Assembly (NCBI GenBank): GCA_030145715.1
Contig: JAIXHQ010000006.1
Span: 1-64,000 of the forward strand
DNA from: Sphingopyxis sp.
GTDB taxonomy: Bacteria; Pseudomonadota; Alphaproteobacteria; Sphingomonadales; Sphingomonadaceae
Direction of reading: 5' to 3'
DNA length: 64,000 nucleotides
The position numbers were made by a program, and so were the translations under genes. The notes under the pieces were generated by a model. It was not told where the DNA came from, searched no databases, and saw only the letters and a list, made by a program, of their open reading frames with translations. Positions 1-64,000 of this stretch are shown in pieces; the stretch's first letter is position 1; each line of letters starts with the position of its first letter.

Positions 1-51
1 CAGAAAAGCCGTTGCCACTGTCATACAGTGCCGTTAAGACCCGCCCGTCGC

Positions 52-127
52 GGGGCCGTAGCTCAGATGGGAGAGCGCTGCAATCGCACTGCAGAGGTCA
101 GGGGTTCGATTCCCCTCGGCTCCACCA
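52..127 (+). tRNA. tRNA-Ala (anticodon CGC), integration target
   Basis: A full cloverleaf can be folded: the acceptor stem GGGGCCG pairs with CGGCTCC, the anticodon stem CTGCA pairs with TGCAG around the loop ATCGCAC (anticodon CGC, alanine), and the T arm is AGGGG-TTCGATT-CCCCT. CCA is encoded. From position 78 to the end the sequence is repeated exactly at 14230-14279, so the 3' half seen here was supplied by the integrated element while the gene stays intact. Confidence 0.97.
78..127 (+). repeat. attL core, 50-bp direct repeat copy 1
   Basis: This stretch is identical over 50 bp to 14230-14279. It covers the anticodon stem, T arm and acceptor 3' strand of tRNA-Ala(CGC), the usual crossover target of tyrosine recombinases. 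Identity stops at both sides (g77 versus c14229, t128 versus g14280). Confidence 0.93.
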
Positions 128-160
128 TTTTTCAATGACTTAGCGACACAGATTTATTTC

Positions 161-179
161 GTATGGAACGCGTATGGAA
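161..179 (+). repeat. Subterminal GTATGGAA repeats, probable integrase arm sites (left)
   Basis: GTATGGAA occurs at 161-168 and 172-179. The longer string GTATGGAACGCGTATG (161-176) recurs exactly at 14118-14133 inside the right end. Paired repeats in the same orientation beside both att cores are what arm-type integrase binding sites look like; the role is inferred. Confidence 0.6.
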
Positions 180-203
180 AACAGGGGCTATCCTTTGCCC
201 CTG
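178..203 (-). terminator. Rho-independent terminator after the leftmost small gene
   Basis: Read on the minus strand, CAGGGGC and GCCCCTG form a 7-bp stem with an 8-nt loop, followed directly by TTTT. It lies 7 nt past the stop codon of the 86-residue gene, so it probably ends that transcript before attL. Confidence 0.65.
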
Positions 204-209
204 CGCGCC

Positions 210-470
210 TTAGACCACGCGGACATTAAAAATGTCTTCCAGCCACACGCTCGCGCGGCTTCTGGCTTCGGCTGAGCGACCGTTGACCGCCAGCTTCATC
301 ATCACCTCCAACGCGCCCTGGTCGGCCGATGCCGCTGCTGCGTCGATCGCGCGGCTCTCGCAGTCTGCGATCGAGGGGAAGGGGAGGACGGTACCGATTG
401 GGCCGCGCGCGGGCGCGCTGGGGGTCGACCCAGTGGTGGGCGACGGGCGGAACTGGATGACATTGCTCAT
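210..470 (-). CDS. Hypothetical protein, 86 aa
   Basis: I do not recognise this protein. It is 86 residues, begins MSNVIQFRP, has a Pro/Ser/Gly-rich first 30 residues and then a probably helical, Ala-rich part that ends NVRVV. The start is set by a strong AAAGGAGAT ribosome-binding site just upstream of ATG at 470; a longer frame upstream has implausible composition and was not used. A terminator hairpin follows the stop. It is the gene nearest attL, a place that often carries cargo. Its ATG overlaps the stop of a possible upstream frame (467-694) as ATGA. Confidence 0.6.
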   Translation of the reverse strand: MSNVIQFRPSPTTGSTPSAPARGPIGTVLPFPSIADCESRAIDAAAASADQGALEVMMKLAVNGRSAEARSRASVWLEDIFNVRVV

Positions 471-694
471 GGTTGATCTCCTTTGTTGATGCCCAAAAAG
501 TCCCGAAATTCCTTGTTGATAGCAACAAAAATGTTGTCGGTTGGGTCGTCCCGCGCAAAGCCGCAGATATCCGTCGAAAGTGTTGGTGATGTTGGCCGGC
601 CGTCGAGCGTCGGTGGTTTCGTTGGTCGGTGGTGGCAGACTATCCAGACGGTCCCCGCAGGAGGCGGGGCCGCCGCGGCTATGGTCGGCGTCAT
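467..694 (-). CDS. Possible small protein, 75 aa, translationally coupled
   Basis: This is a doubtful frame of 75 codons. Its last 20 residues (FVAINKEFRDFLGINKGDQP) have ordinary protein composition, while the first half is Pro/Ala-rich. Its stop overlaps the start of the 86-aa gene as ATGA, and the ribosome-binding site for that gene lies in its final codons, which would allow translational coupling. No clear ribosome-binding site precedes its own ATG at 694. It may be a leader region rather than a gene. Confidence 0.3.
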   Translation of the reverse strand: MTPTIAAAAPPPAGTVWIVCHHRPTKPPTLDGRPTSPTLSTDICGFARDDPTDNIFVAINKEFRDFLGINKGDQP

Positions 695-925
695 CAATGG
701 CGTTCAGCTGGCTGGCGATCACGCGGCGCGCCAGGCTGGGCAGGGGGTGGCGATCGACCCGTGGCAGGGGTGCCGCATCCCGAACCGCACCCCGGCGGGG
801 GCACCCGCGCCGCCTCGCCAAAATCTATTTCAGCGCCCCGCGCTAAATTTTTTTTTGGCGAAATCAGTGGGACATATTGTCTCCATCTATTGCGCACGAA
901 TCCTGACGTGTCGTATTGTCGCCGC
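471..925. other. 455-bp region between divergent small genes of the element
   Basis: Apart from the doubtful 75-codon frame (467-694) I see no gene here. AGCGC-CCC-GCGCT (832-844) is followed by AAA and nine T, which looks like a plus-strand terminator. GACA-TAT-TGTC (871-881) is a short dyad upstream of the gene at 926 and could be an operator. The region probably holds divergent promoters. Confidence 0.4.
832..856 (+). terminator. Terminator-like hairpin with T9 tract
   Basis: A 5-bp stem AGCGC/GCGCT with a 3-nt loop is followed by AAA and a run of nine T. No plus-strand gene ends just before it, so it may insulate the gene at 926 from read-through out of the tRNA. The stem is short. Confidence 0.35.
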
Positions 926-1561
926 ATGACGCAGGAAATATCACAACCTAGGCTCAAGCGGATCGGCCGGGCGTTGCTCCGAGGCGAAGCGTGGGCGAGC
1001 GAAGACGCCGACAGGGCGGGGCTCGCGCTTGACGAGGTTATTGATCGCGCGCGCGCGGCAGTCGCGCCCAAGCCGAAACAGCCGGTAGGTCGCTCCAAAA
1101 GAGATTTACTCGCAATCATAAACGAGCATTACGAACCGCAGCCCTACGGCCCGGTCAAACCGGTTCCTATTAAATCATTGAACCATATTTTCCTGATGGT
1201 CGAGGCGATGAAGGTCTTGCACGCAAAGCCCGGTAAACGCGGAGCCCGACCAAAGAAGCTGACGGACTTCGAGGCATATGAGCGGTTCGTTGTCGCGATC
1301 GGCGAGCCGACAAAACCATTCGGCGACGAAAAGTCGGATATCCCGCTAAACGCCACCCATCTCAAGAATTTGCGTTACCGCATGGCCTGCGATCTCCGGA
1401 TCAGGACAGGAGGAACGGTCACGATCCGCGAGGTGAAGCGATGGCGAAAGCCGCGGCGGTTTGCGGCTTATAGCCGGCTAGTCGCTGGCCTTAAGCCGGA
1501 ATGCGGCGTCGATGAGGTTCACCGTAGTAGGGCGGACCGAGGGCTTCGGCGATCAGCTTGA
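926..1561 (+). CDS. Hypothetical protein of the mobile element, 211 aa
   Basis: I do not recognise this protein. It is 211 residues, basic and probably soluble. It starts MTQEISQPRLKRIGRALLRG and has a Lys/Arg-rich middle (GKRGARPKKL) and a very basic C-terminus (RHSRADRG-like, many Arg). The charge suggests nucleic-acid binding, which is inference only. The ATG at 926 lacks a good ribosome-binding site. Upstream lies a short GACATATTGTC dyad. The secreted-protein genes follow on the same strand. Confidence 0.55.
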   Translation: MTQEISQPRLKRIGRALLRGEAWASEDADRAGLALDEVIDRARAAVAPKPKQPVGRSKRDLLAIINEHYEPQPYGPVKPVPIKSLNHIFLMVEAMKVLHAKPGKRGARPKKLTDFEAYERFVVAIGEPTKPFGDEKSDIPLNATHLKNLRYRMACDLRIRTGGTVTIREVKRWRKPRRFAAYSRLVAGLKPECGVDEVHRSRADRGLRRSA

Positions 1562-1617
1562 GGTGCCGCCCTTGATGTGCGCATAACAAAACAGACTGCC
1601 GAGGGGGAGGGATTGGA

Positions 1618-1878
1618 ATGTTGAGGAAATTTGCAGCTTCTGCTGCATTAGTCGCTTGCATCTTAAGCGGCCCGGCATCTGCGTCAGAATGCAGCGACGC
1701 TCGGGAAAGCTACAATGCCGCGCTCGATGGCATCTCTTATGCGCTCCGTCGATACACCAACTGCCTGAATTCGGCGGACGGGTCTGACGACTGCTCGACG
1801 GAGTTTCGCCGGTTAAAATATGCACAGGACGAGTTCGAAAGCGCGGTAAGCGCAATAAGCTCGTATTGCAGATATTAG
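1618..1878 (+). CDS. Small secreted cysteine-containing protein, 86 aa
   Basis: The first 22 residues form a clear Sec signal peptide (MLRKF, a hydrophobic core, cleavage after ASA). The mature part is about 63 residues with four cysteines, which could form two disulfides in the periplasm, and looks helical (ESYNAALDGISYALRRY). A strong GGGGAGGGATTGG ribosome-binding site precedes ATG at 1618. I do not recognise the family. It is the first of four consecutive exported proteins on this strand. Confidence 0.65.
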   Translation: MLRKFAASAALVACILSGPASASECSDARESYNAALDGISYALRRYTNCLNSADGSDDCSTEFRRLKYAQDEFESAVSAISSYCRY

Positions 1879-1975
1879 GTGATTTGCTTCACGTGCGTCG
1901 CAAGCTGAAAGCAGGTTTTGCCGCTCACGGTGAGGATAGAAAAACCCGGAACCTTATTGCCGCTAAGGGCCACGA

Positions 1976-2410
1976 ATGATCCTATCGTTGCTATTTGCGG
2001 CGGCCTTCGTCGTCCCTGCTGGCCAATCATTCAATTGCACGCCCACAGCGGTGTGGGATGGTGACGGCCCGATCTGGTGCGCCGAGGGGCCGCATGTTCG
2101 CCTGTCGGGCATCGCGGCGCGCGAAATGGATGGGACGTGTCGTGCAGGGCATCCATGCCCTTCTGCGGACGCTATCGCTGCTCGCGATCATCTGGTGGCA
2201 TTGCTGGGCAAGCGCGGCGGTGTCCGGCCGACCGGCCATATTTCAGTGACCGGCCCGACGATGATCTGCCTATCGGCTGGTGGCGCCGGTGGCACGCGCA
2301 CCGCGGCATTCTGCTCATCGGCTCGATCTGGTGATATTTCCTGCGCGATGGTCCGCGATGGTTATGCGGCTCGCTGGGATCGGTACTGGCAGCGCCATCG
2401 CTGCGATTGA
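1976..2410 (+). CDS. Secreted staphylococcal-nuclease-like (thermonuclease family) protein
   Basis: This is a 144-residue protein with an N-terminal signal peptide. It shows the SNase-fold pattern: VWDGDG, then VRLSGIAARE (counterparts of the catalytic Arg and Glu of the VRL-x-GIDAPE motif), a later GTRTAAFC and the usual end ISCAMVRDGYAARWDRYW. The Asp of GIDAPE, a calcium ligand in the staphylococcal enzyme, is Ala here, so activity is uncertain. Several cysteines fit a periplasmic location. A ribosome-binding site (AAGGG) precedes ATG at 1976. The next gene encodes an excalibur-like domain, which in other proteins is fused to SNase domains. Confidence 0.75.
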   Translation: MILSLLFAAAFVVPAGQSFNCTPTAVWDGDGPIWCAEGPHVRLSGIAAREMDGTCRAGHPCPSADAIAARDHLVALLGKRGGVRPTGHISVTGPTMICLSAGGAGGTRTAAFCSSARSGDISCAMVRDGYAARWDRYWQRHRCD

Positions 2411-2463
2411 CCGTCTTCTGATTTGTTAACAGCCCTGTGTCATAGTCATCACGGGGGGATGAA

Positions 2464-2769
2464 ATGCGACATACCGTTATCTGCGCTGCTGCTGTTCTAT
2501 CGCTATCGCCAGCACCGACCAACGCCCACGGCGGAGGCTTGGCCGCCGACGGCTGTCACAACGATCGCAAGAACGGCGGCCGGCATTGTCATCGTGCACC
2601 CGCCCGATCCGCTCCATCGGCGGACCGTCCCCAACGACTGTCGGGTGGCAACGCCTATTTCGCAAATTGCACTGCCGCGCGCGCTGCTGGTGCGGCGCCG
2701 GTCCGCCGTGGCGATGCCGGATATGCCCGGCACCTCGATCGCGACGGGGATGGTGTCGGATGCGAGTGA
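2464..2769 (+). CDS. Secreted excalibur-domain calcium-binding protein, 101 aa
   Basis: After a signal peptide ending near TNA, the protein has an HGGGLAADGCH...GGRHCH segment and then the excalibur pattern YFANCTAARAAGAAPVRRGD ending in LDRDGDGVGCE. The DxDxDG loop plus paired Cys is the extracellular calcium-binding excalibur motif. A strong GGGGGG ribosome-binding site lies upstream of ATG at 2464. Its end overlaps the lipoprotein gene by 10 nt, so the two are co-translated. It probably works outside the cytoplasm, perhaps with the SNase-like neighbour. Confidence 0.8.
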   Translation: MRHTVICAAAVLSLSPAPTNAHGGGLAADGCHNDRKNGGRHCHRAPARSAPSADRPQRLSGGNAYFANCTAARAAGAAPVRRGDAGYARHLDRDGDGVGCE

Positions 2770-3116
2770 TTGTCGCCGCTATGGCGCTGGCGTTGCTCGC
2801 CGGATGCGGCCCTTCCACGGATGATTTGCAAGAGCAGATTGACGAAGCCGAAAGCCAGATAAGCGAGCTGACCGATGAACTGGCCGCGGAGACGGCAAAG
2901 ATCGAAGATGCCACTGAAAAGCTGGGAGACGCTCAACAGCAACTCGCCACTCTGCAAAGCGCCATCTCGAACCTCGACGGCGAAAGCTCGCGTTTCGAGC
3001 ATGACAGCTGGCGATCAGTCGTGCCGGACGTGCAGAGCGGCACGGACGACGTGGACGCGAGCGCGGCCGAGCTAAGCAGTCGGCTCGACGATATCGGCAC
3101 CGCTCTTGAGCAATGA
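2760..3116 (+). CDS. Small coiled-coil lipoprotein, 118 aa
   Basis: The protein begins MRVIVAAMALALLAGC, a signal peptide with lipobox LAGC and lipidated Cys16. Residues 20-80 are a long heptad-rich coiled coil (EQIDEAESQISELTDELAAE...). The end is acidic and helical. It overlaps the excalibur gene by 10 nt. Outer-membrane spanin subunits are small lipoproteins too, but no partner holin or inner-membrane spanin is seen. A structural or exclusion role at the envelope is possible. Confidence 0.7.
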   Translation: MRVIVAAMALALLAGCGPSTDDLQEQIDEAESQISELTDELAAETAKIEDATEKLGDAQQQLATLQSAISNLDGESSRFEHDSWRSVVPDVQSGTDDVDASAAELSSRLDDIGTALEQ

Positions 3117-3129
3117 TCGGCGATGACCG

Positions 3130-6100
3130 CTACAGGATATATTTGCTCGCCACGTCATCTTTGCCCTTCTTCTTGGGCGGTCCGGTAATTTCGCCCGTCT
3201 CGGGATCGGTGACGCTGCCCTTCTCGCCAATCAGCTTCTCAGCGAAAGCGTCAGCGGTCGTCGTCGATGTCACCGCCATTGTAGCGAGCCCGGCCGCGCC
3301 GCTGATGTACGAGCCGCCGGGGATGAACTGCAGCGCCATCCCGGCACCGGGGCCGATGCCGAGGCGATAGATCGCCTTGGCTCGGTTATACTCCGCGGTG
3401 TTGGTCTTCTCGCTGTTGCGCACCGAGGTGGTGCCGATGGCATCGACCTGCTGCACGATGTTGGACAGCGCGGGGCCTGAAAGATTTGACGCGGCGGACC
3501 CGCTGTATTTGTAGCCGGCATAAGCCTGAATGATCGGATCGAGCGGTGTCGCGAAGGTCCGGCCCATCGCAGTCGTGATCAAATAGCCAGCCAGTTCGTC
3601 CTTCTCGTCGAGCTCCTTCCACCTCTCCTGGTCGAACAAGAACATGCGAACGGTCGACACCAGTAGCTGGCCGGCCACCAGCGCCGCGGCGCTCGCGAGC
3701 AACCCGCCCGCGACTTGCGGCGCGATAGCCGCTGCGGCTTTGGCATTTGCCGTTGCCTTACCGTCGCCGACATCCAAAGCGATGTCGCGGCGCCGCTCAT
3801 ATTGCCGGCCAACCCGGATCGCTGAGCCCTTGATGATGTTCCGATAGAACTCATAATTGAATGACATGATGCCGTAGGCCAGGCGGCCGAAAGCGCTGCT
3901 TGCCGCCTCCGGTCGCGACATGACAGTGGGGGACTGGATCGACCCTTTCACGAAGCGGTCAATGGCTGTGATCCAGTCGCGGGTGAACGGGTCGCCTTCG
4001 GCGAAGTCGGCCGGCGTGGGCAGGCTGTCGAAAGCGCGCACCCGTTTAGCGAACGCGTCGGGATCAGACACGCCATACTCTTCAAGACGAGCGATGGCGT
4101 CGGCCCGGCGAATATGGGCTTTCGAACCCGGAGCCGCGCTGGCGCCATCGACAACCCAGCCGCTCATGCAATCGAGGAAGGCGTGCGCGGCGCCGACCAT
4201 CTGCCCCTGCTGTGCCCGCGTAAGCGCGACCAAGCCGGTGTTGTAGAACATGCGGGTCGCAGCATCCGACAAGAAGGTGTCATTGGCGTAGGAGCCGCCA
4301 TAGCGCTCAGTGAGCACGTTGTGGCCGCCGCGGTCGCTGACGATACCGGCGAAGCGTGCGAGGTCCGCTCGCGCCCTCGATCCGTCGGTTTTGACGATGG
4401 ACGCCAGCAAATCGCCTGTCGCCTTGAAGGCAAATTTCGCATTGCCAGCGTGAAGCCCGGCGGTGACGCTCTCGGACATCGACGACCAAACGGCGCGCGG
4501 AAGCAAAGAAATCGTGCCCCATATAACGTGGATCGCTTCGAAGGCCCAATTGACGCCGGGCGGCAATTTGCTGACCGACCGGCCGGTCACGACATCGAAG
4601 ATGGCGCGCACCTGATCCTGGCCGACGGCGGACACCCCCTCTTTGCCCATCTGCGCAAACAGCGCATCGATCTTCTTGTTGTCGGCGCCGAAGCGCTCGG
4701 CATATTCGATCCGCCGTGCGACCTTGCCGCTGTAGAGCATCATGACGTGCACCGGATCGCGTACCATATATTTCTCAAGCAGCTTGTCCGCCTCGGGCGG
4801 CAACTCGCGGCCTTTGAGGAATTTGCCGTCGGGACCACGGCTGTCGACTTCGTGCGGGTTTGAGCCCTGAATCTTCAACAACCAATCGGCAGCGGCCTGC
4901 TTCGACCATGCGGCTTGAACCGCATCGTAAAGGTCGCCGAACGCCTCGCTCAATTGTTCGTCGAGCGCCGCAACCTCTCCCTGCATCGTGCCGGCATCTT
5001 CGCCCGCTTTTTCGGCCGCAGCAATTGCGCGGTTCAGGCTGGTGATCTGCTTCCTGATCTTCGCAAATGCCTTGTAGGGGTCGACGACGCCATCATGGCC
5101 GTTCCGGGACAGGTCGCGCGCTGCGGCCAGAAAGGTTTGCAGAGCTTCGTCGTCCGCGAGAACAGCATCGCTATCGCCCCACTGCCGCTCGAAGGCGATC
5201 TTGTATGCCTTTGCCGCTTGGGCCAGAAAGCCCGCCTCGTCGCTGCCGATGATTGCGTCATCGTAGAGGCGCTGCAAATAACCGTTGCGCGCATAGCCGA
5301 CATCGATCCCGGCGCGCTGCATGTCGTAGAATATCCTGTCGGAAAGCTTGCGGAGGCCAGCCGCTAGGGTCTGCATTGGCTTGCTACCGGCCGCCGTCTC
5401 CGCGCTGATCAACAGGTCGCGAAGATGATCGCTATCCTCGATCGACAGCTCGCGCGTTCGCAATTTGTAGCCGAGCGCCTCATTATAATTCCCGACCAAT
5501 AGGCTGATGACATTCTGGTATTGGTTCATGCGAAGCTCGGTCGCCCGCAAATAGTCGCTGCCGGGCGATTTATCTCCAGCGGTGTGCGTCAGCATGTTGT
5601 GCAGTTTGAGCACCGACGGGGCGTCATATCGGCGGCCGATCATCTTCAACCGGGCCGTCATGCCATATTTGAAGAACGACAAGGCGTCGTGCATGTTGCG
5701 AAGGATTGAGGCATCGGCGCTGGCGGGCCTATCGCGCAGCCGCTTGCGGCGCGCCTCGCTGCGCGACCAGATTGCATCCCATTCCCGACCGATCGCCGAT
5801 CGGAAGATGTTGCGCTCGCGCGGGGCGACCGTCTCGGGTTGTTCGAACGGGTTGAGGCTCGCCTTGTTGGCCGGGTCCGGCATAGCCGCAGCGCCCGCGC
5901 CGAGCGTCTCTTGCGTGGCGATGTGCGCGAAGATGTTGTCGAACGCGTCAAAAATCCGCAGGCGCTCGGTCCCCTTGGGAAACGTCATCGCGAAGCGCTC
6001 ATCGGCCTCGCTCAAATATGCTGCATCGCCCTTGCCGATGAACTCCGTCGACATGCCGGCGCTTTCGGCCTTGTAGGAAACATAGGCTTCGAACGCCCGG

Positions 6101-9100
6101 GCAAGCATTTCGGTCGGGCTCGTCCAATATTCCTGAGTGCCTGCCTTGTTGCCGAAGGCCTTGGACAGCTTGGCGAAATCGGACGTGAGCCCGCGCGGCT
6201 TCGCGTTGCCGGCCGTGATATTGTCGATCTGCCGCTGCAATTCGGCGCGCACCTTGTCACTGCTGGTCTTGGCAATCTTGGCTTCGAGATCCATTACGCG
6301 CGTAGCCAGCCCTGCCTTGTCGAAAAACATCGTGTTGAGAAGATGGATGAACCCATCGCGGATATCGCGGTTCGGTATCCCGTCAGCATCGGCGAGATTT
6401 TCGCCCATCTGGCGGATGGCGCCACTCAGCCCGCGGCCGGTGCTGTCGTTCTCCGTCGACCCGAGATTTGCGAGCAGATGGTAATCGAGCGCGTGACCCC
6501 ATTCGTGCGCGAAGCTGTTGCTGCGGCGGGGAAGGCCGATCATGTTTGTGCCTGGCTGGAACCAGCCTAGCGCCCGCGCCTGCTTTTCAATGGTCAGCCC
6601 GAGCTTCCCGCCGAGCGACATACCGCGCGCGGGAATGCCGAGGACCGCGGCCATGCCCTGCACGTTTTGCAGCATATCGAGCATCTGGTCGATCGCAAAG
6701 CGGGCTTGCACGCCGGGCTGCACATCAACAGTGATACCGAAAGCCTCCTTCACGGCCCGTTTCAGCAAAAAGATTTGGCGCGGGGCGGGGAGCAAGACAA
6801 ACTTGTCAGGGTCCATGTCGAGCGAGGTGCGCACAATGCCGGCGAAGAATGACGGGCGATCGGTGAAGCTGCGGCTCAAGAATTCGGGATCGTAGCCCGC
6901 GCGGTCTTCAAGCGGATACGACGCGCGGTCTATGTCGGGCGTGTCGATATCGGGGATATCGTCATCGTTGGCCGCTTGAGCCTCGGGCTGATCGCTGCGC
7001 ACCCCATCTGGCGCCGATTCCTCCGCGCCAGCGTCGGCGGCGGTCGCGAGAAGGTCCGCTTCATGCTGATGCTCGATCGCCGCGGCGTACAGATCGGCCG
7101 GTGTCGGCGGCGCTGCATTGCCGAACAGGTCAGCGTCGGCACGCTGCTCACTCGCCAACTCGGCATAGCTGCGCAGGATACCAGCCACCTTGTTCCGGCC
7201 GGCCGCGCGCCGTAGGTTGCCGTCATAGAACGATCGAATGATCTTCTCGACGAGCGGATCGATCTGGTTGAAGGCGTCGCGCTGCGCGAACACGTCGCTG
7301 ATCTTCTCGCCCTGCGCGCGGGCATCGGCAATCAGCCCGATCGCTTCGAGCACCTTGTCGGTCAGGTCATATTGCTTGTCGACGGTGCCATCCTGCATCG
7401 CCTCGGTCATCTTGCCCCAATCGGCTGCGACCTCGGACAGCGCGCCGGTCAGCGTGCGCGTCTGGTTGTCGGTGTTCTCCATCGCCTTCGACAGAAACCG
7501 CTTGGCCGCGGGCGAGCCATTGCCGAACGCGCGCGCCAGCATGGCGTTCTCGATCCGCGCGACGCCGGCGGTCGACAGGTTGCCCTTGTCGTCCATGAAG
7601 GTCGAACGCTGGCCGTCGGGCACGGCGTCGATGAACTTGCGCACGAAGTCGCCGTTGCGCTGCGAAGTGAGCGCGCCGCCCATGTAGGAGGTGAAGACTT
7701 CGGGCGTCAGAATGTCGCTCGCGTCCTGCGCCGCGCGCTCCGGCGCCGATAGCTCCTGCTTGGTGTCGCTGTTCGATCCGGTGATGAAATTGCGCAGCGT
7801 TGCGTCGTCCATCTCCGTTACACGGCGGCGGATCAGGATCGGTCGCTCGATGCCCGTCGTATCGAAGCCCTGGCTTTCGATATAATCGCGATACGCCTGC
7901 GCCGCTTCGGGGCGCTCGTCGAACACGCGATTGATTGCGAGCACACGGCCATTGCCGCTCTCGATCGTGCCATCCGGCCCGATGATCGGTGCGCCGCGGT
8001 CTGTGTAATTGTCATCGCCTAGCTGCTCGGGATCGAACTTGCCGACGATGGCCATGATCTGCGCCTCGCTCGCGGCGCGGTCGCGATCCCGGTTCTGCTT
8101 CGAGCCCTCGGCCTGCGTGATGTCGTCGGCGTTCACCAGCTCCATCCGCACATCGATCTTGCCGCCGGTCGGGATCGTGACCCGGCGCGTTCCCTCGCGC
8201 GCTGCGATCGGCGCTTTGGCCGTGACGGTCGCCTTAGCGGGCTCGGGCTGCTCGACGACAGGCGCGGGGGTGACAGCTTTTGTCACCTCTGCCGGTGCAG
8301 GCTCTTTAATGGGCGGCTGTTCGACCGCTGCGGGAGGCGCAACAGGGGCGACGGGCTTCGGTGCTGCCTTCGGCGCCTCTGGCGTCGTGGTGGCCGCTGG
8401 CGCGGCTGTCTCGCCCACCTTGGCGACGAACGAACGCGATCCGTCCTTATCGGTGGCGGTGACGGTGCGCCCAGCGGGTTCGACGCGATATGGCGCTTCC
8501 GTCGGCGCGGGCGGTGCCGCTTCGACGCGCGGGCGGAAAGCGTCGACCGCAATCGCATTCGCCAGCGGCGAGAAGGCTTGTGCATCCGCGCGCTCGGCAA
8601 GGACGTCACGCACCTTGGCGACACCGGCGCCCGCGGCATTGGGGATTTCTGTCATGCCGGTGCGAAGCGCAGGCCCAAGAATGCCGCCAGTGATTGCTCC
8701 GCGCCCCGCCTGCGACAAACCTTCATCCAGATCGAAACCGCGATCGGTTCCTAGTGAACCGCCCGTATATTCGGCAAAGCTTTGTACGCCCTCTGTCGCA
8801 GCCTCGGACACTGCGCTCCCGCCGAGCCGTACCATCAGGTTGCCGCCCAAGTCGCCGCCGAGATATTTCGTGCCGAGCTTTTCAGCCAGCGTGCTGACCG
8901 CTGCCGCTGGCAATGCCTTGGCAACATCAGTTAGCGTTGCCGTGCCTGTGCCATTGTTCTCCGCGCGGTTCTGGCCAATGTTGCCAGCATTGCTCGTTAG
9001 ATATGATGCGATGCTGAGAGGGTTTGTCATGCCGAGCATGTCGACAGAGGCACCCGCGCTCTGCTCGGCGATGAAACTGCCCAGCTTCCCCAGGCTGAAA

Positions 9101-9912
9101 TTCGAACCAAGATCATCGAGCGTCGTTTCGCCCGCGATCGGTCGGCCAATATACTGGTCGACTTCATCGGCGCGCGCTGTGAGCTTGTCGCCGAAACCTT
9201 CGTCGATCGCGTTCATGCCAGCGGCGATGACGCGCGCACCGCCCGAACCGATCCGCATGGCCGACCGCTTACCCATCAGGCCGACACGATCAAGCAGCCC
9301 CCCATTCTGCAGCGGCGTGTTGTCGACGCGTTTCACGGTCATCGGGTCGAACTCCGGCGTCGCGTAAGGCGTAACTTCTCCGCCAAAGATCGAGGCGACA
9401 CCGGGGTCCATCGCAACTGGGGCAGGCTGTATGCGCGGTGGGCGTGGCTTGGAGGCCGGAGCCTTTGTCTGGGCACCGAGCGCGCGCAGCGGCGCCAACA
9501 GCTCAGGCCGCACCGGCAGCTTGCCAGTCGACTGCGGACGCGGAGCCGGAGCGCGCGGCGCGGCCGGTGTGTCGGCATAAGCGCTGAGCGGCGGGCGTGG
9601 CTTCGCGGTTGCGACCGGCTTGGGCTTCGGGGCCGTGCCGCCAGCGTCGGGATATTGCCGCAGCACTTGCGCGCGCACGTCCTCGTCACTCGCGCCAGCC
9701 GGGCCGTCGATCTGGTAGGTTTTGCCGTTGGGGGCTTTGATCTGGTAGGTGGCAGTCTCACGCGGCCCGGCCGGTTTCGGTCCGGTCGAATGACCGCGAA
9801 GCTGTGCCGGCGTGACGCCCTCTGATGCCACATAGGTGTCAATTTCGGCCTCGGGCGCACCGAGACGGATCATTTTAGCGACGTTGCGTTTTACGCGTGC
9901 GTAGTCAGTCAT
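3130..9912 (-). CDS. Giant polyvalent protein, 2,260 aa (ParB-like, zincin-like, phage internal-protein-like)
   Basis: This gene takes up 48% of the element. In order: a short N-terminal domain (1-45) and a TYQIKAPNGKTYQIDGP repeat-like unit (about 55-90); a Pro/Ala linker; a Gly/Ala-rich hydrophobic region (about 230-440); a second Pro-rich linker; a DdrB/ParB-like domain (about 590-760) with ESGNGR at 651-656; a zincin-like domain (about 1060-1400) with HEWGH at 1136-1140 and a downstream SPTEMLARAFEAYVS that could give the third ligand; long helical regions; and a hydrophobic segment near 2055-2085. The layout fits the polyvalent proteins of phages and conjugative elements, which are thought to enter the recipient with the DNA. 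GGAGG precedes ATG at 9912. No virion genes accompany it. Confidence 0.8.
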   Translation of the reverse strand: MTDYARVKRNVAKMIRLGAPEAEIDTYVASEGVTPAQLRGHSTGPKPAGPRETATYQIKAPNGKTYQIDGPAGASDEDVRAQVLRQYPDAGGTAPKPKPVATAKPRPPLSAYADTPAAPRAPAPRPQSTGKLPVRPELLAPLRALGAQTKAPASKPRPPRIQPAPVAMDPGVASIFGGEVTPYATPEFDPMTVKRVDNTPLQNGGLLDRVGLMGKRSAMRIGSGGARVIAAGMNAIDEGFGDKLTARADEVDQYIGRPIAGETTLDDLGSNFSLGKLGSFIAEQSAGASVDMLGMTNPLSIASYLTSNAGNIGQNRAENNGTGTATLTDVAKALPAAAVSTLAEKLGTKYLGGDLGGNLMVRLGGSAVSEAATEGVQSFAEYTGGSLGTDRGFDLDEGLSQAGRGAITGGILGPALRTGMTEIPNAAGAGVAKVRDVLAERADAQAFSPLANAIAVDAFRPRVEAAPPAPTEAPYRVEPAGRTVTATDKDGSRSFVAKVGETAAPAATTTPEAPKAAPKPVAPVAPPAAVEQPPIKEPAPAEVTKAVTPAPVVEQPEPAKATVTAKAPIAAREGTRRVTIPTGGKIDVRMELVNADDITQAEGSKQNRDRDRAASEAQIMAIVGKFDPEQLGDDNYTDRGAPIIGPDGTIESGNGRVLAINRVFDERPEAAQAYRDYIESQGFDTTGIERPILIRRRVTEMDDATLRNFITGSNSDTKQELSAPERAAQDASDILTPEVFTSYMGGALTSQRNGDFVRKFIDAVPDGQRSTFMDDKGNLSTAGVARIENAMLARAFGNGSPAAKRFLSKAMENTDNQTRTLTGALSEVAADWGKMTEAMQDGTVDKQYDLTDKVLEAIGLIADARAQGEKISDVFAQRDAFNQIDPLVEKIIRSFYDGNLRRAAGRNKVAGILRSYAELASEQRADADLFGNAAPPTPADLYAAAIEHQHEADLLATAADAGAEESAPDGVRSDQPEAQAANDDDIPDIDTPDIDRASYPLEDRAGYDPEFLSRSFTDRPSFFAGIVRTSLDMDPDKFVLLPAPRQIFLLKRAVKEAFGITVDVQPGVQARFAIDQMLDMLQNVQGMAAVLGIPARGMSLGGKLGLTIEKQARALGWFQPGTNMIGLPRRSNSFAHEWGHALDYHLLANLGSTENDSTGRGLSGAIRQMGENLADADGIPNRDIRDGFIHLLNTMFFDKAGLATRVMDLEAKIAKTSSDKVRAELQRQIDNITAGNAKPRGLTSDFAKLSKAFGNKAGTQEYWTSPTEMLARAFEAYVSYKAESAGMSTEFIGKGDAAYLSEADERFAMTFPKGTERLRIFDAFDNIFAHIATQETLGAGAAAMPDPANKASLNPFEQPETVAPRERNIFRSAIGREWDAIWSRSEARRKRLRDRPASADASILRNMHDALSFFKYGMTARLKMIGRRYDAPSVLKLHNMLTHTAGDKSPGSDYLRATELRMNQYQNVISLLVGNYNEALGYKLRTRELSIEDSDHLRDLLISAETAAGSKPMQTLAAGLRKLSDRIFYDMQRAGIDVGYARNGYLQRLYDDAIIGSDEAGFLAQAAKAYKIAFERQWGDSDAVLADDEALQTFLAAARDLSRNGHDGVVDPYKAFAKIRKQITSLNRAIAAAEKAGEDAGTMQGEVAALDEQLSEAFGDLYDAVQAAWSKQAAADWLLKIQGSNPHEVDSRGPDGKFLKGRELPPEADKLLEKYMVRDPVHVMMLYSGKVARRIEYAERFGADNKKIDALFAQMGKEGVSAVGQDQVRAIFDVVTGRSVSKLPPGVNWAFEAIHVIWGTISLLPRAVWSSMSESVTAGLHAGNAKFAFKATGDLLASIVKTDGSRARADLARFAGIVSDRGGHNVLTERYGGSYANDTFLSDAATRMFYNTGLVALTRAQQGQMVGAAHAFLDCMSGWVVDGASAAPGSKAHIRRADAIARLEEYGVSDPDAFAKRVRAFDSLPTPADFAEGDPFTRDWITAIDRFVKGSIQSPTVMSRPEAASSAFGRLAYGIMSFNYEFYRNIIKGSAIRVGRQYERRRDIALDVGDGKATANAKAAAAIAPQVAGGLLASAAALVAGQLLVSTVRMFLFDQERWKELDEKDELAGYLITTAMGRTFATPLDPIIQAYAGYKYSGSAASNLSGPALSNIVQQVDAIGTTSVRNSEKTNTAEYNRAKAIYRLGIGPGAGMALQFIPGGSYISGAAGLATMAVTSTTTADAFAEKLIGEKGSVTDPETGEITGPPKKKGKDDVASKYIL

Positions 9913-10011
9913 GGCTGTAGCCTCCGGAAAAGGTAGGGGTGCGAGGGGACGCCGGCCGATTGACGGCGGCGCCCCAGGACCGAGACCGGGAGGCTACAGA
10001 GTGCCCCCGGG

Positions 10012-10206
10012 CTAGATCAGTTCGAGAAGTCCGAACCAGCGGCGCTCTCGGCGAACGCGCGCGACCAGTTGGAGAAGATTTTCGCCGGGCAGGGGAGTGG
10101 CGCGCCAAGGCGTCGCGGCGTCCCACTGCTGCAGGGGCGCGCGAGAAACCGGGGTCCGCCGAGCACGAGAGCGGCCGGAATTGTGAGTGATTTGCACAGT
10201 CTGCAT
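10012..10206 (-). CDS. Hypothetical basic small protein, 64 aa
   Basis: This is a small Arg-rich protein (MQTVQITHNSGRSRARRTPV...) that ends in RRERRWFGLLELI. An AGGGAC ribosome-binding site lies 9 nt before ATG at 10206, which supports translation. It precedes the giant gene on the same strand with a 99-nt gap. A hairpin (10235-10269) lies in its upstream region. I do not recognise a family. Confidence 0.45.
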   Translation of the reverse strand: MQTVQITHNSGRSRARRTPVSRAPLQQWDAATPWRATPLPGENLLQLVARVRRERRWFGLLELI

Positions 10207-10234
10207 TTTCAGTGTCCCTTTGGTTGGTTAGTAT

Positions 10235-10269
10235 TAGAGAGAGGGAGGGGCCTGACCCCCCTCTCTCTA
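10235..10269. repeat. 11-bp GA/CT-rich hairpin
   Basis: TAGAGAGAGGG (10235-10245) pairs perfectly with CCCTCTCTCTA (10259-10269) around a C/G-rich loop. No T tract follows on either strand, so it is not a typical terminator. It lies 29 nt upstream of the 64-aa gene, between that gene and the TTCCCG repeats. Confidence 0.55.
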
Positions 10270-10300
10270 TAACGACTACCGGAAACCGGAATGTCATATA

Positions 10301-10314
10301 TTTCAATGACTTAG
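10301..10314 (+). repeat. 14-bp repeat shared with the left end
   Basis: TTTCAATGACTTAG here is identical to positions 130-143, directly after attL. It borders the TTCCCG repeat cluster. Confidence 0.5.
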
Positions 10315-10321
10315 GCCATAT

Positions 10322-10442
10322 GGTTCCCGATACCGATGGAAACGAAAAACCGTGGCAAATCAGTCCTTTAGCCAATTGGTTCCCGACCCATTCCCGACGT
10401 TCCCGCGTTCCCAAATCGATAGACGGGAACGTGGGAACGGTA
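10322..10442. other. Candidate replication origin: TTCCCG iteron-like cluster
   Basis: GTTCCCGA near 10323 and 10379, ATTCCCGA at 10390, then GTTCCCGCGTTCCC (10399-10412) facing GGGAACGTGGGAAC (10425-10438) make a dense set of direct and inverted TTCCCG units. The last pair is a 13-of-14 dyad with a 12-nt spacer. The cluster lies just past the end of the RepA-like helicase gene. Directly repeated short units beside a replication gene are typical of iteron origins. The function is inferred. Confidence 0.55.
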
Positions 10443-10487
10443 TCATAATACCCGTCTGTGATTTCGAGGCAAGCGGTCCGCATCATC

Positions 10488-12098
10488 TCAGCCGAGCTTG
10501 ATCTGGCGGACGACCAATGTCTGGTCCTCCGACATAACGACGCGGCCGGCGTCGATAAGCCGCATGATCCCGGTGTCGATTTTGGCTCGCGAGTACGGAA
10601 CGGGCCTTATATCCGACATAGCGTAGACGCTGCGCGTGCCCGTTCGGCAAACGACGCGGCCATCGGCATTGTGCTTCTCGATGCGGCTGACGATCCAGTC
10701 GAGCACGTCAGCTTCGACAACGGCCCCGGGGGCGGCCTGGGGGGTCTCTGCCATCGCCAAGCCGCCGGGGGCTTGATTGAAGCGTCGGCCGGTGCACAGC
10801 GCTGCCCATTCGTAATTGCCGGGCGGGATGTTCCGCTTCACGATACCGATTTCGACCTGATTGTTCGGTCGGCCGATCATGCCGATCACCATCCGCGGCC
10901 GGTCGACATGTACGCCGGACCCACGGATGGCATGGCGAAAACTGCCCATCCCGCCGTTGAAGTTCTTGGTCAGGTGGTGGACGACCACGACAGCGCAGCC
11001 CTTGGCCTGCGCAAACGAGTTGAGGACATCGTAGACTGCGCCAGCGTCGCCCGCCTCGTTCTCTTCCTTCACGAATTTCGTGAGCGGATCGATTATCAGC
11101 AGATCCATCTCGCCGATCCGCGCAAGGCGCGCGAGGCAGTCCTCCAAGGTTTTACCGTCGCCGGCGAATATGGTGAAGCCGGCGGGCCCCGCGCTGCCGA
11201 AGCCGAGAGCCGTCTTGATCTGCTCGATGTCGCCAGCGGCGTCTTCGCCCGTAACATAAGCGCAGATGCCGTTCGTTCGGCAAATTTGCTCGCCGAGGAA
11301 GTCAGCGCCTTCGCCGACTGCGCCGCCGACCTTCGCCATCAGCTCGACCATTGCCGTGGACTTCCCGACGCCGCCCGATCCCGCCAACAGCGTGATAACC
11401 CCGCGGCGGATCAGGCCCGGCACCAGCCAATCCACCTGCTCATCAGCTTGGGTTCGGATCGCCAGCGAATGACACGCGAAAAGTTGGATATCCCGGCCGC
11501 TCTGTTCCCATGCGGAACATATGTCGGTGAGCCGATCCGGCTGGATGCAGACCCGCGCGGCCCAGCTGTCAATATCCTCGTCGGTCGAGGGCAACCGATC
11601 GGCGAAGGGCGCGGGAAGCTCGGCGCTCGATGCGATCGCTTCTTTGGCCGCTGCGAAAAGCTCCGACAATGTCTCAACCTTGAGAGACATCCATTCGTCG
11701 CTCGCACTGATTACCAAGTCGCGCAGCTTGCCCACCGGCGGGATCGGGCAATCGAACCACGCGATCATCCGCGCCCGCTCAATATCGCTCTTGTGCACGA
11801 CGAGCGCCAGGTTCTGGCGAAGCGCCCCATGGTGTTTTGCCGGCAGCAGACTGACGGCGCCTACCGCCGCGAAGTGTCGGTAGGCCACTTCGGTGCATTC
11901 GCGAACGGCAGACTTGGCCTCGGCGATGAACTTTGCGTCGGCTGGCTCATCCTCGCCGTCAAAGGCGTTGAGCTCGAACCCTTCGCGCCAGCTCTCGGAA
12001 TGATCAAAGCTGCTCACGTCATACGCTTCGAGCCCGCCGAAATCATTCCGAACCCAAAGCCCAAACGGCAGCACGGCGTATTCATCGACTTTCGCCAC
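10488..12098 (-). CDS. RepA-like AAA_25-type replicative helicase
   Basis: This is a 536-residue RecA-fold ATPase resembling plasmid and phage RepA helicases. Walker A GSGGVGKST is at residues 240-248, Walker B is LLIIDPL, and a VVVVHHLTK strand follows, as in the DnaB/RepA class. The first 230 residues are unassigned. The last 75 (DVLDWIVSRIEKH... onward) look like a winged-helix domain. The start is GTG at 12098 with GGAG 8 nt upstream. It follows the HTH gene by 3 nt, so the two form a replication and regulation cassette, with iteron-like repeats just beyond its stop. Confidence 0.8.
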   Translation of the reverse strand: MAKVDEYAVLPFGLWVRNDFGGLEAYDVSSFDHSESWREGFELNAFDGEDEPADAKFIAEAKSAVRECTEVAYRHFAAVGAVSLLPAKHHGALRQNLALVVHKSDIERARMIAWFDCPIPPVGKLRDLVISASDEWMSLKVETLSELFAAAKEAIASSAELPAPFADRLPSTDEDIDSWAARVCIQPDRLTDICSAWEQSGRDIQLFACHSLAIRTQADEQVDWLVPGLIRRGVITLLAGSGGVGKSTAMVELMAKVGGAVGEGADFLGEQICRTNGICAYVTGEDAAGDIEQIKTALGFGSAGPAGFTIFAGDGKTLEDCLARLARIGEMDLLIIDPLTKFVKEENEAGDAGAVYDVLNSFAQAKGCAVVVVHHLTKNFNGGMGSFRHAIRGSGVHVDRPRMVIGMIGRPNNQVEIGIVKRNIPPGNYEWAALCTGRRFNQAPGGLAMAETPQAAPGAVVEADVLDWIVSRIEKHNADGRVVCRTGTRSVYAMSDIRPVPYSRAKIDTGIMRLIDAGRVVMSEDQTLVVRQIKLG

Positions 12099-12101
12099 CG
12101 C

Positions 12102-12308
12102 TCAGGCTCCAGCCGCGGTCTTGAGTTCAGTCAGGCTGGCAACCCACGCCTCCTGGTCGGCGCGGGTGATGAGGGTGCGGCGGGCTGCTTTGACTGCGCG
12201 CAGCTTGCCAGCTTTTATCTCGCGATAGAGGGTCGCTCGACTGATACCCAGGCGATGCGCCGCGGCAGTTACGGTGTCGACGAGCGGTTCACCGTTCTCG
12301 GTGGCCAT
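12102..12308 (-). CDS. Excisionase / AlpA-type HTH protein, 68 aa
   Basis: This small DNA-binding protein has the HTH_17 pattern VTAAAHRLGISRATLYREIKAG-KLRAVKAARRTLI, followed by an EAWVASL helix. Such proteins act as excisionases or as activators of integrase and replication genes in satellites and islands. GGAG lies 8 nt before ATG at 12308. A TATAGT-like -10 and an 8-bp inverted repeat (12364-12407) are upstream. Confidence 0.82.
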   Translation of the reverse strand: MATENGEPLVDTVTAAAHRLGISRATLYREIKAGKLRAVKAARRTLITRADQEAWVASLTELKTAAGA

Positions 12309-12363
12309 GAGATGTCTCCAGATGTCTGCGTGATTGCAGTCGTCTCAGGAGTAATCACCGAGT

Positions 12364-12407
12364 TTTTACTATAAAAGGCGGATTTCGTGACGTAGATTTT
12401 AGTAAAA
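12364..12407. promoter_or_regulatory. AT-rich inverted repeat upstream of the HTH gene, candidate operator and promoter
   Basis: TTTTACTA (12364-12371) faces TAGTAAAA (12400-12407). On the minus strand TATAGT, a good -10 match, sits inside the left arm region about 60 nt before the ATG of the HTH gene. Autoregulation by that HTH protein is plausible but inferred. Confidence 0.4.
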
Positions 12408-12564
12408 TTGAGAATTGCTTGGATGGCGGCTATCGAAATCCTAGGTTTCTCGCGGGATACAGATAGAATTCAAGCGCAAAAATCATGCTCCTGCTCCCGT
12501 TTCCTGCAAATGCCGGCAGCTGAACACGATTGCGCGTCTCCAGATGACGCGTTAACCAGCGCTC

Positions 12565-12843
12565 ATGGATTGGACACTGCTCATAGGATATGTCGTCGTG
12601 ATGGCTCTGCTTTTGCTGTTGAGCTACATCGACCAGCACTACAGTGGTATCATCGCGCGCAAAGATCGCGAGATCCAATCGTTGCACGATCAGCTGGCTC
12701 GGCTGCGCACCATCACCGATGCGATCGAAGACGAAGAATGGGCGCTCGATCTGCCTGACGCGCGTATGGATCGACCGGACCCGTACACGATCCGCTACCC
12801 GCTCGGCGATGCGCCGTGGCCGAAGAAAGATGGCATTGAGTAA
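12565..12843 (+). CDS. Small membrane protein with coiled coil, 92 aa
   Basis: One N-terminal membrane helix (MDWTLLIGYVVVMALLLLLS) is followed by a charged helix (ARKDREIQSLHDQLARLR) and an acidic tail rich in Asp and Pro. It is probably an inner-membrane protein with its C-terminus in the cytoplasm. The layout resembles Rz-type spanins or small membrane regulators, but nothing specific identifies it. It lies on the opposite strand to the replication and integrase genes. No strong ribosome-binding site is seen. Confidence 0.55.
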   Translation: MDWTLLIGYVVVMALLLLLSYIDQHYSGIIARKDREIQSLHDQLARLRTITDAIEDEEWALDLPDARMDRPDPYTIRYPLGDAPWPKKDGIE

Positions 12844-12934
12844 GGCCGCCGCGTAGCCGGCCGCCAGCGCTATCAGGCTCGCGTGAGAGGGCCGGAAGGC
12901 GCCCGCCGCGCACCGCGGGGCGTGTCTCCACTTC

Positions 12935-14095
12935 TTAAAGCGCCAATGCCTCCAGCGCCTTCACCGCCGCACCGCGGGCAAGGTGGCCATAATGCTGCTC
13001 AATCATCTCGGCACTGGTGCCCGATATTTGCGCGATCGTAAGGAGCGGGAGCCCGGCCGTCACCAAATCGGTGATCGTGCTGTGGCGCAGGGTGTAGGCG
13101 GTTGCTTTCACCGGAAGCTCAGCGGCAGCGACAGCAGCGGCAATGGGCAGTTTCCAGCTATCCTTGTCCCATGCTTTCCCGTTGGCGCGCATGAACAGCG
13201 GCGCCGTGGGCAGCTTGTCCTTCGATTGCTCGACCAGGAGCTTCGCGGCGGCGGCCGGGATCACAATACGGCGATCCTCGCCCGCCTTGTCCTTGCCAAT
13301 CGTGAGCTCAGACGTGCGCTTGTCGAAGTCGCCAGCCGTGAGCGCAGCCATTGCGCCGGGACGCAAGGGCAACAGGCACAGCGACCGCACAAATGGCGCG
13401 GCCTCCTCGTCCATATGCTCCAGAAGCGAGCGCCGCTGATCCTTGTCGAGATAGAGCGTCCGCCGCTTGCCGGCATTGCTGGCAGGCACCAGAGCCTCTT
13501 GCCACGCCGCCTCGGAGTTCGGTGCACCGGGTGAGAGCACCTTGGCCAGCGCCGCGCGCAACACGGCCATGTCGCGGTTGACGGTTGCGGGCGAACGCTC
13601 ACGGGTTCGCTTTTCGCCTTCCTTGTTCCGGCTCACCAGCGATGGCGTTGCCTCTAACCGCGAGCGCCACTCTTTGACGTGGCGGCGGCGCAACTTGTCG
13701 AGCTTCACCTTGGCGATGGGATCTTCATAAACATATCGTTTAAAGCGGCTCTCCGCTTCCGGCCGGGTCTTGCCGAATTCCTCGCAAGCGTCCGCGACGG
13801 TTTCGATCTTGCGACGAACCTCTCCGCCCGCCTCCACCATCTCGGCAAGCTTCTCGGCCTCCTTCTTGGCGGCCATGAACATGTCGTTCTTTGCCAGCGT
13901 GCCGAAGTCGCCGAGCGACTTGACCCGATACTTGTCGGCGTCGGCGTCGAAGATGCGGGCAATCCATGTGCCAGACCCGCCGCGCTTCGAGGGGCGATAG
14001 CCGAGAAAGCACCCAGCACGCAGACGTTGCCAATGCGGCTCGCGCGTCACCTTCAGCTCATCACGCTTGCCGACCCTGCTCAAATCCAATGCCAT
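12935..14095 (-). CDS. int: Tyrosine recombinase (phage-type integrase)
   Basis: This 386-residue integrase has an N-terminal DNA-binding half (residues 1-180) and a C-terminal catalytic domain. LRPGAMAALTAGDF carries the first catalytic Arg, AYTLRHSTITDLV the R-H pair, and ISGTSAEMIEQHYGH the nucleophile, Tyr369. It catalyses integration and excision at tRNA-Ala. ATG at 14095 is preferred because MALDLSRVGKRDELKV is a natural start with AAGGGA upstream; a longer frame runs into the arm-site repeats. It lies next to attR. Confidence 0.92.
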   Translation of the reverse strand: MALDLSRVGKRDELKVTREPHWQRLRAGCFLGYRPSKRGGSGTWIARIFDADADKYRVKSLGDFGTLAKNDMFMAAKKEAEKLAEMVEAGGEVRRKIETVADACEEFGKTRPEAESRFKRYVYEDPIAKVKLDKLRRRHVKEWRSRLEATPSLVSRNKEGEKRTRERSPATVNRDMAVLRAALAKVLSPGAPNSEAAWQEALVPASNAGKRRTLYLDKDQRRSLLEHMDEEAAPFVRSLCLLPLRPGAMAALTAGDFDKRTSELTIGKDKAGEDRRIVIPAAAAKLLVEQSKDKLPTAPLFMRANGKAWDKDSWKLPIAAAVAAAELPVKATAYTLRHSTITDLVTAGLPLLTIAQISGTSAEMIEQHYGHLARGAAVKALEALAL

Positions 14096-14107
14096 CACGC
14101 GTCCCTT

Positions 14108-14133
14108 GTATGGAATAGTATGGAACGCGTATG
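14108..14133 (+). repeat. Subterminal GTATGGAA repeats, probable integrase arm sites (right)
   Basis: GTATGGAA occurs at 14108-14115 and 14118-14125. GTATGGAACGCGTATG (14118-14133) matches 161-176 exactly. The repeats overlap the region just upstream of the integrase start, so integrase could also repress its own gene. Confidence 0.6.
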
Positions 14134-14137
14134 TAAT

Positions 14138-14210
14138 ACATCGTGAGACGCTAAGCAACAGATGGAGATGGAAACCAAGCGTTTCCAAGGCTCTGAGCGT
14201 CTCACGATGT
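14138..14210. repeat. Perfect 15-bp inverted repeat with nested palindrome
   Basis: ACATCGTGAGACGCT (14138-14152) is the exact reverse complement of AGCGTCTCACGATGT (14196-14210). Inside lies GGAAAC-caagc-GTTTCC (14170-14186). The structure sits between the integrase start and the attR core and has no T tract. It could be an integrase, excisionase or host-factor site, or a regulatory RNA hairpin. Confidence 0.7.
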
Positions 14211-14229
14211 CGGTGGTTGTGTCAGTTCC

Positions 14230-14279
14230 CTGCAATCGCACTGCAGAGGTCAGGGGTTCGATTCCCCTCGGCTCCACCA
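14230..14279 (+). repeat. attR core, 50-bp direct repeat copy 2 (tRNA-Ala 3' fragment)
   Basis: This is an exact copy of 78-127. It lacks the tRNA 5' half, so it is not a functional tRNA gene; it is the displaced original 3' end of tRNA-Ala(CGC). Ordinary chromosome resumes at 14280. Confidence 0.93.
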
Positions 14280-14402
14280 GCGACCGGCCGCATCCTTTCT
14301 TGCCGCGAAATCGCTGTTCTTAACGGCCGCTGCCCATCGCTTTGTCACCGAACAGGGTAAATGTCGGAATTACGACAAAAATTCGCTTTCGGCCGCTTGC
14401 CC

Positions 14403-15452
14403 TTACGCTTCCGCATAATCGTCGATCGCAGAAAAGATTCTGGTCAATTGCTCGCGTTCATCGGCGTCGATGTCGGGTCGCCATATCTCGAACAACAGGA
14501 TGGTGCGGTCGCTCGGCCCACGATTCCACGCTTCATGTTCGAAACTGTCGTCGAAAATCAGCATTTCACCTTCGGTCCAGGCCCGCGTCTCGGCCCCGAC
14601 GCGCAGCGCGCAGCCATCGGGAACGATCAGCGGCAGGTGACAGATCAGGCGCGTGTTGAGCATCCCGTGGTGCGGCTGAATATGCGTGCCGGGGGTCAGC
14701 CGGGAAAAGAGCGCGATCGGGGCGCGGCCCGGTATGACCGGCTGCGGCGCCAGTTCCAGTGCGGCCAGCGCGGTGGGACATAGCGCGCGCATCCCGTCAA
14801 CGACGACCCCATCCTTCCACAGCCACGCGGCGCCCCAATCGGGCTTGTCCAACAGCGGGTTGTTCGGCGGCGGACGATCCGCACCCGCGGTCACATAGGG
14901 GCCAAAGCGATCCGACGCCCCGTCGATCAACGCTTTGACTTCGGCGCGGATCGCGCCCGTCGCCGCTTCGACGCCGGCCACCCAATCGAACATGTCCCGT
15001 TCGAAAAAGGGCCGCTGGGTCAGGCCGGGAAAATAGAACATGTTCGGTTGCTGAAGGTAAAGCGGCTGTTCGCCGGTCAACATGCGCAACGCTTCGGCCA
15101 CGCGCGGGGTCGCGCTGCCCGCGGTGATTCCCGCGCTTCGAAGCTGACCGGCCAGATGGTCGGCGAACGCCCGTTCGGTTTCGGCCAGAAATTGCTCCGC
15201 CCGCTGCAAACCGGGATGCAATGCGGACGGAACGCCGGCGGCCTGTGTCGCGACGGCGATCGCCAACCGATAGAAGCTGCCCGCCGCGCGATCGTCGCGG
15301 CCGCGGCGCTTCAGTTCGGCCATCGACAAGAGGGCGGCGATATTGCTCCGGTCTTCACGTATCGCGGCGTCCAGCGCGGCCGCCTCTGCAACCGCGTCCC
15401 CGCGGTGATAGGCGTCGCGCGCCTGCTCCATCCATGATGTCCGCCCCGTCAT
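14403..15452 (-). CDS. Aspartyl/asparaginyl beta-hydroxylase family protein
   Basis: This 349-residue protein has TPR-like helices at about 8-80 and a C-terminal 2-oxoglutarate/Fe(II) hydroxylase domain. The domain shows PGTHIQPHHGMLNTRLICHL and FDDSFEHEAWNRG, which hold the two metal-binding His of the AspH family; as in that family the usual metal-binding Asp is Gly (HHG). It would hydroxylate a protein or small-molecule substrate that cannot be told from sequence. It is the first chromosomal gene after attR. Confidence 0.85.
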   Translation of the reverse strand: MTGRTSWMEQARDAYHRGDAVAEAAALDAAIREDRSNIAALLSMAELKRRGRDDRAAGSFYRLAIAVATQAAGVPSALHPGLQRAEQFLAETERAFADHLAGQLRSAGITAGSATPRVAEALRMLTGEQPLYLQQPNMFYFPGLTQRPFFERDMFDWVAGVEAATGAIRAEVKALIDGASDRFGPYVTAGADRPPPNNPLLDKPDWGAAWLWKDGVVVDGMRALCPTALAALELAPQPVIPGRAPIALFSRLTPGTHIQPHHGMLNTRLICHLPLIVPDGCALRVGAETRAWTEGEMLIFDDSFEHEAWNRGPSDRTILLFEIWRPDIDADEREQLTRIFSAIDDYAEA

Positions 15453-15527
15453 GCTTTCGACATAACGCGGCCCCGAACCTTTGCAAGCGACGCTCCGCCA
15501 GTTGAGCGAACCGCCGCGGTCAGCGGG

Positions 15528-17840
15528 TCATCCGGCTTTGACGAAGCTGTCGAGCACCCGCTTGCTTCCGGCCTGATCGAACTCGACCTCCAGCTTGTTG
15601 CCGTCAATATCCATGATTTCGCCATAGCCGAACTTCTCATGGAAGACGCGCATCCCGACCGCCAGGTCGGCGCGCGCCTTGGCGCCGACCGATGCGGCCG
15701 GTCCCTTTTCGCTGGGGGCGGGGGCGCGGGTCACCGTCGATGAAGAGGCAAGAGCACGCTGCCATGCCGGGCCGCGTGTCATCGTCCGCGCCGGTTGCCG
15801 TTCGGCGACATGCGCAAAGGGATCGCCCTGCGCCGACCAATTGGCGCGCCACAGGCTTTGCCCGCCGCCGAAACTATTCTCGCTATGCACATGCTCGGGT
15901 GGAATTTCCGCGATGAAGCGGCTGGGGATGCTGCTCATCCACTGGCCATAGATGCGCCGGTTCGCGGCGTGATAGATGCTGGCGCGCACGCGGGCGCGGG
16001 TGATCGCCACATAAGCGAGGCGGCGTTCTTCCTCCAGGCTGGCGGTTCCGCCTTCGTCCATCGACCGCTGCGACGGAAAGACTCCATCCTCCCATCCCGC
16101 CAGGAACACATGGTCGAACTCCAGCCCCTTGGCGGCGTGGATCGTCATGATCGTCACCGTCTCGCTCAGGTCGTCATTGTCGCGGTCCATGACGAGGCTG
16201 ACATGCTCAAGAAACGCTTCCAGCGATTCATAATCCTCCATGGCTCGGACCAGTTCGGACAGATTTTCCAGCCGTCCCGCCGCCTCGACGCTGCGGTCGG
16301 CCTGAAGCATCGCGGTATAGCCCGATTCGTCCAGAATGATCTGCGTCAGTTCGGGGGCGGAAAGCTGGTTCGCCTTCGCCTGCCAACCGCGCATCTGCGC
16401 GACGAAATTCGCAAGCTGACGCCGCGCCTGTGGCGTCAATTCGTCGGTTTCGGTGATGCGCGCGGCCGCGTGCAAAAGCGGCGCCTGTTCATGGCGCGCG
16501 AACTGGTGGATGCGCGCCAGCGCCTTGTCGCCCAGCCCGCGCTTGGGGGTGTTGATGATGCGTTCAAACGCCAAATCGTCGGCGGACGACTGGACGAGCC
16601 GAAGATAGGCAAGCGCGTCGCGAATTTCGGCGCGTTCGTAAAAGCGGAATCCGCCGACGATACGGTACGGCATCCCGATCGCGATAAACCGGTCTTCGAA
16701 CTCGCGCGTCTGGAATTGCGCGCGAACGAGGATCGCCGCGCGGTCGAGCGACACCCGCTGGCGTTGCAGGCTTTCCAGCTCCTCGCCGACGCGCCGCGCT
16801 TCCTCGGGCCCGTCCCAGACGCCGATGATCCTCAGCTTGTCGCCGGGGTCGAGTTCGGTCCACAATGTCTTGCCCAGGCGGCCGGAATTTTGCGCGATCA
16901 GCGCCGATGCCGCCGCCAGGATCTGGGGTGTCGACCGGTAATTCTGTTCCAGGCGGATCACCGTCGCGCCCGGAAAATCCTTGTCAAAGCGCAGGATGTT
17001 CGCAACCTCCGCGCCGCGCCAGCTATACACCGACTGGTCGTCGTCGCCGACCACGCAGATATTCTTGCGCGCCTGCGCCAGCAGCCGCAGCCACAGATAT
17101 TGGCTGGCGTTGGTATCCTGATATTCGTCGACGAGGATATATTTGAAGCGGTCCTGATATTGCTCCAGCACATCGCGGTGGTTTTTCAGGATCACGAGCA
17201 TGTGGAGCAGCAGGTCGCCGAAATCACAGGCGTTGAGCGTTTTCAGCCGCGCCTGATACAGGGCATAGAAATGCTGGCCCTTGCCATCGGCATAGGCTTC
17301 CCTGTCGGCGGCGTCGAGGTCGGCGGGGACAAGGCCGCGGTTCTTCCATCGGTCGATCAGTCCGGCAAGCTGCCGCGCGGGCCAGCGTTTTTCGTCCAGA
17401 CCCTCGGCCTGGATAAGCTGTTTCAGCACGCGAAGCTGGTCGTCGGTGTCGAGGATGGTGAAATTGCTCTGAAGCCCGACAAGATCGGCATGGCGCCGCA
17501 GCATTTTCGCGGCGATGCTGTGAAATGTGCCCAGCCACGGCATCCCCTCGACCGCATCGCCGATCATCCGCCCGATGCGCTCACGCATCTCGCGCGCCGC
17601 CTTGTTGGTGAATGTGACCGCCAGGATTTCGGATGGCCAGGCGCGCCGGGTCGCAATGATGTGCGCAAGCCGGGCGGTCAGCGCCGCCGTCTTTCCGGTT
17701 CCGGCGCCCGCCAGCATCAACACCGGACCCTCGGTCGTCAGCACGGCCTGACGCTGGGGGCCGTTCAGGCCCTTTAGATAAGGCGGATCCATGGGGCTGG
17801 GCGGGGGCAGGTCGGGCAACGGGGCAGGGGTATCGGTCAC
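15528..17840 (-). CDS. uvrD: ATP-dependent DNA helicase UvrD/PcrA
   Basis: This is a 770-residue SF1A 3'-5' helicase. Visible motifs are GPQRQAV (Q motif), AGAGTGKTAAL (Walker A), VDEYQDTNASQY (motif II), VVGDDDQSVYSWRGA (motif III), QNYRST (motif IV), TIHAAKGLEFDHVF (motif V) and AYVAITRAR (motif VI). It acts in nucleotide excision and mismatch repair. The start is GTG at 17840; an ATG at 17792 is possible. A C-terminal Tudor-like segment (VFHEKFGYGEIMDIDGNKLEV) is present, as in PcrA/UvrD proteins. Confidence 0.95.
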   Translation of the reverse strand: MTDTPAPLPDLPPPSPMDPPYLKGLNGPQRQAVLTTEGPVLMLAGAGTGKTAALTARLAHIIATRRAWPSEILAVTFTNKAAREMRERIGRMIGDAVEGMPWLGTFHSIAAKMLRRHADLVGLQSNFTILDTDDQLRVLKQLIQAEGLDEKRWPARQLAGLIDRWKNRGLVPADLDAADREAYADGKGQHFYALYQARLKTLNACDFGDLLLHMLVILKNHRDVLEQYQDRFKYILVDEYQDTNASQYLWLRLLAQARKNICVVGDDDQSVYSWRGAEVANILRFDKDFPGATVIRLEQNYRSTPQILAAASALIAQNSGRLGKTLWTELDPGDKLRIIGVWDGPEEARRVGEELESLQRQRVSLDRAAILVRAQFQTREFEDRFIAIGMPYRIVGGFRFYERAEIRDALAYLRLVQSSADDLAFERIINTPKRGLGDKALARIHQFARHEQAPLLHAAARITETDELTPQARRQLANFVAQMRGWQAKANQLSAPELTQIILDESGYTAMLQADRSVEAAGRLENLSELVRAMEDYESLEAFLEHVSLVMDRDNDDLSETVTIMTIHAAKGLEFDHVFLAGWEDGVFPSQRSMDEGGTASLEEERRLAYVAITRARVRASIYHAANRRIYGQWMSSIPSRFIAEIPPEHVHSENSFGGGQSLWRANWSAQGDPFAHVAERQPARTMTRGPAWQRALASSSTVTRAPAPSEKGPAASVGAKARADLAVGMRVFHEKFGYGEIMDIDGNKLEVEFDQAGSKRVLDSFVKAG

Positions 17841-17962
17841 GCGCGAACGATTAGGGAACAGCGACGGCGCTGTCCAGCGCAGCGGCCATGCTTTTCATCT
17901 TGCATCCACCGCTTCATGGCGTCCAAAGCAGCGCCAGAACCGGATTGGAAGGGGCGGACAGC

Positions 17963-19234
17963 TTGGATTTTGCACCCTATCGCGCGCATCGGCGCATTCT
18001 GACTGCCAGCCTTGTCGGCACGGCGGTCGAATTTTACGATTTCTATATCTACGGCACCGCCGCCGCGCTGGTGTTCGGGCCGCTGTTCTTTCCCGAAAGT
18101 TCCGAGTCGGCGCAGTTGATGTACAGCTTCATGACCTTTGGCCTCGCCTTTTTCGCGCGGCCGGTGGGGGCGATCGTCTTTGGCCATTATGGCGATCGCA
18201 TCGGGCGGAAATCGACCCTCGTCGCCTCGCTGATGCTGATGGGCGCCTCGACCCTGCTGATCGCCTTTCTGCCGACCTATGCGATGGTCGGATGGGTCGC
18301 GCCGCTTTTGCTTTGCATCCTGCGGTTCGGGCAGGGATTCGGGCTGGGCGGCGAATGGGGCGGCGCAGCGTTGCTGGCGGTTGAAAATGCGCCGCCGGGA
18401 TGGAAAGCGCGGTTTGGCATGTTCCCGCAACTCGGCGCGCCGGTCGGTTTCATCGCGGCCAACGGCCTGTTCCTCATCCTGGGCCTGTGGCTCGACGACG
18501 CCGCATTCGCTGCATGGGGATGGCGTATCCCGTTCCTCCTCTCGGCCGTGCTGGTCGGGCTGGGGCTATGGGTCCGGCTCAAGATCGGCGAAACGCCTGA
18601 CTTTGCGGAGGCTCTGGAAAGGGAGGCGCCGGTCGCGGTGCCGATCGGCGACCTCCTCCGCCATCATCTGGTCGCGACGCTTGCCGGAACCTTCGCGGTC
18701 GTTGCCTGCTTCGCGATCTTCTACCTCGCGACCAGCTTCGCGCTTGGCCATGGGACACAGGCGCTCGGCTATCCCAAGGAACAATTTCTGCTGGTTCAGC
18801 TTGGCGCCATCCTGTTCATGGCGGTCGGCATCATCGTCGCGGGCTATGTCAGCGATGCGACCAGCGAATGGCGCGTGCTGACCTGGGGATGCGGCGCGAC
18901 GATCCTGATCGGTTTTCTGTTCGGCCCGTCGCTCGCGTCGGGGAACTGGGCGTTGATCTTTGTCGGTCTGGCGGCGGCGCTGTTCGTGATGGGGCTGGTC
19001 TATGGCCCGCTCGGCAGTTGGCTGACCGGCCTGTTTCCCGTCCATGTTCGTTATACCGGCGCATCGGTCGCGTTCAATGCGGGCGGCATATTGGGCGGCG
19101 CGATGGCGCCGATCGTCGCACAGGCGCTCGCCGAATGGGGCGGAACGCCGACGGTCGGCCTTTATCTCGCGCTCGCCGGGGTGGTCAGCCTGCTGGGACT
19201 GCTGATGGTCCGACGGACGGTCACACCGGCCTGA
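17963..19234 (+). CDS. MFS transporter, metabolite:H+ symporter (MHS) family
   Basis: This protein of about 423 residues has 12 predicted membrane segments. The loop 2-3 signature FGHYGDRIGRKSTL and the segment FGQGFGLGGEWGGAALLAVE place it with the MHS group (relatives of ShiA, ProP and KgtP). The substrate is probably an organic acid or zwitterion, unknown here. TTG at 17963 has GGAAGGGG upstream and is preferred; an ATG at 17888 would add 25 residues with no ribosome-binding site. It ends overlapping rsmD by 14 bp tail to tail. Confidence 0.85.
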   Translation: MDFAPYRAHRRILTASLVGTAVEFYDFYIYGTAAALVFGPLFFPESSESAQLMYSFMTFGLAFFARPVGAIVFGHYGDRIGRKSTLVASLMLMGASTLLIAFLPTYAMVGWVAPLLLCILRFGQGFGLGGEWGGAALLAVENAPPGWKARFGMFPQLGAPVGFIAANGLFLILGLWLDDAAFAAWGWRIPFLLSAVLVGLGLWVRLKIGETPDFAEALEREAPVAVPIGDLLRHHLVATLAGTFAVVACFAIFYLATSFALGHGTQALGYPKEQFLLVQLGAILFMAVGIIVAGYVSDATSEWRVLTWGCGATILIGFLFGPSLASGNWALIFVGLAAALFVMGLVYGPLGSWLTGLFPVHVRYTGASVAFNAGGILGGAMAPIVAQALAEWGGTPTVGLYLALAGVVSLLGLLMVRRTVTPA

Positions 19235-19763
19235 GCAGGGTGAGCTTTGCCTTGCCGACCTTGCGTTCGGCATCGATGGCAAAGCCCGCGACATCGACCG
19301 TCTCGCCATGCGCCGTTTCGATCGAGATCAGGCTGTCCGGCCCGACCCAGCCCAGGCGGCGCAACTTGTCGAGGGCGACGCTGCCCGCGCCGGTGTCATA
19401 GGGCGCGTCGATCAGCAAAAGGTCATGGCTGCGCTTTGCGGGGCCAAGGCTCATTACCGACCCTGCGCGGATGTCGGCGCGCGCGGCGGCGTCCAGACCC
19501 TGCAGATTCGTGCGCAGCGCGGTCAGCGCGTCGCGATCCTGTTCGGCGAACAGGCATTGTTCGGCCCCGCGCGACAGCGCCTCGATACCCAGTGCGCCCG
19601 ATCCGGCGAACAGATCGGCGACGACCAATCCCTCGAAACTGCCGACGCGGCTGGTGAGCATCGAAAACAGCGTTTCACGTGTGCGATCGGCGGTCGGCCG
19701 CGTCGCGTCATTTTTGGGCGCGATCAACTTGCGACCGCGCCATTCGCCCGAAATCACCCGCAT
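19221..19763 (-). CDS. rsmD: 16S rRNA (guanine(966)-N(2))-methyltransferase RsmD
   Basis: This 180-residue SAM-dependent methyltransferase begins MRVISGEWRGRKL, the family start. The SAM-binding motif is DLFAGSGALGIEALSRGA. The catalytic [DN]PP[YF] motif reads DAPY in LLIDAPYDTG, with Ala for the first Pro. It methylates G966 of 16S rRNA in the 30S subunit. It lies 4 nt downstream of the pseudouridine synthase gene, so two rRNA-modification genes share an operon. Confidence 0.92.
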   Translation of the reverse strand: MRVISGEWRGRKLIAPKNDATRPTADRTRETLFSMLTSRVGSFEGLVVADLFAGSGALGIEALSRGAEQCLFAEQDRDALTALRTNLQGLDAAARADIRAGSVMSLGPAKRSHDLLLIDAPYDTGAGSVALDKLRRLGWVGPDSLISIETAHGETVDVAGFAIDAERKVGKAKLTLLRPV

Positions 19764-19767
19764 CGCA

Positions 19768-20649
19768 TCAACCCAGGTGACGACGGAATTTGAACAATTC
19801 GTCGCGCGGCACGACATCGACGGCGCCCAGCGGCATCCCGCCCAGTTCGAACGCACCATAGCGCGTCCGGATCAGGCGGCTGACCTGCAGCCCGAAATGT
19901 TCCAGCACCTTGCGAACCTCGCGGTTCTTGCCTTCGGTCAGCGTCATTTCGACCCATTGGTTGCGCCCGGTGCGGCGTTCCAGATTGGCGTCGATCTTGC
20001 CATAGCGGACGCCGTCAATCTCTATCCCCATCGCCAGTTCTTCCAGTTGCGCCTGGCTGATGTCGCCAAAGGCGCGCGCGCGATAGGTGCGCTCGATCCC
20101 GCTAGACGGCAGTTCAAGCTGCCGCTTGAACGCGCCATCATTGGTCAGCAGCAACAATCCCTCGGTATTATAATCCAGGCGGCCGACGGGCATCAGGCGC
20201 GGTAGGCCCTTGGGCAACAGGTCATAGATTGTCTTGCGCCCCTTGGGGTCGCGCGCGGCGGTCAGGCATCCCGCGGGCTTGTTGAAACGATAGAGGCGGG
20301 TCGACACCGGCTTGGCGACGGGCACGCCGTCGACGGTCAGCCCCTCCAGCGAAGCGAGCAGGGGGGCGGGCTGGACGATCACCTGACCGTTGAGCGCGAT
20401 GCGGCCTTCCTCGACCATCCGCTCGACGTCGCGGCGCGACCCGACACCGGCCCGCGCCAGCAGCTTGGCGATACGCTGCGGCCCGTCCTCGCGCTCGGCT
20501 TCGGCGGGCGGCTTGCGCAGCGCGGAGGCGGCTCCGCGGGCGGCGCGGCGCCCGCTTGGGGCATCGGTCGGCGCCGAACGGGGCGCGCTGCGGGGTGGGC
20601 GGCGGGTCGTCATGGGAACAGATGCGGCCTTCTTGTCGTTTTTGGACAT
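19768..20649 (-). CDS. rluB: RluB/RsuA-family 23S rRNA pseudouridine synthase
   Basis: The protein has a basic Ala/Arg-rich N-terminus, then an S4 domain (RIAKLLARAGVGSRRDVERM) and a RsuA-type catalytic domain with the motif PVGRLDYNTEGLLLLTNDG, whose Asp is the nucleophile. It isomerises uridine to pseudouridine in rRNA; RluB (position 2605 of 23S) is the likely type. The start MSKNDKKA (20649) was chosen; ATG at 20676 adds nine residues and neither has a strong ribosome-binding site. Confidence 0.85.
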   Translation of the reverse strand: MSKNDKKAASVPMTTRRPPRSAPRSAPTDAPSGRRAARGAASALRKPPAEAEREDGPQRIAKLLARAGVGSRRDVERMVEEGRIALNGQVIVQPAPLLASLEGLTVDGVPVAKPVSTRLYRFNKPAGCLTAARDPKGRKTIYDLLPKGLPRLMPVGRLDYNTEGLLLLTNDGAFKRQLELPSSGIERTYRARAFGDISQAQLEELAMGIEIDGVRYGKIDANLERRTGRNQWVEMTLTEGKNREVRKVLEHFGLQVSRLIRTRYGAFELGGMPLGAVDVVPRDELFKFRRHLG

Positions 20650-20768
20650 AATATGCGGTCTTGTGATCGCGGTCATAGCCCGAACAATGTCGCTTCGTCG
20701 ATGGCAAGCACAAGCGATGTTGCAGCGGGGGGCAGAAGCGGGTCGTTGCTTCGCAAAAGGGAGAGGTT

Positions 20769-21206
20769 ATGCTGTTCGCATCCCGTCCAACCGGCATCCG
20801 GCGCCTGCTGATTATCGAGGATGATCCGCTGATCGCCTTCGACAACGAACATACGCTGAAACAAAGCGGCTATGACATCGTCGCCACGGTCGATTCGGGG
20901 GAGGCAGCGGTGCCGATCATCGCCGCCGAACAGGTGGACGCGCTCGTCCTCGACCTGGGGCTTGCCGGGCATATGACAGGGCGCGAGGTCGCCCGCCTTG
21001 CGCGCGATCGGGACATTGCGGTGCTGCTGGTGACCGGCCAATGCCCCGACGATGCGTCAGACATCGCCGTCGCCTGTCTTGGCAAACCCTATAGCCCTGC
21101 AGCGCTGGTCGCGGCGCTGCGCGCGGTGGAAACGATGACCTGCGCCAACAGGGCGCCGCGCCGAGTCAGCGGGCTGCGCACCTATTGGCGCCCCGCCGCC
21201 GTCTGA
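20769..21206 (+). CDS. Single-domain response regulator
   Basis: This 145-residue protein is a lone receiver domain: the acidic pair is in IIEDDPLI, the phospho-acceptor Asp in LVLDLGLAG, the Thr in LLVTGQ and the Lys in CLGKPYS. There is no output domain, so it probably works by protein contact in a phosphorelay. AAAGGGAGAGG precedes ATG at 20769. No kinase gene is next to it. Confidence 0.88.
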   Translation: MLFASRPTGIRRLLIIEDDPLIAFDNEHTLKQSGYDIVATVDSGEAAVPIIAAEQVDALVLDLGLAGHMTGREVARLARDRDIAVLLVTGQCPDDASDIAVACLGKPYSPAALVAALRAVETMTCANRAPRRVSGLRTYWRPAAV

Positions 21207-21323
21207 TCGAAGCGGGTCGATAATGGGACCGGCCGACAAATAGCCGCTTCCAATTTGGGACCAAGCCTTTAGGCCCGTCGCATAACAGGGCATCCGCAAG
21301 ACGGAGGTGCGGGGAGCGACGGA

Positions 21324-22883
21324 ATGTCGGTTGATCTGATTCGGTTCATCATTTTTGTCGCCATTCTTGGCGGACTGGCGCTCGTCGCCCTGTCGGTCCC
21401 GGCGTTCCGACCCTATTTGCGCAAGAACCCGATGATCACCTTCCTGCTCGGCATATCGAGCGGTTTTCCGCTGACGCTGCTGATCGCGACGATGACCTTT
21501 TGGCTGGCCAAGGTCGGCATCGATACCGCGACGATCGGTTTCGCGGTCGCGCTCGGCATCCCCTATACGCTCAAATTCCTCTGGGCGCCGCTGGTCGACA
21601 AATTGCCGCTCCCCCTGTTGACGCGCATGTTTGGACAGCGGCGCGGCTGGCTGTTCCTGGTCCAGGCGCTGCTGTTTGTCGCGATATGGCAATTGGGCGC
21701 CAGCGATCCGCAACCCGGCCATCTTGGCCCCTTTGCCATGTGGGCGCTGATCACCGCCTTTTTGTCCGCGACGCAGGACATCGTCATCGACGCTTATCGT
21801 ATCGAGATATTGGAAGAGGATGAATTTGCGCACGGCACCGCGACCAACCAGTTCGGTTACCGCACGGGCAATCTGATCGCGGGTGCCGGCACCATCTATT
21901 TCGCATCGGCCGAAGGGCTGGGGCTGGGCTGGGCGACGGCCTATGGCCTCACCGCCTTTTGCATCGTCCCGGCGATCGTCGGCGCGCTGTGGGCGGGGCC
22001 GGGCAAGTTCGTCGACCGGTTCGAACAGGCGGCGGGAATGCGGGTGGGTCAGTGGCTGACCGAGGCGGTGGTCAACCCGTTTCGCGAATTTCTGACCCGC
22101 CACGGTGCCTTTCTGATCCTTGGTTTCGTCCTCGTTTATAAACTGGGCGATGCGATGGGACAGACGATGCTGGGGCCGATGATCGTCGATCTTGGCTTTG
22201 CCGACCTCGACTATATTTCGGCGAACAAGCTGTGGGGGTTCGGCGCGCTGATCGTCGGGTCGGCGCTGGGCGCGCCCTTTCTGCTGTGGCTGGGGATGGG
22301 CCGCGCGCTGCTTATTTCCGGGCTGATGATGATGTTTTCGAACGTCATGTTCATGATCCTGGCTGCAACCGGCAACCATTATTGGATGCTGGTCGCCGCG
22401 ATCGTCACCGAAAATCTGACCAGCGGCATCGGCCTGACGGTCTTTGCGACCTATTTGTCGGGCCTGTCGAGCATCGCCTACACCGCGACGCAATTCGCCC
22501 TGCTGTCGTCCTTTGCCGGGGTCGGTCGCACCTTCATGGCCGGACCGGCGGGCATCGTCGCCGAAAAGCTCGGCTGGGTGGGCTTCTGGGGTTTCACCGT
22601 GATCGCGGCGATACCGGGGATGCTGCTGCTGTGGATGCTGTGGAGCAAGGGCTATGTGGTGGAGGGGATCCGGCAGACCGGCACGGTCGGCGAAGGCGAA
22701 CTGAAACAGCCGGTCGGCGTCTGGCGCATCGCGGGCTTTGGCCTGATCGTGGCGGGGCTGGTCGGCGTGCTGCTGTATCAGCAACTCGAACTTACAGCGC
22801 CCGTTCTGGCCGCCTCGCTCGCCGCTTTTGTCGCCGGAATGCTGATGGCTTGGAAGGGCAAGAAACGCACCGCCGCGGCCTGA
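21324..22883 (+). CDS. ampG: AmpG-family muropeptide MFS transporter
   Basis: This is a 519-residue membrane protein with about 14 hydrophobic segments. The region FLLGISSGFPLTLLIATMTFWL and the following KFLWAPLVDKLPLP are typical of AmpG permeases, as is SATQDIVIDAYRIEIL. It imports GlcNAc-anhydroMurNAc peptides from the periplasm for cell-wall recycling. A GGGGAG ribosome-binding site precedes ATG at 21324. It converges with folC. Confidence 0.9.
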   Translation: MSVDLIRFIIFVAILGGLALVALSVPAFRPYLRKNPMITFLLGISSGFPLTLLIATMTFWLAKVGIDTATIGFAVALGIPYTLKFLWAPLVDKLPLPLLTRMFGQRRGWLFLVQALLFVAIWQLGASDPQPGHLGPFAMWALITAFLSATQDIVIDAYRIEILEEDEFAHGTATNQFGYRTGNLIAGAGTIYFASAEGLGLGWATAYGLTAFCIVPAIVGALWAGPGKFVDRFEQAAGMRVGQWLTEAVVNPFREFLTRHGAFLILGFVLVYKLGDAMGQTMLGPMIVDLGFADLDYISANKLWGFGALIVGSALGAPFLLWLGMGRALLISGLMMMFSNVMFMILAATGNHYWMLVAAIVTENLTSGIGLTVFATYLSGLSSIAYTATQFALLSSFAGVGRTFMAGPAGIVAEKLGWVGFWGFTVIAAIPGMLLLWMLWSKGYVVEGIRQTGTVGEGELKQPVGVWRIAGFGLIVAGLVGVLLYQQLELTAPVLAASLAAFVAGMLMAWKGKKRTAAA

Positions 22884-22911
22884 GCATGGTCAATCCTGTT
22901 GGCCCGTCGGG

Positions 22912-24252
22912 TTAGACCGGCCATTCGCGGTTGAGGTCGAGCACGACCCCGGCCAGATAAAGCGATCCGCAAATCAGCACGTCGCCGCGCGGACGCTGTG
23001 CCGCGATATGGCGCAGTGCCGCCGCGACATCTGTGCATGGCTCGACGTCCAACGGGCCAAACGCCGCCTGAACTTCGCGGCAGAGGTCCGCGGGATCATG
23101 ATGCTCATGCCCCGGAATCGGCACGGCCTGAAACGAAGCGATGCGGTCTGCAAAGGGGCGAAGAAAACCGATCGCATCCTTGTTTTTCAGCAGCCCGCAC
23201 AGGATGTGCAGCGGCGGCTGCCCCCGAAGCGCGGCGCCAAGCGCGACCCCGGCATCGGGGTTATGCCCGCCGTCGAGCCAGATTGCGCTGCCTTGCGGCA
23301 ACATCTGCGCCAAAGCCCCGTCGCCCAGCCGCTGCATCCGCCCCGGCCAGAAAGCGGCGGCGACGCCGCGCGCCATCTCCGCATCGCTCGGCTGCGGGCC
23401 GAGCGCGAGGCGCAGCATCGCGATGGCCAGCCCGGCGTTGCGCATCTGGTGCGCGCCCGCCATGCGCGGCCGCAGTAATCCTTCGACCGCGCGCGTTTTG
23501 GCCGCCCAGCGAAAAGCCTCCCCCTCCGGCTCGACCGTCCAGCCTTCGCCCTCGGAAAAAAGCGTCGCGTCCATCGCGGCCGCCTTGGCCGCGACGACCT
23601 TTCTCACATGGGGTGGGTAGGCGAGCGTCGCGACCGGGGTTCCGCTCTTGATGATGCCCGCCTTTTCCCACGCGATGCGTGCGGCCGGATCGCTGGGCAC
23701 CCCATCCTCCGGCGCCAGTAAAAAGGCTTCATGATCGATGCCCAGTGACGCGATACCGGCAACCGCCGGGGCCGGGATGACGTTCGTCGCGTCGAGCCGC
23801 CCGCCAAGTCCGACCTCGATAATGCAATCGTCGGCCGGGATGCGCGCAAAGGCGAGGAAGGCGGCGGCGGTGGTGACTTCAAAGAAACTCGCCTGCAAGT
23901 CGGCGGCTTCGTCAAGAACCTCCTCCAGCAATGCAGCGAGCAGCGCGTCGTCGATCAGTTCGCCCGCCAGCCGGATGCGTTCGTTGAAGCGGACAAGGTG
24001 CGGGCTGGTATAGCTGTGAACGCGCCGCCCCTGCGCCTCCAGAATCGCGCGCAGATAGGTACAGGTCGATCCCTTGCCGTTGGTCCCCGCGACATGAAAG
24101 ACGCGCGGCAGTTGATGCTGCGGATTGCCGATCCGCGCGCACAGTTCGCCAATGCGCTCCAGCCCCAGAATGTCGCGACCCGGCGACAGCGCGGCAAGGC
24201 GATCGAGCTGAGTCTGGACAGCGGGATCAGAGCTATGGGCATGGTCGGGCAT
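22912..24252 (-). CDS. folC: Bifunctional folylpolyglutamate synthase / dihydrofolate synthase
   Basis: This 446-residue Mur-ligase-fold enzyme has the ATP loop GTNGKGSTCTYLRAIL, then GLGGRLDATNVI and the C-terminal-domain pattern LDGGHNPDAG. It adds glutamate to dihydropteroate and to folates. ATG at 24252 with GAGG 10 nt upstream is preferred over TTG at 24267. It is the last gene of the trp-accD-folC group, 108 nt after accD, with a palindromic repeat between. Confidence 0.93.
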   Translation of the reverse strand: MPDHAHSSDPAVQTQLDRLAALSPGRDILGLERIGELCARIGNPQHQLPRVFHVAGTNGKGSTCTYLRAILEAQGRRVHSYTSPHLVRFNERIRLAGELIDDALLAALLEEVLDEAADLQASFFEVTTAAAFLAFARIPADDCIIEVGLGGRLDATNVIPAPAVAGIASLGIDHEAFLLAPEDGVPSDPAARIAWEKAGIIKSGTPVATLAYPPHVRKVVAAKAAAMDATLFSEGEGWTVEPEGEAFRWAAKTRAVEGLLRPRMAGAHQMRNAGLAIAMLRLALGPQPSDAEMARGVAAAFWPGRMQRLGDGALAQMLPQGSAIWLDGGHNPDAGVALGAALRGQPPLHILCGLLKNKDAIGFLRPFADRIASFQAVPIPGHEHHDPADLCREVQAAFGPLDVEPCTDVAAALRHIAAQRPRGDVLICGSLYLAGVVLDLNREWPV

Positions 24253-24274
24253 GGGATCGTGCCTCAAAGAATGT

Positions 24275-24346
24275 CGTCATTGCGAGCGGAGAGCAGCAAT
24301 CCAGAGCGCATGACGCCACTCTCTATTGCCGCTCCCTGCAATGACG
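24275..24346. repeat. REP-like palindromic repeat between accD and folC
   Basis: CGTCATTGC (24275-24283) faces GCAATGACG (24338-24346), with a GAGCGGAGAGCAGCAATCC arm inside. The sequence resembles widespread intergenic palindromes of alphaproteobacteria. It fills the gap between two genes of one operon and may affect read-through or mRNA ends. Confidence 0.55.
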
Positions 24347-24359
24347 ATTCAGAACAGGA

Positions 24360-25211
24360 TCAGGCCGCCTTTTCCGGCGCCAGATAACCGATCAGGCGGC
24401 CCAATGTTTCCGGCAATTCCTTGCGGTGCACGACCATGTCGATCATCCCGTGATCGAGCAGATATTCGGCGCGCTGAAATCCCTCGGGCAGTTTTTCGCG
24501 GATCGTATTCTCGATCACCCGTTGCCCCGCAAAGCCGATCAGGGCCTTGGGCTCGCTGATCTGAATATCGCCCAGCATCGCATAGCTCGCGGTGACGCCG
24601 CCCGTCGTCGGATCGGTCAGCAGCACGATATAGGGCAGGCCCGCACGGCGCAGACGCGCCAGCGCGACGGTCGCGCGCGGCATCTGCATCAGCGACAATG
24701 TGCCTTCCTGCATCCGCGCGCCGCCCGCGGCGGTGATCGCGATATAGGGGCAGCCGCGCCGGATCGCCTGTTCGACACCGGCGACAAAGGCTTCGCCGAC
24801 CGCGACGCCCATCGACCCGCCCATGAAGGCGAAATCCTGAACCCCGATGACGACGGGCTGGCCGCTGACCCGGCCAAAACCGTTCTGATAGGCATCGCGG
24901 TCGCCGGTCTGGGCGCGCGCCGCCTTGATGCGATCGACATATTTCTTCGTATCGCGAAATTTCAGCGGATCTTCGGGGGCCGCCGGCGCGGCGATCACCT
25001 CGTGCAATCCGCCATCGAAAATCTGCGCAAAACGCTCTTTGGCGCCGATGCGATCATGATGGTCGCAACGTGGACAGACGTTCAGATTGTCCTGCCATTC
25101 CTTGACGAACACCATCTGCTGACACTGGCGGCATTTGTGCCACAGATTGTCGGCGGTATCGCGTTTGGCGGTAAAGGGCAGCGCGTTGCGAACGCGGTCG
25201 AGCCAGCTCAT
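24360..25211 (-). CDS. accD: Acetyl-CoA carboxylase carboxyltransferase subunit beta
   Basis: This 283-residue protein has the N-terminal zinc finger CRQC-(x)n-CPRC (WHKCRQCQ and VCPRCDHH), then the crotonase-like carboxyltransferase domain with [18 protein letters not shown] and [15 protein letters not shown]. With AccA it transfers CO2 from carboxybiotin to acetyl-CoA, the first step of fatty-acid synthesis. AAAGGAGAT precedes ATG at 25211. The start overlaps the trpA stop as ATGA. Confidence 0.97.
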
Positions 25212-25999
25212 GCGGCGATCTCCTTTGCGCCGTGAATAGCATCGGCGAGGGTGCGGGTGAAGGCCTCGACATGCGGCGCCGCGGCGTCGCCATGCTCGGC
25301 AATGATGTCGATAAAGGCCGAACCGACGACGACGCCGTCCGCGACCTTGGCGATCTGTGCCGCCTGTTCGGCGGTGCGGACGCCGAATCCCACTGCGACG
25401 GGCAGGGCTGTTTCGGCCTTCAGGCGCGCGACGGCGGTGTCGATGCTGGTCTGCGCCGCCTGTTGCTGGCCGGTGATGCCCGCGACGCTGACATAATAAA
25501 GGAAACCGCTGGCGCCGTTCAGCACGTCGGGCAGGCGCGCGGCGTCGGTGGTCGGGGTGGCAAGGCGGATCAGGTCGACCCCGGCGGCGCGCAGCGCGGG
25601 CCCGATTTCGGCGTCTTCCTCCGACGGAATATCGACGCAGATCACGCCGTCGACGCCCGCCTTCGCACATTCGGCGGCAAACCAGTCGCCGCCGCGCACC
25701 GTCATCGGATTGGCATAGCCCATCAGGACCAGCGGCGTGTCGGGGTGGCGGCTGCGGAAAGCGGCGGCATATCCGAAAATGTCGGCGGTCGTCGTGCCCT
25801 TGGCCAGGCTGCGCAGGTTCGCCGCCTGGATTGCCGGACCGTCGGCCATCGGATCGGTAAAGGGCATCCCCAGTTCGATCACATCGGCGCCGCCCGCGAC
25901 CAGCGCGTCGAGGTTCGCGGCGGTATCGCCGTCACCGCCCGTGATGAACGCGACGAGGGCGGGGCGCGGCTTGGCAAAGGCGGCGGCAAAGCGGCTCAT
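25208..25999 (-). CDS. trpA: Tryptophan synthase alpha subunit
   Basis: This 263-residue TIM-barrel protein has the catalytic Glu in [14 protein letters not shown] and the catalytic Asp in the same segment. It cleaves indole-3-glycerol phosphate and passes indole to TrpB. The start MSRFAAAF overlaps the trpB stop as ATGA, which supports it and implies coupled translation. Confidence 0.97.
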
Positions 26000-27207
26000 A
26001 GGGCCACCCCCAGCGCATCGGCCACGGTGAAAATATCCTTGTCGCCGCGGCCCGAGCAATTGACGATGATGATCTTGTCCTTGCCCAGCGTCGGCGCGAT
26101 GCGTTCGGCGGCGGCGATCGCGTGCGCACTCTCAAGCGCGGGGATGATCCCCTCCAGCTTGGTCAGCTTCTGAAAACTCGCCAGCGCCTCGGCGTCGGTG
26201 ACGGGTTGATAGCGGACGCGCCCGATGTCGTGCAGCCAGCTATGTTCCGGCCCGATGCCGGGATAGTCGAGCCCCGCCGAAATGCTGTGCGCCTCGGTGA
26301 TCTGGCCGTCTTCGTCCTGCAGCAGATAGGTCTTGTTGCCGTGCAGGATGCCGGGGCGTCCGCCCGCCAGGCTCGCCGCATGCTTGCCGTCCAGCCCTTC
26401 GCCCGCCGCTTCGACGCCGACGATCTCGACCTCCGCATCGTCAAGGAAGGGGTGGAACAGGCCGATCGCATTCGATCCGCCGCCCACCGGGGCGATCAGC
26501 ATGTCGGGCAGCCGGCCTTCGGCTTCCAATATCTGTGCCTTCGCCTCGTCGCCGATCACCGACTGGAAATCGCGGACCAGTTCGGGATAGGGGTGCGGCC
26601 CCGCGACCGTCCCGATGATATAGAATGTGTCGTGGACGTTCGCGACCCAGTGACGCAGCGCCTCGTTCATCGCGTCCTTCAGCGTCTTCGCACCACTCTC
26701 GACCGCAACGACCTCGGCACCGAGCAGCTTCATGCGGAACACATTGGGCTGCTGCCGCGCGACATCGACCGCGCCCATGAAGATGGTGCAGGGCAGGCCG
26801 AACAGCGCGGCGACGGTGGCGGTCGCGACCCCATGCTGGCCCGCGCCGGTTTCGGCGATGATCCGCGTCTTGCCCATCCGTTTCGCGAGCAGGATCTGGC
26901 CGATGCAATTGTTGATCTTGTGCGCGCCCGTGTGGTTCAGGTCCTCGCGCTTCAAATAGATTTTCGCGCCGCCCAGCTCGTTGGTCAACCGCTCTGCGAA
27001 CCACAGCGGGCTGGGACGACCGACATAATGTTTCAGCAGATAGTCGAACTCGGCCCGGAACGCGGGGTCGGCCTGTGCCGCGCGATAATGGCGTTCCAGG
27101 TCGAGGATCAGCGGCATCAGCGTTTCGGCGACATAGCGCCCGCCGAACTGGCCGAAATGTCCGCGCGCGTCGGGCTGGGTGCGAAGGCTGTTGGGTGTGT
27201 GGGTCAT
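25996..27207 (-). CDS. trpB: Tryptophan synthase beta subunit
   Basis: This 403-residue PLP enzyme has the cofactor-binding Lys in [12 protein letters not shown] and the phosphate loop GGGSNAIG. It condenses indole with serine. The N-terminal [18 protein letters not shown] is family-typical. ATG at 27207 overlaps the trpF stop, so trpF, trpB, trpA and accD form one tightly packed unit. Confidence 0.98.
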
Positions 27208-27833
27208 CGGCCCGCCGCTTTAAGGAAAGCCGTCATCTTGTCCATATCCTTCACGCCCGGCGCGCTTTCGACCCCCGACGACACATCGACCAGCGGCGCG
27301 CCGGTTTCGGCGATCGCCTGCGCGACATTGCCGGGGGTCAACCCGCCCGCCAGTCCCCAGTCCACCGCGTGACGATGGCCCGCCAGCAGCGACCAGTCGA
27401 AACGTGTCCCCGTGCCGCCCGGCAGCGCCTGTGCGGGCGCGTCGAACAACAGCCGGTCGGCGATGCCCTGATATTTGCGCGACTGTTCCAGCGTCGCCGC
27501 GTCTTTCAGCCCGACCGCCTTCCACGCCTCGACCGTCGCATGCTGTTTGATCACCGCGATCGATTCGGGCGTTTCATGCCCGTGGAACTGGACGATGTCG
27601 GGGCGAACCGCGCCATAGGCCAGCCCGAACAGACGGGGCGAGGCATCGACGAGCAGCAGTGCCACCCGGACCCGCGACCCGGCATGATGGCGCAGCATCG
27701 CCGCCTTATTCAGTTCGACGTGACGCGGGCTCGATTCGAAATGGACAAGGCCGATGTGCGTCGCGCCGACGCGAATGGCATGGTCGATGGCCTCGGGCGT
27801 GGTCAGCCCGCAGATTTTGACAAGCGGCGGCAT
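27204..27833 (-). CDS. trpF: Phosphoribosylanthranilate isomerase
   Basis: This 209-residue TIM barrel begins [17 protein letters not shown]; Cys in KICGLT is the catalytic base. The C-terminal [12 protein letters not shown] and DVSSGVES are the phosphate-binding region and catalytic-acid neighbourhood. It converts phosphoribosylanthranilate to CdRP in tryptophan synthesis. A longer frame upstream overlaps pyrF and was rejected because the family starts at this Met. Confidence 0.96.
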
Positions 27834-27850
27834 GGCGGCCCTTTTTGTTT

Positions 27851-28525
27851 TCAGAGCGTCGCTTCGATTTCGCGCGCGGCAAGGTCGGGGTCGGGCGACT
27901 GGCTGATCGGACGCCCGACGACCAGGATCGATGCACCGTCGGTCATCGCCTGCGCCGGCGTGACGATGCGTTTCTGGTCGCCGGCATGGCCGTTGGCGGG
28001 CCGGACGCCGGGCACGACATAAAAGCCGCCGGGCCACGCTTTCCGCGCGGCCTTCACCTCTTGGCCGGAACAGACGATGCCGTCGACGCCCGATTGGCGG
28101 GCCAGCGCGGCCAGGCGCACGACCTGATCGTGCGGCGTTCCGTTCACCCCGATGTCGTCGAGGTCGGGCGCGTCGAGGCTGGTCAGCACCGTCACCGCCA
28201 CGACCTTGGTATTCAGTCCCGCCGCCGCTTTCGCTTCTTCGAGCATCGCGCGCCCGCCCGCCGCATGAACGGTCAGGATCGCCGGTTCGAGCGGGCGGAG
28301 CGCCTGGATCGCCTTTGCAACCGTATTGGGAATGTCATGGAGCTTGAGGTCGAGGAAAAGCGGCAAGCCCAGCTTCGCCATTTCATGGACGCCGTGATGG
28401 CCATTGGCGCAGAAAAATTCGAGGCCAAGCTTTAGCCCGCCGACATGCCGCCGCACCTTTTGCGCCAGCGTCAATGCCGCGTCCAGATGGATGGTGTCGA
28501 TGGCGAGGTAGAGCGGCGATGTCAT
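27851..28525 (-). CDS. pyrF: Orotidine 5'-phosphate decarboxylase
   Basis: This 224-residue TIM barrel has the catalytic DxKxxD in FLDLKLHDIPNTV. It makes UMP from OMP in pyrimidine synthesis. The ends VTVLTSLD and VVGRPISQSPDP match the phosphate-binding loops. It overlaps lapA by ATGA and lies 17 nt before trpF. Confidence 0.97.
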   Translation of the reverse strand: MTSPLYLAIDTIHLDAALTLAQKVRRHVGGLKLGLEFFCANGHHGVHEMAKLGLPLFLDLKLHDIPNTVAKAIQALRPLEPAILTVHAAGGRAMLEEAKAAAGLNTKVVAVTVLTSLDAPDLDDIGVNGTPHDQVVRLAALARQSGVDGIVCSGQEVKAARKAWPGGFYVVPGVRPANGHAGDQKRIVTPAQAMTDGASILVVGRPISQSPDPDLAAREIEATL

Positions 28526-28872
28526 GGTTTGTCCGTTGAAAACAGGTCGGTGGGGGTTGGCGAGGGGGTAACGTCTTTAACGGGCGTCGGCGCCGGAACG
28601 ACCTCGACCGGCCGGTTCGCCAGCGCGCGCAGGTCGGCGGCCTGCCGTTCGCTGGCATCCAGCCGCCGTTTCATCGACCAGCGCGTCGTGCGCAGCGCGA
28701 TCCACATCGGGACGCTGCCGATCAGAAAGGCGGCAAGGATCAGCACCGGCAGTTTCGTTTCCAGCACCTGCCCCGGCCAGATCGTGACGGTCACCGGAAT
28801 CCAGTTCGCCGTCGCGAAAACGACCAGTGCCGCCGTCAGCACGACCCAGATCATCGTTCGCAGGATGCTCAC
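28522..28872 (-). CDS. lapA: LapA-family (DUF1049) membrane protein
   Basis: This 116-residue protein has two membrane helices (MIWVVLTAALVVFATANW and LPVLILAAFLIGSVPMWI), a short charged helix (RRLDASERQAADLRALANR) and a Pro/Thr-rich cytoplasmic tail. LapA proteins take part in lipopolysaccharide assembly control. The start is GTG at 28872 with GAGGAG upstream. The name rests on fold and length, not on a search. Confidence 0.8.
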   Translation of the reverse strand: MSILRTMIWVVLTAALVVFATANWIPVTVTIWPGQVLETKLPVLILAAFLIGSVPMWIALRTTRWSMKRRLDASERQAADLRALANRPVEVVPAPTPVKDVTPSPTPTDLFSTDKP

Positions 28873-28933
28873 TCGCCTTGCTCCTCTGTCGGCCGGGCGC
28901 CGACCCTATGTCAGATCGCCGCGCTATTCCAGC

Positions 28934-30250
28934 CTAGGCGGCCCCGAACACGCGGTCAAAGATCGTGTCGACATGCTTCATATGATAGCCAAGGTCGAAC
29001 AATGCGGTCAGATCGGCGGCCGACAGGCGCGCCGTCACGTCGTCATCGGCCTTGAGCAGGTCGAGCAGCGACAATTGGCCATCGCTTTCCCACACCTTCA
29101 TCGCATTCCGCTGGACGAGGACATAGCTTTCCTCGCGGCTCGCCCCCGCCTGGGTCAGCGCCAGCAGGACGCGCTGCGAATGAACGAGCCCGCCCATGCG
29201 GTCGAGGTTCTTCTGCATCCGCGCGGGATAGACGAGCAATTTGTCGATGACGCCGGTCAGCCGGGCAAGCGCGAAGTCGAGCGTGATCGTCGCGTCCGGG
29301 CCGATAAAGCGTTCGACCGACGAATGGCTGATGTCGCGTTCGTGCCACAGCGCGACATTTTCCATCGCGGGCGTCACGGCGCTGCGCACCACGCGCGCCA
29401 GCCCGGTCAGATTTTCGGTCAGCACCGGGTTGCGCTTGTGCGGCATCGCCGACGACCCTTTCTGGCCGGGTGAGAAATATTCCTCGGCCTCCAGCACTTC
29501 GGTCCGCTGGAGATGGCGGACCTCGACAGACAGGCGCTCGATCGACGACGCGACGACGCCGAGCACGGCAAAAAACATTGCGTGGCGGTCGCGCGGGATA
29601 ACCTGTGTCGACACGGGTTCGATGGCAAGGCCCAGTTTTGCGGCGACATGCGCTTCGACGCGCGGATCGATATTGGCGAATGTGCCGACAGCGCCAGAAA
29701 TTGCACAGGTCGCGATTTCGGCCCGTGCGGCCTGCAGGCGAAGCTTGCAGCGCGAAAATTCGGCATAGGCTTCGACCAGTTTCAGCCCGAATGTCACGGG
29801 TTCGGCATGAATGCCGTGGCTGCGCCCGATCGTGGGCGTCATTTTATGTTCATAGGCGCGGCGCTTGATTGCATCGAGCAGGGCGTCCAGGTCGGCGATC
29901 AATATGTCCGCCGCCTGCGCCAATTGCACGGCAAGGCATGTGTCCAGTACGTCCGAACTGGTCATGCCCTGGTGCATAAATCGCGCTTCCTCGCCGACAT
30001 TTTCCGACACCCAGGTCAGGAACGCGATGACGTCATGCTTCGTCACCGCTTCGATCGCATCGATGGCAGCGACGTCGATGGCGGGGTTGGTCGCCCACCA
30101 ATCCCACAGCGCCTTGGCGGCGGATTGGGGCACGGTGCCCAGTTCGGCCAGGGCATCGGTCGCGTGCGCTTCGATCTCGAACCAGATGCGGAACCGATTC
30201 TCGGCCGACCAGATCGCGGTCATTTCCGGCCGTGCGTAACGCGGAACCAT
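28934..30250 (-). CDS. purB: Adenylosuccinate lyase
   Basis: This 438-residue fumarase/aspartase-fold enzyme has the signature GSSAMPHKRNPV, whose flexible loop holds the catalytic Ser, and MTSSDVLDT with SHGIHAEP for the substrate site. It acts twice in purine synthesis, on SAICAR and on adenylosuccinate. It stands alone, 61 bp upstream of lapA. Confidence 0.97.
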   Translation of the reverse strand: MVPRYARPEMTAIWSAENRFRIWFEIEAHATDALAELGTVPQSAAKALWDWWATNPAIDVAAIDAIEAVTKHDVIAFLTWVSENVGEEARFMHQGMTSSDVLDTCLAVQLAQAADILIADLDALLDAIKRRAYEHKMTPTIGRSHGIHAEPVTFGLKLVEAYAEFSRCKLRLQAARAEIATCAISGAVGTFANIDPRVEAHVAAKLGLAIEPVSTQVIPRDRHAMFFAVLGVVASSIERLSVEVRHLQRTEVLEAEEYFSPGQKGSSAMPHKRNPVLTENLTGLARVVRSAVTPAMENVALWHERDISHSSVERFIGPDATITLDFALARLTGVIDKLLVYPARMQKNLDRMGGLVHSQRVLLALTQAGASREESYVLVQRNAMKVWESDGQLSLLDLLKADDDVTARLSAADLTALFDLGYHMKHVDTIFDRVFGAA

Positions 30251-30449
30251 TGATTTTCCTTCCTTTTAGGGCGCCTTGTCGCGGAATCCCGGCGGAACCA
30301 CGACGGGTCGCCCCGTAGCAGGGACGGGGCGTTTCGCCAAATTCAGCGTAGCGCAACCTTGCGCGAATGTGGCGGGTTGCCCCTATGCCCCATCAGAAAG
30401 GCGACAGGTCGCAACTAACTTCCAACGTCGCCGATAAAGGAGAATTATC

Positions 30450-30719
30450 GTGATTAAACAAATGCTTTTCATCGGCGCCGCTGCTCTGAGCTTCCCCGCC
30501 ATCGCCCAGACCGATGCGCCGACGACCGCCGATCCGGCTCCGACGGCGCAGCCGGCCCCGACCGACACCACCGCCCCGTCACCGGATGGCACCGAAAAGC
30601 CGAAGGATGTGACGGCTCCCGAGAAGGATACGACCGCTTCGGACCCGGCTGCGCCCGGCAGCGATAAGCCGACGGATACGACCACCGAAGACCCCGCCCC
30701 GGAATCTAAGCCGCAATAA
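30450..30719 (+). CDS. Secreted Pro/Thr-rich protein, 89 aa
   Basis: The leader MIKQMLFIGAAALSFPAIAQ is a Sec signal peptide. The mature part is about 68 residues of low complexity (Pro, Thr, Asp, Ala) without predicted fold, so it is probably disordered in the periplasm or exported. AAAGGAG lies before GTG/ATG at 30450. The leader is nearly the same as that of the next gene, which points to duplication followed by divergence. Confidence 0.7.
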   Translation: MIKQMLFIGAAALSFPAIAQTDAPTTADPAPTAQPAPTDTTAPSPDGTEKPKDVTAPEKDTTASDPAAPGSDKPTDTTTEDPAPESKPQ

Positions 30720-30747
30720 GCGACTGATTTTTGGATAGGAATTTATC

Positions 30748-31188
30748 ATGTTTAAACAAATGCTTTTGATCGGCGCGGCGGCTGTCAGCCTCCCCGCCAT
30801 GGCGCAAACTGCCGCGCCTGCCGACCCGGCGGCACCGACGACCGCCGCCCAGCCGGCAACGACCCCGGCACCCGCTGCCGACGCAGCGACGGCACCTGCC
30901 GCGGCCAGCCAGCCGGCTCCTTCGGGTGCCGCGGCGACGCCGACGCAGATCGCCCAGATCGTGGAACAGGAATTTCCGACCTACGACGGTGACAAGAATG
31001 GCGATCTGAACGAGGCGGAATTCGGCGCATGGATGAAAAAGCTGCGCGCCGCGACCGATCCCAGTGCCGATGTCGAATCGGCTGAGGTGAAAACCTGGAT
31101 CGGACAGGCCTTTGCCTCCGCTGACGGAGACAAGTCGGGCGCGGTAGACAAGACCGAATTGACCGGCTTCCTTTCGCGCGGCGCTTGA
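30748..31188 (+). CDS. Secreted EF-hand protein, 146 aa
   Basis: The signal peptide MFKQMLLIGAAAVSLPAMAQ is followed by an Ala/Pro-rich linker (20-63) and two EF-hand loops: DGDKNGDLNEAEF (from Asp80) and DGDKSGAVDKTEL (from Asp126). It should bind calcium outside the cytoplasm. AGGA precedes the ATG. It lies 28 nt after the Pro/Thr-rich gene and shares its leader. A hairpin follows its stop. Confidence 0.82.
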   Translation: MFKQMLLIGAAAVSLPAMAQTAAPADPAAPTTAAQPATTPAPAADAATAPAAASQPAPSGAAATPTQIAQIVEQEFPTYDGDKNGDLNEAEFGAWMKKLRAATDPSADVESAEVKTWIGQAFASADGDKSGAVDKTELTGFLSRGA

Positions 31189-31209
31189 CCGGCGCATAGC
31201 GCGGGGTGG

Positions 31210-31239
31210 TGCAGCCGTCGGAGCGATCCGGCGGCTGCA
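31210..31239. terminator. Hairpin between convergent genes, possible two-way terminator
   Basis: TGCAGCCGTCGG (31210-31221) pairs with CCGGCGGCTGCA (31228-31239) with one mismatch and a 6-nt loop. It lies between the EF-hand gene and radC, which converge. No T tract follows, so termination is only likely, not certain. Confidence 0.5.
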
Positions 31240-31255
31240 TCCATATTGGCCCGTG

Positions 31256-31933
31256 TTAAATCAGCCCCATCGCGCGAAAGCTGCGATAATCGGATCCCGC
31301 GATGATGATATGATCGTGCAGCGCAATTCCCAATTTGGCGGCGGCCTCAGCCACATTTCTGGTGATGGCAATATCCTGTCTGCTGGGTTCCGGGTTTCCG
31401 CTGGGATGGTTGTGGACCAGGATGATCGCGGAGGCGCCCAGTTCCAGCGCCCGCTTGATCACCTCGCGAACATAGATGGCCGATTGGTCGATCGACCCTT
31501 CGCTGGCCACTTCGTCACGGATCAGCATGTTGCGCGCATTCAGATAGAGAACGCGGACGCGCTCGACATCGATCGGCCCCATATCGGCGCGAAGCCAGTC
31601 GAGCAGTGCATCCCAACTGGACAGCAGGGGCTTGTCGCGAAACTCGCCTTTCAGCATTCGCAGCGCCGCCGCCTGCACGATTTTCAGCGCCGCTACCGCC
31701 GTATCGCCCAGGCCATCGACGCGGCGCAGCGATTGGGGATCGGCGCTGACAAGCTGGGCCAGCGATCCGAACTCGCGAAGCAGCGCCTTGGCCAGCGGCT
31801 TCGTGTCGCGGCGGGGAATGGCAAGCGCCAGCAGATATTCGACCAGCTCATAATCGGCCAGGCCGTCCGCATCGTCGAGCAGACGGCCGCGCAGCCGCGC
31901 GCGATGTCCAACATGATCCGGCACATCCCCCAT
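31256..31933 (-). CDS. radC: RadC-family JAB-domain protein
   Basis: This 225-residue protein has a helix-hairpin-helix-like N-terminal half (LGDTAVAALKIVQ near residue 80) and a JAMM/MPN+ domain with HNHPSGNPEPSRQD, the HxH-x7-S-x2-D zinc motif. RadC is no longer thought to be a recombination protein and its role is unclear. MGDVPDHVGHRARLRGR at 31933 matches family starts better than GTG at 31966. Confidence 0.92.
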   Translation of the reverse strand: MGDVPDHVGHRARLRGRLLDDADGLADYELVEYLLALAIPRRDTKPLAKALLREFGSLAQLVSADPQSLRRVDGLGDTAVAALKIVQAAALRMLKGEFRDKPLLSSWDALLDWLRADMGPIDVERVRVLYLNARNMLIRDEVASEGSIDQSAIYVREVIKRALELGASAIILVHNHPSGNPEPSRQDIAITRNVAEAAAKLGIALHDHIIIAGSDYRSFRAMGLI

Positions 31934-32138
31934 ATCGTTCCGCAATAACCGCCTTGTGACGCGCACTCAACGCTCATAGGAAACGGATGATGGCGAAGCG
32001 GATCGATTTCCTGCAGCGAAACATGATGTCCGGCGTTGGCGCCCTGAACGGGGACAGGCGCGCAGGACGGAATTTCCCAGCCATGGCACCAGCGATTGCT
32101 GCACGGTCCGACGATCAGCCGTCTTGTCCGGCCCTGTC

Positions 32139-35100
32139 ATGACGGACGGTGAAATCGCGCCCCGGCCCCGGTGGCGATACCGGACGATATTGTTCAGGAA
32201 ACGCTGGATGACGGCGGGGGCCTTCATTCTCTTGGCGGCGGGCATATGGATTGCGCGCGAACCGATCGCGAACCGTTTTATCGACGACCAGCTCGGCAGC
32301 CGCGGCGTCCCCGCGCAATATCGGATCGATGCGATCGGCTTTCGCAGCGAGCGGCTGTCCAATGTCGTCATCGGCGACCCGTCGCGCCCCGACCTGACGG
32401 CGGATCGGGTAGAGGTTCTGCTCGGCTATGGCTGGTCGGGTCCCTATGTCTCGGACATTCGCGCCAACGGTGTGCGGCTGTATGGCCGGTTCGTCGATGG
32501 CCGGCTGTCGTTCGGGGCGCTCGACAAGTTTCGCGATCCGACCAGCACCGATCCTTTCGCCTTGCCCGACCTGTCGGTCGTGCTGCGCGACGCCCGGGCG
32601 CGGGTTGAAACCCCGTGGGGCAATATCGGCGCGGCGCTGAACGGGCGCGGCAACCTGCGCCGCGATTTCACCGGCAAATTGGGGATCGTCGCGCCGCGCA
32701 TCGCGGCTGCCGGATGCAGCGGCGATGGCGTCACATTTTATGGGGCCCTGCTGGTCCGCGACGTCCGTCCGCGTCTGGTCGGTCCCTTGCGCGGGCGCGG
32801 ACTGGACTGCGGCGGTGGGAGGGTCGGCGCATCCTCGCCGCAGGTCGCGCTGGACCTTTCGCTGTCAGAGGATCTGCGAAGCTGGAAGGGGGAGGCGGAC
32901 GCCAGCATAGCAGGGATGACCGCCGGATCGATGCGGGCCGACAGTTTGGGCGTAAAGATCAGCTTCGACGGCAATGCCGTCCGGACGACGCTGGCGGTCG
33001 ATGCCGACATGATGCGGCTGCGCGGTGACGGTTTTGCGGTTGGACAAGTGAGCGGCGATGTAAAGGGCAGCATCGGCAGCGCGGCGCCGAAACTGGACGG
33101 GGCGATCCGCTTTTCACAGGCCAGCGTCGATTCGGCGGCGCGGCGTTCGATCGCCGAAAGCGCGCGCAACCTGTCGGGGCTACCGATCGGGCCGCTGGCG
33201 GCAAAGGCTGCATCGGCCGTCGCCCGCCTGCTCGCCGACGCAAAGGGCAGCGCGGGCTTTGCCCTGATCGGCGAAGGGCCGACCGCGCGCATCGACCTCA
33301 TCGCGCCCCAGATCAACAGCGCCAGCGGCGCGCGTTTCACCGGCAGCGCCGACAGCCGCATCGGCTATCTCTATGGCGCGCCGTCGCCCGCGGTGATCGC
33401 GGCGGGCAGTTGGACCTTTGGCGGCGGCGATCTTCCGGCGGGAAGCCTGCGCCTCGACCGGAATGCCGATGGCGTGGTGACGGGGCTCGCCAATCTTGAC
33501 CCCTACAGCGGCGATGGCGCCCGGCTTCGCCTCGCGCCGATTCGCTTCGACGGACAGAAAAATGGCCTGATCCGCTTTTCCACTCGCGCCGAACTGTCGG
33601 GGCCGCTCGCGGGCGGCACCGTCGAACGCCTGGCGATACCGCTGCGCGGGATGCTTGCGCCGACCGGTTCGCTCGCGCTCGATGGCGGGTGCAGCCGCGT
33701 GACCGCCGACGCCGTTGCCGTGGCCGGGATGCGGCTGGGCAAAAGCGCGATCGATCTTTGCAGCCGCCCCGGCACGGCCCTGCTCAGCGCGGGGGTGGGC
33801 GGGGTGCGCGGCGCGATCCGCATCCCGCGCATCGCGCTGCGCGGATCGGTCGGCCAATCGCCGCTCGCCGTCGATACTGGCGCCGCCGCGATCGACCTGT
33901 CGAACCTCGGCTGGTCGCTCGCGCAGGTCGATGTCCGGCTGGGACAGGGCGACACCACCACCCGCTTCACCGCCAAAAGCATCACCGGCAAGGCCATGGC
34001 CGGCACCCTGCGATCCGCCACCTCAAAGATCGGCTCGGTTCCGCTGGTTATGAACGAGATCGCGGGCGAATGGCGGCTCGAAAATGGGGCGCTGGTGCTG
34101 AAAGGTGGCTTGCAGCTTTCCGACGCGGCACCTGACGCGCGTTTCTATCCGCTGGTGAGCAAGGACGCGACGCTGCGTTTCGCGGGCGGTGTCATCGACG
34201 CGACCGCAGGCTTCGCCGAAGGCAAAACCGGGACAAAGATACTCGACACGATGATCCGCCACCGGCTGGATGACGGGAGTGGCGCTGCCGATCTGATCGT
34301 CAGGGGGCTGCGTTTCGGCGATGCTTTCCAGCCCGATCAACTCAGCTACCTGGCAAAGGGCGTCGTCGCCAATGTGCAGGGAACGGTCGTCGGCGACGGA
34401 CGGATCGAATGGACACCCGCCGGGGTGACGAGCCGCGGCACATTCGCGACGGTCAATGCCGACCTCGCCGCCGCCTTCGGCCCGGTCAAGGGGCTGACGA
34501 CAACACTCAGCTTCGACGACTTGCTCGGCCTCAAATCCGATCCGGGGCAGATTGCAAAGATCAAGGAAATCAATCCCGGCATTCCGGTGATCGACGGTGA
34601 AATCGAATATAGTCTGCTGGGCGACAACCGGATTCGCATCGAGGGCGGAAGCTGGCCCTTTGCCGGCGGCAAGCTCCTCCTTTACCCGACGACCCTCGAT
34701 TTCAGCGCCAGCAACACGCGCCGACTGTCTTTTGACATCGTCGGCGTCGATGCCGCGGTTTTTCTGCAAAGCTTTGGTTTCGACAATATCAACGCGACTG
34801 GCGTGTTCGACGGTACGCTTCCGGTCGAATTTGACGGTCTGGGCGGCCGCATTGTCAATGGACGGATCGATTCGCGCGGTGGCGGCGGTACGCTTGCTTA
34901 TGTTGGCGAACTGTCGAATCGCAATCTGGGCGCTGTCGCGAATTTTGCCTTTGGCGCGCTCCGCAGCCTGAAATATGACGACCTCACGGTGATATTGAAT
35001 GGCGATCTTGACGGCGAAATGGTGACGGATATCCGCTTTGGCGGCGTAGGGCAGGGCGAGGGCGCGAAACGCAATTTCCTGACCAATCAAATCGCCAAGC

Positions 35101-35294
35101 TGCCGCTGATTTTCAATGTGAAGATTCGGGCGCCGTTCCGCCAGTTGCTGACATCGGCGAAGGGCTTTTATGACCCGTCATTGCTTGTGAAACAAAATTT
35201 GCCCGCGCTGATGCGCGCCCAGGAAGAAGCCGAAGCGGCAGCAAAAGCCGCAACAATTCCCGTTCAGCCCCCAGAAAGCGAGCCTGTGCGATGA
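32139..35294 (+). CDS. ydbH: YdbH-family intermembrane lipid transport protein
   Basis: This is a 1,051-residue AsmA-like protein: one N-terminal membrane anchor (about residues 22-40) then about 1,000 periplasmic residues of repeated beta-strand pattern. The C-terminal part (FDGTLPVEFDGLGGRIVNGR...) is typical of the YdbH domain. In E. coli YdbH and the lipoprotein YnbE form a bridge between the membranes for phospholipid transport; the following two genes match ynbE and ydbL, which confirms the call by context. It is longer than the 879-residue E. coli protein. ATG at 32139 is preferred over TTG at 32124. Confidence 0.87.
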   Translation: MTDGEIAPRPRWRYRTILFRKRWMTAGAFILLAAGIWIAREPIANRFIDDQLGSRGVPAQYRIDAIGFRSERLSNVVIGDPSRPDLTADRVEVLLGYGWSGPYVSDIRANGVRLYGRFVDGRLSFGALDKFRDPTSTDPFALPDLSVVLRDARARVETPWGNIGAALNGRGNLRRDFTGKLGIVAPRIAAAGCSGDGVTFYGALLVRDVRPRLVGPLRGRGLDCGGGRVGASSPQVALDLSLSEDLRSWKGEADASIAGMTAGSMRADSLGVKISFDGNAVRTTLAVDADMMRLRGDGFAVGQVSGDVKGSIGSAAPKLDGAIRFSQASVDSAARRSIAESARNLSGLPIGPLAAKAASAVARLLADAKGSAGFALIGEGPTARIDLIAPQINSASGARFTGSADSRIGYLYGAPSPAVIAAGSWTFGGGDLPAGSLRLDRNADGVVTGLANLDPYSGDGARLRLAPIRFDGQKNGLIRFSTRAELSGPLAGGTVERLAIPLRGMLAPTGSLALDGGCSRVTADAVAVAGMRLGKSAIDLCSRPGTALLSAGVGGVRGAIRIPRIALRGSVGQSPLAVDTGAAAIDLSNLGWSLAQVDVRLGQGDTTTRFTAKSITGKAMAGTLRSATSKIGSVPLVMNEIAGEWRLENGALVLKGGLQLSDAAPDARFYPLVSKDATLRFAGGVIDATAGFAEGKTGTKILDTMIRHRLDDGSGAADLIVRGLRFGDAFQPDQLSYLAKGVVANVQGTVVGDGRIEWTPAGVTSRGTFATVNADLAAAFGPVKGLTTTLSFDDLLGLKSDPGQIAKIKEINPGIPVIDGEIEYSLLGDNRIRIEGGSWPFAGGKLLLYPTTLDFSASNTRRLSFDIVGVDAAVFLQSFGFDNINATGVFDGTLPVEFDGLGGRIVNGRIDSRGGGGTLAYVGELSNRNLGAVANFAFGALRSLKYDDLTVILNGDLDGEMVTDIRFGGVGQGEGAKRNFLTNQIAKLPLIFNVKIRAPFRQLLTSAKGFYDPSLLVKQNLPALMRAQEEAEAAAKAATIPVQPPESEPVR

Positions 35295-35506
35295 AGACGT
35301 CCAAGACTGGAGCAAGGAGGCTGCCCATTGACGGTTGGCAGGTTGCGTTGATGATAAGCGCCTTGGCCCTTGCGGGCTGTGTGCAGATCGATACGCCTGA
35401 CAAGCCGATCGAGATCAACCTGAACATCAACATCCGGCAGGAAGTGGTGTACAGGCTCGATGGCGATGCCAAAAAGCTGATCGAGCAGAATAGCGAGATA
35501 TTCTGA
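35291..35506 (+). CDS. ynbE: YnbE-family outer-membrane lipoprotein
   Basis: This 71-residue protein has a signal peptide ending in the lipobox LALAGC and a mature part VQIDTPDKPIEINLNINIRQ, the family core. YnbE stacks on the C-terminus of YdbH to reach the outer membrane. It overlaps the ydbH stop by 4 nt and the ydbL start by 1 nt. Confidence 0.88.
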   Translation: MKTSKTGARRLPIDGWQVALMISALALAGCVQIDTPDKPIEINLNINIRQEVVYRLDGDAKKLIEQNSEIF

Positions 35507-35922
35507 TGGGGAAGATGATGATGCGTATGAAGATGTGGAAACCGACGGGAATGGCGCTGGCGGCTATTGCCGCAACCGCTGCCGTCGCATTCGCGATACC
35601 CTCGGCAATGGCTCAGCGTGATCCTGCTTACGCGGCCGCGCGCGCCGCCGGACAGATTGGTGAACAGCCCGACGGCTATCTCGGCTTTGCGACGGCGCCG
35701 ACCCCTGCGATCCGCACGCTGGTGCAGGACCTCAATATCAAGCGCAAGGCGGCCTATACGGAACGCGCGCAGGCGACCGGTAGCACGGTCGAACAATTTG
35801 CGTTCACCAGCGGCTGCAACCTGATCGCGAGCACCAAGGCGGGCGAAAAATATCAGACGCCGGGCGGCGCATGGAAAACTCGCGATGGCAGCGCGCCGGA
35901 GCGGGACACGCGCTGCCCGTAA
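35506..35922 (+). CDS. ydbL: YdbL-family (DUF1318) periplasmic protein
   Basis: This 138-residue protein has a signal peptide (to about AMAQ, residue 36) and the DUF1318 pattern AARAAGQIGEQPDGYLGF followed by VQDLNIKRKAAYTERA. In E. coli YdbL modulates the YdbH-YnbE complex. Stop TGA of ynbE and ATG overlap (TGATG). A strong terminator follows, so the operon ends here. Confidence 0.88.
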   Translation: MGKMMMRMKMWKPTGMALAAIAATAAVAFAIPSAMAQRDPAYAAARAAGQIGEQPDGYLGFATAPTPAIRTLVQDLNIKRKAAYTERAQATGSTVEQFAFTSGCNLIASTKAGEKYQTPGGAWKTRDGSAPERDTRCP

Positions 35923-35960
35923 CCGTCGCGACAACCAATAGCAGGGCCTCTGGCCCTCAA

Positions 35961-35994
35961 ATGCCGCCGCGCCCCTAAACGCGGCGGCATTTTT
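35961..35994 (+). terminator. Rho-independent terminator of the ydbH operon
   Basis: A perfect 11-bp stem ATGCCGCCGCG/CGCGGCGGCAT with an 8-nt loop is followed by TTTT. It separates the ydbH operon from the ATP synthase operon. Confidence 0.85.
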
Positions 35995-36178
35995 CGTTGG
36001 GTGCGCCGTCTTGGTTTTGCCCTCCAACGCAAAGACTTTGCCACGTTTGCGCGCGGGCATTGACTTAATGGGGCGTCGTTCCTAAACGGACCGCGCCTTA
36101 GGGGTCCCCCGAATTTTCGGGCCTTTTTTCGCAGGCGGAATCGATGAATATCGGCTCTGTTTCAGGAGGATGGCGCAA

Positions 36179-36499
36179 ATGATGGGGAACGGCAGCGATC
36201 CGGAAGCAGCTTCGGAGGATTCGCGCCTGGTCTCGCTTGAACAGCGATTGGACCGGGCCGAAGCCGCAGAAGCAAAACGGACTGCAGGAAACGCCGGGCC
36301 GGAATCCGATGCCAACTACCGGCTCGGAAATCGGGTTCTGGCCGAACTGCTGGGCGGGTTGATTGGTGGAGCCTTGTTCGGCTGGCTGATTGACCGTTTC
36401 GCGGGGACGTCACCCTGGGGGCTGTTGGGGATGTTGTTCATGGGGATCGTCGTGGCCTTCCGGAATATCATTCGCATTTCTTCGACGTCCCGCAAATAG
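36179..36499 (+). CDS. atpI: AtpI/AtpZ-type accessory protein of F0F1 ATP synthase
   Basis: This 106-residue protein has a charged N-terminal half and two membrane helices (LAELLGGLIGGALFGWLI and WGLLGMLFMGIVVAFRNI). It is the first gene of the F0 operon and helps assemble the ring or carry Mg2+ or Ca2+ with the synthase. AGGAGG at 36164-36169 is too close to ATG at 36170 and properly spaced from ATG at 36179, which decides the start. Confidence 0.87.
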   Translation: MMGNGSDPEAASEDSRLVSLEQRLDRAEAAEAKRTAGNAGPESDANYRLGNRVLAELLGGLIGGALFGWLIDRFAGTSPWGLLGMLFMGIVVAFRNIIRISSTSRK

Positions 36500-36567
36500 C
36501 TGGACGCAAATTGAATTTTAGAGCGGGGCGGCAATGCAGCCACCTCGCCAGACGCGTGGAGTGAATA

Positions 36568-37353
36568 GTGGCGGCTGAACCCGGCAAGATCGACCCGATG
36601 CACCAGTTCGAGGTTACTCCGCTTGGCGGTGGTTTCAACCTGGGCGGGCAGGAAGTGCTGTTCACCAACAGCGCGCTGTGGATGGTGATCGCTGCGGTCG
36701 CTCTTGGCATCTTCATGTGGGGCGGGATGCGTCGCCAACTGGTTCCTGGTCGCTGGCAGGCGGCGGTCGAGGGATTTACCGGCTTTATTTCCAGCATGAT
36801 GATGGCGAATATCGGCTCCGAAGGTCGGAAATATACGCCCTATGTTTTTTCGCTCTTCATGTTCATCCTCTTTTCCAACTTGCTCGGCATGTTGCCGCTG
36901 GGTGTCTTGGGGCTTAAGCCCTTCACCGTAACCAGCCATATCGCGATTACCGGCGTTCTTGCGCTTATTAGTTTCGCGATCGTCCTTGTGGTCGGTTTCT
37001 GGCGCCACGGTTTGCACTTCTTTTCGCTGTTCGTGCCCCACGGTACGCCGCTTCCGATGGTCCCGATCATCGCGCCGATCGAGTTCGTGTCTTTCATGGT
37101 TCGTCCGTTCAGCTTGGGCCTCCGCCTTTTCGTCGCCATGACGGCAGGCCATGTGCTGTTGAAGGTGCTTTCGGGTTTCGTCATTAACGGCTTCAATGCT
37201 GAAACGCTGTGGCTCGGTTCGATCGTATCGGTTTTAAGCTTCATCCTGATGATCGGGATCAGCGCGCTCGAACTGCTCGTTGCTGGTATTCAGGCCTATG
37301 TTTTCGCCCTGTTGACCTCGCTGTACATCAACGACGCGGTCAATCTTCATTAA
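36568..37353 (+). CDS. atpB: ATP synthase F0 subunit a
   Basis: This 261-residue membrane protein has about six helices. The essential Arg is in PFSLGLRLFVAMTAGH. It forms the proton half-channels beside the c ring. The start is GTG at 36568 (VAAEPGKIDPMHQFEV) with GGAG upstream. It lies 68 nt after atpI. Confidence 0.97.
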   Translation: MAAEPGKIDPMHQFEVTPLGGGFNLGGQEVLFTNSALWMVIAAVALGIFMWGGMRRQLVPGRWQAAVEGFTGFISSMMMANIGSEGRKYTPYVFSLFMFILFSNLLGMLPLGVLGLKPFTVTSHIAITGVLALISFAIVLVVGFWRHGLHFFSLFVPHGTPLPMVPIIAPIEFVSFMVRPFSLGLRLFVAMTAGHVLLKVLSGFVINGFNAETLWLGSIVSVLSFILMIGISALELLVAGIQAYVFALLTSLYINDAVNLH

Positions 37354-37396
37354 GTTCCGTTTATATTTCAAACGATTATACCAAGGAGTAGTTACA

Positions 37397-37624
37397 ATGG
37401 ACGCAGAAGCAGCAAAGCTGATCGGTGCCGGTCTGGCCGCCATCGGTGCCGGCATGGCCGCCATCGGTGTGGGTAATGTGTTCGGCAGCTTCCTCGAAAG
37501 CGCGCTGCGCAATCCCGCAGCAGCCGACGGCCAGCAGGGCCGCCTGTTCATCGGTTTCGCCGCTGCCGAACTTCTCGGTCTGCTGGCGTTCGTTGTTGCG
37601 ATGATCCTGCTTTTCGTCGTCTGA
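37397..37624 (+). CDS. atpE: ATP synthase F0 subunit c
   Basis: This 75-residue two-helix hairpin has the proton-carrying carboxylate Glu in GFAAAELLGLLAF and the polar loop ALRNPAAADGQQGRL. No sodium-binding signature is seen, so it is a proton-type ring. AAGGAG lies 8 nt before ATG. The first helix is Gly-rich, GAGLAAIGAGMAAIGVG. Confidence 0.98.
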   Translation: MDAEAAKLIGAGLAAIGAGMAAIGVGNVFGSFLESALRNPAAADGQQGRLFIGFAAAELLGLLAFVVAMILLFVV

Positions 37625-37704
37625 TTTGACGATGATGTGGCGAAGCCGCTCCTGCGTGATCGGCTTCGCTTCAGGTTTCTTGAATATTTTAGGGTTCGTC
37701 TTTC

Positions 37705-38205
37705 ATGCCCCAGATAGCCCAGCTAACCGCTGACAATTGGTATCTTGCCTCGCAGCTTTTCTGGCTGCTGGTCGTCTTTGCCGGTATTTATATCGTCATC
37801 GGCCGTGGCATGCTTCCCAAAATCGAAGCGACGGTGGACGCGCGTGACCGCAAGGTTGCGGACGATCTGGCGGCAGCGAAGGCTGCCCATGCCGCGGCCG
37901 ACAATCTGGAAGCAAGCTACGTTCAGCAAAGTGACGCGAGCCGCGCTGCTGCGCAAAAGGCCGTGGCGGAAGCCAAGGACAAGGCGGCGCGCGACGCCGA
38001 AAAGCGCCTTGCCAAGGTCGATGCCGAACTAGGCGAGAAATTGGCTGGGGCCGAAGCCGATGTGGCGGCGGCGCGCAAGTCAGCGATGGCGGAGATCGAA
38101 TCCGTCGCGGCTGATGCGGCGAGCGATCTTGTGGCAAAGCTGTCCGGTACAACCGTCGCAGCGGCGGATGCGAAGGCAGCGGTGAAGGCGGTGCTCCATG
38201 GCTAA
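37705..38205 (+). CDS. atpF': ATP synthase F0 subunit b'
   Basis: This 166-residue protein has one membrane helix (LFWLLVVFAGIYIVIGRGML) and a long charged coiled coil. It precedes a second b-type gene, so it is the b' of the b/b' heterodimeric stator usual in alphaproteobacteria. Its end overlaps atpF by 8 nt. Confidence 0.93.
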   Translation: MPQIAQLTADNWYLASQLFWLLVVFAGIYIVIGRGMLPKIEATVDARDRKVADDLAAAKAAHAAADNLEASYVQQSDASRAAAQKAVAEAKDKAARDAEKRLAKVDAELGEKLAGAEADVAAARKSAMAEIESVAADAASDLVAKLSGTTVAAADAKAAVKAVLHG

Positions 38206-38740
38206 TTTTTCAGTCATCTTGGTGGAGGCTGCTGGCGAAGCAGCCGCGACCCCCAAGGCATTTGGCATGGATGCGACCGTATGGGTGTCGATCGCGATGC
38301 TGGTCTTTTTGGGTATCCTTGTCTGGAAGGGCGTACCCGGAATGATCGCCGCTATGCTGGACAAGCGGATTGCCGAGATTTCCAGGCAACTCAACGAAGC
38401 CGAACAGCTTCGCCTTGATGCCGAATCGCTGAAGGCCGAATATGAAGCAAAGCTGGCGCGCGCGGCCAAGGAGGCCGATGATATGCGCGCCCGGGCCGAC
38501 GCCGAAGCCGAAGCGCTGGTGACAAAGGCCAAGGCGGATGCAACCGCGCTGATCGCCCGTCGCAAGCAGATGGCCGAGGACCGCATCGCGGCCGCGGAAG
38601 CAGGTGCTCTTGCCGATGTCCGTTCGGCCGTTGCGAAGGCGGCGACCGAAGCGGCCGCAAAGCTGATCGCCGAAAAGCACGACGCATCGGCAGACAAGGC
38701 GCTGATCGATCAGGCCATCGCGGGCGTTGCCAAGGTCTGA
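38198..38740 (+). CDS. atpF: ATP synthase F0 subunit b
   Basis: This 180-residue protein has one membrane helix (VSIAMLVFLGILVWKGVP) at about 30-48 and a long helical stalk. It joins F0 to F1 with b'. It is the last gene of the operon; the F1 genes are not in the window, in line with split atp operons of this class. A terminator follows at once. Confidence 0.95.
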   Translation: MANFSVILVEAAGEAAATPKAFGMDATVWVSIAMLVFLGILVWKGVPGMIAAMLDKRIAEISRQLNEAEQLRLDAESLKAEYEAKLARAAKEADDMRARADAEAEALVTKAKADATALIARRKQMAEDRIAAAEAGALADVRSAVAKAATEAAAKLIAEKHDASADKALIDQAIAGVAKV

Positions 38741-38762
38741 GCCTTCAGCATCGCAAAAGAAC

Positions 38763-38795
38763 AAAACGCCCGCGATTGAACCCGCGGGCGTTTTT
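38763..38795 (+). terminator. Rho-independent terminator of the atp operon
   Basis: AAAACGCCCGCG (38763-38774) pairs with CGCGGGCGTTTT (38783-38794), 12 bp with an 8-nt loop, ending in a T tract. It may also act on the minus strand, which has an A-rich start. Confidence 0.87.
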
Positions 38796-38926
38796 CTGTT
38801 GGTGTGATTCTGCCAGGTCGAGCGGCCATCTTCATCGCTCCCGCAAACGCGCGCCATGCTGGCGGGGGCGGTTGGCATCCGTCCAAAACGCGCAAGACCC
38901 CTTCGGTCGTGCGCCGAAAGCGACAA

Positions 38927-39646
38927 TCAGAACCGGATCATGATGCGCCGCGCGAGTGCGGGCGACAGGCTGTGCACAAGTTGCAGCATTTTTACCATGC
39001 CGACATTGATTTCGCTTTTGCCCGTGCGAATGCCACGGACGATTTCGGCCGCACAGCGTTGCACGCTCATCTTGTGGCCCGTTCGTCCCGCCGTCATGTT
39101 CGTTTCGACGACGGGGGGCAGGGCTTCGATGACTCGGACATTGCTGTCCTTCAGCAAGTGCCGGATCGCTTGCGTATAGCTTCGCAGTCCGGCCTTTGTG
39201 GCGCAATAGACCGATCCGCCAGAGCGCGGCGCGATCGCGAGACCTGAAGTGACGTTAACGATCGCGGCCTGAGGCTGCGACCGCAGCGTCGGCAGCAATA
39301 GGGTAGAAAGAGCGATCGGAGCTTCAAGATTGGTGCGGATGCAATGCGTCGCATTGTCCATCGTGGCCGGATCGTCCAATTCATATTCACCGCCGACCCC
39401 GGCGTTGTTGACGAGCAGCGCCACCGGCTTGCCGTCGACGCCGCGGACGACCGCATCTATTCCCGTCGAACTCGACAGGTCGCTGGCGATCGTGCCGAAA
39501 CCAAGCGCCGCCATCGCTGCCAACTTGTCCCTCGATCGGCCCGTGACGATGACATCGGCACCCGCGCCTTGCAATTGCAGCGCGATTTCACGTCCGATTC
39601 CGTCGCTGCCGCCCGTAACCAGCGCAAGCTTTCCTTGCAAATCCAC
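38927..39646 (-). CDS. SDR-family oxidoreductase
   Basis: This 239-residue Rossmann protein has TGGSDGIGREIA (cofactor loop), NNAGVG and YCATK (catalytic Tyr and Lys) with Ser in NVTSGLA. The C-terminus ends basic and hydrophobic (ARRIMIRF). The substrate is unknown; such DltE-like members are often annotated as short-chain dehydrogenases. The start is GTG at 39646 with GGGGGAG upstream. It is divergent from uvrC with 32 nt between. Confidence 0.88.
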   Translation of the reverse strand: MDLQGKLALVTGGSDGIGREIALQLQGAGADVIVTGRSRDKLAAMAALGFGTIASDLSSSTGIDAVVRGVDGKPVALLVNNAGVGGEYELDDPATMDNATHCIRTNLEAPIALSTLLLPTLRSQPQAAIVNVTSGLAIAPRSGGSVYCATKAGLRSYTQAIRHLLKDSNVRVIEALPPVVETNMTAGRTGHKMSVQRCAAEIVRGIRTGKSEINVGMVKMLQLVHSLSPALARRIMIRF

Positions 39647-39678
39647 CGCAATTCTCCCCCCGTTTTACATCGCACACT

Positions 39679-41649
39679 ATGGCGGGTCGCATCGCCATCG
39701 CCTACATGCAAAATATGGCTCGCCCGAACGCTCCCGACCGGTTCAATGAAGAGAAGGCGGCCTATGTCGTGCGCGGCAGCGGCGCGGAGGAGGACCGGCC
39801 TGACCTTGCGCGCGGTGCCGATGCGATCCGCAACGTCGTGCGCAAATTGCCGACACGGCCCGGCGTCTATCGTATGCTCGATGCGCGCGGCGACGTCCTC
39901 TATGTCGGCAAGGCCCGCGCGCTCAAGAACCGTGTCACCAACTACACGCAGGTCGCGCGGCTGCCGCAACGGCTTCAGCGGATGGTGGCGCAAACGCGTG
40001 CGATGGAAATCGTCACGACGACGAGCGAGGCAGAGGCGCTGCTGCTTGAGGCGCAACTGATCAAGCGGTATCGGCCACCCTATAATGTCCTGTTGCGCGA
40101 CGACAAAAGCTTTCCCTTCATCCTGCTGCGCATGGACCACGACTTTCCCCGCGTTCAGAAACATCGCGGCGCCCGGCGGGCCAAGGGGCGCTATTATGGC
40201 CCGTTTGCGAGCGCGGGATCGGTGGCGCGGACGCTCAACGCCCTGCAAAAGACCTTTCTGCTGCGAAGTTGCACCGACAGCTTTTTCGCCAATCGGTCGC
40301 GTCCATGCCTTCTCTATCAAATCCGCCGTTGTTCGGCGCCGTGCGTCGACCGAATTTCCAAGGAGGACTATGCGGCACTGGTCGGCGATGCGCAGGACTT
40401 TCTGGAAGGCCGCTCGACCGCCGTGCAGAAAAGGCTTGGCGATGCAATGACACGGGCGGCCGATGCGATGGATTTCGAACAGGCGGCGGTTTTACGGGAT
40501 CGATTGAAATCGCTGACCTTCATTCAGGGAAGCCAGTCGGTTCACGCCGACGGGCTGGGCGATGCAGACGTCTTTGCGCTCGCGGCGAAAGGCGGACAGC
40601 TCTGCATCGCGGGCTTTTTCATTCGGGGCGGGCAGAATTGGGGCCACCGCAGCTTCTTTCCCGCGCATGTGTCGGGCGTGCCGGAGGCCGAGGTGATGGC
40701 AAGCTTTCTGATGCAATTTTATGAAGGCGTGCCGCCGCCAAAGCTGATCCTTGTCGATCGGGAGCCTGACGAATGCGCGCTGCTCGCCGAGGCACTGGGC
40801 GAAAGCGGCAGCCGCAAGATTGAAATCAGCGTGCCGCAGCGCGGCAATCGCCGGCGTCTGCTCGAACAGGCGGTGCGTAACGCCGGCGAGGAACTCGACC
40901 GGCGTCTCGCGGAAAGCAGCAGTCAGGCGAAACTGGGGCGCGATCTGGCCGAACTGTTCGACCTGGACAGCCCGCCGCAGCGTATCGAAATATATGACAA
41001 CAGCCATATCCAGGGAAGCAATGCACTGGGCGCGATGGTCGTCGCGGGGCCCGACGGCTGGATCAAGGGCGCGTATCGCAAGTTCAACATCAAACGCGCG
41101 GAAACGATGCCGGGCGACGATTTTGCGATGATGCGCGAGGTGTTTCAGCGCCGGTTCGCCCGCGCGATCGAGGAGGATCCCGAGCGAACCAAGGGTGAAT
41201 GGCCCGACCTGGTATTGATCGATGGCGGCAAGGGTCAGGTGTCGGCGGTCGCGGCGGTATTCGCCGAACTCGGGATCGACGACCTGACCTTTATCGGCGT
41301 CGCCAAAGGCCCCGATCGCAACGCCGGGCGCGAAACCTTTTATCACCCCGACGGACGGGAGTTTACGCTGCCGCCCAATAATGCGGTGCTGTTCTATATC
41401 CAGCGGCTTCGGGACGAGGCCCATCGTTTCGCGATCGGCGCGCATCGGCAAAAGCGCGCCAAGGCCATGGGCGCGTCCCCACTCGACGAGGTGCCGGGCA
41501 TCGGCCCTTCGCGTAAAAAGGCCTTGCTGATGCATTTCGGGACGGCGCGCGCGGTGCGCGGTGCAAGCCTGGAAGATCTGCGGAAAGCGCCGGGCGTCAG
41601 CGCCGCGGTGGCGCAGGCGGTGCATGATTTCTATCATTCGGGACGTTGA
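39679..41649 (+). CDS. uvrC: Excinuclease ABC subunit C
   Basis: This 656-residue protein has an N-terminal GIY-YIG nuclease (PGVYRMLDARGDVLYVGKAR), a UvrB-binding UVR motif (DAMDFEQAAVLRDRLKSL), the RNase H-like nuclease (IEIYDNSHIQGSNALGAMVV, LVLIDGGKGQ) and a C-terminal helix-hairpin-helix (LDEVPGIGPSRKKALLMHFG). It makes both incisions in nucleotide excision repair. The N-terminus is some 50 residues longer than needed; ATG at 39715 is also possible. Confidence 0.96.
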   Translation: MAGRIAIAYMQNMARPNAPDRFNEEKAAYVVRGSGAEEDRPDLARGADAIRNVVRKLPTRPGVYRMLDARGDVLYVGKARALKNRVTNYTQVARLPQRLQRMVAQTRAMEIVTTTSEAEALLLEAQLIKRYRPPYNVLLRDDKSFPFILLRMDHDFPRVQKHRGARRAKGRYYGPFASAGSVARTLNALQKTFLLRSCTDSFFANRSRPCLLYQIRRCSAPCVDRISKEDYAALVGDAQDFLEGRSTAVQKRLGDAMTRAADAMDFEQAAVLRDRLKSLTFIQGSQSVHADGLGDADVFALAAKGGQLCIAGFFIRGGQNWGHRSFFPAHVSGVPEAEVMASFLMQFYEGVPPPKLILVDREPDECALLAEALGESGSRKIEISVPQRGNRRRLLEQAVRNAGEELDRRLAESSSQAKLGRDLAELFDLDSPPQRIEIYDNSHIQGSNALGAMVVAGPDGWIKGAYRKFNIKRAETMPGDDFAMMREVFQRRFARAIEEDPERTKGEWPDLVLIDGGKGQVSAVAAVFAELGIDDLTFIGVAKGPDRNAGRETFYHPDGREFTLPPNNAVLFYIQRLRDEAHRFAIGAHRQKRAKAMGASPLDEVPGIGPSRKKALLMHFGTARAVRGASLEDLRKAPGVSAAVAQAVHDFYHSGR

Positions 41650-41692
41650 GATTATTGGGTCGTCATCGCGGCGAACGGGGAAGGACGGGCAG

Positions 41693-41752
41693 ATGGATTT
41701 CGCAGACGTCGCGCTGGTGACGCAGACGCAGATGGTTCTTTGGTCCGCCTGA
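41693..41752 (+). CDS. Possible 19-codon leader frame overlapping recO
   Basis: A strong GGGGAAGGA ribosome-binding site lies before ATG at 41693. The frame encodes MDFADVALVTQTQMVLWSA and ends inside the first codons of recO. It may couple translation into recO or be the true N-terminus split from recO by a frameshift. Confidence 0.3.
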   Translation: MDFADVALVTQTQMVLWSA

Positions 41753-42477
41753 CCGCCAATGCCATTGTCTGTGCGGTTCGCGCGCACGGCGAGCATGGCG
41801 CGATTCTGCGCGCGCTGACGCAGGGTGCGGGCATGGTCGCCGCCTATGTGCGGGGCGGCCGTTCGACCCGGCTGCGACCGATCCTGATCCCCGGAAATCT
41901 TGTGGCACTGGAACTCAGGGCGCGGACGGACGACCAGTTGGCGGGCGCGTCGGCCGAACTTCTGTCCAGCCGCGCGCCGCTGCTCGCCGAACCGCTGGCG
42001 GCGGCCGCGATCGACTGGATGACGAGCGTGACCGCGGCGGCGCTGCCAGAGGGGCTGCCCTATCCCGCGCTCTATTCGGCCCTGTCGGGTGCGCTCGACG
42101 CGATAGGTCTCGCACCGTCGGCGCGGCAATGGGCGGCGGCGCTGGCGCGTTACGAACTGCTGCTGCTCGCCGAACTGGGCTTCGGGCTGAACCTCGACGA
42201 ATGCGTGGTCACGCAATCGAACGACGACCTGGCTTTTGTCAGCCCCAAATCGGGCGGCGCCGTGAGCGTCGGCGCGGCCGTCGGTTATGAACATCGTTTG
42301 CTGCGTCTTCCGCCCTTTTTGCGCGGCGCGGATGGTGGACCGTCGATGGGCGATGTCATCGACGGGCTGGCTATCACCGGCCATTTTATCGATCGCGACC
42401 TGCTCGATGGGCGCAGCCGCGACCTGCTTGCCGTAAGGGCGCGGCTGATCGATCGTCTCAACAGGGCGGTTGCGTGA
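41740..42477 (+). CDS. recO: DNA repair protein RecO
   Basis: This protein of about 245 residues has an N-terminal OB fold (AIVCAVRAHGEHGAILRALT... AYVRGGRSTRLRPILIPGNLV) and a helical C-terminal part. It loads RecA in the RecFOR pathway. The start is unsettled: TTG at 41740 has no ribosome-binding site, while GGGGAAGGACGGG precedes an ATG at 41693 in another frame that stops at 41752, inside recO. Either recO is translationally coupled to that 19-codon frame or a frameshift is present. Confidence 0.87.
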   Translation: MVRLTANAIVCAVRAHGEHGAILRALTQGAGMVAAYVRGGRSTRLRPILIPGNLVALELRARTDDQLAGASAELLSSRAPLLAEPLAAAAIDWMTSVTAAALPEGLPYPALYSALSGALDAIGLAPSARQWAAALARYELLLLAELGFGLNLDECVVTQSNDDLAFVSPKSGGAVSVGAAVGYEHRLLRLPPFLRGADGGPSMGDVIDGLAITGHFIDRDLLDGRSRDLLAVRARLIDRLNRAVA

Positions 42478-42525
42478 CGCGCCGCCGCTCCCTAAGCGGC
42501 TGACGAGACACGAAAGGGCGAAGCA

Positions 42526-43572
42526 TTGAACATCCTGCTGCTGGCTGGCGACGGTATCGGTCCGGAAATCATGGTAGAGGCCGAGAAGGTTCTGGCCGCC
42601 CTTGCGCTGCCCGTCACGCTCGATCGCGCCCTTGTCGGTGGGGCGGCCTATGCGGCGGTTGGTCATCCGCTGCCGCCAGAGACATTGGCGAAAGCGAAAT
42701 CCGCCGACGCGATCCTGTTCGGCGCGGTTGGCGATCCGCGATTCGATGATGTCGAACGCCACCTGCGCCCCGAACAGGCGATACTGGGCCTTCGCGCCGA
42801 ACTGGGCCTGTTCGCCAATCTGCGGCCTGCCAAATTGTTCGCGGGACTGGAGGATAGTTCGGCGCTGCGCCCCGAAGTGGCGGCGGCGATCGACCTCCTG
42901 ATCGTTCGGGAACTGAACGGCGACGTCTATTTCGGCGAAAAGGGTATGCGCCAGACCGCCGACGGCGAGCGCGAAGGTTATGACATCATGTCGTACAGCG
43001 AAAGCGAAGTGCGGCGCATCGCACATGTCGCGTTTCGCGCGGCACAGGGGCGGGCGAAGCGGCTATGTTCGGTCGACAAGGCGAACGTCCTTGAAACATC
43101 GCAGCTATGGCGCGACGTGGTGGTCGAGGTCGCGCGGGACTATCCCGATGTGACGCTCAGCCACATGTATGTCGACAATGCCGCGATGCAACTTGTGCGC
43201 AATCCGGGGCAGTTCGACGTCGTCGTCACCGGCAACCTGTTCGGCGACATCTTGTCCGATCAGGCGTCGATGTGTGTTGGATCGATCGGGCTGCTCGCTT
43301 CGGCTTCGCTGAGCGAGGGCAAGCAGGGCCTGTACGAACCGATCCATGGCAGCGCCCCCGATATAGCGGGGCAGGGCGTCGCCAACCCGCTGGCCATGAT
43401 CCTGTCGCTCGCGATGCTGTTGCGGCACTCGGGCGACGACGAAGCCAGCGCCGCGCGGATCGAGGCGGCGGTCGCCAAAGTCCTTGCCGATGGATGCCGC
43501 GGTGCGGATCTGGGTGGCAATATGGGCACGACGGCCTTGGGCGACGCCGTGGTTTCGGTTTTGAACGGATAA
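42526..43572 (+). CDS. leuB: 3-isopropylmalate dehydrogenase
   Basis: This 348-residue enzyme of the isocitrate/isopropylmalate family has [11 protein letters not shown] at the start, [22 protein letters not shown] (substrate loop) and [13 protein letters not shown] (metal-binding Asp). It is the third step of leucine synthesis. The start is TTG at 42526 with AAAGGGCGAAGCA upstream. It is followed by metZ after one nucleotide. Confidence 0.95.
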
Positions 43573-43573
43573 T

Positions 43574-44785
43574 ATGATGAAGAAAACGACAGGTCTCGAT
43601 CGCAACAAGACGAAGAACTGGCATCCCGCGACACAGGCGGTGCGCGGCGGAACGTGGCGCAGCGAACATGGCGAGACGTCGGAGGCGCTCTTTCTGTCAT
43701 CGGGCTACACCTATGACAGCGCCGAAGAGGTCGCGGCGCGCTTTGCCGGCGAAGAACAGGGCATGACCTATTCGCGCCTGCAAAATCCGACGGTGGCGAT
43801 GCTGGAGGAACGGATCGCGCTGATGGAAGGGGCGGAGGCATGCCGTGCCCAGGCCACCGGCATGGCGGCAATGACCACCGCCCTGCTGTGCCAATTGTCG
43901 GCGGGCGACCATATCGTCGCGGCAAAGGCCGCTTTTGGTTCCTGTCGCTGGCTGATCGATCATCTCTGTCCGCGCTTCGGGATCGAAACAACCGTCGTCG
44001 ATGGGCGCGACAATGATGCGTGGGAAAGGGCGATCAAGGGGAATACCAAGGTCTTCTTCTTTGAAACCCCCGCAAATCCGACCATGGACATCGTCGATGT
44101 CAGGCATGTCTGCCAAGTGGCGAGGGCGCATGGGATCACGACCGTCGTCGACAACGCCTTTGCGACCAGCGTGCTTCAACGTCCGATGGATTTCGGCGCC
44201 GACGTGGTGGCCTATTCCGCGACAAAGCTGATGGACGGGCAGGGCCGCGTTCTCGCCGGTGCGGTCTGCGGCACGGATAAATTCATCAACGACGTGCTGC
44301 TGCCGTTTCAGCGCAACACAGGCCCCAACCTCTCGCCATTCAATGCATGGGTCGTGCTCAAAGGGCTGGAAACGCTTGACTTGCGCGCGCGGCGGCAATC
44401 CGAAAATTCGCTCATGGTCGGAAAGTTCGTCGAAGGCCGGGTTCCGCACATCCTGCACCCCGGTCTTGCCAGCCATCCGCAGCATGATCTGGCGATGAGC
44501 CAGATGGCGGCGTGCGGGCCGATCTTCTCCTTCGTCCTCGACGGTGGCCGCGAACAGGCGATGGCGCTGCTGAACGCGCTCGAACTGGTCGATATTTCGA
44601 ACAATATCGGCGATTCGCGGAGCCTTTGCTGCCACCCCGCATCGACCACCCACTATGGCGTGAGCGCAGAGGCGCGAGCCGACATGGGCGTCGTCGAAGG
44701 CATGTTGCGGATCAACATCGGCCTTGAAGACCCGCGCGACGTGATCGCCGATCTGGACCAGGCATTGACCAAGGTCGGCCTTTGA
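43574..44785 (+). CDS. metZ: O-succinylhomoserine sulfhydrylase
   Basis: This 403-residue PLP enzyme of the Cys/Met metabolism family has YSATKLMDGQGRVLAG, with the PLP Lys, and LCCHPASTTH near the end. It makes homocysteine from O-succinylhomoserine and sulfide. It follows leuB by one nucleotide, linking leucine and methionine genes in one transcript. No SAM riboswitch was seen because there is no leader. Confidence 0.92.
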   Translation: MMKKTTGLDRNKTKNWHPATQAVRGGTWRSEHGETSEALFLSSGYTYDSAEEVAARFAGEEQGMTYSRLQNPTVAMLEERIALMEGAEACRAQATGMAAMTTALLCQLSAGDHIVAAKAAFGSCRWLIDHLCPRFGIETTVVDGRDNDAWERAIKGNTKVFFFETPANPTMDIVDVRHVCQVARAHGITTVVDNAFATSVLQRPMDFGADVVAYSATKLMDGQGRVLAGAVCGTDKFINDVLLPFQRNTGPNLSPFNAWVVLKGLETLDLRARRQSENSLMVGKFVEGRVPHILHPGLASHPQHDLAMSQMAACGPIFSFVLDGGREQAMALLNALELVDISNNIGDSRSLCCHPASTTHYGVSAEARADMGVVEGMLRINIGLEDPRDVIADLDQALTKVGL

Positions 44786-44802
44786 GCGACGTTGGAGCCA
44801 TA

Positions 44803-45204
44803 ATGATCGACTCCTTCTTTCCCTTTTCGGCGACCACCGGGTCGATAACCGTCCGCGTTGCGGTCAGCTATCTGCCCGAACAGTCGCATCCGGCGCTCGG
44901 TCGCTGGTTCTGGGCCTATCATATCCGCGTCGAAAATCACGGCGATACGGCGGTCCAACTGATCAGCCGCCATTGGCGGATCAGCGACGGACGCGGCCAG
45001 GTCAGCGAGGTCGAGGGCGAGGGCGTGGTGGGCGAACAGCCTCTCATCGGTCCCGGCGGCGCCTATGACTATGTTTCGGGTTGTCCCTTGGCGACCCCGG
45101 AGGGATCGATGGTCGGCAGTTACGCGATGGAGATGGGCGATGGTTCGCAAATGCTGGTCGCCATTCCGCATTTTCCGCTCGTGGCTCCCGCGACCGCGTC
45201 ATGA
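44803..45204 (+). CDS. apaG: ApaG protein
   Basis: This 133-residue protein of immunoglobulin-like fold begins MIDSFFPFSATTG and includes HIRVENHGDTAVQLISRHWRI... and GDGSQM. ApaG is linked to cobalt/magnesium balance in E. coli. ATG at 44803 has GGAG 6 nt upstream and is preferred over TTG at 44782. It overlaps the LysR gene by ATGA. Confidence 0.94.
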   Translation: MIDSFFPFSATTGSITVRVAVSYLPEQSHPALGRWFWAYHIRVENHGDTAVQLISRHWRISDGRGQVSEVEGEGVVGEQPLIGPGGAYDYVSGCPLATPEGSMVGSYAMEMGDGSQMLVAIPHFPLVAPATAS

Positions 45205-45992
45205 AGCGCACGCATCTGCCGCTCAACGCCCTGCGCGTTTTCGACGCCGCTGCCCGGCATCTGAGCTTTACGCGCGCCGCCGACGAACTCGCGGTGACGC
45301 CCGCCGCGGTCGGCCAACAGATTCGCGCGCTGGAGGATATGCTCGGCGTCGTGCTGTTCCGGCGGACGCCGAAAGGCCTTGAACTGACCGGAGAGGCTGA
45401 TGCCGGCCTCGACGCGCTTCGCCAGGGCTTTTTGCAGTTCGAGGAATCGGTGCGCGCGATGCAGGCCGGGCAATCGTCGCAATCGCTGACGATCGCCGCG
45501 CCGCGCGACCTGACGGCGAAATGGCTTGCGCCGCGGCTCGCGCGCTACAGCCAGCAGGTGCCCGATGTCCGGTTTACGCTGGTGTCGGCCGACAGTGGTA
45601 TCGACTTTACCGAAGCGAACCTCGACCTCGCGATATTCTGGACAGACGGTGCGGGCGAGCATGAAGGCATCGCGCTCGACAAGGCGTTGATGGTAACGGT
45701 TGGCGCGCCGGGACGTGGCAGCGATACGCTGATCGCCTGGCCAGGCGCCCCGGCCAGCGATGGCGAACCTGCGCTCAGGCTTGGCGATGCGGGCCTTGCG
45801 ATCGACGCCGCCGCGAACGGACTGGGCCAGGCCAATGTGCCCGCGATGCTCGCCGAAGCGGACATCGCAGCGGGCCGGGTCCAACAGATTGGAGAGGCCG
45901 TTGCGACGAAGCGCGGCTATTGGCTGGTCGCTCCGACGCCGCAATGGCGACAGGCAAAGGTCAAGGCGCTCGTCGCCGCGCTCTCCGCCTGA
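45201..45992 (+). CDS. LysR-family transcriptional regulator
   Basis: This 263-residue protein begins with the wHTH NALRVFDAAARHLSFTRAAD-ELAVTPAAVGQQI and has a periplasmic-binding-protein-like effector domain. The N-terminus resembles the GcvA group. Its target is unknown; it is in the leuB-metZ-apaG transcript rather than divergent from a target gene. Its stop codon directly abuts the stop of the convergent hydrolase gene. Confidence 0.88.
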   Translation: MKRTHLPLNALRVFDAAARHLSFTRAADELAVTPAAVGQQIRALEDMLGVVLFRRTPKGLELTGEADAGLDALRQGFLQFEESVRAMQAGQSSQSLTIAAPRDLTAKWLAPRLARYSQQVPDVRFTLVSADSGIDFTEANLDLAIFWTDGAGEHEGIALDKALMVTVGAPGRGSDTLIAWPGAPASDGEPALRLGDAGLAIDAAANGLGQANVPAMLAEADIAAGRVQQIGEAVATKRGYWLVAPTPQWRQAKVKALVAALSA

Positions 45993-47306
45993 TTATTTCG
46001 CCGCGAGCGCCAGCAGCCGGGTAGCGAATCCGACCATCTGGCCGCTATCGACATTGGCCTCTGCATTGTTCCAACTGACGGTCACGACCCGCCATTTGCC
46101 GTCCGACTTGCGTTCACCCAGCAAGGTCATCGACACGACGCCATTTTCGGACCCGCCCTTGTAACCCAGATAATTCCAGTCAGCGGCGGCAGGACCGACG
46201 CCATTATTGATCGCCATCGCCGCGAACAGGGGCTTTGATTTCCGAGCCCGCAGGTCGATCATCAACCGCGCTATATCGTTCGGGCTGGCGAACCATTCGA
46301 GGCTGTCGATAAAGCGTGGCCCGGCCGTAAAGCTGACGCCGTCGACATTCGTCAGGACCAGGCGATCGCGATTGGTTTCGATCAGTTTGCGCTGCGCCTC
46401 ATCGTCGGCCTTGACGAACGACGGGCGCAGGTCGGCGAAATTATTGCCTTTCAATGCAAAGGCTTCGACGGTGGTGAGCAAGGGCGTGTTGCGCGATGGG
46501 TCGCTGTGACCCGCCGCCCGGATCCGCGCCTCGATCGGTTCGCGGCCGAGCAGGTGGATCAACGTGTCGGTCGCGCCATTGTCGCTGACGGCGATCATCC
46601 AATTGGCCAGCGTTTGAAGCGTGACCGGTGTGTCCGCCGGCCAATTGGCGGTCGCCGTCGACGAAAAACTGAAGTGCGACAGCGGCACGACGTCCGACCA
46701 TCGCCGTTTGCCTTCGGCCACCTGCGCGGCAAGTTCGTCCAAGATATAAAGTTTGAATGTCGAACCGATGGCGAACTGTCGATCGGCGTTCGCGGCGGCA
46801 AGGGGAGTGAACCCCGCATCGCCAAGTTCAGCGACCAGGAAACCGGCCTGTCCGGGCAGGGCGGCAATCTCTGCCGCCACCTTGGCATAATTGTCGTCCG
46901 CCATCGTGACGCCGGTGACGACAAGCCCCACGACACGTTGGTCGGCGCCCAGGCCGACCTCCAGATTTACCGTCGCGACGCCCTTTTCAAGGCGAAGCAG
47001 AACCACACCCTTGCGGCCATCCGCCGATGTGACCTTGTCGACCGCGATCGGCTGCCCCCACTGCGCGATCAGGCTGGCGCTAAAGGCCTTGAACTGCGGC
47101 TCGGGCACGGCCGTCTGGAAATAGGGATCGAAAAAATCCGAATAGGAAATGCGTCCGGTAAGCAGTTCGGCAAGCTGCGCCGCGCGGCGATCGACGGCGG
47201 TCTGGGGACCCGGCGCGGTCGCTTCGGATGTCTGCGCGACGGCGACCTCAGGTAACAGCACGGCCGCCGCAGCCGCGGCGGCGATGAGGACGGAACGCCA
47301 TTTCAT
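45993..47306 (-). CDS. Class A beta-lactamase-related serine hydrolase with N-terminal NTF2-like domain
   Basis: This 437-residue exported protein has a signal peptide (to about AVAQ), a domain of about 110 residues (TGRISYSDFFDPYFQTAVPE..., similar to NTF2/DUF3887-type domains), then a penicillin-binding fold: GSTFKLY (SxxK), VSDNGATD (SDN) and YKGGSENG (KTG-like, KGG). I do not see the omega-loop Glu motif of true class A beta-lactamases, so drug hydrolysis is doubtful. ATG at 47306 fits the GAGGAG spacing better than ATG at 47315. It follows parE by 13 nt. Confidence 0.85.
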   Translation of the reverse strand: MKWRSVLIAAAAAAAVLLPEVAVAQTSEATAPGPQTAVDRRAAQLAELLTGRISYSDFFDPYFQTAVPEPQFKAFSASLIAQWGQPIAVDKVTSADGRKGVVLLRLEKGVATVNLEVGLGADQRVVGLVVTGVTMADDNYAKVAAEIAALPGQAGFLVAELGDAGFTPLAAANADRQFAIGSTFKLYILDELAAQVAEGKRRWSDVVPLSHFSFSSTATANWPADTPVTLQTLANWMIAVSDNGATDTLIHLLGREPIEARIRAAGHSDPSRNTPLLTTVEAFALKGNNFADLRPSFVKADDEAQRKLIETNRDRLVLTNVDGVSFTAGPRFIDSLEWFASPNDIARLMIDLRARKSKPLFAAMAINNGVGPAAADWNYLGYKGGSENGVVSMTLLGERKSDGKWRVVTVSWNNAEANVDSGQMVGFATRLLALAAK

Positions 47307-47319
47307 CACAGACATCTCC

Positions 47320-49299
47320 TCATGCGTCGATCGCCGCTTCGTCCAGCGTCGCCGCATTGGCTTGAATAAACTGGAACCGGTGTTCGGGATGCTTGCCCAT
47401 CAACCGATCGACCAGGTCCTTGACCAGATGGCGCTCCTCATATTCCTGCGGCAATGTCACGCGCAGCATCGAACGGGTCGCCGGGTCCATCGTCGTTTCC
47501 TTGAGCTGGTTGGGGTTCATCTCACCCAGTCCCTTGAAACGTCCAACCTCGACCTTCTTCCCTTTGAATTGCGTCGCTTCCAGCTCGGCCCGATGCGCGT
47601 CATCGCGGGCATAGGCCGACGTGCTGCCGGACGTCAGGCGATAGAGCGGCGGCTGCGCCAGATAGACATGGCCGTTGCGGACGATGTCGGGCATCTCCTG
47701 AAAAAAGAAGGTCATCAAAAGCGTCGCAATGTGCGCGCCGTCGACGTCGGCGTCGGTCATGATGACGATCTTTTCGTAACGCAGCCGGTCGGGATCGCAG
47801 TCCTTGCGCATCCCACAACCCAGCGCGAGCGCAAGGTCGGCGATTTCCTGGTTGGCCCGAATCTTGTCGGCGCTGGCGCTCGCCACGTTCAATATCTTGC
47901 CGCGGATGGGCAGGATCGCCTGTGTCTTGCGGTCGCGCGCCTGTTTGGCGCTACCGCCCGCGCTGTCGCCTTCGACGATAAACAATTCCGTGCCTTCGGG
48001 GCCGTCGCTGGCACAATCGGTCAGCTTGCCCGGCAAACGCAGCTTGCGTCCGCTTGTCGCCGTCTTGCGCTTTACCTCGCGCTCTGCCTTGCGCTTCAGC
48101 CGCTCGTCCATCCGGTCGAGGACGAGGCCGAGCAGCGCCCGGCCGCGATCCATATTGTCCGACAGGAAATGGTCGAAATGGTCGCGCACCGCGTTTTCGG
48201 TAAAGCGCGCCGCCTCGGGACTGGACAGGCGGTCCTTCGTCTGGCTCTGAAACTGCGGATCGCGGATAAAGACCGAAAGCATCATCTCGCCGCCGTTGAA
48301 CACATCTTCGGCGGTGATCTGTGCGGCCTTCTTTTGCCCGATCAACTCGCCAAAGGCGCGCAGTCCCTTGGTCAGCGCCGAACGGAGGCCCGCCTCGTGG
48401 GTGCCGCCAGCCGGGGTGGGGATCGTGTTGCAGTACCAGCTATAACTGCCATCCGACCATAGGGGCCAGGCGATCGCCCATTCGGCGCGGCCCTGATCGT
48501 TCGGAAAATCCTGGCGACCGATAAAGGGTTCGGCGGTCGCGCATTCGCGGCTTCCGATCTGTTCCTTCAGATGGTCGGCCAGCCCGCCCGGAAACTGGAA
48601 TGTCGCCTCGGCGGGCGTGTCGTCGCCGATCAGTTCGGGCGCGCATTTCCAGCGGATTTCCACCCCGGCGAACAGATAGGCCTTTGACCGGGCCATGCGG
48701 TACAGACGCTGCGGCTTGAACCGCCCATGATCGCCAAAGATTTCGGGATCCGGAATGAACGAAACGCTGGTTCCCCGTCGATTGGGCGTGGGGCCGAGTT
48801 CCTCCAACCCACTGACGGGCGTGCCGCGCGCGAACCGCTGGCGGTACAGCATCTTGCTGCGCGCGACCTCGATTTCGGTTTCGATTGACAGCGCGTTGAC
48901 GACGCTGATGCCGACACCATGCAGGCCGCCCGAGGTTGCATAAGCCTTGCCTTCGAACTTGCCGCCCGAATGGAGCATCGTAAGGATGACTTCGAGTGCG
49001 GATTTGCCCGGAAATTTCGGGTGCGGATCGACCGGCATACCGCGACCATTGTCGACCACCGTCAGCCTGTTGCCGACATCGAGCGTGATTTCGATGCGGC
49101 TCGCATGGCCAGCGACCGCTTCGTCCATGCTGTTGTCGATGACCTCTGCCGCAAGGTGATGCAGCGCCCGCTCGTCGGTGCCACCGATATACATTCCCGG
49201 TCGGCGGCGAACAGGTTCGAGCCCCTCCAGCACCTCGATCTGCGAAGCGTTATAGCTTTCGGTGGCGGGGGTGCTGCTGTCGAACAAATCGTGACTCAT
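47320..49299 (-). CDS. parE: DNA topoisomerase IV subunit B
   Basis: This 659-residue type IIA topoisomerase has the GHKL ATPase (EVIDNSMDEAVAG, VVDNGRGMPVD, GGLHGVGISVVNAL), and a TOPRIM domain (FIVEGDSAGGSAK, MTDADVDGAHIATLL). It is distinguished from GyrB by length and by the RRRPGMYIGGTDERALHHL form. With ParC it decatenates daughter chromosomes. ATG at 49299 matches the natural start MSHDLFDSST. Confidence 0.95.
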   Translation of the reverse strand: MSHDLFDSSTPATESYNASQIEVLEGLEPVRRRPGMYIGGTDERALHHLAAEVIDNSMDEAVAGHASRIEITLDVGNRLTVVDNGRGMPVDPHPKFPGKSALEVILTMLHSGGKFEGKAYATSGGLHGVGISVVNALSIETEIEVARSKMLYRQRFARGTPVSGLEELGPTPNRRGTSVSFIPDPEIFGDHGRFKPQRLYRMARSKAYLFAGVEIRWKCAPELIGDDTPAEATFQFPGGLADHLKEQIGSRECATAEPFIGRQDFPNDQGRAEWAIAWPLWSDGSYSWYCNTIPTPAGGTHEAGLRSALTKGLRAFGELIGQKKAAQITAEDVFNGGEMMLSVFIRDPQFQSQTKDRLSSPEAARFTENAVRDHFDHFLSDNMDRGRALLGLVLDRMDERLKRKAEREVKRKTATSGRKLRLPGKLTDCASDGPEGTELFIVEGDSAGGSAKQARDRKTQAILPIRGKILNVASASADKIRANQEIADLALALGCGMRKDCDPDRLRYEKIVIMTDADVDGAHIATLLMTFFFQEMPDIVRNGHVYLAQPPLYRLTSGSTSAYARDDAHRAELEATQFKGKKVEVGRFKGLGEMNPNQLKETTMDPATRSMLRVTLPQEYEERHLVKDLVDRLMGKHPEHRFQFIQANAATLDEAAIDA

Positions 49300-49457
49300 G
49301 CACCGGCTATAGGGGGCGGGAAAGGGCGCTGGCAAGGGCGGTTTTGGGGCGTTCAGCCCGCCTCGGTTCGTCGCGTTTCCTCGCCGGAATGGAACTTTGC
49401 CATGAAATGGCGAGTTGGACCGCCGACTGTAAGGTCATACAAAAAGTGGAGCATAAA

Positions 49458-50291
49458 ATGAAAAACATCTCTCTCCTCGTCGCGGTTGCGGCCAGCGCCA
49501 TGGCAATGCCGGCGATGGCGCAGCAAGGCCGCGACACTTCGCAGGATTTCAACGGACCCTATGTCAGCATCGTCGGCGGCGGTACGCTTCAGGGAAGCGA
49601 TCGCGGCGAAACGCTGGTCTTCGACACCAATCGTGACGGCACTTACGGTGATCCGGTGACGGTGGTTGGCGGGGCCGACGCCTTTTCGCCCGGCTTCTGC
49701 AACGGCGCCGCGACGAGCACCGCAAACACCGCATGTCGGAATGACAAGGATGCCGGCGAATATTATGCTCGCCTTGGTTTCGACAAGCGCATGGGCAATT
49801 TCGTCGTCGGCGCCTTGATCGAAGGCGGCAAAAGCCATGCGAGTGACAGCGTCAGCGGCTTCTCGACCACGCCGGCAAGCTATACGATGAGCCGCGAAGC
49901 TGATTATCAGGGAAGCGCACGTCTGCGCGCTGGCTACACCCCCGGTGGCGGTGCCCTGTTCTATGTGACCGGCGGCGGTGCCTATGGTCGTCTGCACAAC
50001 AGCTTCGCCACCAGCAACGGTGCGAACAGCTTTGCCGACAACGGTAAGACCAATGGCTGGGGCTATGCCGCGGGCGGCGGTGCCGAAGTGATGGTGACGA
50101 ACAACATCTCGCTTGGCCTCGAGTATCTTTACACCGATCTCAAGGACAATGATTATGTCGTGAACGTCGGCCCTGGAACCGCACCGGCGACCAATCCCTT
50201 CCTGCTCAATGGCGGTGGGACCAATATCCAGCGCAGCAGCGAAAACTTCCGTACGCACAGCGTTCGCGGCTCGCTGAGCTTCCGCTTCTGA
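49458..50291 (+). CDS. Outer-membrane beta-barrel protein (OmpA-like porin family)
   Basis: This 277-residue protein has a signal peptide MKNISLLVAVAASAMAMPAMAQ and alternating beta-strand sequence with Gly/Tyr-rich strands (GEYYARLGFDKRMGNFVVG, YAAGGGAEVMVTNNISLGLEY), ending SVRGSLSFRF, a C-terminal aromatic suited to BAM insertion. Two Cys may bond in a loop. No OmpA peptidoglycan domain is present. GTGGAGC precedes ATG. A terminator follows. Confidence 0.88.
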   Translation: MKNISLLVAVAASAMAMPAMAQQGRDTSQDFNGPYVSIVGGGTLQGSDRGETLVFDTNRDGTYGDPVTVVGGADAFSPGFCNGAATSTANTACRNDKDAGEYYARLGFDKRMGNFVVGALIEGGKSHASDSVSGFSTTPASYTMSREADYQGSARLRAGYTPGGGALFYVTGGGAYGRLHNSFATSNGANSFADNGKTNGWGYAAGGGAEVMVTNNISLGLEYLYTDLKDNDYVVNVGPGTAPATNPFLLNGGGTNIQRSSENFRTHSVRGSLSFRF

Positions 50292-50310
50292 CCGTTTGAA
50301 GTGGGCAATG

Positions 50311-50341
50311 AAGGCGCCGGGTCGATACCCGGCGCCTTTGT
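50311..50341. terminator. Bidirectional terminator between OMP and thioesterase genes
   Basis: AAGGCGCCGGG and CCCGGCGCCTT form a perfect 11-bp stem with a 6-nt loop, with T on the plus side and A on the other. It serves the convergent genes on both sides. Confidence 0.8.
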
Positions 50342-50342
50342 C

Positions 50343-50741
50343 TTATGCGGTTGGGGGAGCGGCAAAAACCGCGAAGCTGCCGTTGGCGCTACTGACCAGT
50401 CGGCCATCTTGATAAAGCCTGGCATCGATGTTCGCGATGCGCTTTCCGCGATGCAGCACTTCGGCGTTGCACGTCAGCCGTCCTTCGCCAACGCGAATAT
50501 GATAGTTGAACTTGATCTCCAGCGTCGCGCACCATTGATCCTGATCGAGCAGGCTCGTCAGTGCCCCACCCATCGCCGAATCGGCCAGTGAATAGGCAAC
50601 GCCGCCATGTGCCGCGCCCTGCGGGCTGAAGTGGCGATCCCGATCGATGTCGATCGCCATGACACAGCGCCCCGCGCCACGCTCGACCATCTGCAGGCCA
50701 AGCGCGCGGGCAAATTCGAAATCCTGCTCGAAAGGCCTCAC
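50343..50741 (-). CDS. PaaI-family hot-dog thioesterase
   Basis: This 132-residue hot-dog protein has HFSPQGAAHGGVAYSLADSAMGGA, the active-site region with the HGG pattern, and the end RIANIDARLYQDGRLVSSAN. It would hydrolyse acyl-CoA thioesters; the substrate is unknown. GTG at 50741 overlaps the gcrA stop as GTGA. Longer frames upstream lie in gcrA and were rejected. Confidence 0.83.
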   Translation of the reverse strand: MRPFEQDFEFARALGLQMVERGAGRCVMAIDIDRDRHFSPQGAAHGGVAYSLADSAMGGALTSLLDQDQWCATLEIKFNYHIRVGEGRLTCNAEVLHRGKRIANIDARLYQDGRLVSSANGSFAVFAAPPTA

Positions 50742-51430
50742 CGAACGCGGGGGCCGCCAAAGGGTGGCGGGGGCGGGGGACGCCGCGTGCCGCGCGGCAA
50801 TTGCGCCTGATAGGCGCGGCCGCAATGCTCGACGCAATAAGGAAAGCCGGGATTCACCGCCTCGCCACAAAAATGGAAATCGGGTTCGCCGGGATGCCCC
50901 ATCGGCCACCGACAGATCCGGTCGTTGAGGTCGAGCAGGGTCGTCTTGCCCGCGATTTCCGGGCTCGGCTTTGCGGGCACCAGTCGCCGCGGCGGCGCCG
51001 GCGGAATCGGGGCCTGCTGATCGCCGGGGCCCTGGCGAATGAAGCCGCCGGGGCCGATCGAAACGATACGCGGGGCGTCGTCTTTCGGTGCCGCGTCGCG
51101 CGATTCGGTTTGGGGCTCGGGCGCCGCCGCCGCGGGCCTTGCTTCGGGCTTTGGCGCGGCTGCCACGGGTCGCGGCGCAGCAGGTGCCGCCGCACGCGGA
51201 GCGGTGACGGGTGCGGCCGCTTTCGGCGCGGGCGGTGCCGCGGGCTTGGCCGGCTTGACCTTTTCATTCGCCTTCACGGGCGAAGGGCGGGACTTCAATC
51301 CCAGCCGATGCGCCTTGCCGATCACCGCGTTGCGGCTGACACCCCCAAGTTCGTCGGCGATCTGACTGGCGGTCAGGCCTTTTTCCCACATGCTGCGCAG
51401 GCTTTCGATGCGCTCGTCAGTCCATGACAT
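50738..51430 (-). CDS. gcrA: Cell-cycle transcriptional regulator GcrA
   Basis: This 230-residue protein begins MSWTDERIESLRSMWEKG-LTASQIADELGGVSRNAVIGKAHRLGL, the GcrA wHTH. A long Ala/Pro-rich linker (60-150) leads to the conserved C-terminal RNA polymerase-contact domain (LLDLNDRICRWPMGHPGEPDF, CGEAVNPGFPYCVEHCGRAY) with paired Cys. In Caulobacter it controls cell-cycle genes with CcrM methylation. TGAGGA precedes ATG at 51430. Confidence 0.95.
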   Translation of the reverse strand: MSWTDERIESLRSMWEKGLTASQIADELGGVSRNAVIGKAHRLGLKSRPSPVKANEKVKPAKPAAPPAPKAAAPVTAPRAAAPAAPRPVAAAPKPEARPAAAAPEPQTESRDAAPKDDAPRIVSIGPGGFIRQGPGDQQAPIPPAPPRRLVPAKPSPEIAGKTTLLDLNDRICRWPMGHPGEPDFHFCGEAVNPGFPYCVEHCGRAYQAQLPRGTRRPPPPPPFGGPRVR

Positions 51431-51551
51431 AATAATTCCTCATCATTCCACGCCGCGGGCGGTTCGACGGCCCCGCCGCCGGTCTTTCAAAGACCGGCGC
51501 GGTCGCTGCCCAGCTTGCGGTAAGATCGGGGAGGCGATAGGCGAGAACGCC

Positions 51552-52424
51552 ATGAACGACCAGCCCCAAATTTCGAACCCCGACTCGAGCAAATTCGCCG
51601 CTACCCCGCCCTTTGCGGAACCCGGTGTGCCACATATCCGGACGCTGAACGTGCCCGGAATGCAAGCTCTCTATGTCAAGGAGGTGCGGCGGTTTTTCAA
51701 GGTCCAGTTGCAAACTATCTGGGCTCCGGCCATCACCACGCTTCTATTCCTGGTCATTTTCACCGTCGCGCTGGGTGGCGCGGGTCGAAAGGTCATCGGC
51801 GTTCCGTTCGCCGATTTTATCGCACCGGGGCTGATCATGATGGCGATGCTCCAGAACAGTTTCGCCAATTCCAGCTTTTCGCTGCTGGTGGGAAAGATCC
51901 AGGGCACCATCGTCGATTATCTGATGCCGCCGCTTGCGGTGGGCGAGTTGATGATCGCCCTGATCGGTGCGGCGATCACGCGCTCCATTCTTGTCGGCCT
52001 TGCGCTTTGGCTCGCGATGCTTTTGTGGCCGGGCGTCCATGTCGTTCCCGCCCATCTGTGGGCCGTCATCCTGTTCGGCATCCTCGGCGCCGCGATGCTC
52101 GGATTTCTTGGCCTCGTCACTTCGGTCTGGGCGGAAAAATTCGACCATGCCGCGGCGGTAACCAACTTTGTCGTCACGCCGCTCGCCCTGCTATCCGGCA
52201 CATTCTATTCGGTCGAAAGGCTGGCGCCCTGGTTTCAGGCGATCGCCCACGGCAATCCCGTCTATTATGCGATCATGGGTTTTCGCTACGGCTTTATCGG
52301 CACGGTCGACACGACGATCGCCAATCCGGTCCTGACGGCGGTGCTGGTGTTGATCGCCGTCAATATCGGCCTGGGGATGATGACCTATCGGCTGCTGGTG
52401 TCGGGCTGGAAGCTGAAGGCCTGA
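51552..52424 (+). CDS. ABC-2-type transporter permease
   Basis: This 290-residue membrane protein has a 40-residue hydrophilic N-terminus and six hydrophobic segments, starting at WAPAITTLLFLVIFTVAL. The fold FADFIAPGLIMMAMLQNSF... and LLSGTFYSVERLAPWFQAI (near-universal in YadH/NodJ-like permeases) is clear. It lacks an adjacent ATPase gene, so its partner must be encoded elsewhere. The substrate is unknown. It is divergent from gcrA. Confidence 0.87.
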   Translation: MNDQPQISNPDSSKFAATPPFAEPGVPHIRTLNVPGMQALYVKEVRRFFKVQLQTIWAPAITTLLFLVIFTVALGGAGRKVIGVPFADFIAPGLIMMAMLQNSFANSSFSLLVGKIQGTIVDYLMPPLAVGELMIALIGAAITRSILVGLALWLAMLLWPGVHVVPAHLWAVILFGILGAAMLGFLGLVTSVWAEKFDHAAAVTNFVVTPLALLSGTFYSVERLAPWFQAIAHGNPVYYAIMGFRYGFIGTVDTTIANPVLTAVLVLIAVNIGLGMMTYRLLVSGWKLKA

Positions 52425-52430
52425 TCCGGC

Positions 52431-52805
52431 TCAATGCCGATGGATGGCGCGGACACGGTACCGCCCGCTTTCCAATCCTTCGAACATCGCGTCGATCTGT
52501 GGGTGATCGATCGGCCCGCCATCGGCATCCGAAACCAGATTCTGCTGGCTGACATAGGCGATATAGGATGACTCGCCATTCTCGGCGAGCAAATGATAAT
52601 AGGGCTGTTCCTTCGCCGGACGGATTTCTTCCGGAATGGCCTCATACCATTCGTCGCTGTTCGCGAAGACCGGATCAATATCGAACACGACGCCCCGAAA
52701 ATCGAACATGCGATGGCGTACGATGTCCCCCGGCGCAAAACGCGCGCGCCCCACGAGCGGCGCGGTCACGACGGGCGAAGGATCGGGAGAGGATTCGAGC
52801 ATCAT
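52431..52805 (-). CDS. hspQ: Heat shock protein HspQ
   Basis: This 124-residue protein has the family core RFAPGDIVRHRMFDFRGVVF-DIDPVFANSDEWYE and QPYYHLLAENGESSYIAYVSQQNL. HspQ is a specificity factor for Lon protease and binds hemimethylated DNA in E. coli (YccV). It converges with the ABC permease gene with only 6 nt between. Confidence 0.93.
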   Translation of the reverse strand: MMLESSPDPSPVVTAPLVGRARFAPGDIVRHRMFDFRGVVFDIDPVFANSDEWYEAIPEEIRPAKEQPYYHLLAENGESSYIAYVSQQNLVSDADGGPIDHPQIDAMFEGLESGRYRVRAIHRH

Positions 52806-52835
52806 ACACCCTATCTATGGCTATTCGCCCTTGTT

Positions 52836-53432
52836 TCAACCCCGCCTCGCTGCTTGCCGGTGACGGCATGCTGCGCCGTCGGACATGGCGTGTTCCTGCG
52901 ATGCGTGGGTCATCTCGCGAAGATAGCGGTCGCAGATGCGATAGAAAGTTGCGCTGAGCAGATGCGGCTTCGGTCCCGCCGTTTCCGGTGTGCAGCCCAT
53001 GGTATAGCGAAGCGCATAATCACTCTCTTTGGCGTGCAACTCGCTCAGGCGCTGGAGATATTCCTCGAAAGGCGCCTTTTCAAACGCGCCGAAGTCATCC
53101 TTCCAATACGGGTTCTGCGCTGCAGCCTGCCATTCCTCCGCTGCGGCGGTCAGAATGTCGGTGCGCGTGGTCTGATTGCGTCCGTCGTTCCACAGAGCAA
53201 GGATGTCGTGGCCGAACTTGCGGGCTTCAATCTCCGTCGCGCCGTTGCGGATCACGCCTGCCTTGAGAAACAATTCAATCCCATGCGCAACGACGTGCAG
53301 GGTAGGCGTAACGAGCAGTTTGCCCCTCTTATATTCATCGCTCTGGCGTAACACTTCGCCAGCGAGAAGGAAGCGCTGCGCCTCGGCCAGCCAATCGGCC
53401 GCGATCGCCGACCAAGCATCTTCATCATCCAT
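52836..53432 (-). CDS. Hypothetical protein, faintly HEPN-like, 198 aa
   Basis: I do not recognise this protein with confidence. It is all-helical, with LHVVAHGIELFLKAGVIRNG and FGHDILALW, a pattern seen in HEPN-type nucleotide-binding or toxin families, but no Rx4-6H motif of RNase HEPN is visible. GGAGG lies before ATG at 53432. It lies between hspQ and tRNA-Lys, where accessory genes often enter. It may be an accessory or defence-related gene. Confidence 0.5.
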   Translation of the reverse strand: MDDEDAWSAIAADWLAEAQRFLLAGEVLRQSDEYKRGKLLVTPTLHVVAHGIELFLKAGVIRNGATEIEARKFGHDILALWNDGRNQTTRTDILTAAAEEWQAAAQNPYWKDDFGAFEKAPFEEYLQRLSELHAKESDYALRYTMGCTPETAGPKPHLLSATFYRICDRYLREMTHASQEHAMSDGAACRHRQAARRG

Positions 53433-53534
53433 GGCATCCTCCACCCGATAGTAGCGCGCTTTTGCACAACGCTCGCGGCAGCCTATAAAACCCATTCGCG
53501 AAGGGCGTCGAGAACTGTCATTTCAATGGGAAAA

Positions 53535-53610
<76 letters not shown>

Positions 53611-53732
53611 ACTGCCGTGTTCCGGCTTGCTTTGCGGCGAGAGGAAGTCCTCTTTGCTGCGAAGCGAGCGGCCCGCTATCATGGCGTTGGGGGGATGGCA
53701 ATGCCTCGGCGGCTTTTTTGTGAAGTTTTTTA

Positions 53733-54839
53733 TCAGTGGAGGCGGCGGGCGCCCGTTTTGCTGTCGTTTTCGATCGCCAGAACGATCCCGACGCATGTCA
53801 TGATCGTCAGCATCGACGAGCCGCCATAGGAGAAAAGGGGCAGGGGGATGCCGACGACGGGGGCCAGCCCCATCACCATCATCAAATTGATCGCGATGTA
53901 GAAAAAGATCGTCATCGTCAGCCCGGCGGCGGTCAACTGCCCAAAGCGCGTGCGCGCCTTGAGCGCGACGCGCGTCGACCAGCGCAGCAGCAGGAAAAAG
54001 CCGAACAGCAGCGCCAGGCCGCCGATCAGGCCCCATTCCTCTGCCATGGTGGCAAAGATGAAGTCGGTGTGCCCTTCGGGCAGATAATCGAGGTGGCTTT
54101 GCGATCCGTTCAGGAACCCCTTGCCGCCGATGCCGCCCGATCCGATCGCGATTTTCGACTGGCTGATATGATAGCCCGCGCCCAGCGGATCGCTTTCGGG
54201 GTCGAGAAAGATCAGCACCCGCTTTTGCTGATAGCCATGGAGGAAGGAAAAGAGGATAGGCAGCGCGGCGAGCCCGGCGACGGCCGTGCCACCGAACCAC
54301 CATAAGGGCAGCCCCGCCACGAACATGACCACCACGCCGCCGATACTGATGGCGAGCGCGGTGCCGAGGTCGGGTTGCAGCATGACGAGCGCCGCGGGAA
54401 AGCCGATCATGATCAGCGCGGGCCACAGCGCGGTGAAGGTCCGCGTGTTGCCGGGCGGAAGCTGGGCATAGAAACGCGCCAGCGCGACGACGATCGCGAC
54501 CTTCATCAACTCCGACGGCTGAAGATTCATGAAGCCGAGGTTCAGCCATCGCTGGCTGCCTCCGCCAACAAAGCCCAGAAGCTCCACCGCGATCAGCAGC
54601 ACCAGCACGCCGATATAGGCGATATAGGAGAAATCCTCGAAAATGCGGATCGGAAAGCGGCCGATCACCAGCGCGGCGATCATAAAGACAAGAAAGCGCA
54701 CACCCTGCTGCCAAGCCCAGGGGGACCAGCTTCCCCCGGCCGCCGAATAGAGGACGAGCAGGCCGAAGCCGGTGATGCCGGAAAGGATCGCGATCAGTTT
54801 CCACGGGATGCGCTGAATGGCGGGTGGGACGGGGATCAT
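53733..54839 (-). CDS. rodA: Peptidoglycan polymerase RodA
   Basis: This 368-residue SEDS protein has about ten membrane helices. The catalytic region includes LQPSELMKVAIVVALARF and LQPDLGTAL, and the end is PLFSYGGSSMLTIMTCVGIVL. It is the glycosyltransferase of the elongasome with PBP2. ATG at 54839 overlaps the mrdA stop as ATGA. Confidence 0.96.
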   Translation of the reverse strand: MIPVPPAIQRIPWKLIAILSGITGFGLLVLYSAAGGSWSPWAWQQGVRFLVFMIAALVIGRFPIRIFEDFSYIAYIGVLVLLIAVELLGFVGGGSQRWLNLGFMNLQPSELMKVAIVVALARFYAQLPPGNTRTFTALWPALIMIGFPAALVMLQPDLGTALAISIGGVVVMFVAGLPLWWFGGTAVAGLAALPILFSFLHGYQQKRVLIFLDPESDPLGAGYHISQSKIAIGSGGIGGKGFLNGSQSHLDYLPEGHTDFIFATMAEEWGLIGGLALLFGFFLLLRWSTRVALKARTRFGQLTAAGLTMTIFFYIAINLMMVMGLAPVVGIPLPLFSYGGSSMLTIMTCVGIVLAIENDSKTGARRLH

Positions 54840-56743
54840 TGCGGCACTCCGGGGTCGGGGTCGCTGGGCACGCCCGATTTCCATGCCGCATAATCGCGGT
54901 CCATGCGCTCCTTGATCGTGCCGCCCCAGCCGGCTTCGAAGGTTTCGAGCGCCTCCATGGCCTTTTCACGGTCGAAGAGGAACGTCATGAAATCCTTGGC
55001 GACGGGGGCAGCGGCGCGCGCGCCGCCCATGCCATGTTCGATGACGACGGCGGCGGCGTAGCGCGGATTGACGACGGGTGCGAAGCCGACGAACAGGCCG
55101 TGGTCGCGGTATTTCCACGTTCCGCTCTTGCCATTCCCGGTCCCCAGTCCGCGCACCTGCGCCGTGCCGGTCTTGCCCGCCATGGTGATGCCGTCGAGCG
55201 GCAGGCGGCTGCGCACCGCGGTGCCGGCGCCGTTGACGACAAGGTCCATGCCCTGACGCGCGACGGCGAGTGCTTCGGGGGAGAAAGGCAGGGGCTCGTT
55301 CTTGAACTGCCGGTTGATGAGCCGCGGGTAAAGTCGGCGGCCCGATGCGATCCGCGCCGTCATCACCGCGAGCTGCAACGGGTTCACGCTGACATAGCCC
55401 TGGCCGATGACGGCGTTGAGCGAGTCCGATGCCGACCATGGCTGGTCATATTTCTTCATCTTCCAGGCGCTGTCGGGGATCGTCCCGTAACGCTGCTGGC
55501 TGCCGGCAAGCTGGAATTCCTCGCCCAGGCCCATCAGCCGGGCGGTGGGCGCGATGGCGTCGTAACCGAGCCGGTGCGCGAGCCAATAGAAATAGCTGTT
55601 GCAGCTTTTCATGATCGCCGACGCCATGTCGAGGCTGCCATGGACGCCCAAACAGCGAAAAAAGCGGCGGCCGAGGCGATAGCCGCCAATGCATGTATGC
55701 CGCTCGCTCGGGTCCACGCCCTGTTCGACCGCGGCGATCGCCACCATCGGCTTCAGCGTCGATCCGGGGGGGTAAAGCCCGCGTGTCGCCTTGTTGATGA
55801 GCGGTTGGTGATCATCGGCGCGCAGCCAGGCATATTCGTTGCTGCTGATGCCGTCGGAAAAGCTGTTCGGGTCGAAACTGGGCATCGACACGAACGACAG
55901 AATGTCGCCGTTCTGACAGTCGATCACGATCGCCGCGCCGGATTCGCGGCCCATGCGGCGCGCCACATAGTCCTGCAGGTCGGCGTCGATCGTCAGGTGA
56001 ACGGTCTTGCCCTGCTCGTCCGGTGTCGTTTCCAGTTCGCGCACCACTTTGCCGCGCGCGGTCACCTCGACGCGCTTGGCGCCGGGTTTGCCGCGCAGCA
56101 TGGTCTGAAAATATTTCTCCAGCCCGTCCTTGCCCGTCCGGAATCCGGGGGTGATATACAGCGGATCCTTGACCTTCTGATATTCCTCGGCGGTCGGGGC
56201 GCCGACATAGCCGATCAGGTGCCCGACGGCCGCCCCGGTGGGATAGTTGCGGGCAAAACCGCGTTGGGGGGCGACGCCGGGCAGTTCGGGCAGGCGAACG
56301 AGGATCGAGCTATATTCGGCCTCGGTCATGTCTTCGGCGACGGCCACCGGCTGAAATCCCGATGCGGCCTTGAGGTCGCGGTTGATCCGTTCCATCGTGT
56401 CGCCGTCGAGCCGCAGCAGCGTCCGAAGCTGTCCCAGCACCCCGGCCTTGTCGTGCAGGCGGTCTGGAATGATGTCGATGCGCAGCGATACGCGGTTGTT
56501 GGCCAGCGCCTTGCCATTGCGATCGACGATCCAGCCGCGCCGTGGCGGCACGAGCGTCAGGTTGACCCGGTTGCTTTCCGATTCCAGCACATAGCGATCA
56601 TTGTCGATGACCGAAATATAGGCCATGCGCGCCGCGAGCGCGACGCCGATCGCCGCCTGTGCGCCGCCGACGACAAGCGCGCGGCGGGTAAAGGTTATGC
56701 CCCTCCAGGCTTCGGTGATCGGCAGGCTCTTTTTCTTGGGCAT
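54836..56743 (-). CDS. mrdA: Penicillin-binding protein 2
   Basis: This 635-residue class B PBP has an N-terminal membrane anchor (about 23-40), a dimerisation domain, and a transpeptidase domain with the nucleophile in GSTLKPM (SxxK), SCNSY (SxN) and KTGTAQ (KTG). It cross-links new wall along the side of the cell. It lies 6 nt after mreD. Confidence 0.96.
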   Translation of the reverse strand: MPKKKSLPITEAWRGITFTRRALVVGGAQAAIGVALAARMAYISVIDNDRYVLESESNRVNLTLVPPRRGWIVDRNGKALANNRVSLRIDIIPDRLHDKAGVLGQLRTLLRLDGDTMERINRDLKAASGFQPVAVAEDMTEAEYSSILVRLPELPGVAPQRGFARNYPTGAAVGHLIGYVGAPTAEEYQKVKDPLYITPGFRTGKDGLEKYFQTMLRGKPGAKRVEVTARGKVVRELETTPDEQGKTVHLTIDADLQDYVARRMGRESGAAIVIDCQNGDILSFVSMPSFDPNSFSDGISSNEYAWLRADDHQPLINKATRGLYPPGSTLKPMVAIAAVEQGVDPSERHTCIGGYRLGRRFFRCLGVHGSLDMASAIMKSCNSYFYWLAHRLGYDAIAPTARLMGLGEEFQLAGSQQRYGTIPDSAWKMKKYDQPWSASDSLNAVIGQGYVSVNPLQLAVMTARIASGRRLYPRLINRQFKNEPLPFSPEALAVARQGMDLVVNGAGTAVRSRLPLDGITMAGKTGTAQVRGLGTGNGKSGTWKYRDHGLFVGFAPVVNPRYAAAVVIEHGMGGARAAAPVAKDFMTFLFDREKAMEALETFEAGWGGTIKERMDRDYAAWKSGVPSDPDPGVPQ

Positions 56744-56749
56744 CGGAAT

Positions 56750-57271
56750 TTATCGGCGCTTCAGGCGGAAATTGTCAAACTTGCCGGTCAAACGCATGAA
56801 CAGCGGCACCAACAGCGCCGAAATGATGATCTGCGGCACCACCAGGCCAAGCACCCGCCCGGCGGCAGCCTGCGGATGGACGATCAGCGCGGCAAGCGCC
56901 TGGATGACCGCGATCAGCAGCGCCGCGATCGCCCAGTCATGAAAGAAGCCGCGCCAATAGATGCGCTGCGACGAATAGGCGATGGCGATGCTGGCGAGCG
57001 TCCACAGCCCCATGGCGGTGCCGACCGGCGCGCCGCTGAACAGATCGTCCCACAGGCCGAGCGGCAGGCCGACCCACACCGGCCACATTTCGGCGCGCAG
57101 CAATTGCCAGCACAGAAAGAACAACAGGCCGAGCGGCGGCAGCACCGGCGAATTCGCGATCAGCGGCAGCATGAGCGGCAGCGCCGACGCGGCCATGACC
57201 GTTGCGACGGGCACGATCCGCATCCGCCACAGCGACGCCGGTTCGCCAAGGCGCGGCCCCTTCCGGTTCAT
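56750..57271 (-). CDS. mreD: Rod shape-determining protein MreD
   Basis: This 173-residue membrane protein has four to five helices (PVLPPLGLLFFLCWQLLR, WTLASIAIAYSSQRIYW...). MreD is weakly conserved, so the call rests on position between mreC and mrdA plus size and topology. Its ATG overlaps the mreC stop. Confidence 0.88.
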   Translation of the reverse strand: MNRKGPRLGEPASLWRMRIVPVATVMAASALPLMLPLIANSPVLPPLGLLFFLCWQLLRAEMWPVWVGLPLGLWDDLFSGAPVGTAMGLWTLASIAIAYSSQRIYWRGFFHDWAIAALLIAVIQALAALIVHPQAAAGRVLGLVVPQIIISALLVPLFMRLTGKFDNFRLKRR

Positions 57272-58182
57272 GGCGCGGCGGGGGCGGGGGACGGGACGGA
57301 TGGCGCCGCCGGACCCGGCAGACCCTGGAGTTCGATATTGTCGGGGGTATAGGGACGCAGCACCGACACCGCGTCGACCTTCGCAGGGTCGGCAAGCGGG
57401 CGTGCCAGTGCGCCGTCATCCTGTCGCCGCACCACGATCGCGACCGGAATGTTCGGCGGATATATCCCGCCGGTGCCCGACGTCACCAGAATGTCCCCCG
57501 GCTTGAACGGATTGTTCGCGATGTTGAGCGTGCGGATGTCGAGATCGCCGTTGCCGCGGCCGCTGGCCAGCGCGGGCAGGCCATCGCGGGCCCGGCGCAC
57601 CGGGACGATATTGTCGACGTCGGTCATCAGCAGGACCTGCGACACCGACGGTCCGGCGCCCAGCACGCGGCCGATCAGGCCATCGGCACCGATCACCGGC
57701 TGCCCCGCCGCGACGCCAAGATTGCGCCCGATGCTGAGCAAGGCGATGCGCTTGCTGCTCGTCGATGTAGAGGTGAGCAGATAGCCATTGGCAAGCGCGG
57801 TCTTGTCGGTTTCCTGCAACTTCAACAATGCCTTCAACTGCCGGTTTTCTTCCTGCAGCGAACTGGTCGCCACAAGCTGGCGCCGGGTATCGGCCAGTTC
57901 CTTCCGAAGCCGCCGGTTCTGCGTTCCCGCGCTGACATAGGCGCCGACATTGTCGTCGATGCCGGAAATCGACCCGATGACCGATCGCGACGCGCGCGCG
58001 ATCGGCGCGGCGATTTCCTGGCTCGCCACGCGAAGCTGCGCAAAGCCGATGGGGTCAACCACCGACAGGAGCGCCAGTAACAGGCCTGCGACCGCGCCTG
58101 TCACCGCAATGACATAGGCAACGAACAGGCTGTACTGCGCCTTTCGGGATTGCCCCGGACGTCGATTTGCCGGGCGGACCAT
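57268..58182 (-). CDS. mreC: Rod shape-determining protein MreC
   Basis: This 304-residue protein has one N-terminal membrane helix (LFVAYVIAVTGAVAGLLLAL), a coiled coil (about 90-130) and two beta domains (DGLIGRVLGAGPSVSQVLLMTD, GDILVTSGTGGIYPPNIPV). The C-terminus is Pro/Ala-rich. It bridges MreB and PBP2 in the periplasm. It lies 17 nt after mreB. Confidence 0.95.
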   Translation of the reverse strand: MVRPANRRPGQSRKAQYSLFVAYVIAVTGAVAGLLLALLSVVDPIGFAQLRVASQEIAAPIARASRSVIGSISGIDDNVGAYVSAGTQNRRLRKELADTRRQLVATSSLQEENRQLKALLKLQETDKTALANGYLLTSTSTSSKRIALLSIGRNLGVAAGQPVIGADGLIGRVLGAGPSVSQVLLMTDVDNIVPVRRARDGLPALASGRGNGDLDIRTLNIANNPFKPGDILVTSGTGGIYPPNIPVAIVVRRQDDGALARPLADPAKVDAVSVLRPYTPDNIELQGLPGPAAPSVPSPAPAAP

Positions 58183-58199
58183 GGTGCGGACCTAACGTA

Positions 58200-59261
<1,062 letters not shown>

Positions 59262-59436
59262 TCATCGAAGCCGCGCCCGGATGGACACGCCCCTGTCGTG
59301 ATTATCCGCGCGCCCGCCCGGCGACAGCTTCAATCAGGGGGAGATTCCGGCTCGTCCACAGGGGGTGGCTGGACAAAATGATCAGGGCTGTGCGGATGGG
59401 TCGCGATTTGCGTTCGACTGCGCTAGGACAGCGGTC

Positions 59437-61251
59437 ATGTCAATACGTCGCCTGCCGGAAAAGCTCGTAAATCGGATCGCAGCCGGTGAAGTGGTTGAAA
59501 GACCCGCCGCGGCGCTCAAGGAACTGGTTGAAAACGCCATCGATGCCGGTTCAGCTCGCATTTCGGCGCGAATCAGCGAAGGCGGAATTGCTCGGCTGGA
59601 GGTTGAGGACGACGGGTGCGGCATGACCGCCGCGGACATGGCGCTCGCACTGGAACGTCATGCCACGTCGAAACTGCCCGACGACGCGATCGAAGATGTC
59701 GTAACTCTGGGTTTCAGGGGAGAGGCCTTGCCCTCGATCGCCAGCGTCGCGCGCCTCACGCTCGAAAGCCGGGTGGCAGGCAGCGATGGCTGGAAGCATA
59801 TTGTCGACAATGGCGCGCTGGTGGACGAGGGGCCGGCGGCGCTCGCCAACGGCACCCGCGTCCTTGTCGAAGATCTTTTCGCGCGCGTTCCGGCCCGGCG
59901 GAAATTTCTGCGCAGCGCGCGCAGCGAATATGCCGCCTGCCTCGACGTCGTGAAACGGCTCGCGATGGCGCGCCCCGACATCGCTTTCGTCGTCGAACAT
60001 GACGGGCGCCGTATTCTGGACGTGCAGGGCGGGCAGGACCAGATCGCGCGCGTGGCGGCGCTGACCCAGCGTGAACTTGCCACCAACAGCATCGGCATAG
60101 ACCTGGATCGCGGCGATGTGCATCTGGGCGGTGTCATCAGCCTGCCGACCTACAATCGCGGTATCGCCGATCATCAATATCTGTTCGTCAACGGCCGTCC
60201 GGTCAAGGATCGCCTGCTCGTCGGCGCGCTGCGCGGCGCCTATGCCGATCTGCTGGCGCGCGATCGTCACCCGGTCGTCGCGCTGTTCCTCGACGTGCCG
60301 ACCAGCGAGGTCGATGTGAACGTCCATCCGGCCAAGACCGAGGTGCGCTTTCGCGATCCGCAATTGATCCGCGGGATGATTGTCGGCGGTCTCCGCCGCG
60401 CGCTCGACGAACATGGCTTCCGCAGCGTCCAGCGCCCCGCCGAAGCCGCGCTCGCCGCGTGGCAGCAGGAACCCGTCGCCCCCCCGGAACCGGCGACCGG
60501 CTTTCTCTTCGCCCAGCGCGCCGAACCCGCCGCGCATCCCTTTGGCGCCACCGCGCTACCCGCCGGGGAAGGCGTCGCGCGCGTTTATGACAGCGTCATT
60601 CCCTTTGCATCTGTCGCCCCGATCGCCGGCCGCGCCGCCGTTGCCGACGCCGCGCCGCCACAGGCCGACGATCATCCGCTCGGCATCGCGCGCGGTCAGA
60701 TCGCCAATACCTATATCGTGGCGGAGGCGGCGGATGGCCTCGTCATCGTCGATCAACATGCCGCGCACGAACGCCTGGTGCTCGAACAGCTTCGCCATGG
60801 CATGGCGGGCAGGGCGGTCGCGTCCCAGGGCCTGCTGCTCCCCGAAGTGGTCGAGCTTGACGAACCCGCGTGCGACCGCCTTGAATCTGCGGCGCATCAA
60901 CTCGCGGCGCTTGGCGTCGAACTCGAACGCTTTGGCCCCGCCGCCGTCATGGTCCGCGCGACCCCCGCAATGCTCGGCCCGATCGACTGCCGAAAACTCG
61001 TGACCGACATCGCCGACGATCTCGCGGGCTATGACGCGGCGCTCGGTCTCAACGAAAAACTCGAACTCGTCGCCGCAACCATGGCATGCCACGGCTCCGT
61101 CCGCGCGGGCCGAACGCTCAGCGTGCCCGAAATGAACGCACTCCTCCGCACGATGGAGGTCACGCCGCACTCCGGCCAATGCAACCATGGACGCCCGACA
61201 TGGGTGAAATTGCAGATGGCCGACGTCGAGCGACTTTTTGGCCGAAAATGA
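59437..61251 (+). CDS. mutL: DNA mismatch repair protein MutL
   Basis: This 604-residue protein has a GHKL ATPase (LKELVENAIDAGS, DDGCGM, GFRGEALPSIASV) and a C-terminal dimerisation domain carrying DQHAAHERLVLE, which fits the endonuclease motif DQHA(x)2E(x)4E, plus QCNHGRPTW. So it is the nicking type used in bacteria without MutH. ATG at 59437 begins MSIRRLPEKLVNRIAAGE, the family start; AGGA lies upstream. Confidence 0.97.
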   Translation: MSIRRLPEKLVNRIAAGEVVERPAAALKELVENAIDAGSARISARISEGGIARLEVEDDGCGMTAADMALALERHATSKLPDDAIEDVVTLGFRGEALPSIASVARLTLESRVAGSDGWKHIVDNGALVDEGPAALANGTRVLVEDLFARVPARRKFLRSARSEYAACLDVVKRLAMARPDIAFVVEHDGRRILDVQGGQDQIARVAALTQRELATNSIGIDLDRGDVHLGGVISLPTYNRGIADHQYLFVNGRPVKDRLLVGALRGAYADLLARDRHPVVALFLDVPTSEVDVNVHPAKTEVRFRDPQLIRGMIVGGLRRALDEHGFRSVQRPAEAALAAWQQEPVAPPEPATGFLFAQRAEPAAHPFGATALPAGEGVARVYDSVIPFASVAPIAGRAAVADAAPPQADDHPLGIARGQIANTYIVAEAADGLVIVDQHAAHERLVLEQLRHGMAGRAVASQGLLLPEVVELDEPACDRLESAAHQLAALGVELERFGPAAVMVRATPAMLGPIDCRKLVTDIADDLAGYDAALGLNEKLELVAATMACHGSVRAGRTLSVPEMNALLRTMEVTPHSGQCNHGRPTWVKLQMADVERLFGRK

Positions 61252-61336
61252 CTGGGTTAACGCGCTGATATTTTGGTCGGTTGCCGTCTATGGCCCGGAC
61301 GGCGATGGTCGATGACGGCAATGCGACCCATCTTCT

Positions 61337-61358
61337 CCCCTCCCGCAGGCGGGAGGGG
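61337..61358. repeat. 10-bp hairpin CCCCTCCCGC/GCGGGAGGGG
   Basis: A perfect 10-bp stem with a 2-nt spacer, located 86 nt past the mutL stop. It may mark mRNA ends; no T tract follows. Confidence 0.55.
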
Positions 61359-61364
61359 CCATAA

Positions 61365-61500
61365 ATCCTCCCTGTGGCGCAGCCATGGGGAGGTGGCATC
61401 GCGAAGCGATGACGGAGGGGCCATTGGCGCAAGGCCGCAGCTCCTCCACCACGCCCTTCGGCCGCGGTCCCCCTCCCCATCGCTACGCGACAGGGAGGAT
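61365..61500. repeat. Palindromic repeat element with 11-bp inverted ends (MITE-like)
   Basis: ATCCTCCCTGT (61365-61375) is mirrored by ACAGGGAGGAT (61490-61500), and ATGGGGAGG (61385-61393) by CCTCCCCAT (61472-61480). The two arm pairs are nested. Similar short repeats occur widely in sphingomonad intergenic DNA as far as I recall; copy number must be checked. Confidence 0.6.
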
Positions 61501-61536
61501 CGGCAGGACAGCCTCGCCTTTCCATATCCGTTCGCA

Positions 61537-61601
61537 TCGAGCGAAGTCGAGATGCCCCTCAGGCCAGGCACTGCGTCGACGAGTGCCTCGACTTCACTCG
61601 A
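61537..61601. repeat. 15-bp imperfect inverted repeat
   Basis: TCGAGCGAAGTCGAG (61537-61551) faces CTCGACTTCACTCGA (61587-61601), 14 of 15 matched. It is a different family from its neighbours. Confidence 0.6.
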
Positions 61602-61637
61602 CACAAACGGAAAAGCGACGGTCGGCAGCCTAGAGAA

Positions 61638-61713
61638 ATTTCGCGCAGAGGCGCGGAGATCGCAGAGAGGATTGCGCCCATTTCTCCGCGCTCTCTGCGC
61701 CTCTGCGCGAAAT
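61638..61713. repeat. 17-bp perfect inverted repeat (CGCAGAGGCGC type)
   Basis: ATTTCGCGCAGAGGCGC (61638-61654) pairs exactly with 61697-61713. The inner part also has degenerate CGCAGAG units. It is a strong hairpin about 100 nt before the kinase-like gene. Confidence 0.7.
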
Positions 61714-61817
61714 ATTTGGGAGGCCAGCTTGCGACTAATCTCAGCCCTCAAAGTGCGAAGGTCGCAACCTCGATAGCGGCCCTTCATCTGGGAAGCAGAC
61801 TCAGATACTCTACCAGA

Positions 61818-62744
61818 ATGGATCACGAAACCGCGATAGCGTCGTTCCCGTTCGATAGCCCCGACGAACCTGTGTCGCTCTATGCTTACGCACCCGTTCT
61901 ACGAGTGCGGGACCGAAAGGGAGATTGGGTTCTCAAACAAACAGGGTTAGTCCACTCGACCGGTACGGCAATCGGCGAATGGCTGACGGCGTTACAGCGA
62001 CTTGGTGTCGATGTTGTTGCTCCGGCGGGTCACTTTGCGCCCAATCCGCGGCGCCTAGAAGACGGCAAAGAATGGGTCGTCTATCCCTTCATCGCGGGTA
62101 CTGATTATCGCGCTACCGACATCGAGATCGCCAGTGCTGGTCATTTGCTCGGCAAGATGCACGCGGCCGATCCCCTGGAGGCCCACCTCCTCGTTACGCA
62201 TGAGAAGCCCGTGGTCCGCACGGCTGAGTGGGTCGAACAGCATCTGATCCCGGCAACTGCCGCAATGCGGGACCACGGCATTGACACATCCGGCCTGGAA
62301 GCGTGTACAGCGGCAAGAATGGCCCACGCTGCACCAGTGGATGGCTTGCCGCTTGCGGGATGCTCCTTCGACTTCAAGGCGTCCAACCTAGTTTTCGGAC
62401 CTAAACCGACGCTCGTCGATCCCGATCATGCAGCACGAATGCCGCGCCTTTACGATCTCGCGGTGGCACTACTCCTATTCCATTGCGACCTGCCCTCCGC
62501 ACCGGGACAGGTCTGGACGGATAGACAGTGGCGTATCTTCGTTGATGCATATCAGGAACAAGTGACGATCACCTCGGCCGAGATCGAGCATTGGGGTTCA
62601 GTACTGACCCTCGCTTGGCTCGACCAAGCCGTCTGGCTCTTGGGCAACTGGCCGGAAGGCTGGGTTGTGGACAAGGACCGACAGTATCTCGCCGATCTCG
62701 CGAATCTAGATTTGGGTCGCTTTTTGCTTTTGGCCGTCCCTTAG
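61818..62744 (+). CDS. APH-like phosphotransferase/kinase-fold protein
   Basis: This 308-residue protein has the small kinase fold: an ATP-site Lys in WVLKQT, the catalytic loop SFDFKASNLVF (D-x4-N pattern) and a metal-binding Asp in LVDPDHA. It resembles aminoglycoside/choline kinase relatives, but the substrate cannot be told. Codon use (CTA, AAT, TTC-poor) looks less GC-rich than neighbours and palindromic repeats lie upstream, so transfer is likely. ATG at 61818 was chosen; the longer frame runs into the repeats. Confidence 0.7.
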   Translation: MDHETAIASFPFDSPDEPVSLYAYAPVLRVRDRKGDWVLKQTGLVHSTGTAIGEWLTALQRLGVDVVAPAGHFAPNPRRLEDGKEWVVYPFIAGTDYRATDIEIASAGHLLGKMHAADPLEAHLLVTHEKPVVRTAEWVEQHLIPATAAMRDHGIDTSGLEACTAARMAHAAPVDGLPLAGCSFDFKASNLVFGPKPTLVDPDHAARMPRLYDLAVALLLFHCDLPSAPGQVWTDRQWRIFVDAYQEQVTITSAEIEHWGSVLTLAWLDQAVWLLGNWPEGWVVDKDRQYLADLANLDLGRFLLLAVP

Positions 62745-62899
62745 TTGAACGGCCGCTCCCCACCCCAAAACGGACCTTCCTGCTATCATCTGCGGCTATT
62801 TTCCGCGGCGCTTTCTGGGAGCGCAAGTACAGGCTGAAAGGCGTCTATTCCCATCCACGCTTGCCGATCGGCCGCATGTTTTTCGTCGCGCCAAAATGG

Positions 62900-63478
62900 T
62901 CAGCTTGGCGCCACCTCCCATAAGATCAGCTTTGTCGCATGGACATTTTCGCGCGCCTTTGCGGCGTCCAGCCGCGTCAACTTTGCCTGACCCTTGAGTG
63001 CTCCCATTTCGAACATCGCGTCGATCACGACGACATCGCCGGCGCCCACCTCGATTTCCATCGTGGCGGAATTGGCCATGATGCCCTTGGCCATCGCGGC
63101 GCCAAGCGTATGAATGCCGGGATCGACGTCGGCCATCAGCATCTGCCCCGACTTGATCTGCCCCTTTGCCGCATCGTCCAACGTGACGTTCATTCCCTGC
63201 AATGCGGCGACAAAGCCGCGGCGGGTCACATAGATGCGTCCCTTGCCGTCGGGGGCGCGCATCGTCCGGGCGTCGGCAAGCGCGGCGGTATCGGCCTTCT
63301 TTCCGGACTTGTTGCTCGACAGTGACCAGGTGATCAGCCCGACGATCGCGACGAATGTGCCGATCGAAAAGGTCAGCATGGCGCTGGACGAAAGCGATTG
63401 GGCCAGCACGGGCCCCATGAACGCGCCGATGATTGCCCCGACAAAGATCATCGTTACCCAGAACGCGTTTTTGCTCAT
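62900..63478 (-). CDS. Membrane protein of unknown function, 192 aa
   Basis: Two N-terminal membrane helices (MIFVGAIIGAFMGPVL and AMLTFSIGTFVAIVGLITW) are followed by a soluble domain of about 130 residues with RIYVTRRGFVAALQGMNVTL and VVVIDAMFEMGALKGQ. I do not recognise the family. AAGAGGG lies before ATG at 63478. It follows the carbonic anhydrase gene by 13 nt, so the two are likely co-transcribed. Confidence 0.7.
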   Translation of the reverse strand: MSKNAFWVTMIFVGAIIGAFMGPVLAQSLSSSAMLTFSIGTFVAIVGLITWSLSSNKSGKKADTAALADARTMRAPDGKGRIYVTRRGFVAALQGMNVTLDDAAKGQIKSGQMLMADVDPGIHTLGAAMAKGIMANSATMEIEVGAGDVVVIDAMFEMGALKGQAKLTRLDAAKARENVHATKLILWEVAPS

Positions 63479-63491
63479 ATTGCCCTCTTGT

Positions 63492-64000
63492 TCAGGCGGG
63501 AGAAAATTCTCCCGTCGTTTCGTCCATCACATGCAGCACGCCGTCGCCGATCGTGAAAAAGGCACCGCGGAGTTTCAGCGTCCCGCGACGCACCTTTTCC
63601 TGTATGCAGGGAAAAGTGCCCAGATTGTCAAGGCTTACCCGAACAGCGGCGAGTTCCATGGCATGGGCGGCTTCGCGGGTTTCGATGTCGGCATAGGTGC
63701 TGCGGACCTTGTCGCTCGCCTCGTCCAGCATCGCGATCCAGTCTGCGACAAAACCGCCGCGCCCCGGCTCCGCGCCCGCCATCGACCGGTGCAACGCCGC
63801 GTGACAGCCACCGCATAAGCCATGGCCCATAACAACAATCTCCCCCACCCCCAAAAACTGCACCGCAAATTCCAGCGCAGCCGACACGCCGTGACGTCCG
63901 GGCGTCGTTTCGAAAGGCGGCACCAATGCAGCGACGTTACGAACGACAAATATCTCGCCCGGATTGGTGTCGAAAATCTGCGACGGTTCAGATCGGCTGT
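63492..64000 (-). CDS. Beta-carbonic anhydrase, 5' end outside the window
   Basis: The partial frame shows PSQIFDTNPGEIFVVRNVAA, then the zinc-site HGLCGGC (His-x2-Cys) and the C-terminal half with GTFPCIQEKVRRGTLKLRGA. These match beta-class carbonic anhydrases, which interconvert CO2 and bicarbonate. The first zinc Cys and the N-terminus lie beyond position 64000. The frame runs continuously to the window edge with no start, so the gene is cut by the window. Confidence 0.88.
   Translation of the reverse strand, partial: SRSEPSQIFDTNPGEIFVVRNVAALVPPFETTPGRHGVSAALEFAVQFLGVGEIVVMGHGLCGGCHAALHRSMAGAEPGRGGFVADWIAMLDEASDKVRSTYADIETREAAHAMELAAVRVSLDNLGTFPCIQEKVRRGTLKLRGAFFTIGDGVLHVMDETTGEFSPA

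Follow-up and report, generated by a model that had tools for sequence, protein, structure and literature searches.

A satellite-like integrative island of Sphingopyxis with a giant polyvalent protein of predicted gp16-like type

Known satellites and polyvalent proteins

Phage satellites are described, in the portions of PMC11389934 and PMC10690885 drawn on here, as redirecting packaging, as reshaping or excluding capsids, or as building capsids of their own. The window analysed in this study is the whole 64,000-nucleotide stretch of a Sphingopyxis contig, and an island at its left end resembles the PICI, P4-like and PICMI satellites in its integrase and att site, AlpA-type regulator, putative replication gene and absence of a virion set, as well as in its satellite-like size (14.2 and 21.2 kb in its two complete copies) and, in one copy, defence cargo. 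It departs from them in having no recognised packaging-redirecting or capsid-sizing gene and no helper shown, and in devoting 48% of its length to a giant protein of apparent ejection type. Like the capsid-forming PICIs and the Streptomyces satellites Mulch and Flayer it would bring some particle genes of its own; those elements, as portrayed in the relevant part of PMC10690885, encode capsid, portal and terminase, whereas none of these was found in the island, only an internal ejection-type protein.

The helical domain of the giant (residues 1395-2010) is likened by predicted fold to T7 gp16 and the PhiM1 ejectosome protein, as these are characterised in excerpts of PMC8954989 and PMC11440229; the giant is nevertheless much longer than T7 gp16 (1,318 aa), with DdrB-ParB, metallopeptidase and LPD1 regions in front. 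Phage P1 DdrB and the phage-type polyvalent proteins likewise combine DdrB-ParB, a zincin-like motif and an LPD in one polypeptide, but according to the sections of PMC5512222 consulted they lie among late phage genes, while the island gene sits on a virion-less element. The giants of Microcystis phage Mae-Yong1326-1, viral contig L005 and the G068/L021 prophage also stand beside virion genes, unlike the island giants. Among the matches listed by a search of open-access PMC full text, no report was found of phage satellites carrying a protein of polyvalent, ejection, internal virion or pilot type.

Boundaries, gene content and further copies of the island

An intact tRNA-Ala (CGC) identified by ARAGORN at 52-127 on the plus strand forms the left island end, and its 3' 50 bp (78-127) constitute an att core that recurs with 100% identity at the right end (14230-14279, plus strand), with a start-to-start spacing of 14,152 bp. 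Five same-genus sites chosen from sequence matches, using a left-flank query taken from the genome holding the second copy (G021), were fetched for comparison. The left flank and intact tRNA-Ala are contiguous, without island sequence, in all five; the right flank comes next within about 190 bp in four, while about 1.2 kb of unrelated DNA intervenes in the fifth (G204). Because these five sites join left flank and tRNA-Ala with the island absent, the island is a real insertion, and the exact att duplication in tRNA-Ala put forward in the original prediction is borne out by repeat scan, ARAGORN and empty sites alike. Positions 78-14279 form an integrative island, precisely inserted in tRNA-Ala and equipped with its own integrase.

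The integrase, excisionase-like HTH and RepA-like genes proposed earlier were all recovered by family matches. The tyrosine integrase (12935-14095, minus strand; likely start MALDLS, 386 aa, with a longer TTG frame reaching 14188) matches Phage_integrase (1.4e-9) and the PHROG integrase family (1.1e-32) and is 95% identical to that of the second copy. Judged by sequence, a regulator and replication module accompanies it: an AlpA/excisionase-like HTH_17 protein of 68 aa (12102-12308, minus; HTH_17 1.8e-10, excise 3.2e-9), with a homolog in the second copy, and a RepA-like AAA_25 ATPase of 536 aa (10488-12098, minus; AAA_25 8e-25), a putative replication helicase that shares 40% identity with its RepA counterpart in the second copy. 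In the interval from repA to the giant lies a conserved 64-aa ORF (10012-10206, minus) with a 62-aa second-copy homolog (dN/dS 0.26) and no Pfam match; since this is the conserved reading, the 193-aa ORF at 9905-10486, in another frame, is probably spurious. A conserved 86-aa protein (210-470, minus), also devoid of a Pfam match, has its second-copy homolog at L002 26472-26723 (dN/dS 0.34). The remainder is variable: a 211-aa ORF (926-1561, plus) resembles the second copy only weakly, at 37% across 100 aa, and a cargo region (1618-3116, plus) holds four plus-strand ORFs, namely a small ORF (1618-1878), a PHROG 18798 protein (1976-2410), an Excalibur-domain protein (2464-2769) and a lipoprotein-like coiled-coil ORF (2760-3116).

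The iteron-like repeats of the original prediction did not hold up: repeat scans gave no iteron array, and the conspicuous repeats are instead arm-type sites near both ends. These comprise a left pair of GTATGGAA at 161 and 172 (160-183, plus) and a right group (14108-14140, plus) of GTATGGAA at 14108 and 14118 with a variant, GTATGTAA, at 14129. The element GTATGGAA is found four times inside the island and nowhere else in the window (49.7 kb), and the second island has matching pairs near each end; the sites look like integrase arm sites.

Searching for copies elsewhere, as had been suggested, turned up two further loci, one complete and one partial. The complete copy (21.2 kb) occupies this tRNA in another genome of the genus (G021:C213), flanked by identical 50-bp att cores at 10704-10753 and 31869-31918. 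Integrase, AlpA-like HTH, RepA-like ATPase, small ORF and giant are common to both complete islands; their cargo differs, that of the second including a type IIG restriction-modification enzyme and a PDC-S42 protein. The third locus (L003) lies on a short contig, with the C-terminal half of the giant and a homolog of the Excalibur region; it shows no integrase, and its contig ends inside the giant. Altogether the island is present in 2 of 80 genus genomes, each of the three genomes holding loci has one giant, and searches of viral_contigs with profiles of the integrase and of RepA detected no satellite copy. A second G021 integrase (C169, 61%) belongs to an element near tRNA-Glu without a giant.

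The predicted lack of virion and transfer genes was upheld by family scans and direct queries. Neither virion families nor relaxase or T4SS families were found among the scanned ORFs, which covered the window island and, except for a handful of small reading frames, the second copy. Fourteen virion-operon proteins, capsid and terminase included, had no match in either complete island, so that the single complete relative known at this site, where capsid or terminase remnants would point to a decayed prophage, yielded none to these queries; gp14-like and gp15-like genes were likewise not found in the islands. No packaging-hijack gene (TerS, cos/pac, capsid sizing) was recognised in the island, such genes being diverse, and comparison of noncoding sequence between islands and phage loci gave nothing convincing of cos/pac type; matches of 18 bp to L097 and 21 bp to L038 probably arose by chance. 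In the three genomes holding loci, the single helper marker used as a query has no homolog, and no resident helper was found.

The giant protein and its phage relatives

The giant ORF (3130-9912, minus) takes up 6,783 of 14,152 bp, in agreement with the 2,260-residue polyvalent protein filling 48% of the island that had been anticipated. Its domains are DdrB-ParB at 583-697 (PF18763, 1.6e-30), a HEWGH metallopeptidase motif at 1136-1140, LPD1 at 1257-1334 (PF18796, 1.6e-15) and a predicted gp16-like ejection domain at about 1395-2010; the union of the first three in a single polypeptide is a trait of phage-type polyvalent proteins. HEW-x-H occurs in the window giant and in all 49 rows of the alignment, an invariance that is biased because the loci were partly recruited by the pattern NSFAHEW. 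No transglycosylase domain was found by Pfam. The reading frame is open, and each 300-codon block is under purifying selection between the window island and the second (0.07-0.20).

The fold assignment draws on VIA-align 2, applied to re-examine Foldseek candidates, and on matches to viral models. By VIA-align 2, four ejectosome/core chains from three phages can be aligned with the helical domain across 249-282 residues, the best structural alignments of the C-terminal domain being to T7, PhiM1 and E1004 proteins; the T7 chain is presumably gp16, judging from its length. The comparison with viral models returned 68 matches at E <= 0.001, and several among the 50 best of these 68 are named internal virion or core protein. 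In the PDB, neither model had a Foldseek match at E <= 0.001, and at the sequence level a profile search turned up no phage protein, ejectosome chains included, for E values up to 1. On this modelling, the giant carries a predicted gp16-C fold.

Virion-operon genes precede the giant in all 47 viral loci with sufficient upstream sequence (44 of 47 when named virion genes are counted), and the giant of a Sphingomonadaceae prophage (G068) follows such genes as well. Among phage giants, those of the islands fall into a single clade, and their C-terminal half is 30-45% identical to the giants of Mae-Yong1326-1, L005 and the G068/L021 prophage, of which that of L005 has the identical domain order. 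Small virion-operon genes lie upstream of the giant in L005 and G068; in L005, genes of 261 and 495 aa come before it, matching P22-type gp7 and gp20 in position and approximate size, and their gp14/gp15-like label rests on place and size because their PHROG match is absent or weak. Residues 606-931 match phage P1 at 30.6% identity (tblastn), and a single-sequence query with the giant found no relative in viral_contigs. A tRNA-Ala(GGC) by the G068 prophage was considered as its att and rejected, no tRNA fragment of at least 14 bp occurring a second time in the 55 kb read. The DNA-entry type of protein originally proposed is consistent with both the phage-operon relatives and the predicted gp16-like domain, and the giant is possibly anti-restriction.

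Upstream of the giant gene, a proposed leader stem (9915-9999, minus; arms 9915-9925 and 9989-9999) would pair the ribosome-binding GGAGG with CTGTAGCCTCC. The fold has a z of -2.59, equally stable in 1 of 200 shuffles, and its pairing is preserved in the second copy with one G-U.

A satellite-like element and its alternatives

The satellite reading is partly supported by sequence: a discrete element, complete in two genomes, combines satellite-type genes with a podovirus ejection-type protein and no detected virion or transfer gene. We estimate at roughly 0.55 the probability that the island is a sphingomonad phage satellite-like integrative element, dependent on a temperate short-tailed helper of G068/L005 type and supplying its own gp16-like ejection protein.

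Descent of the giant from a phage gene, together with the existence of a G068-type prophage in the family, could alternatively mean that the island is what remained of such a podovirus prophage after loss of its virion genes. We regard this as improbable, since the core, att and arm-type sites are common to two complete islands with different cargo, virion remnants are undetected in the window island and its one complete relative, the integrase resembles those of these phages over a short C-terminal stretch only, and the giant retains an open frame that purifying selection maintains. A stable genomic island, no longer mobile, whose giant now serves the host cell would suit the low frequency in the genus (2/80) and the lack of a detected helper in carrier genomes; it too is improbable, given that both complete copies keep integrase, att core and arm-type sites and differ in cargo.

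The giant might alternatively act against the helper, as a gp16-like protein that replaces the helper's own and spoils particles or blocks superinfection, in defence rather than for entry of the island itself. The further defence cargo of the second copy agrees with this, and a dominant-negative role would fit the absence of neighbouring ejection-cassette genes. Yet DdrB-ParB, the metallopeptidase motif and LPD1 are all retained, every 300-codon block is constrained, and 2,260 residues would hardly be needed for a decoy, which leaves this reading unlikely. Less probable still is a mobilizable integrative element whose polyvalent protein passes through a type IV secretion system during conjugative transfer. 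Conjugative elements also carry polyvalent proteins, according to the part of PMC5512222 consulted, and 151 of 169 records of similar ATPases are plasmids predicted to be mobilizable, some with an adjoining AlpA gene; against this, the scanned ORFs lack a relaxase or T4SS family match, and virion-operon genes adjoin the giant's relatives.

In the preferred satellite reading, AlpA and integrase would excise the island, RepA would replicate its DNA while the helper infects, and this DNA would be packaged into the head of the helper podovirus, with capsid, terminase, tail and the remaining ejection proteins coming from the helper. The island giant would be made late, perhaps gated by the leader stem sequestering its ribosome-binding site, and loaded either instead of the helper's giant or alongside it. 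During infection it would cross the inner membrane together with the DNA, where the DdrB-ParB part, perhaps freed by the HEWGH metallopeptidase, may shield incoming satellite DNA from restriction.

Overall, an ejection-type giant making up nearly half of a virion-less element suggests that the island is a parasite of viruses in control of its own entry. We tentatively propose, at somewhat under even odds, a class of satellites that hijack entry rather than packaging, with their own gp16-like protein fused to anti-restriction domains and injected from helper-built particles that contain satellite DNA. If so, the island giants' long history as a lineage of their own would reflect adaptation to satellite DNA and to the next host's defence, and nature would offer an ejectosome with one part from a different genome, making partner specificity testable. 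An element that keeps such a giant without packaging or capsid strategies would mean that entry and surviving restriction can limit a satellite.

Insertion site, gene content and other copies of the island

The same 50 bp stand, without mismatch, at both ends of the island (78-127 and 14230-14279), and the left copy completes a tRNA-Ala(CGC), which bears out the att duplication in tRNA-Ala put forward in the original prediction. The contig begins 51 bp left of the tRNA (window 1-51), leaving the left host flank missing in this assembly, and the flank was therefore borrowed from a congeneric genome, G021. At all five empty sites chosen among the matches found in same-genus relatives, this flank led to an intact tRNA-Ala with the island sequence absent, and the right flank followed within about 190 bp at four of them; at the fifth, in G204, an unrelated stretch of some 1.2 kb came first.

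Read from the right end, the minus strand encodes a tyrosine integrase, an HTH_17/excisionase-like protein (AlpA-like), an AAA_25 RepA-like ATPase and the giant polyvalent protein of 2,260 residues (3130-9912), which makes up 48% of the element; the gene content first proposed was present in full. A cargo protein (1976-2410) belongs to PHROG 18798 (1.1e-38), a phage family without assigned function.

Scanning of genome contigs with the giant recovered two loci. One (L002, assigned to contig C213 of G021 from its contig number, length and position) is a complete second copy of 21.2 kb at 10704-31918 of C213, with the identical 50-bp tRNA-Ala core at both ends. The integrases of the two islands are 95% identical, the RepA proteins 40% and the giants 82%, and the small ORFs at window 10012-10206 and 210-470 are likewise conserved. 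The second copy has cargo of its own: a serine recombinase that includes an HNH repeat and, as defence cargo (21456-25559 of L002), a PDC-S42 protein along with a type IIG restriction-methylation enzyme. The other locus (L003) occupies a contig of 10.5 kb whose first bases already lie within a giant; it carries the last 1,157 residues (84% identical), with different cargo in which one gene region resembles the window's Excalibur protein. No integrase was seen on this contig, which is presumably part of an island. Of 80 genomes of the genus, two have the giant, and these two are also the ones with RepA; of 149 genomes sampled from the family, two have the giant, namely the window's genome and, within a prophage, G068. 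G021 has no giant besides the island's; its contig C169 (L086, 14222-17324) encodes a further integrase with 61% identity to that of the island, and yet another one close to a tRNA-Glu, and this region is perhaps a related element.

Selection on the giant, and features of its leader and of the island ends

Ratios of dN/dS, calculated with a Nei-Gojobori script and rough because synonymous divergence is near 1, were 0.13 for the giant between the two complete islands and 0.07 to 0.10 for its C-terminal half in all three pairs with L003. These low values and an open frame of the giant's length speak against decay. The leader of the giant (9915-9999) can fold into an 11-bp stem in which GGAGG, the ribosome-binding site, is paired with CTGTAGCCTCC, and the second copy retains the stem with one G-U pair; the two sequences suggest, short of proof, regulated translation of the giant. 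A further hairpin, GAGAGAGGGG / CCCCTCCCTCTCTC, lies at about 10234-10270, just 5' of a 64-aa ORF (z -2.77), and a similar one at the equivalent place in the second copy is not unusual by shuffling (z -1.19).

Four copies of the motif GTATGGAA lie in the island (161, 172, 14108, 14118) and none in the remaining 49.7 kb of the window. In the second copy (C213 searched outside 16001-25999) one pair lies near each end, and the variant GTATGTAA is common to both islands. The repeats are read as putative integrase arm sites, at which the integrase would bind, and they may also account for what had been described as iteron-like repeats.

Virion genes and the phage relatives of the giant

No virion, relaxase or T4SS families were detected in the main ORFs (in the second copy, all but a few small ones) with Pfam, NCBIfam and PHROG, in keeping with the claimed lack of virion and transfer genes. 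Moreover, 14 virion-operon proteins, several without assigned function (eight from Microcystis phage Mae-Yong1326-1, three from the viral contig L005 and three from the G068 prophage), had no tblastn match in the window, L002, L003, L085 or L090. Capsid or terminase remnants in a relative at the same site had been named as the observation that would point to a decayed prophage, and the second copy matched none of these proteins. When island ORFs were compared with phage-locus ORFs, the matches ran through the giant, frames antisense to it, the tRNA and the ATPase domain of RepA, besides the C-terminal end of the integrase over a short stretch and a lone match of 31 residues.

In Mae-Yong1326-1 the giant homolog is the last in a series of virion genes. 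Viral contigs searched with a profile of the giant yielded 77 loci. Where 4 kb or more of sequence precedes the giant, a homolog of at least one of the 14 proteins was present in 47 of 47 loci (two near-duplicate pairs included; L005 and L021, the latter of the G068 prophage type, also match queries from themselves or a copy); where less is available, in 1 of 30. With the five named Mae-Yong proteins only, the count was 44/47 (DNA stabilisation 44, tail tubular 23, major capsid 9); the remaining three (L055, L069, L077) match only proteins without assigned function.

The closest viral contig, L005, is 45% identical over the giant's C-terminus, and its DdrB-ParB and LPD1 domains occupy corresponding positions. 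Its giant is preceded by a 261-aa gene without a PHROG match and then a 495-aa gene weakly matching a virion structural protein in PHROG; by place and size these would be gp14- and gp15-like. The prophage of G068, which is of another genus in the same family, encodes TerL, portal, MCP, tail tubular and DNA-stabilisation homologs and a giant. These phages are probably short-tailed, to judge by the ejection-type fold and by their genes for tail tubular and DNA-stabilisation proteins. In a tree of 64 giants built by a quick method (18 of 82 sequences, truncated, weak or near-duplicate, were left out), the window island, the second copy and L003 group together in a single clade (support 100); L005 is placed next to it and L021 after that, the latter being among the branches flagged as long.

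A proposed satellite with its own ejection-type protein

Known families of phage satellites typically carry an integrase, an AlpA-type regulator and a replication gene. In the portions consulted, the literature describes satellites that redirect packaging or reshape or exclude capsids (PMC11389934), and some that own capsid and terminase genes (PMC10690885); no satellite with an ejection protein is described in those portions of either source.

Genomes holding these loci have one giant each, and no homolog of a single helper marker, the L005 homolog of the Mae-Yong1326-1 protein annotated as a packaged DNA stabilization protein, was found in them (G000 being 87.8% complete). The G068 prophage (L095-L097, G068:C1 2990000-3045000) is temperate-looking, podovirus-type and situated beside a tRNA-Ala(GGC); its att sites were not found in that interval. 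It is a candidate for the helper type.

According to the parts of the sources consulted, the T7 ejectosome consists of gp14, gp15 and gp16, with a proposed role for gp16 in crossing the inner membrane and in binding DNA (PMC8954989). P1 DdrB is packaged after processing, and DdrB-ParB is given as a phage-specific domain (PMC5512222). From these roles of gp16 and DdrB it would follow that a loaded island giant accompanies the island DNA: placed in the head of a short-tailed helper, it would enter the cell along with that DNA and, once inside, could protect it.
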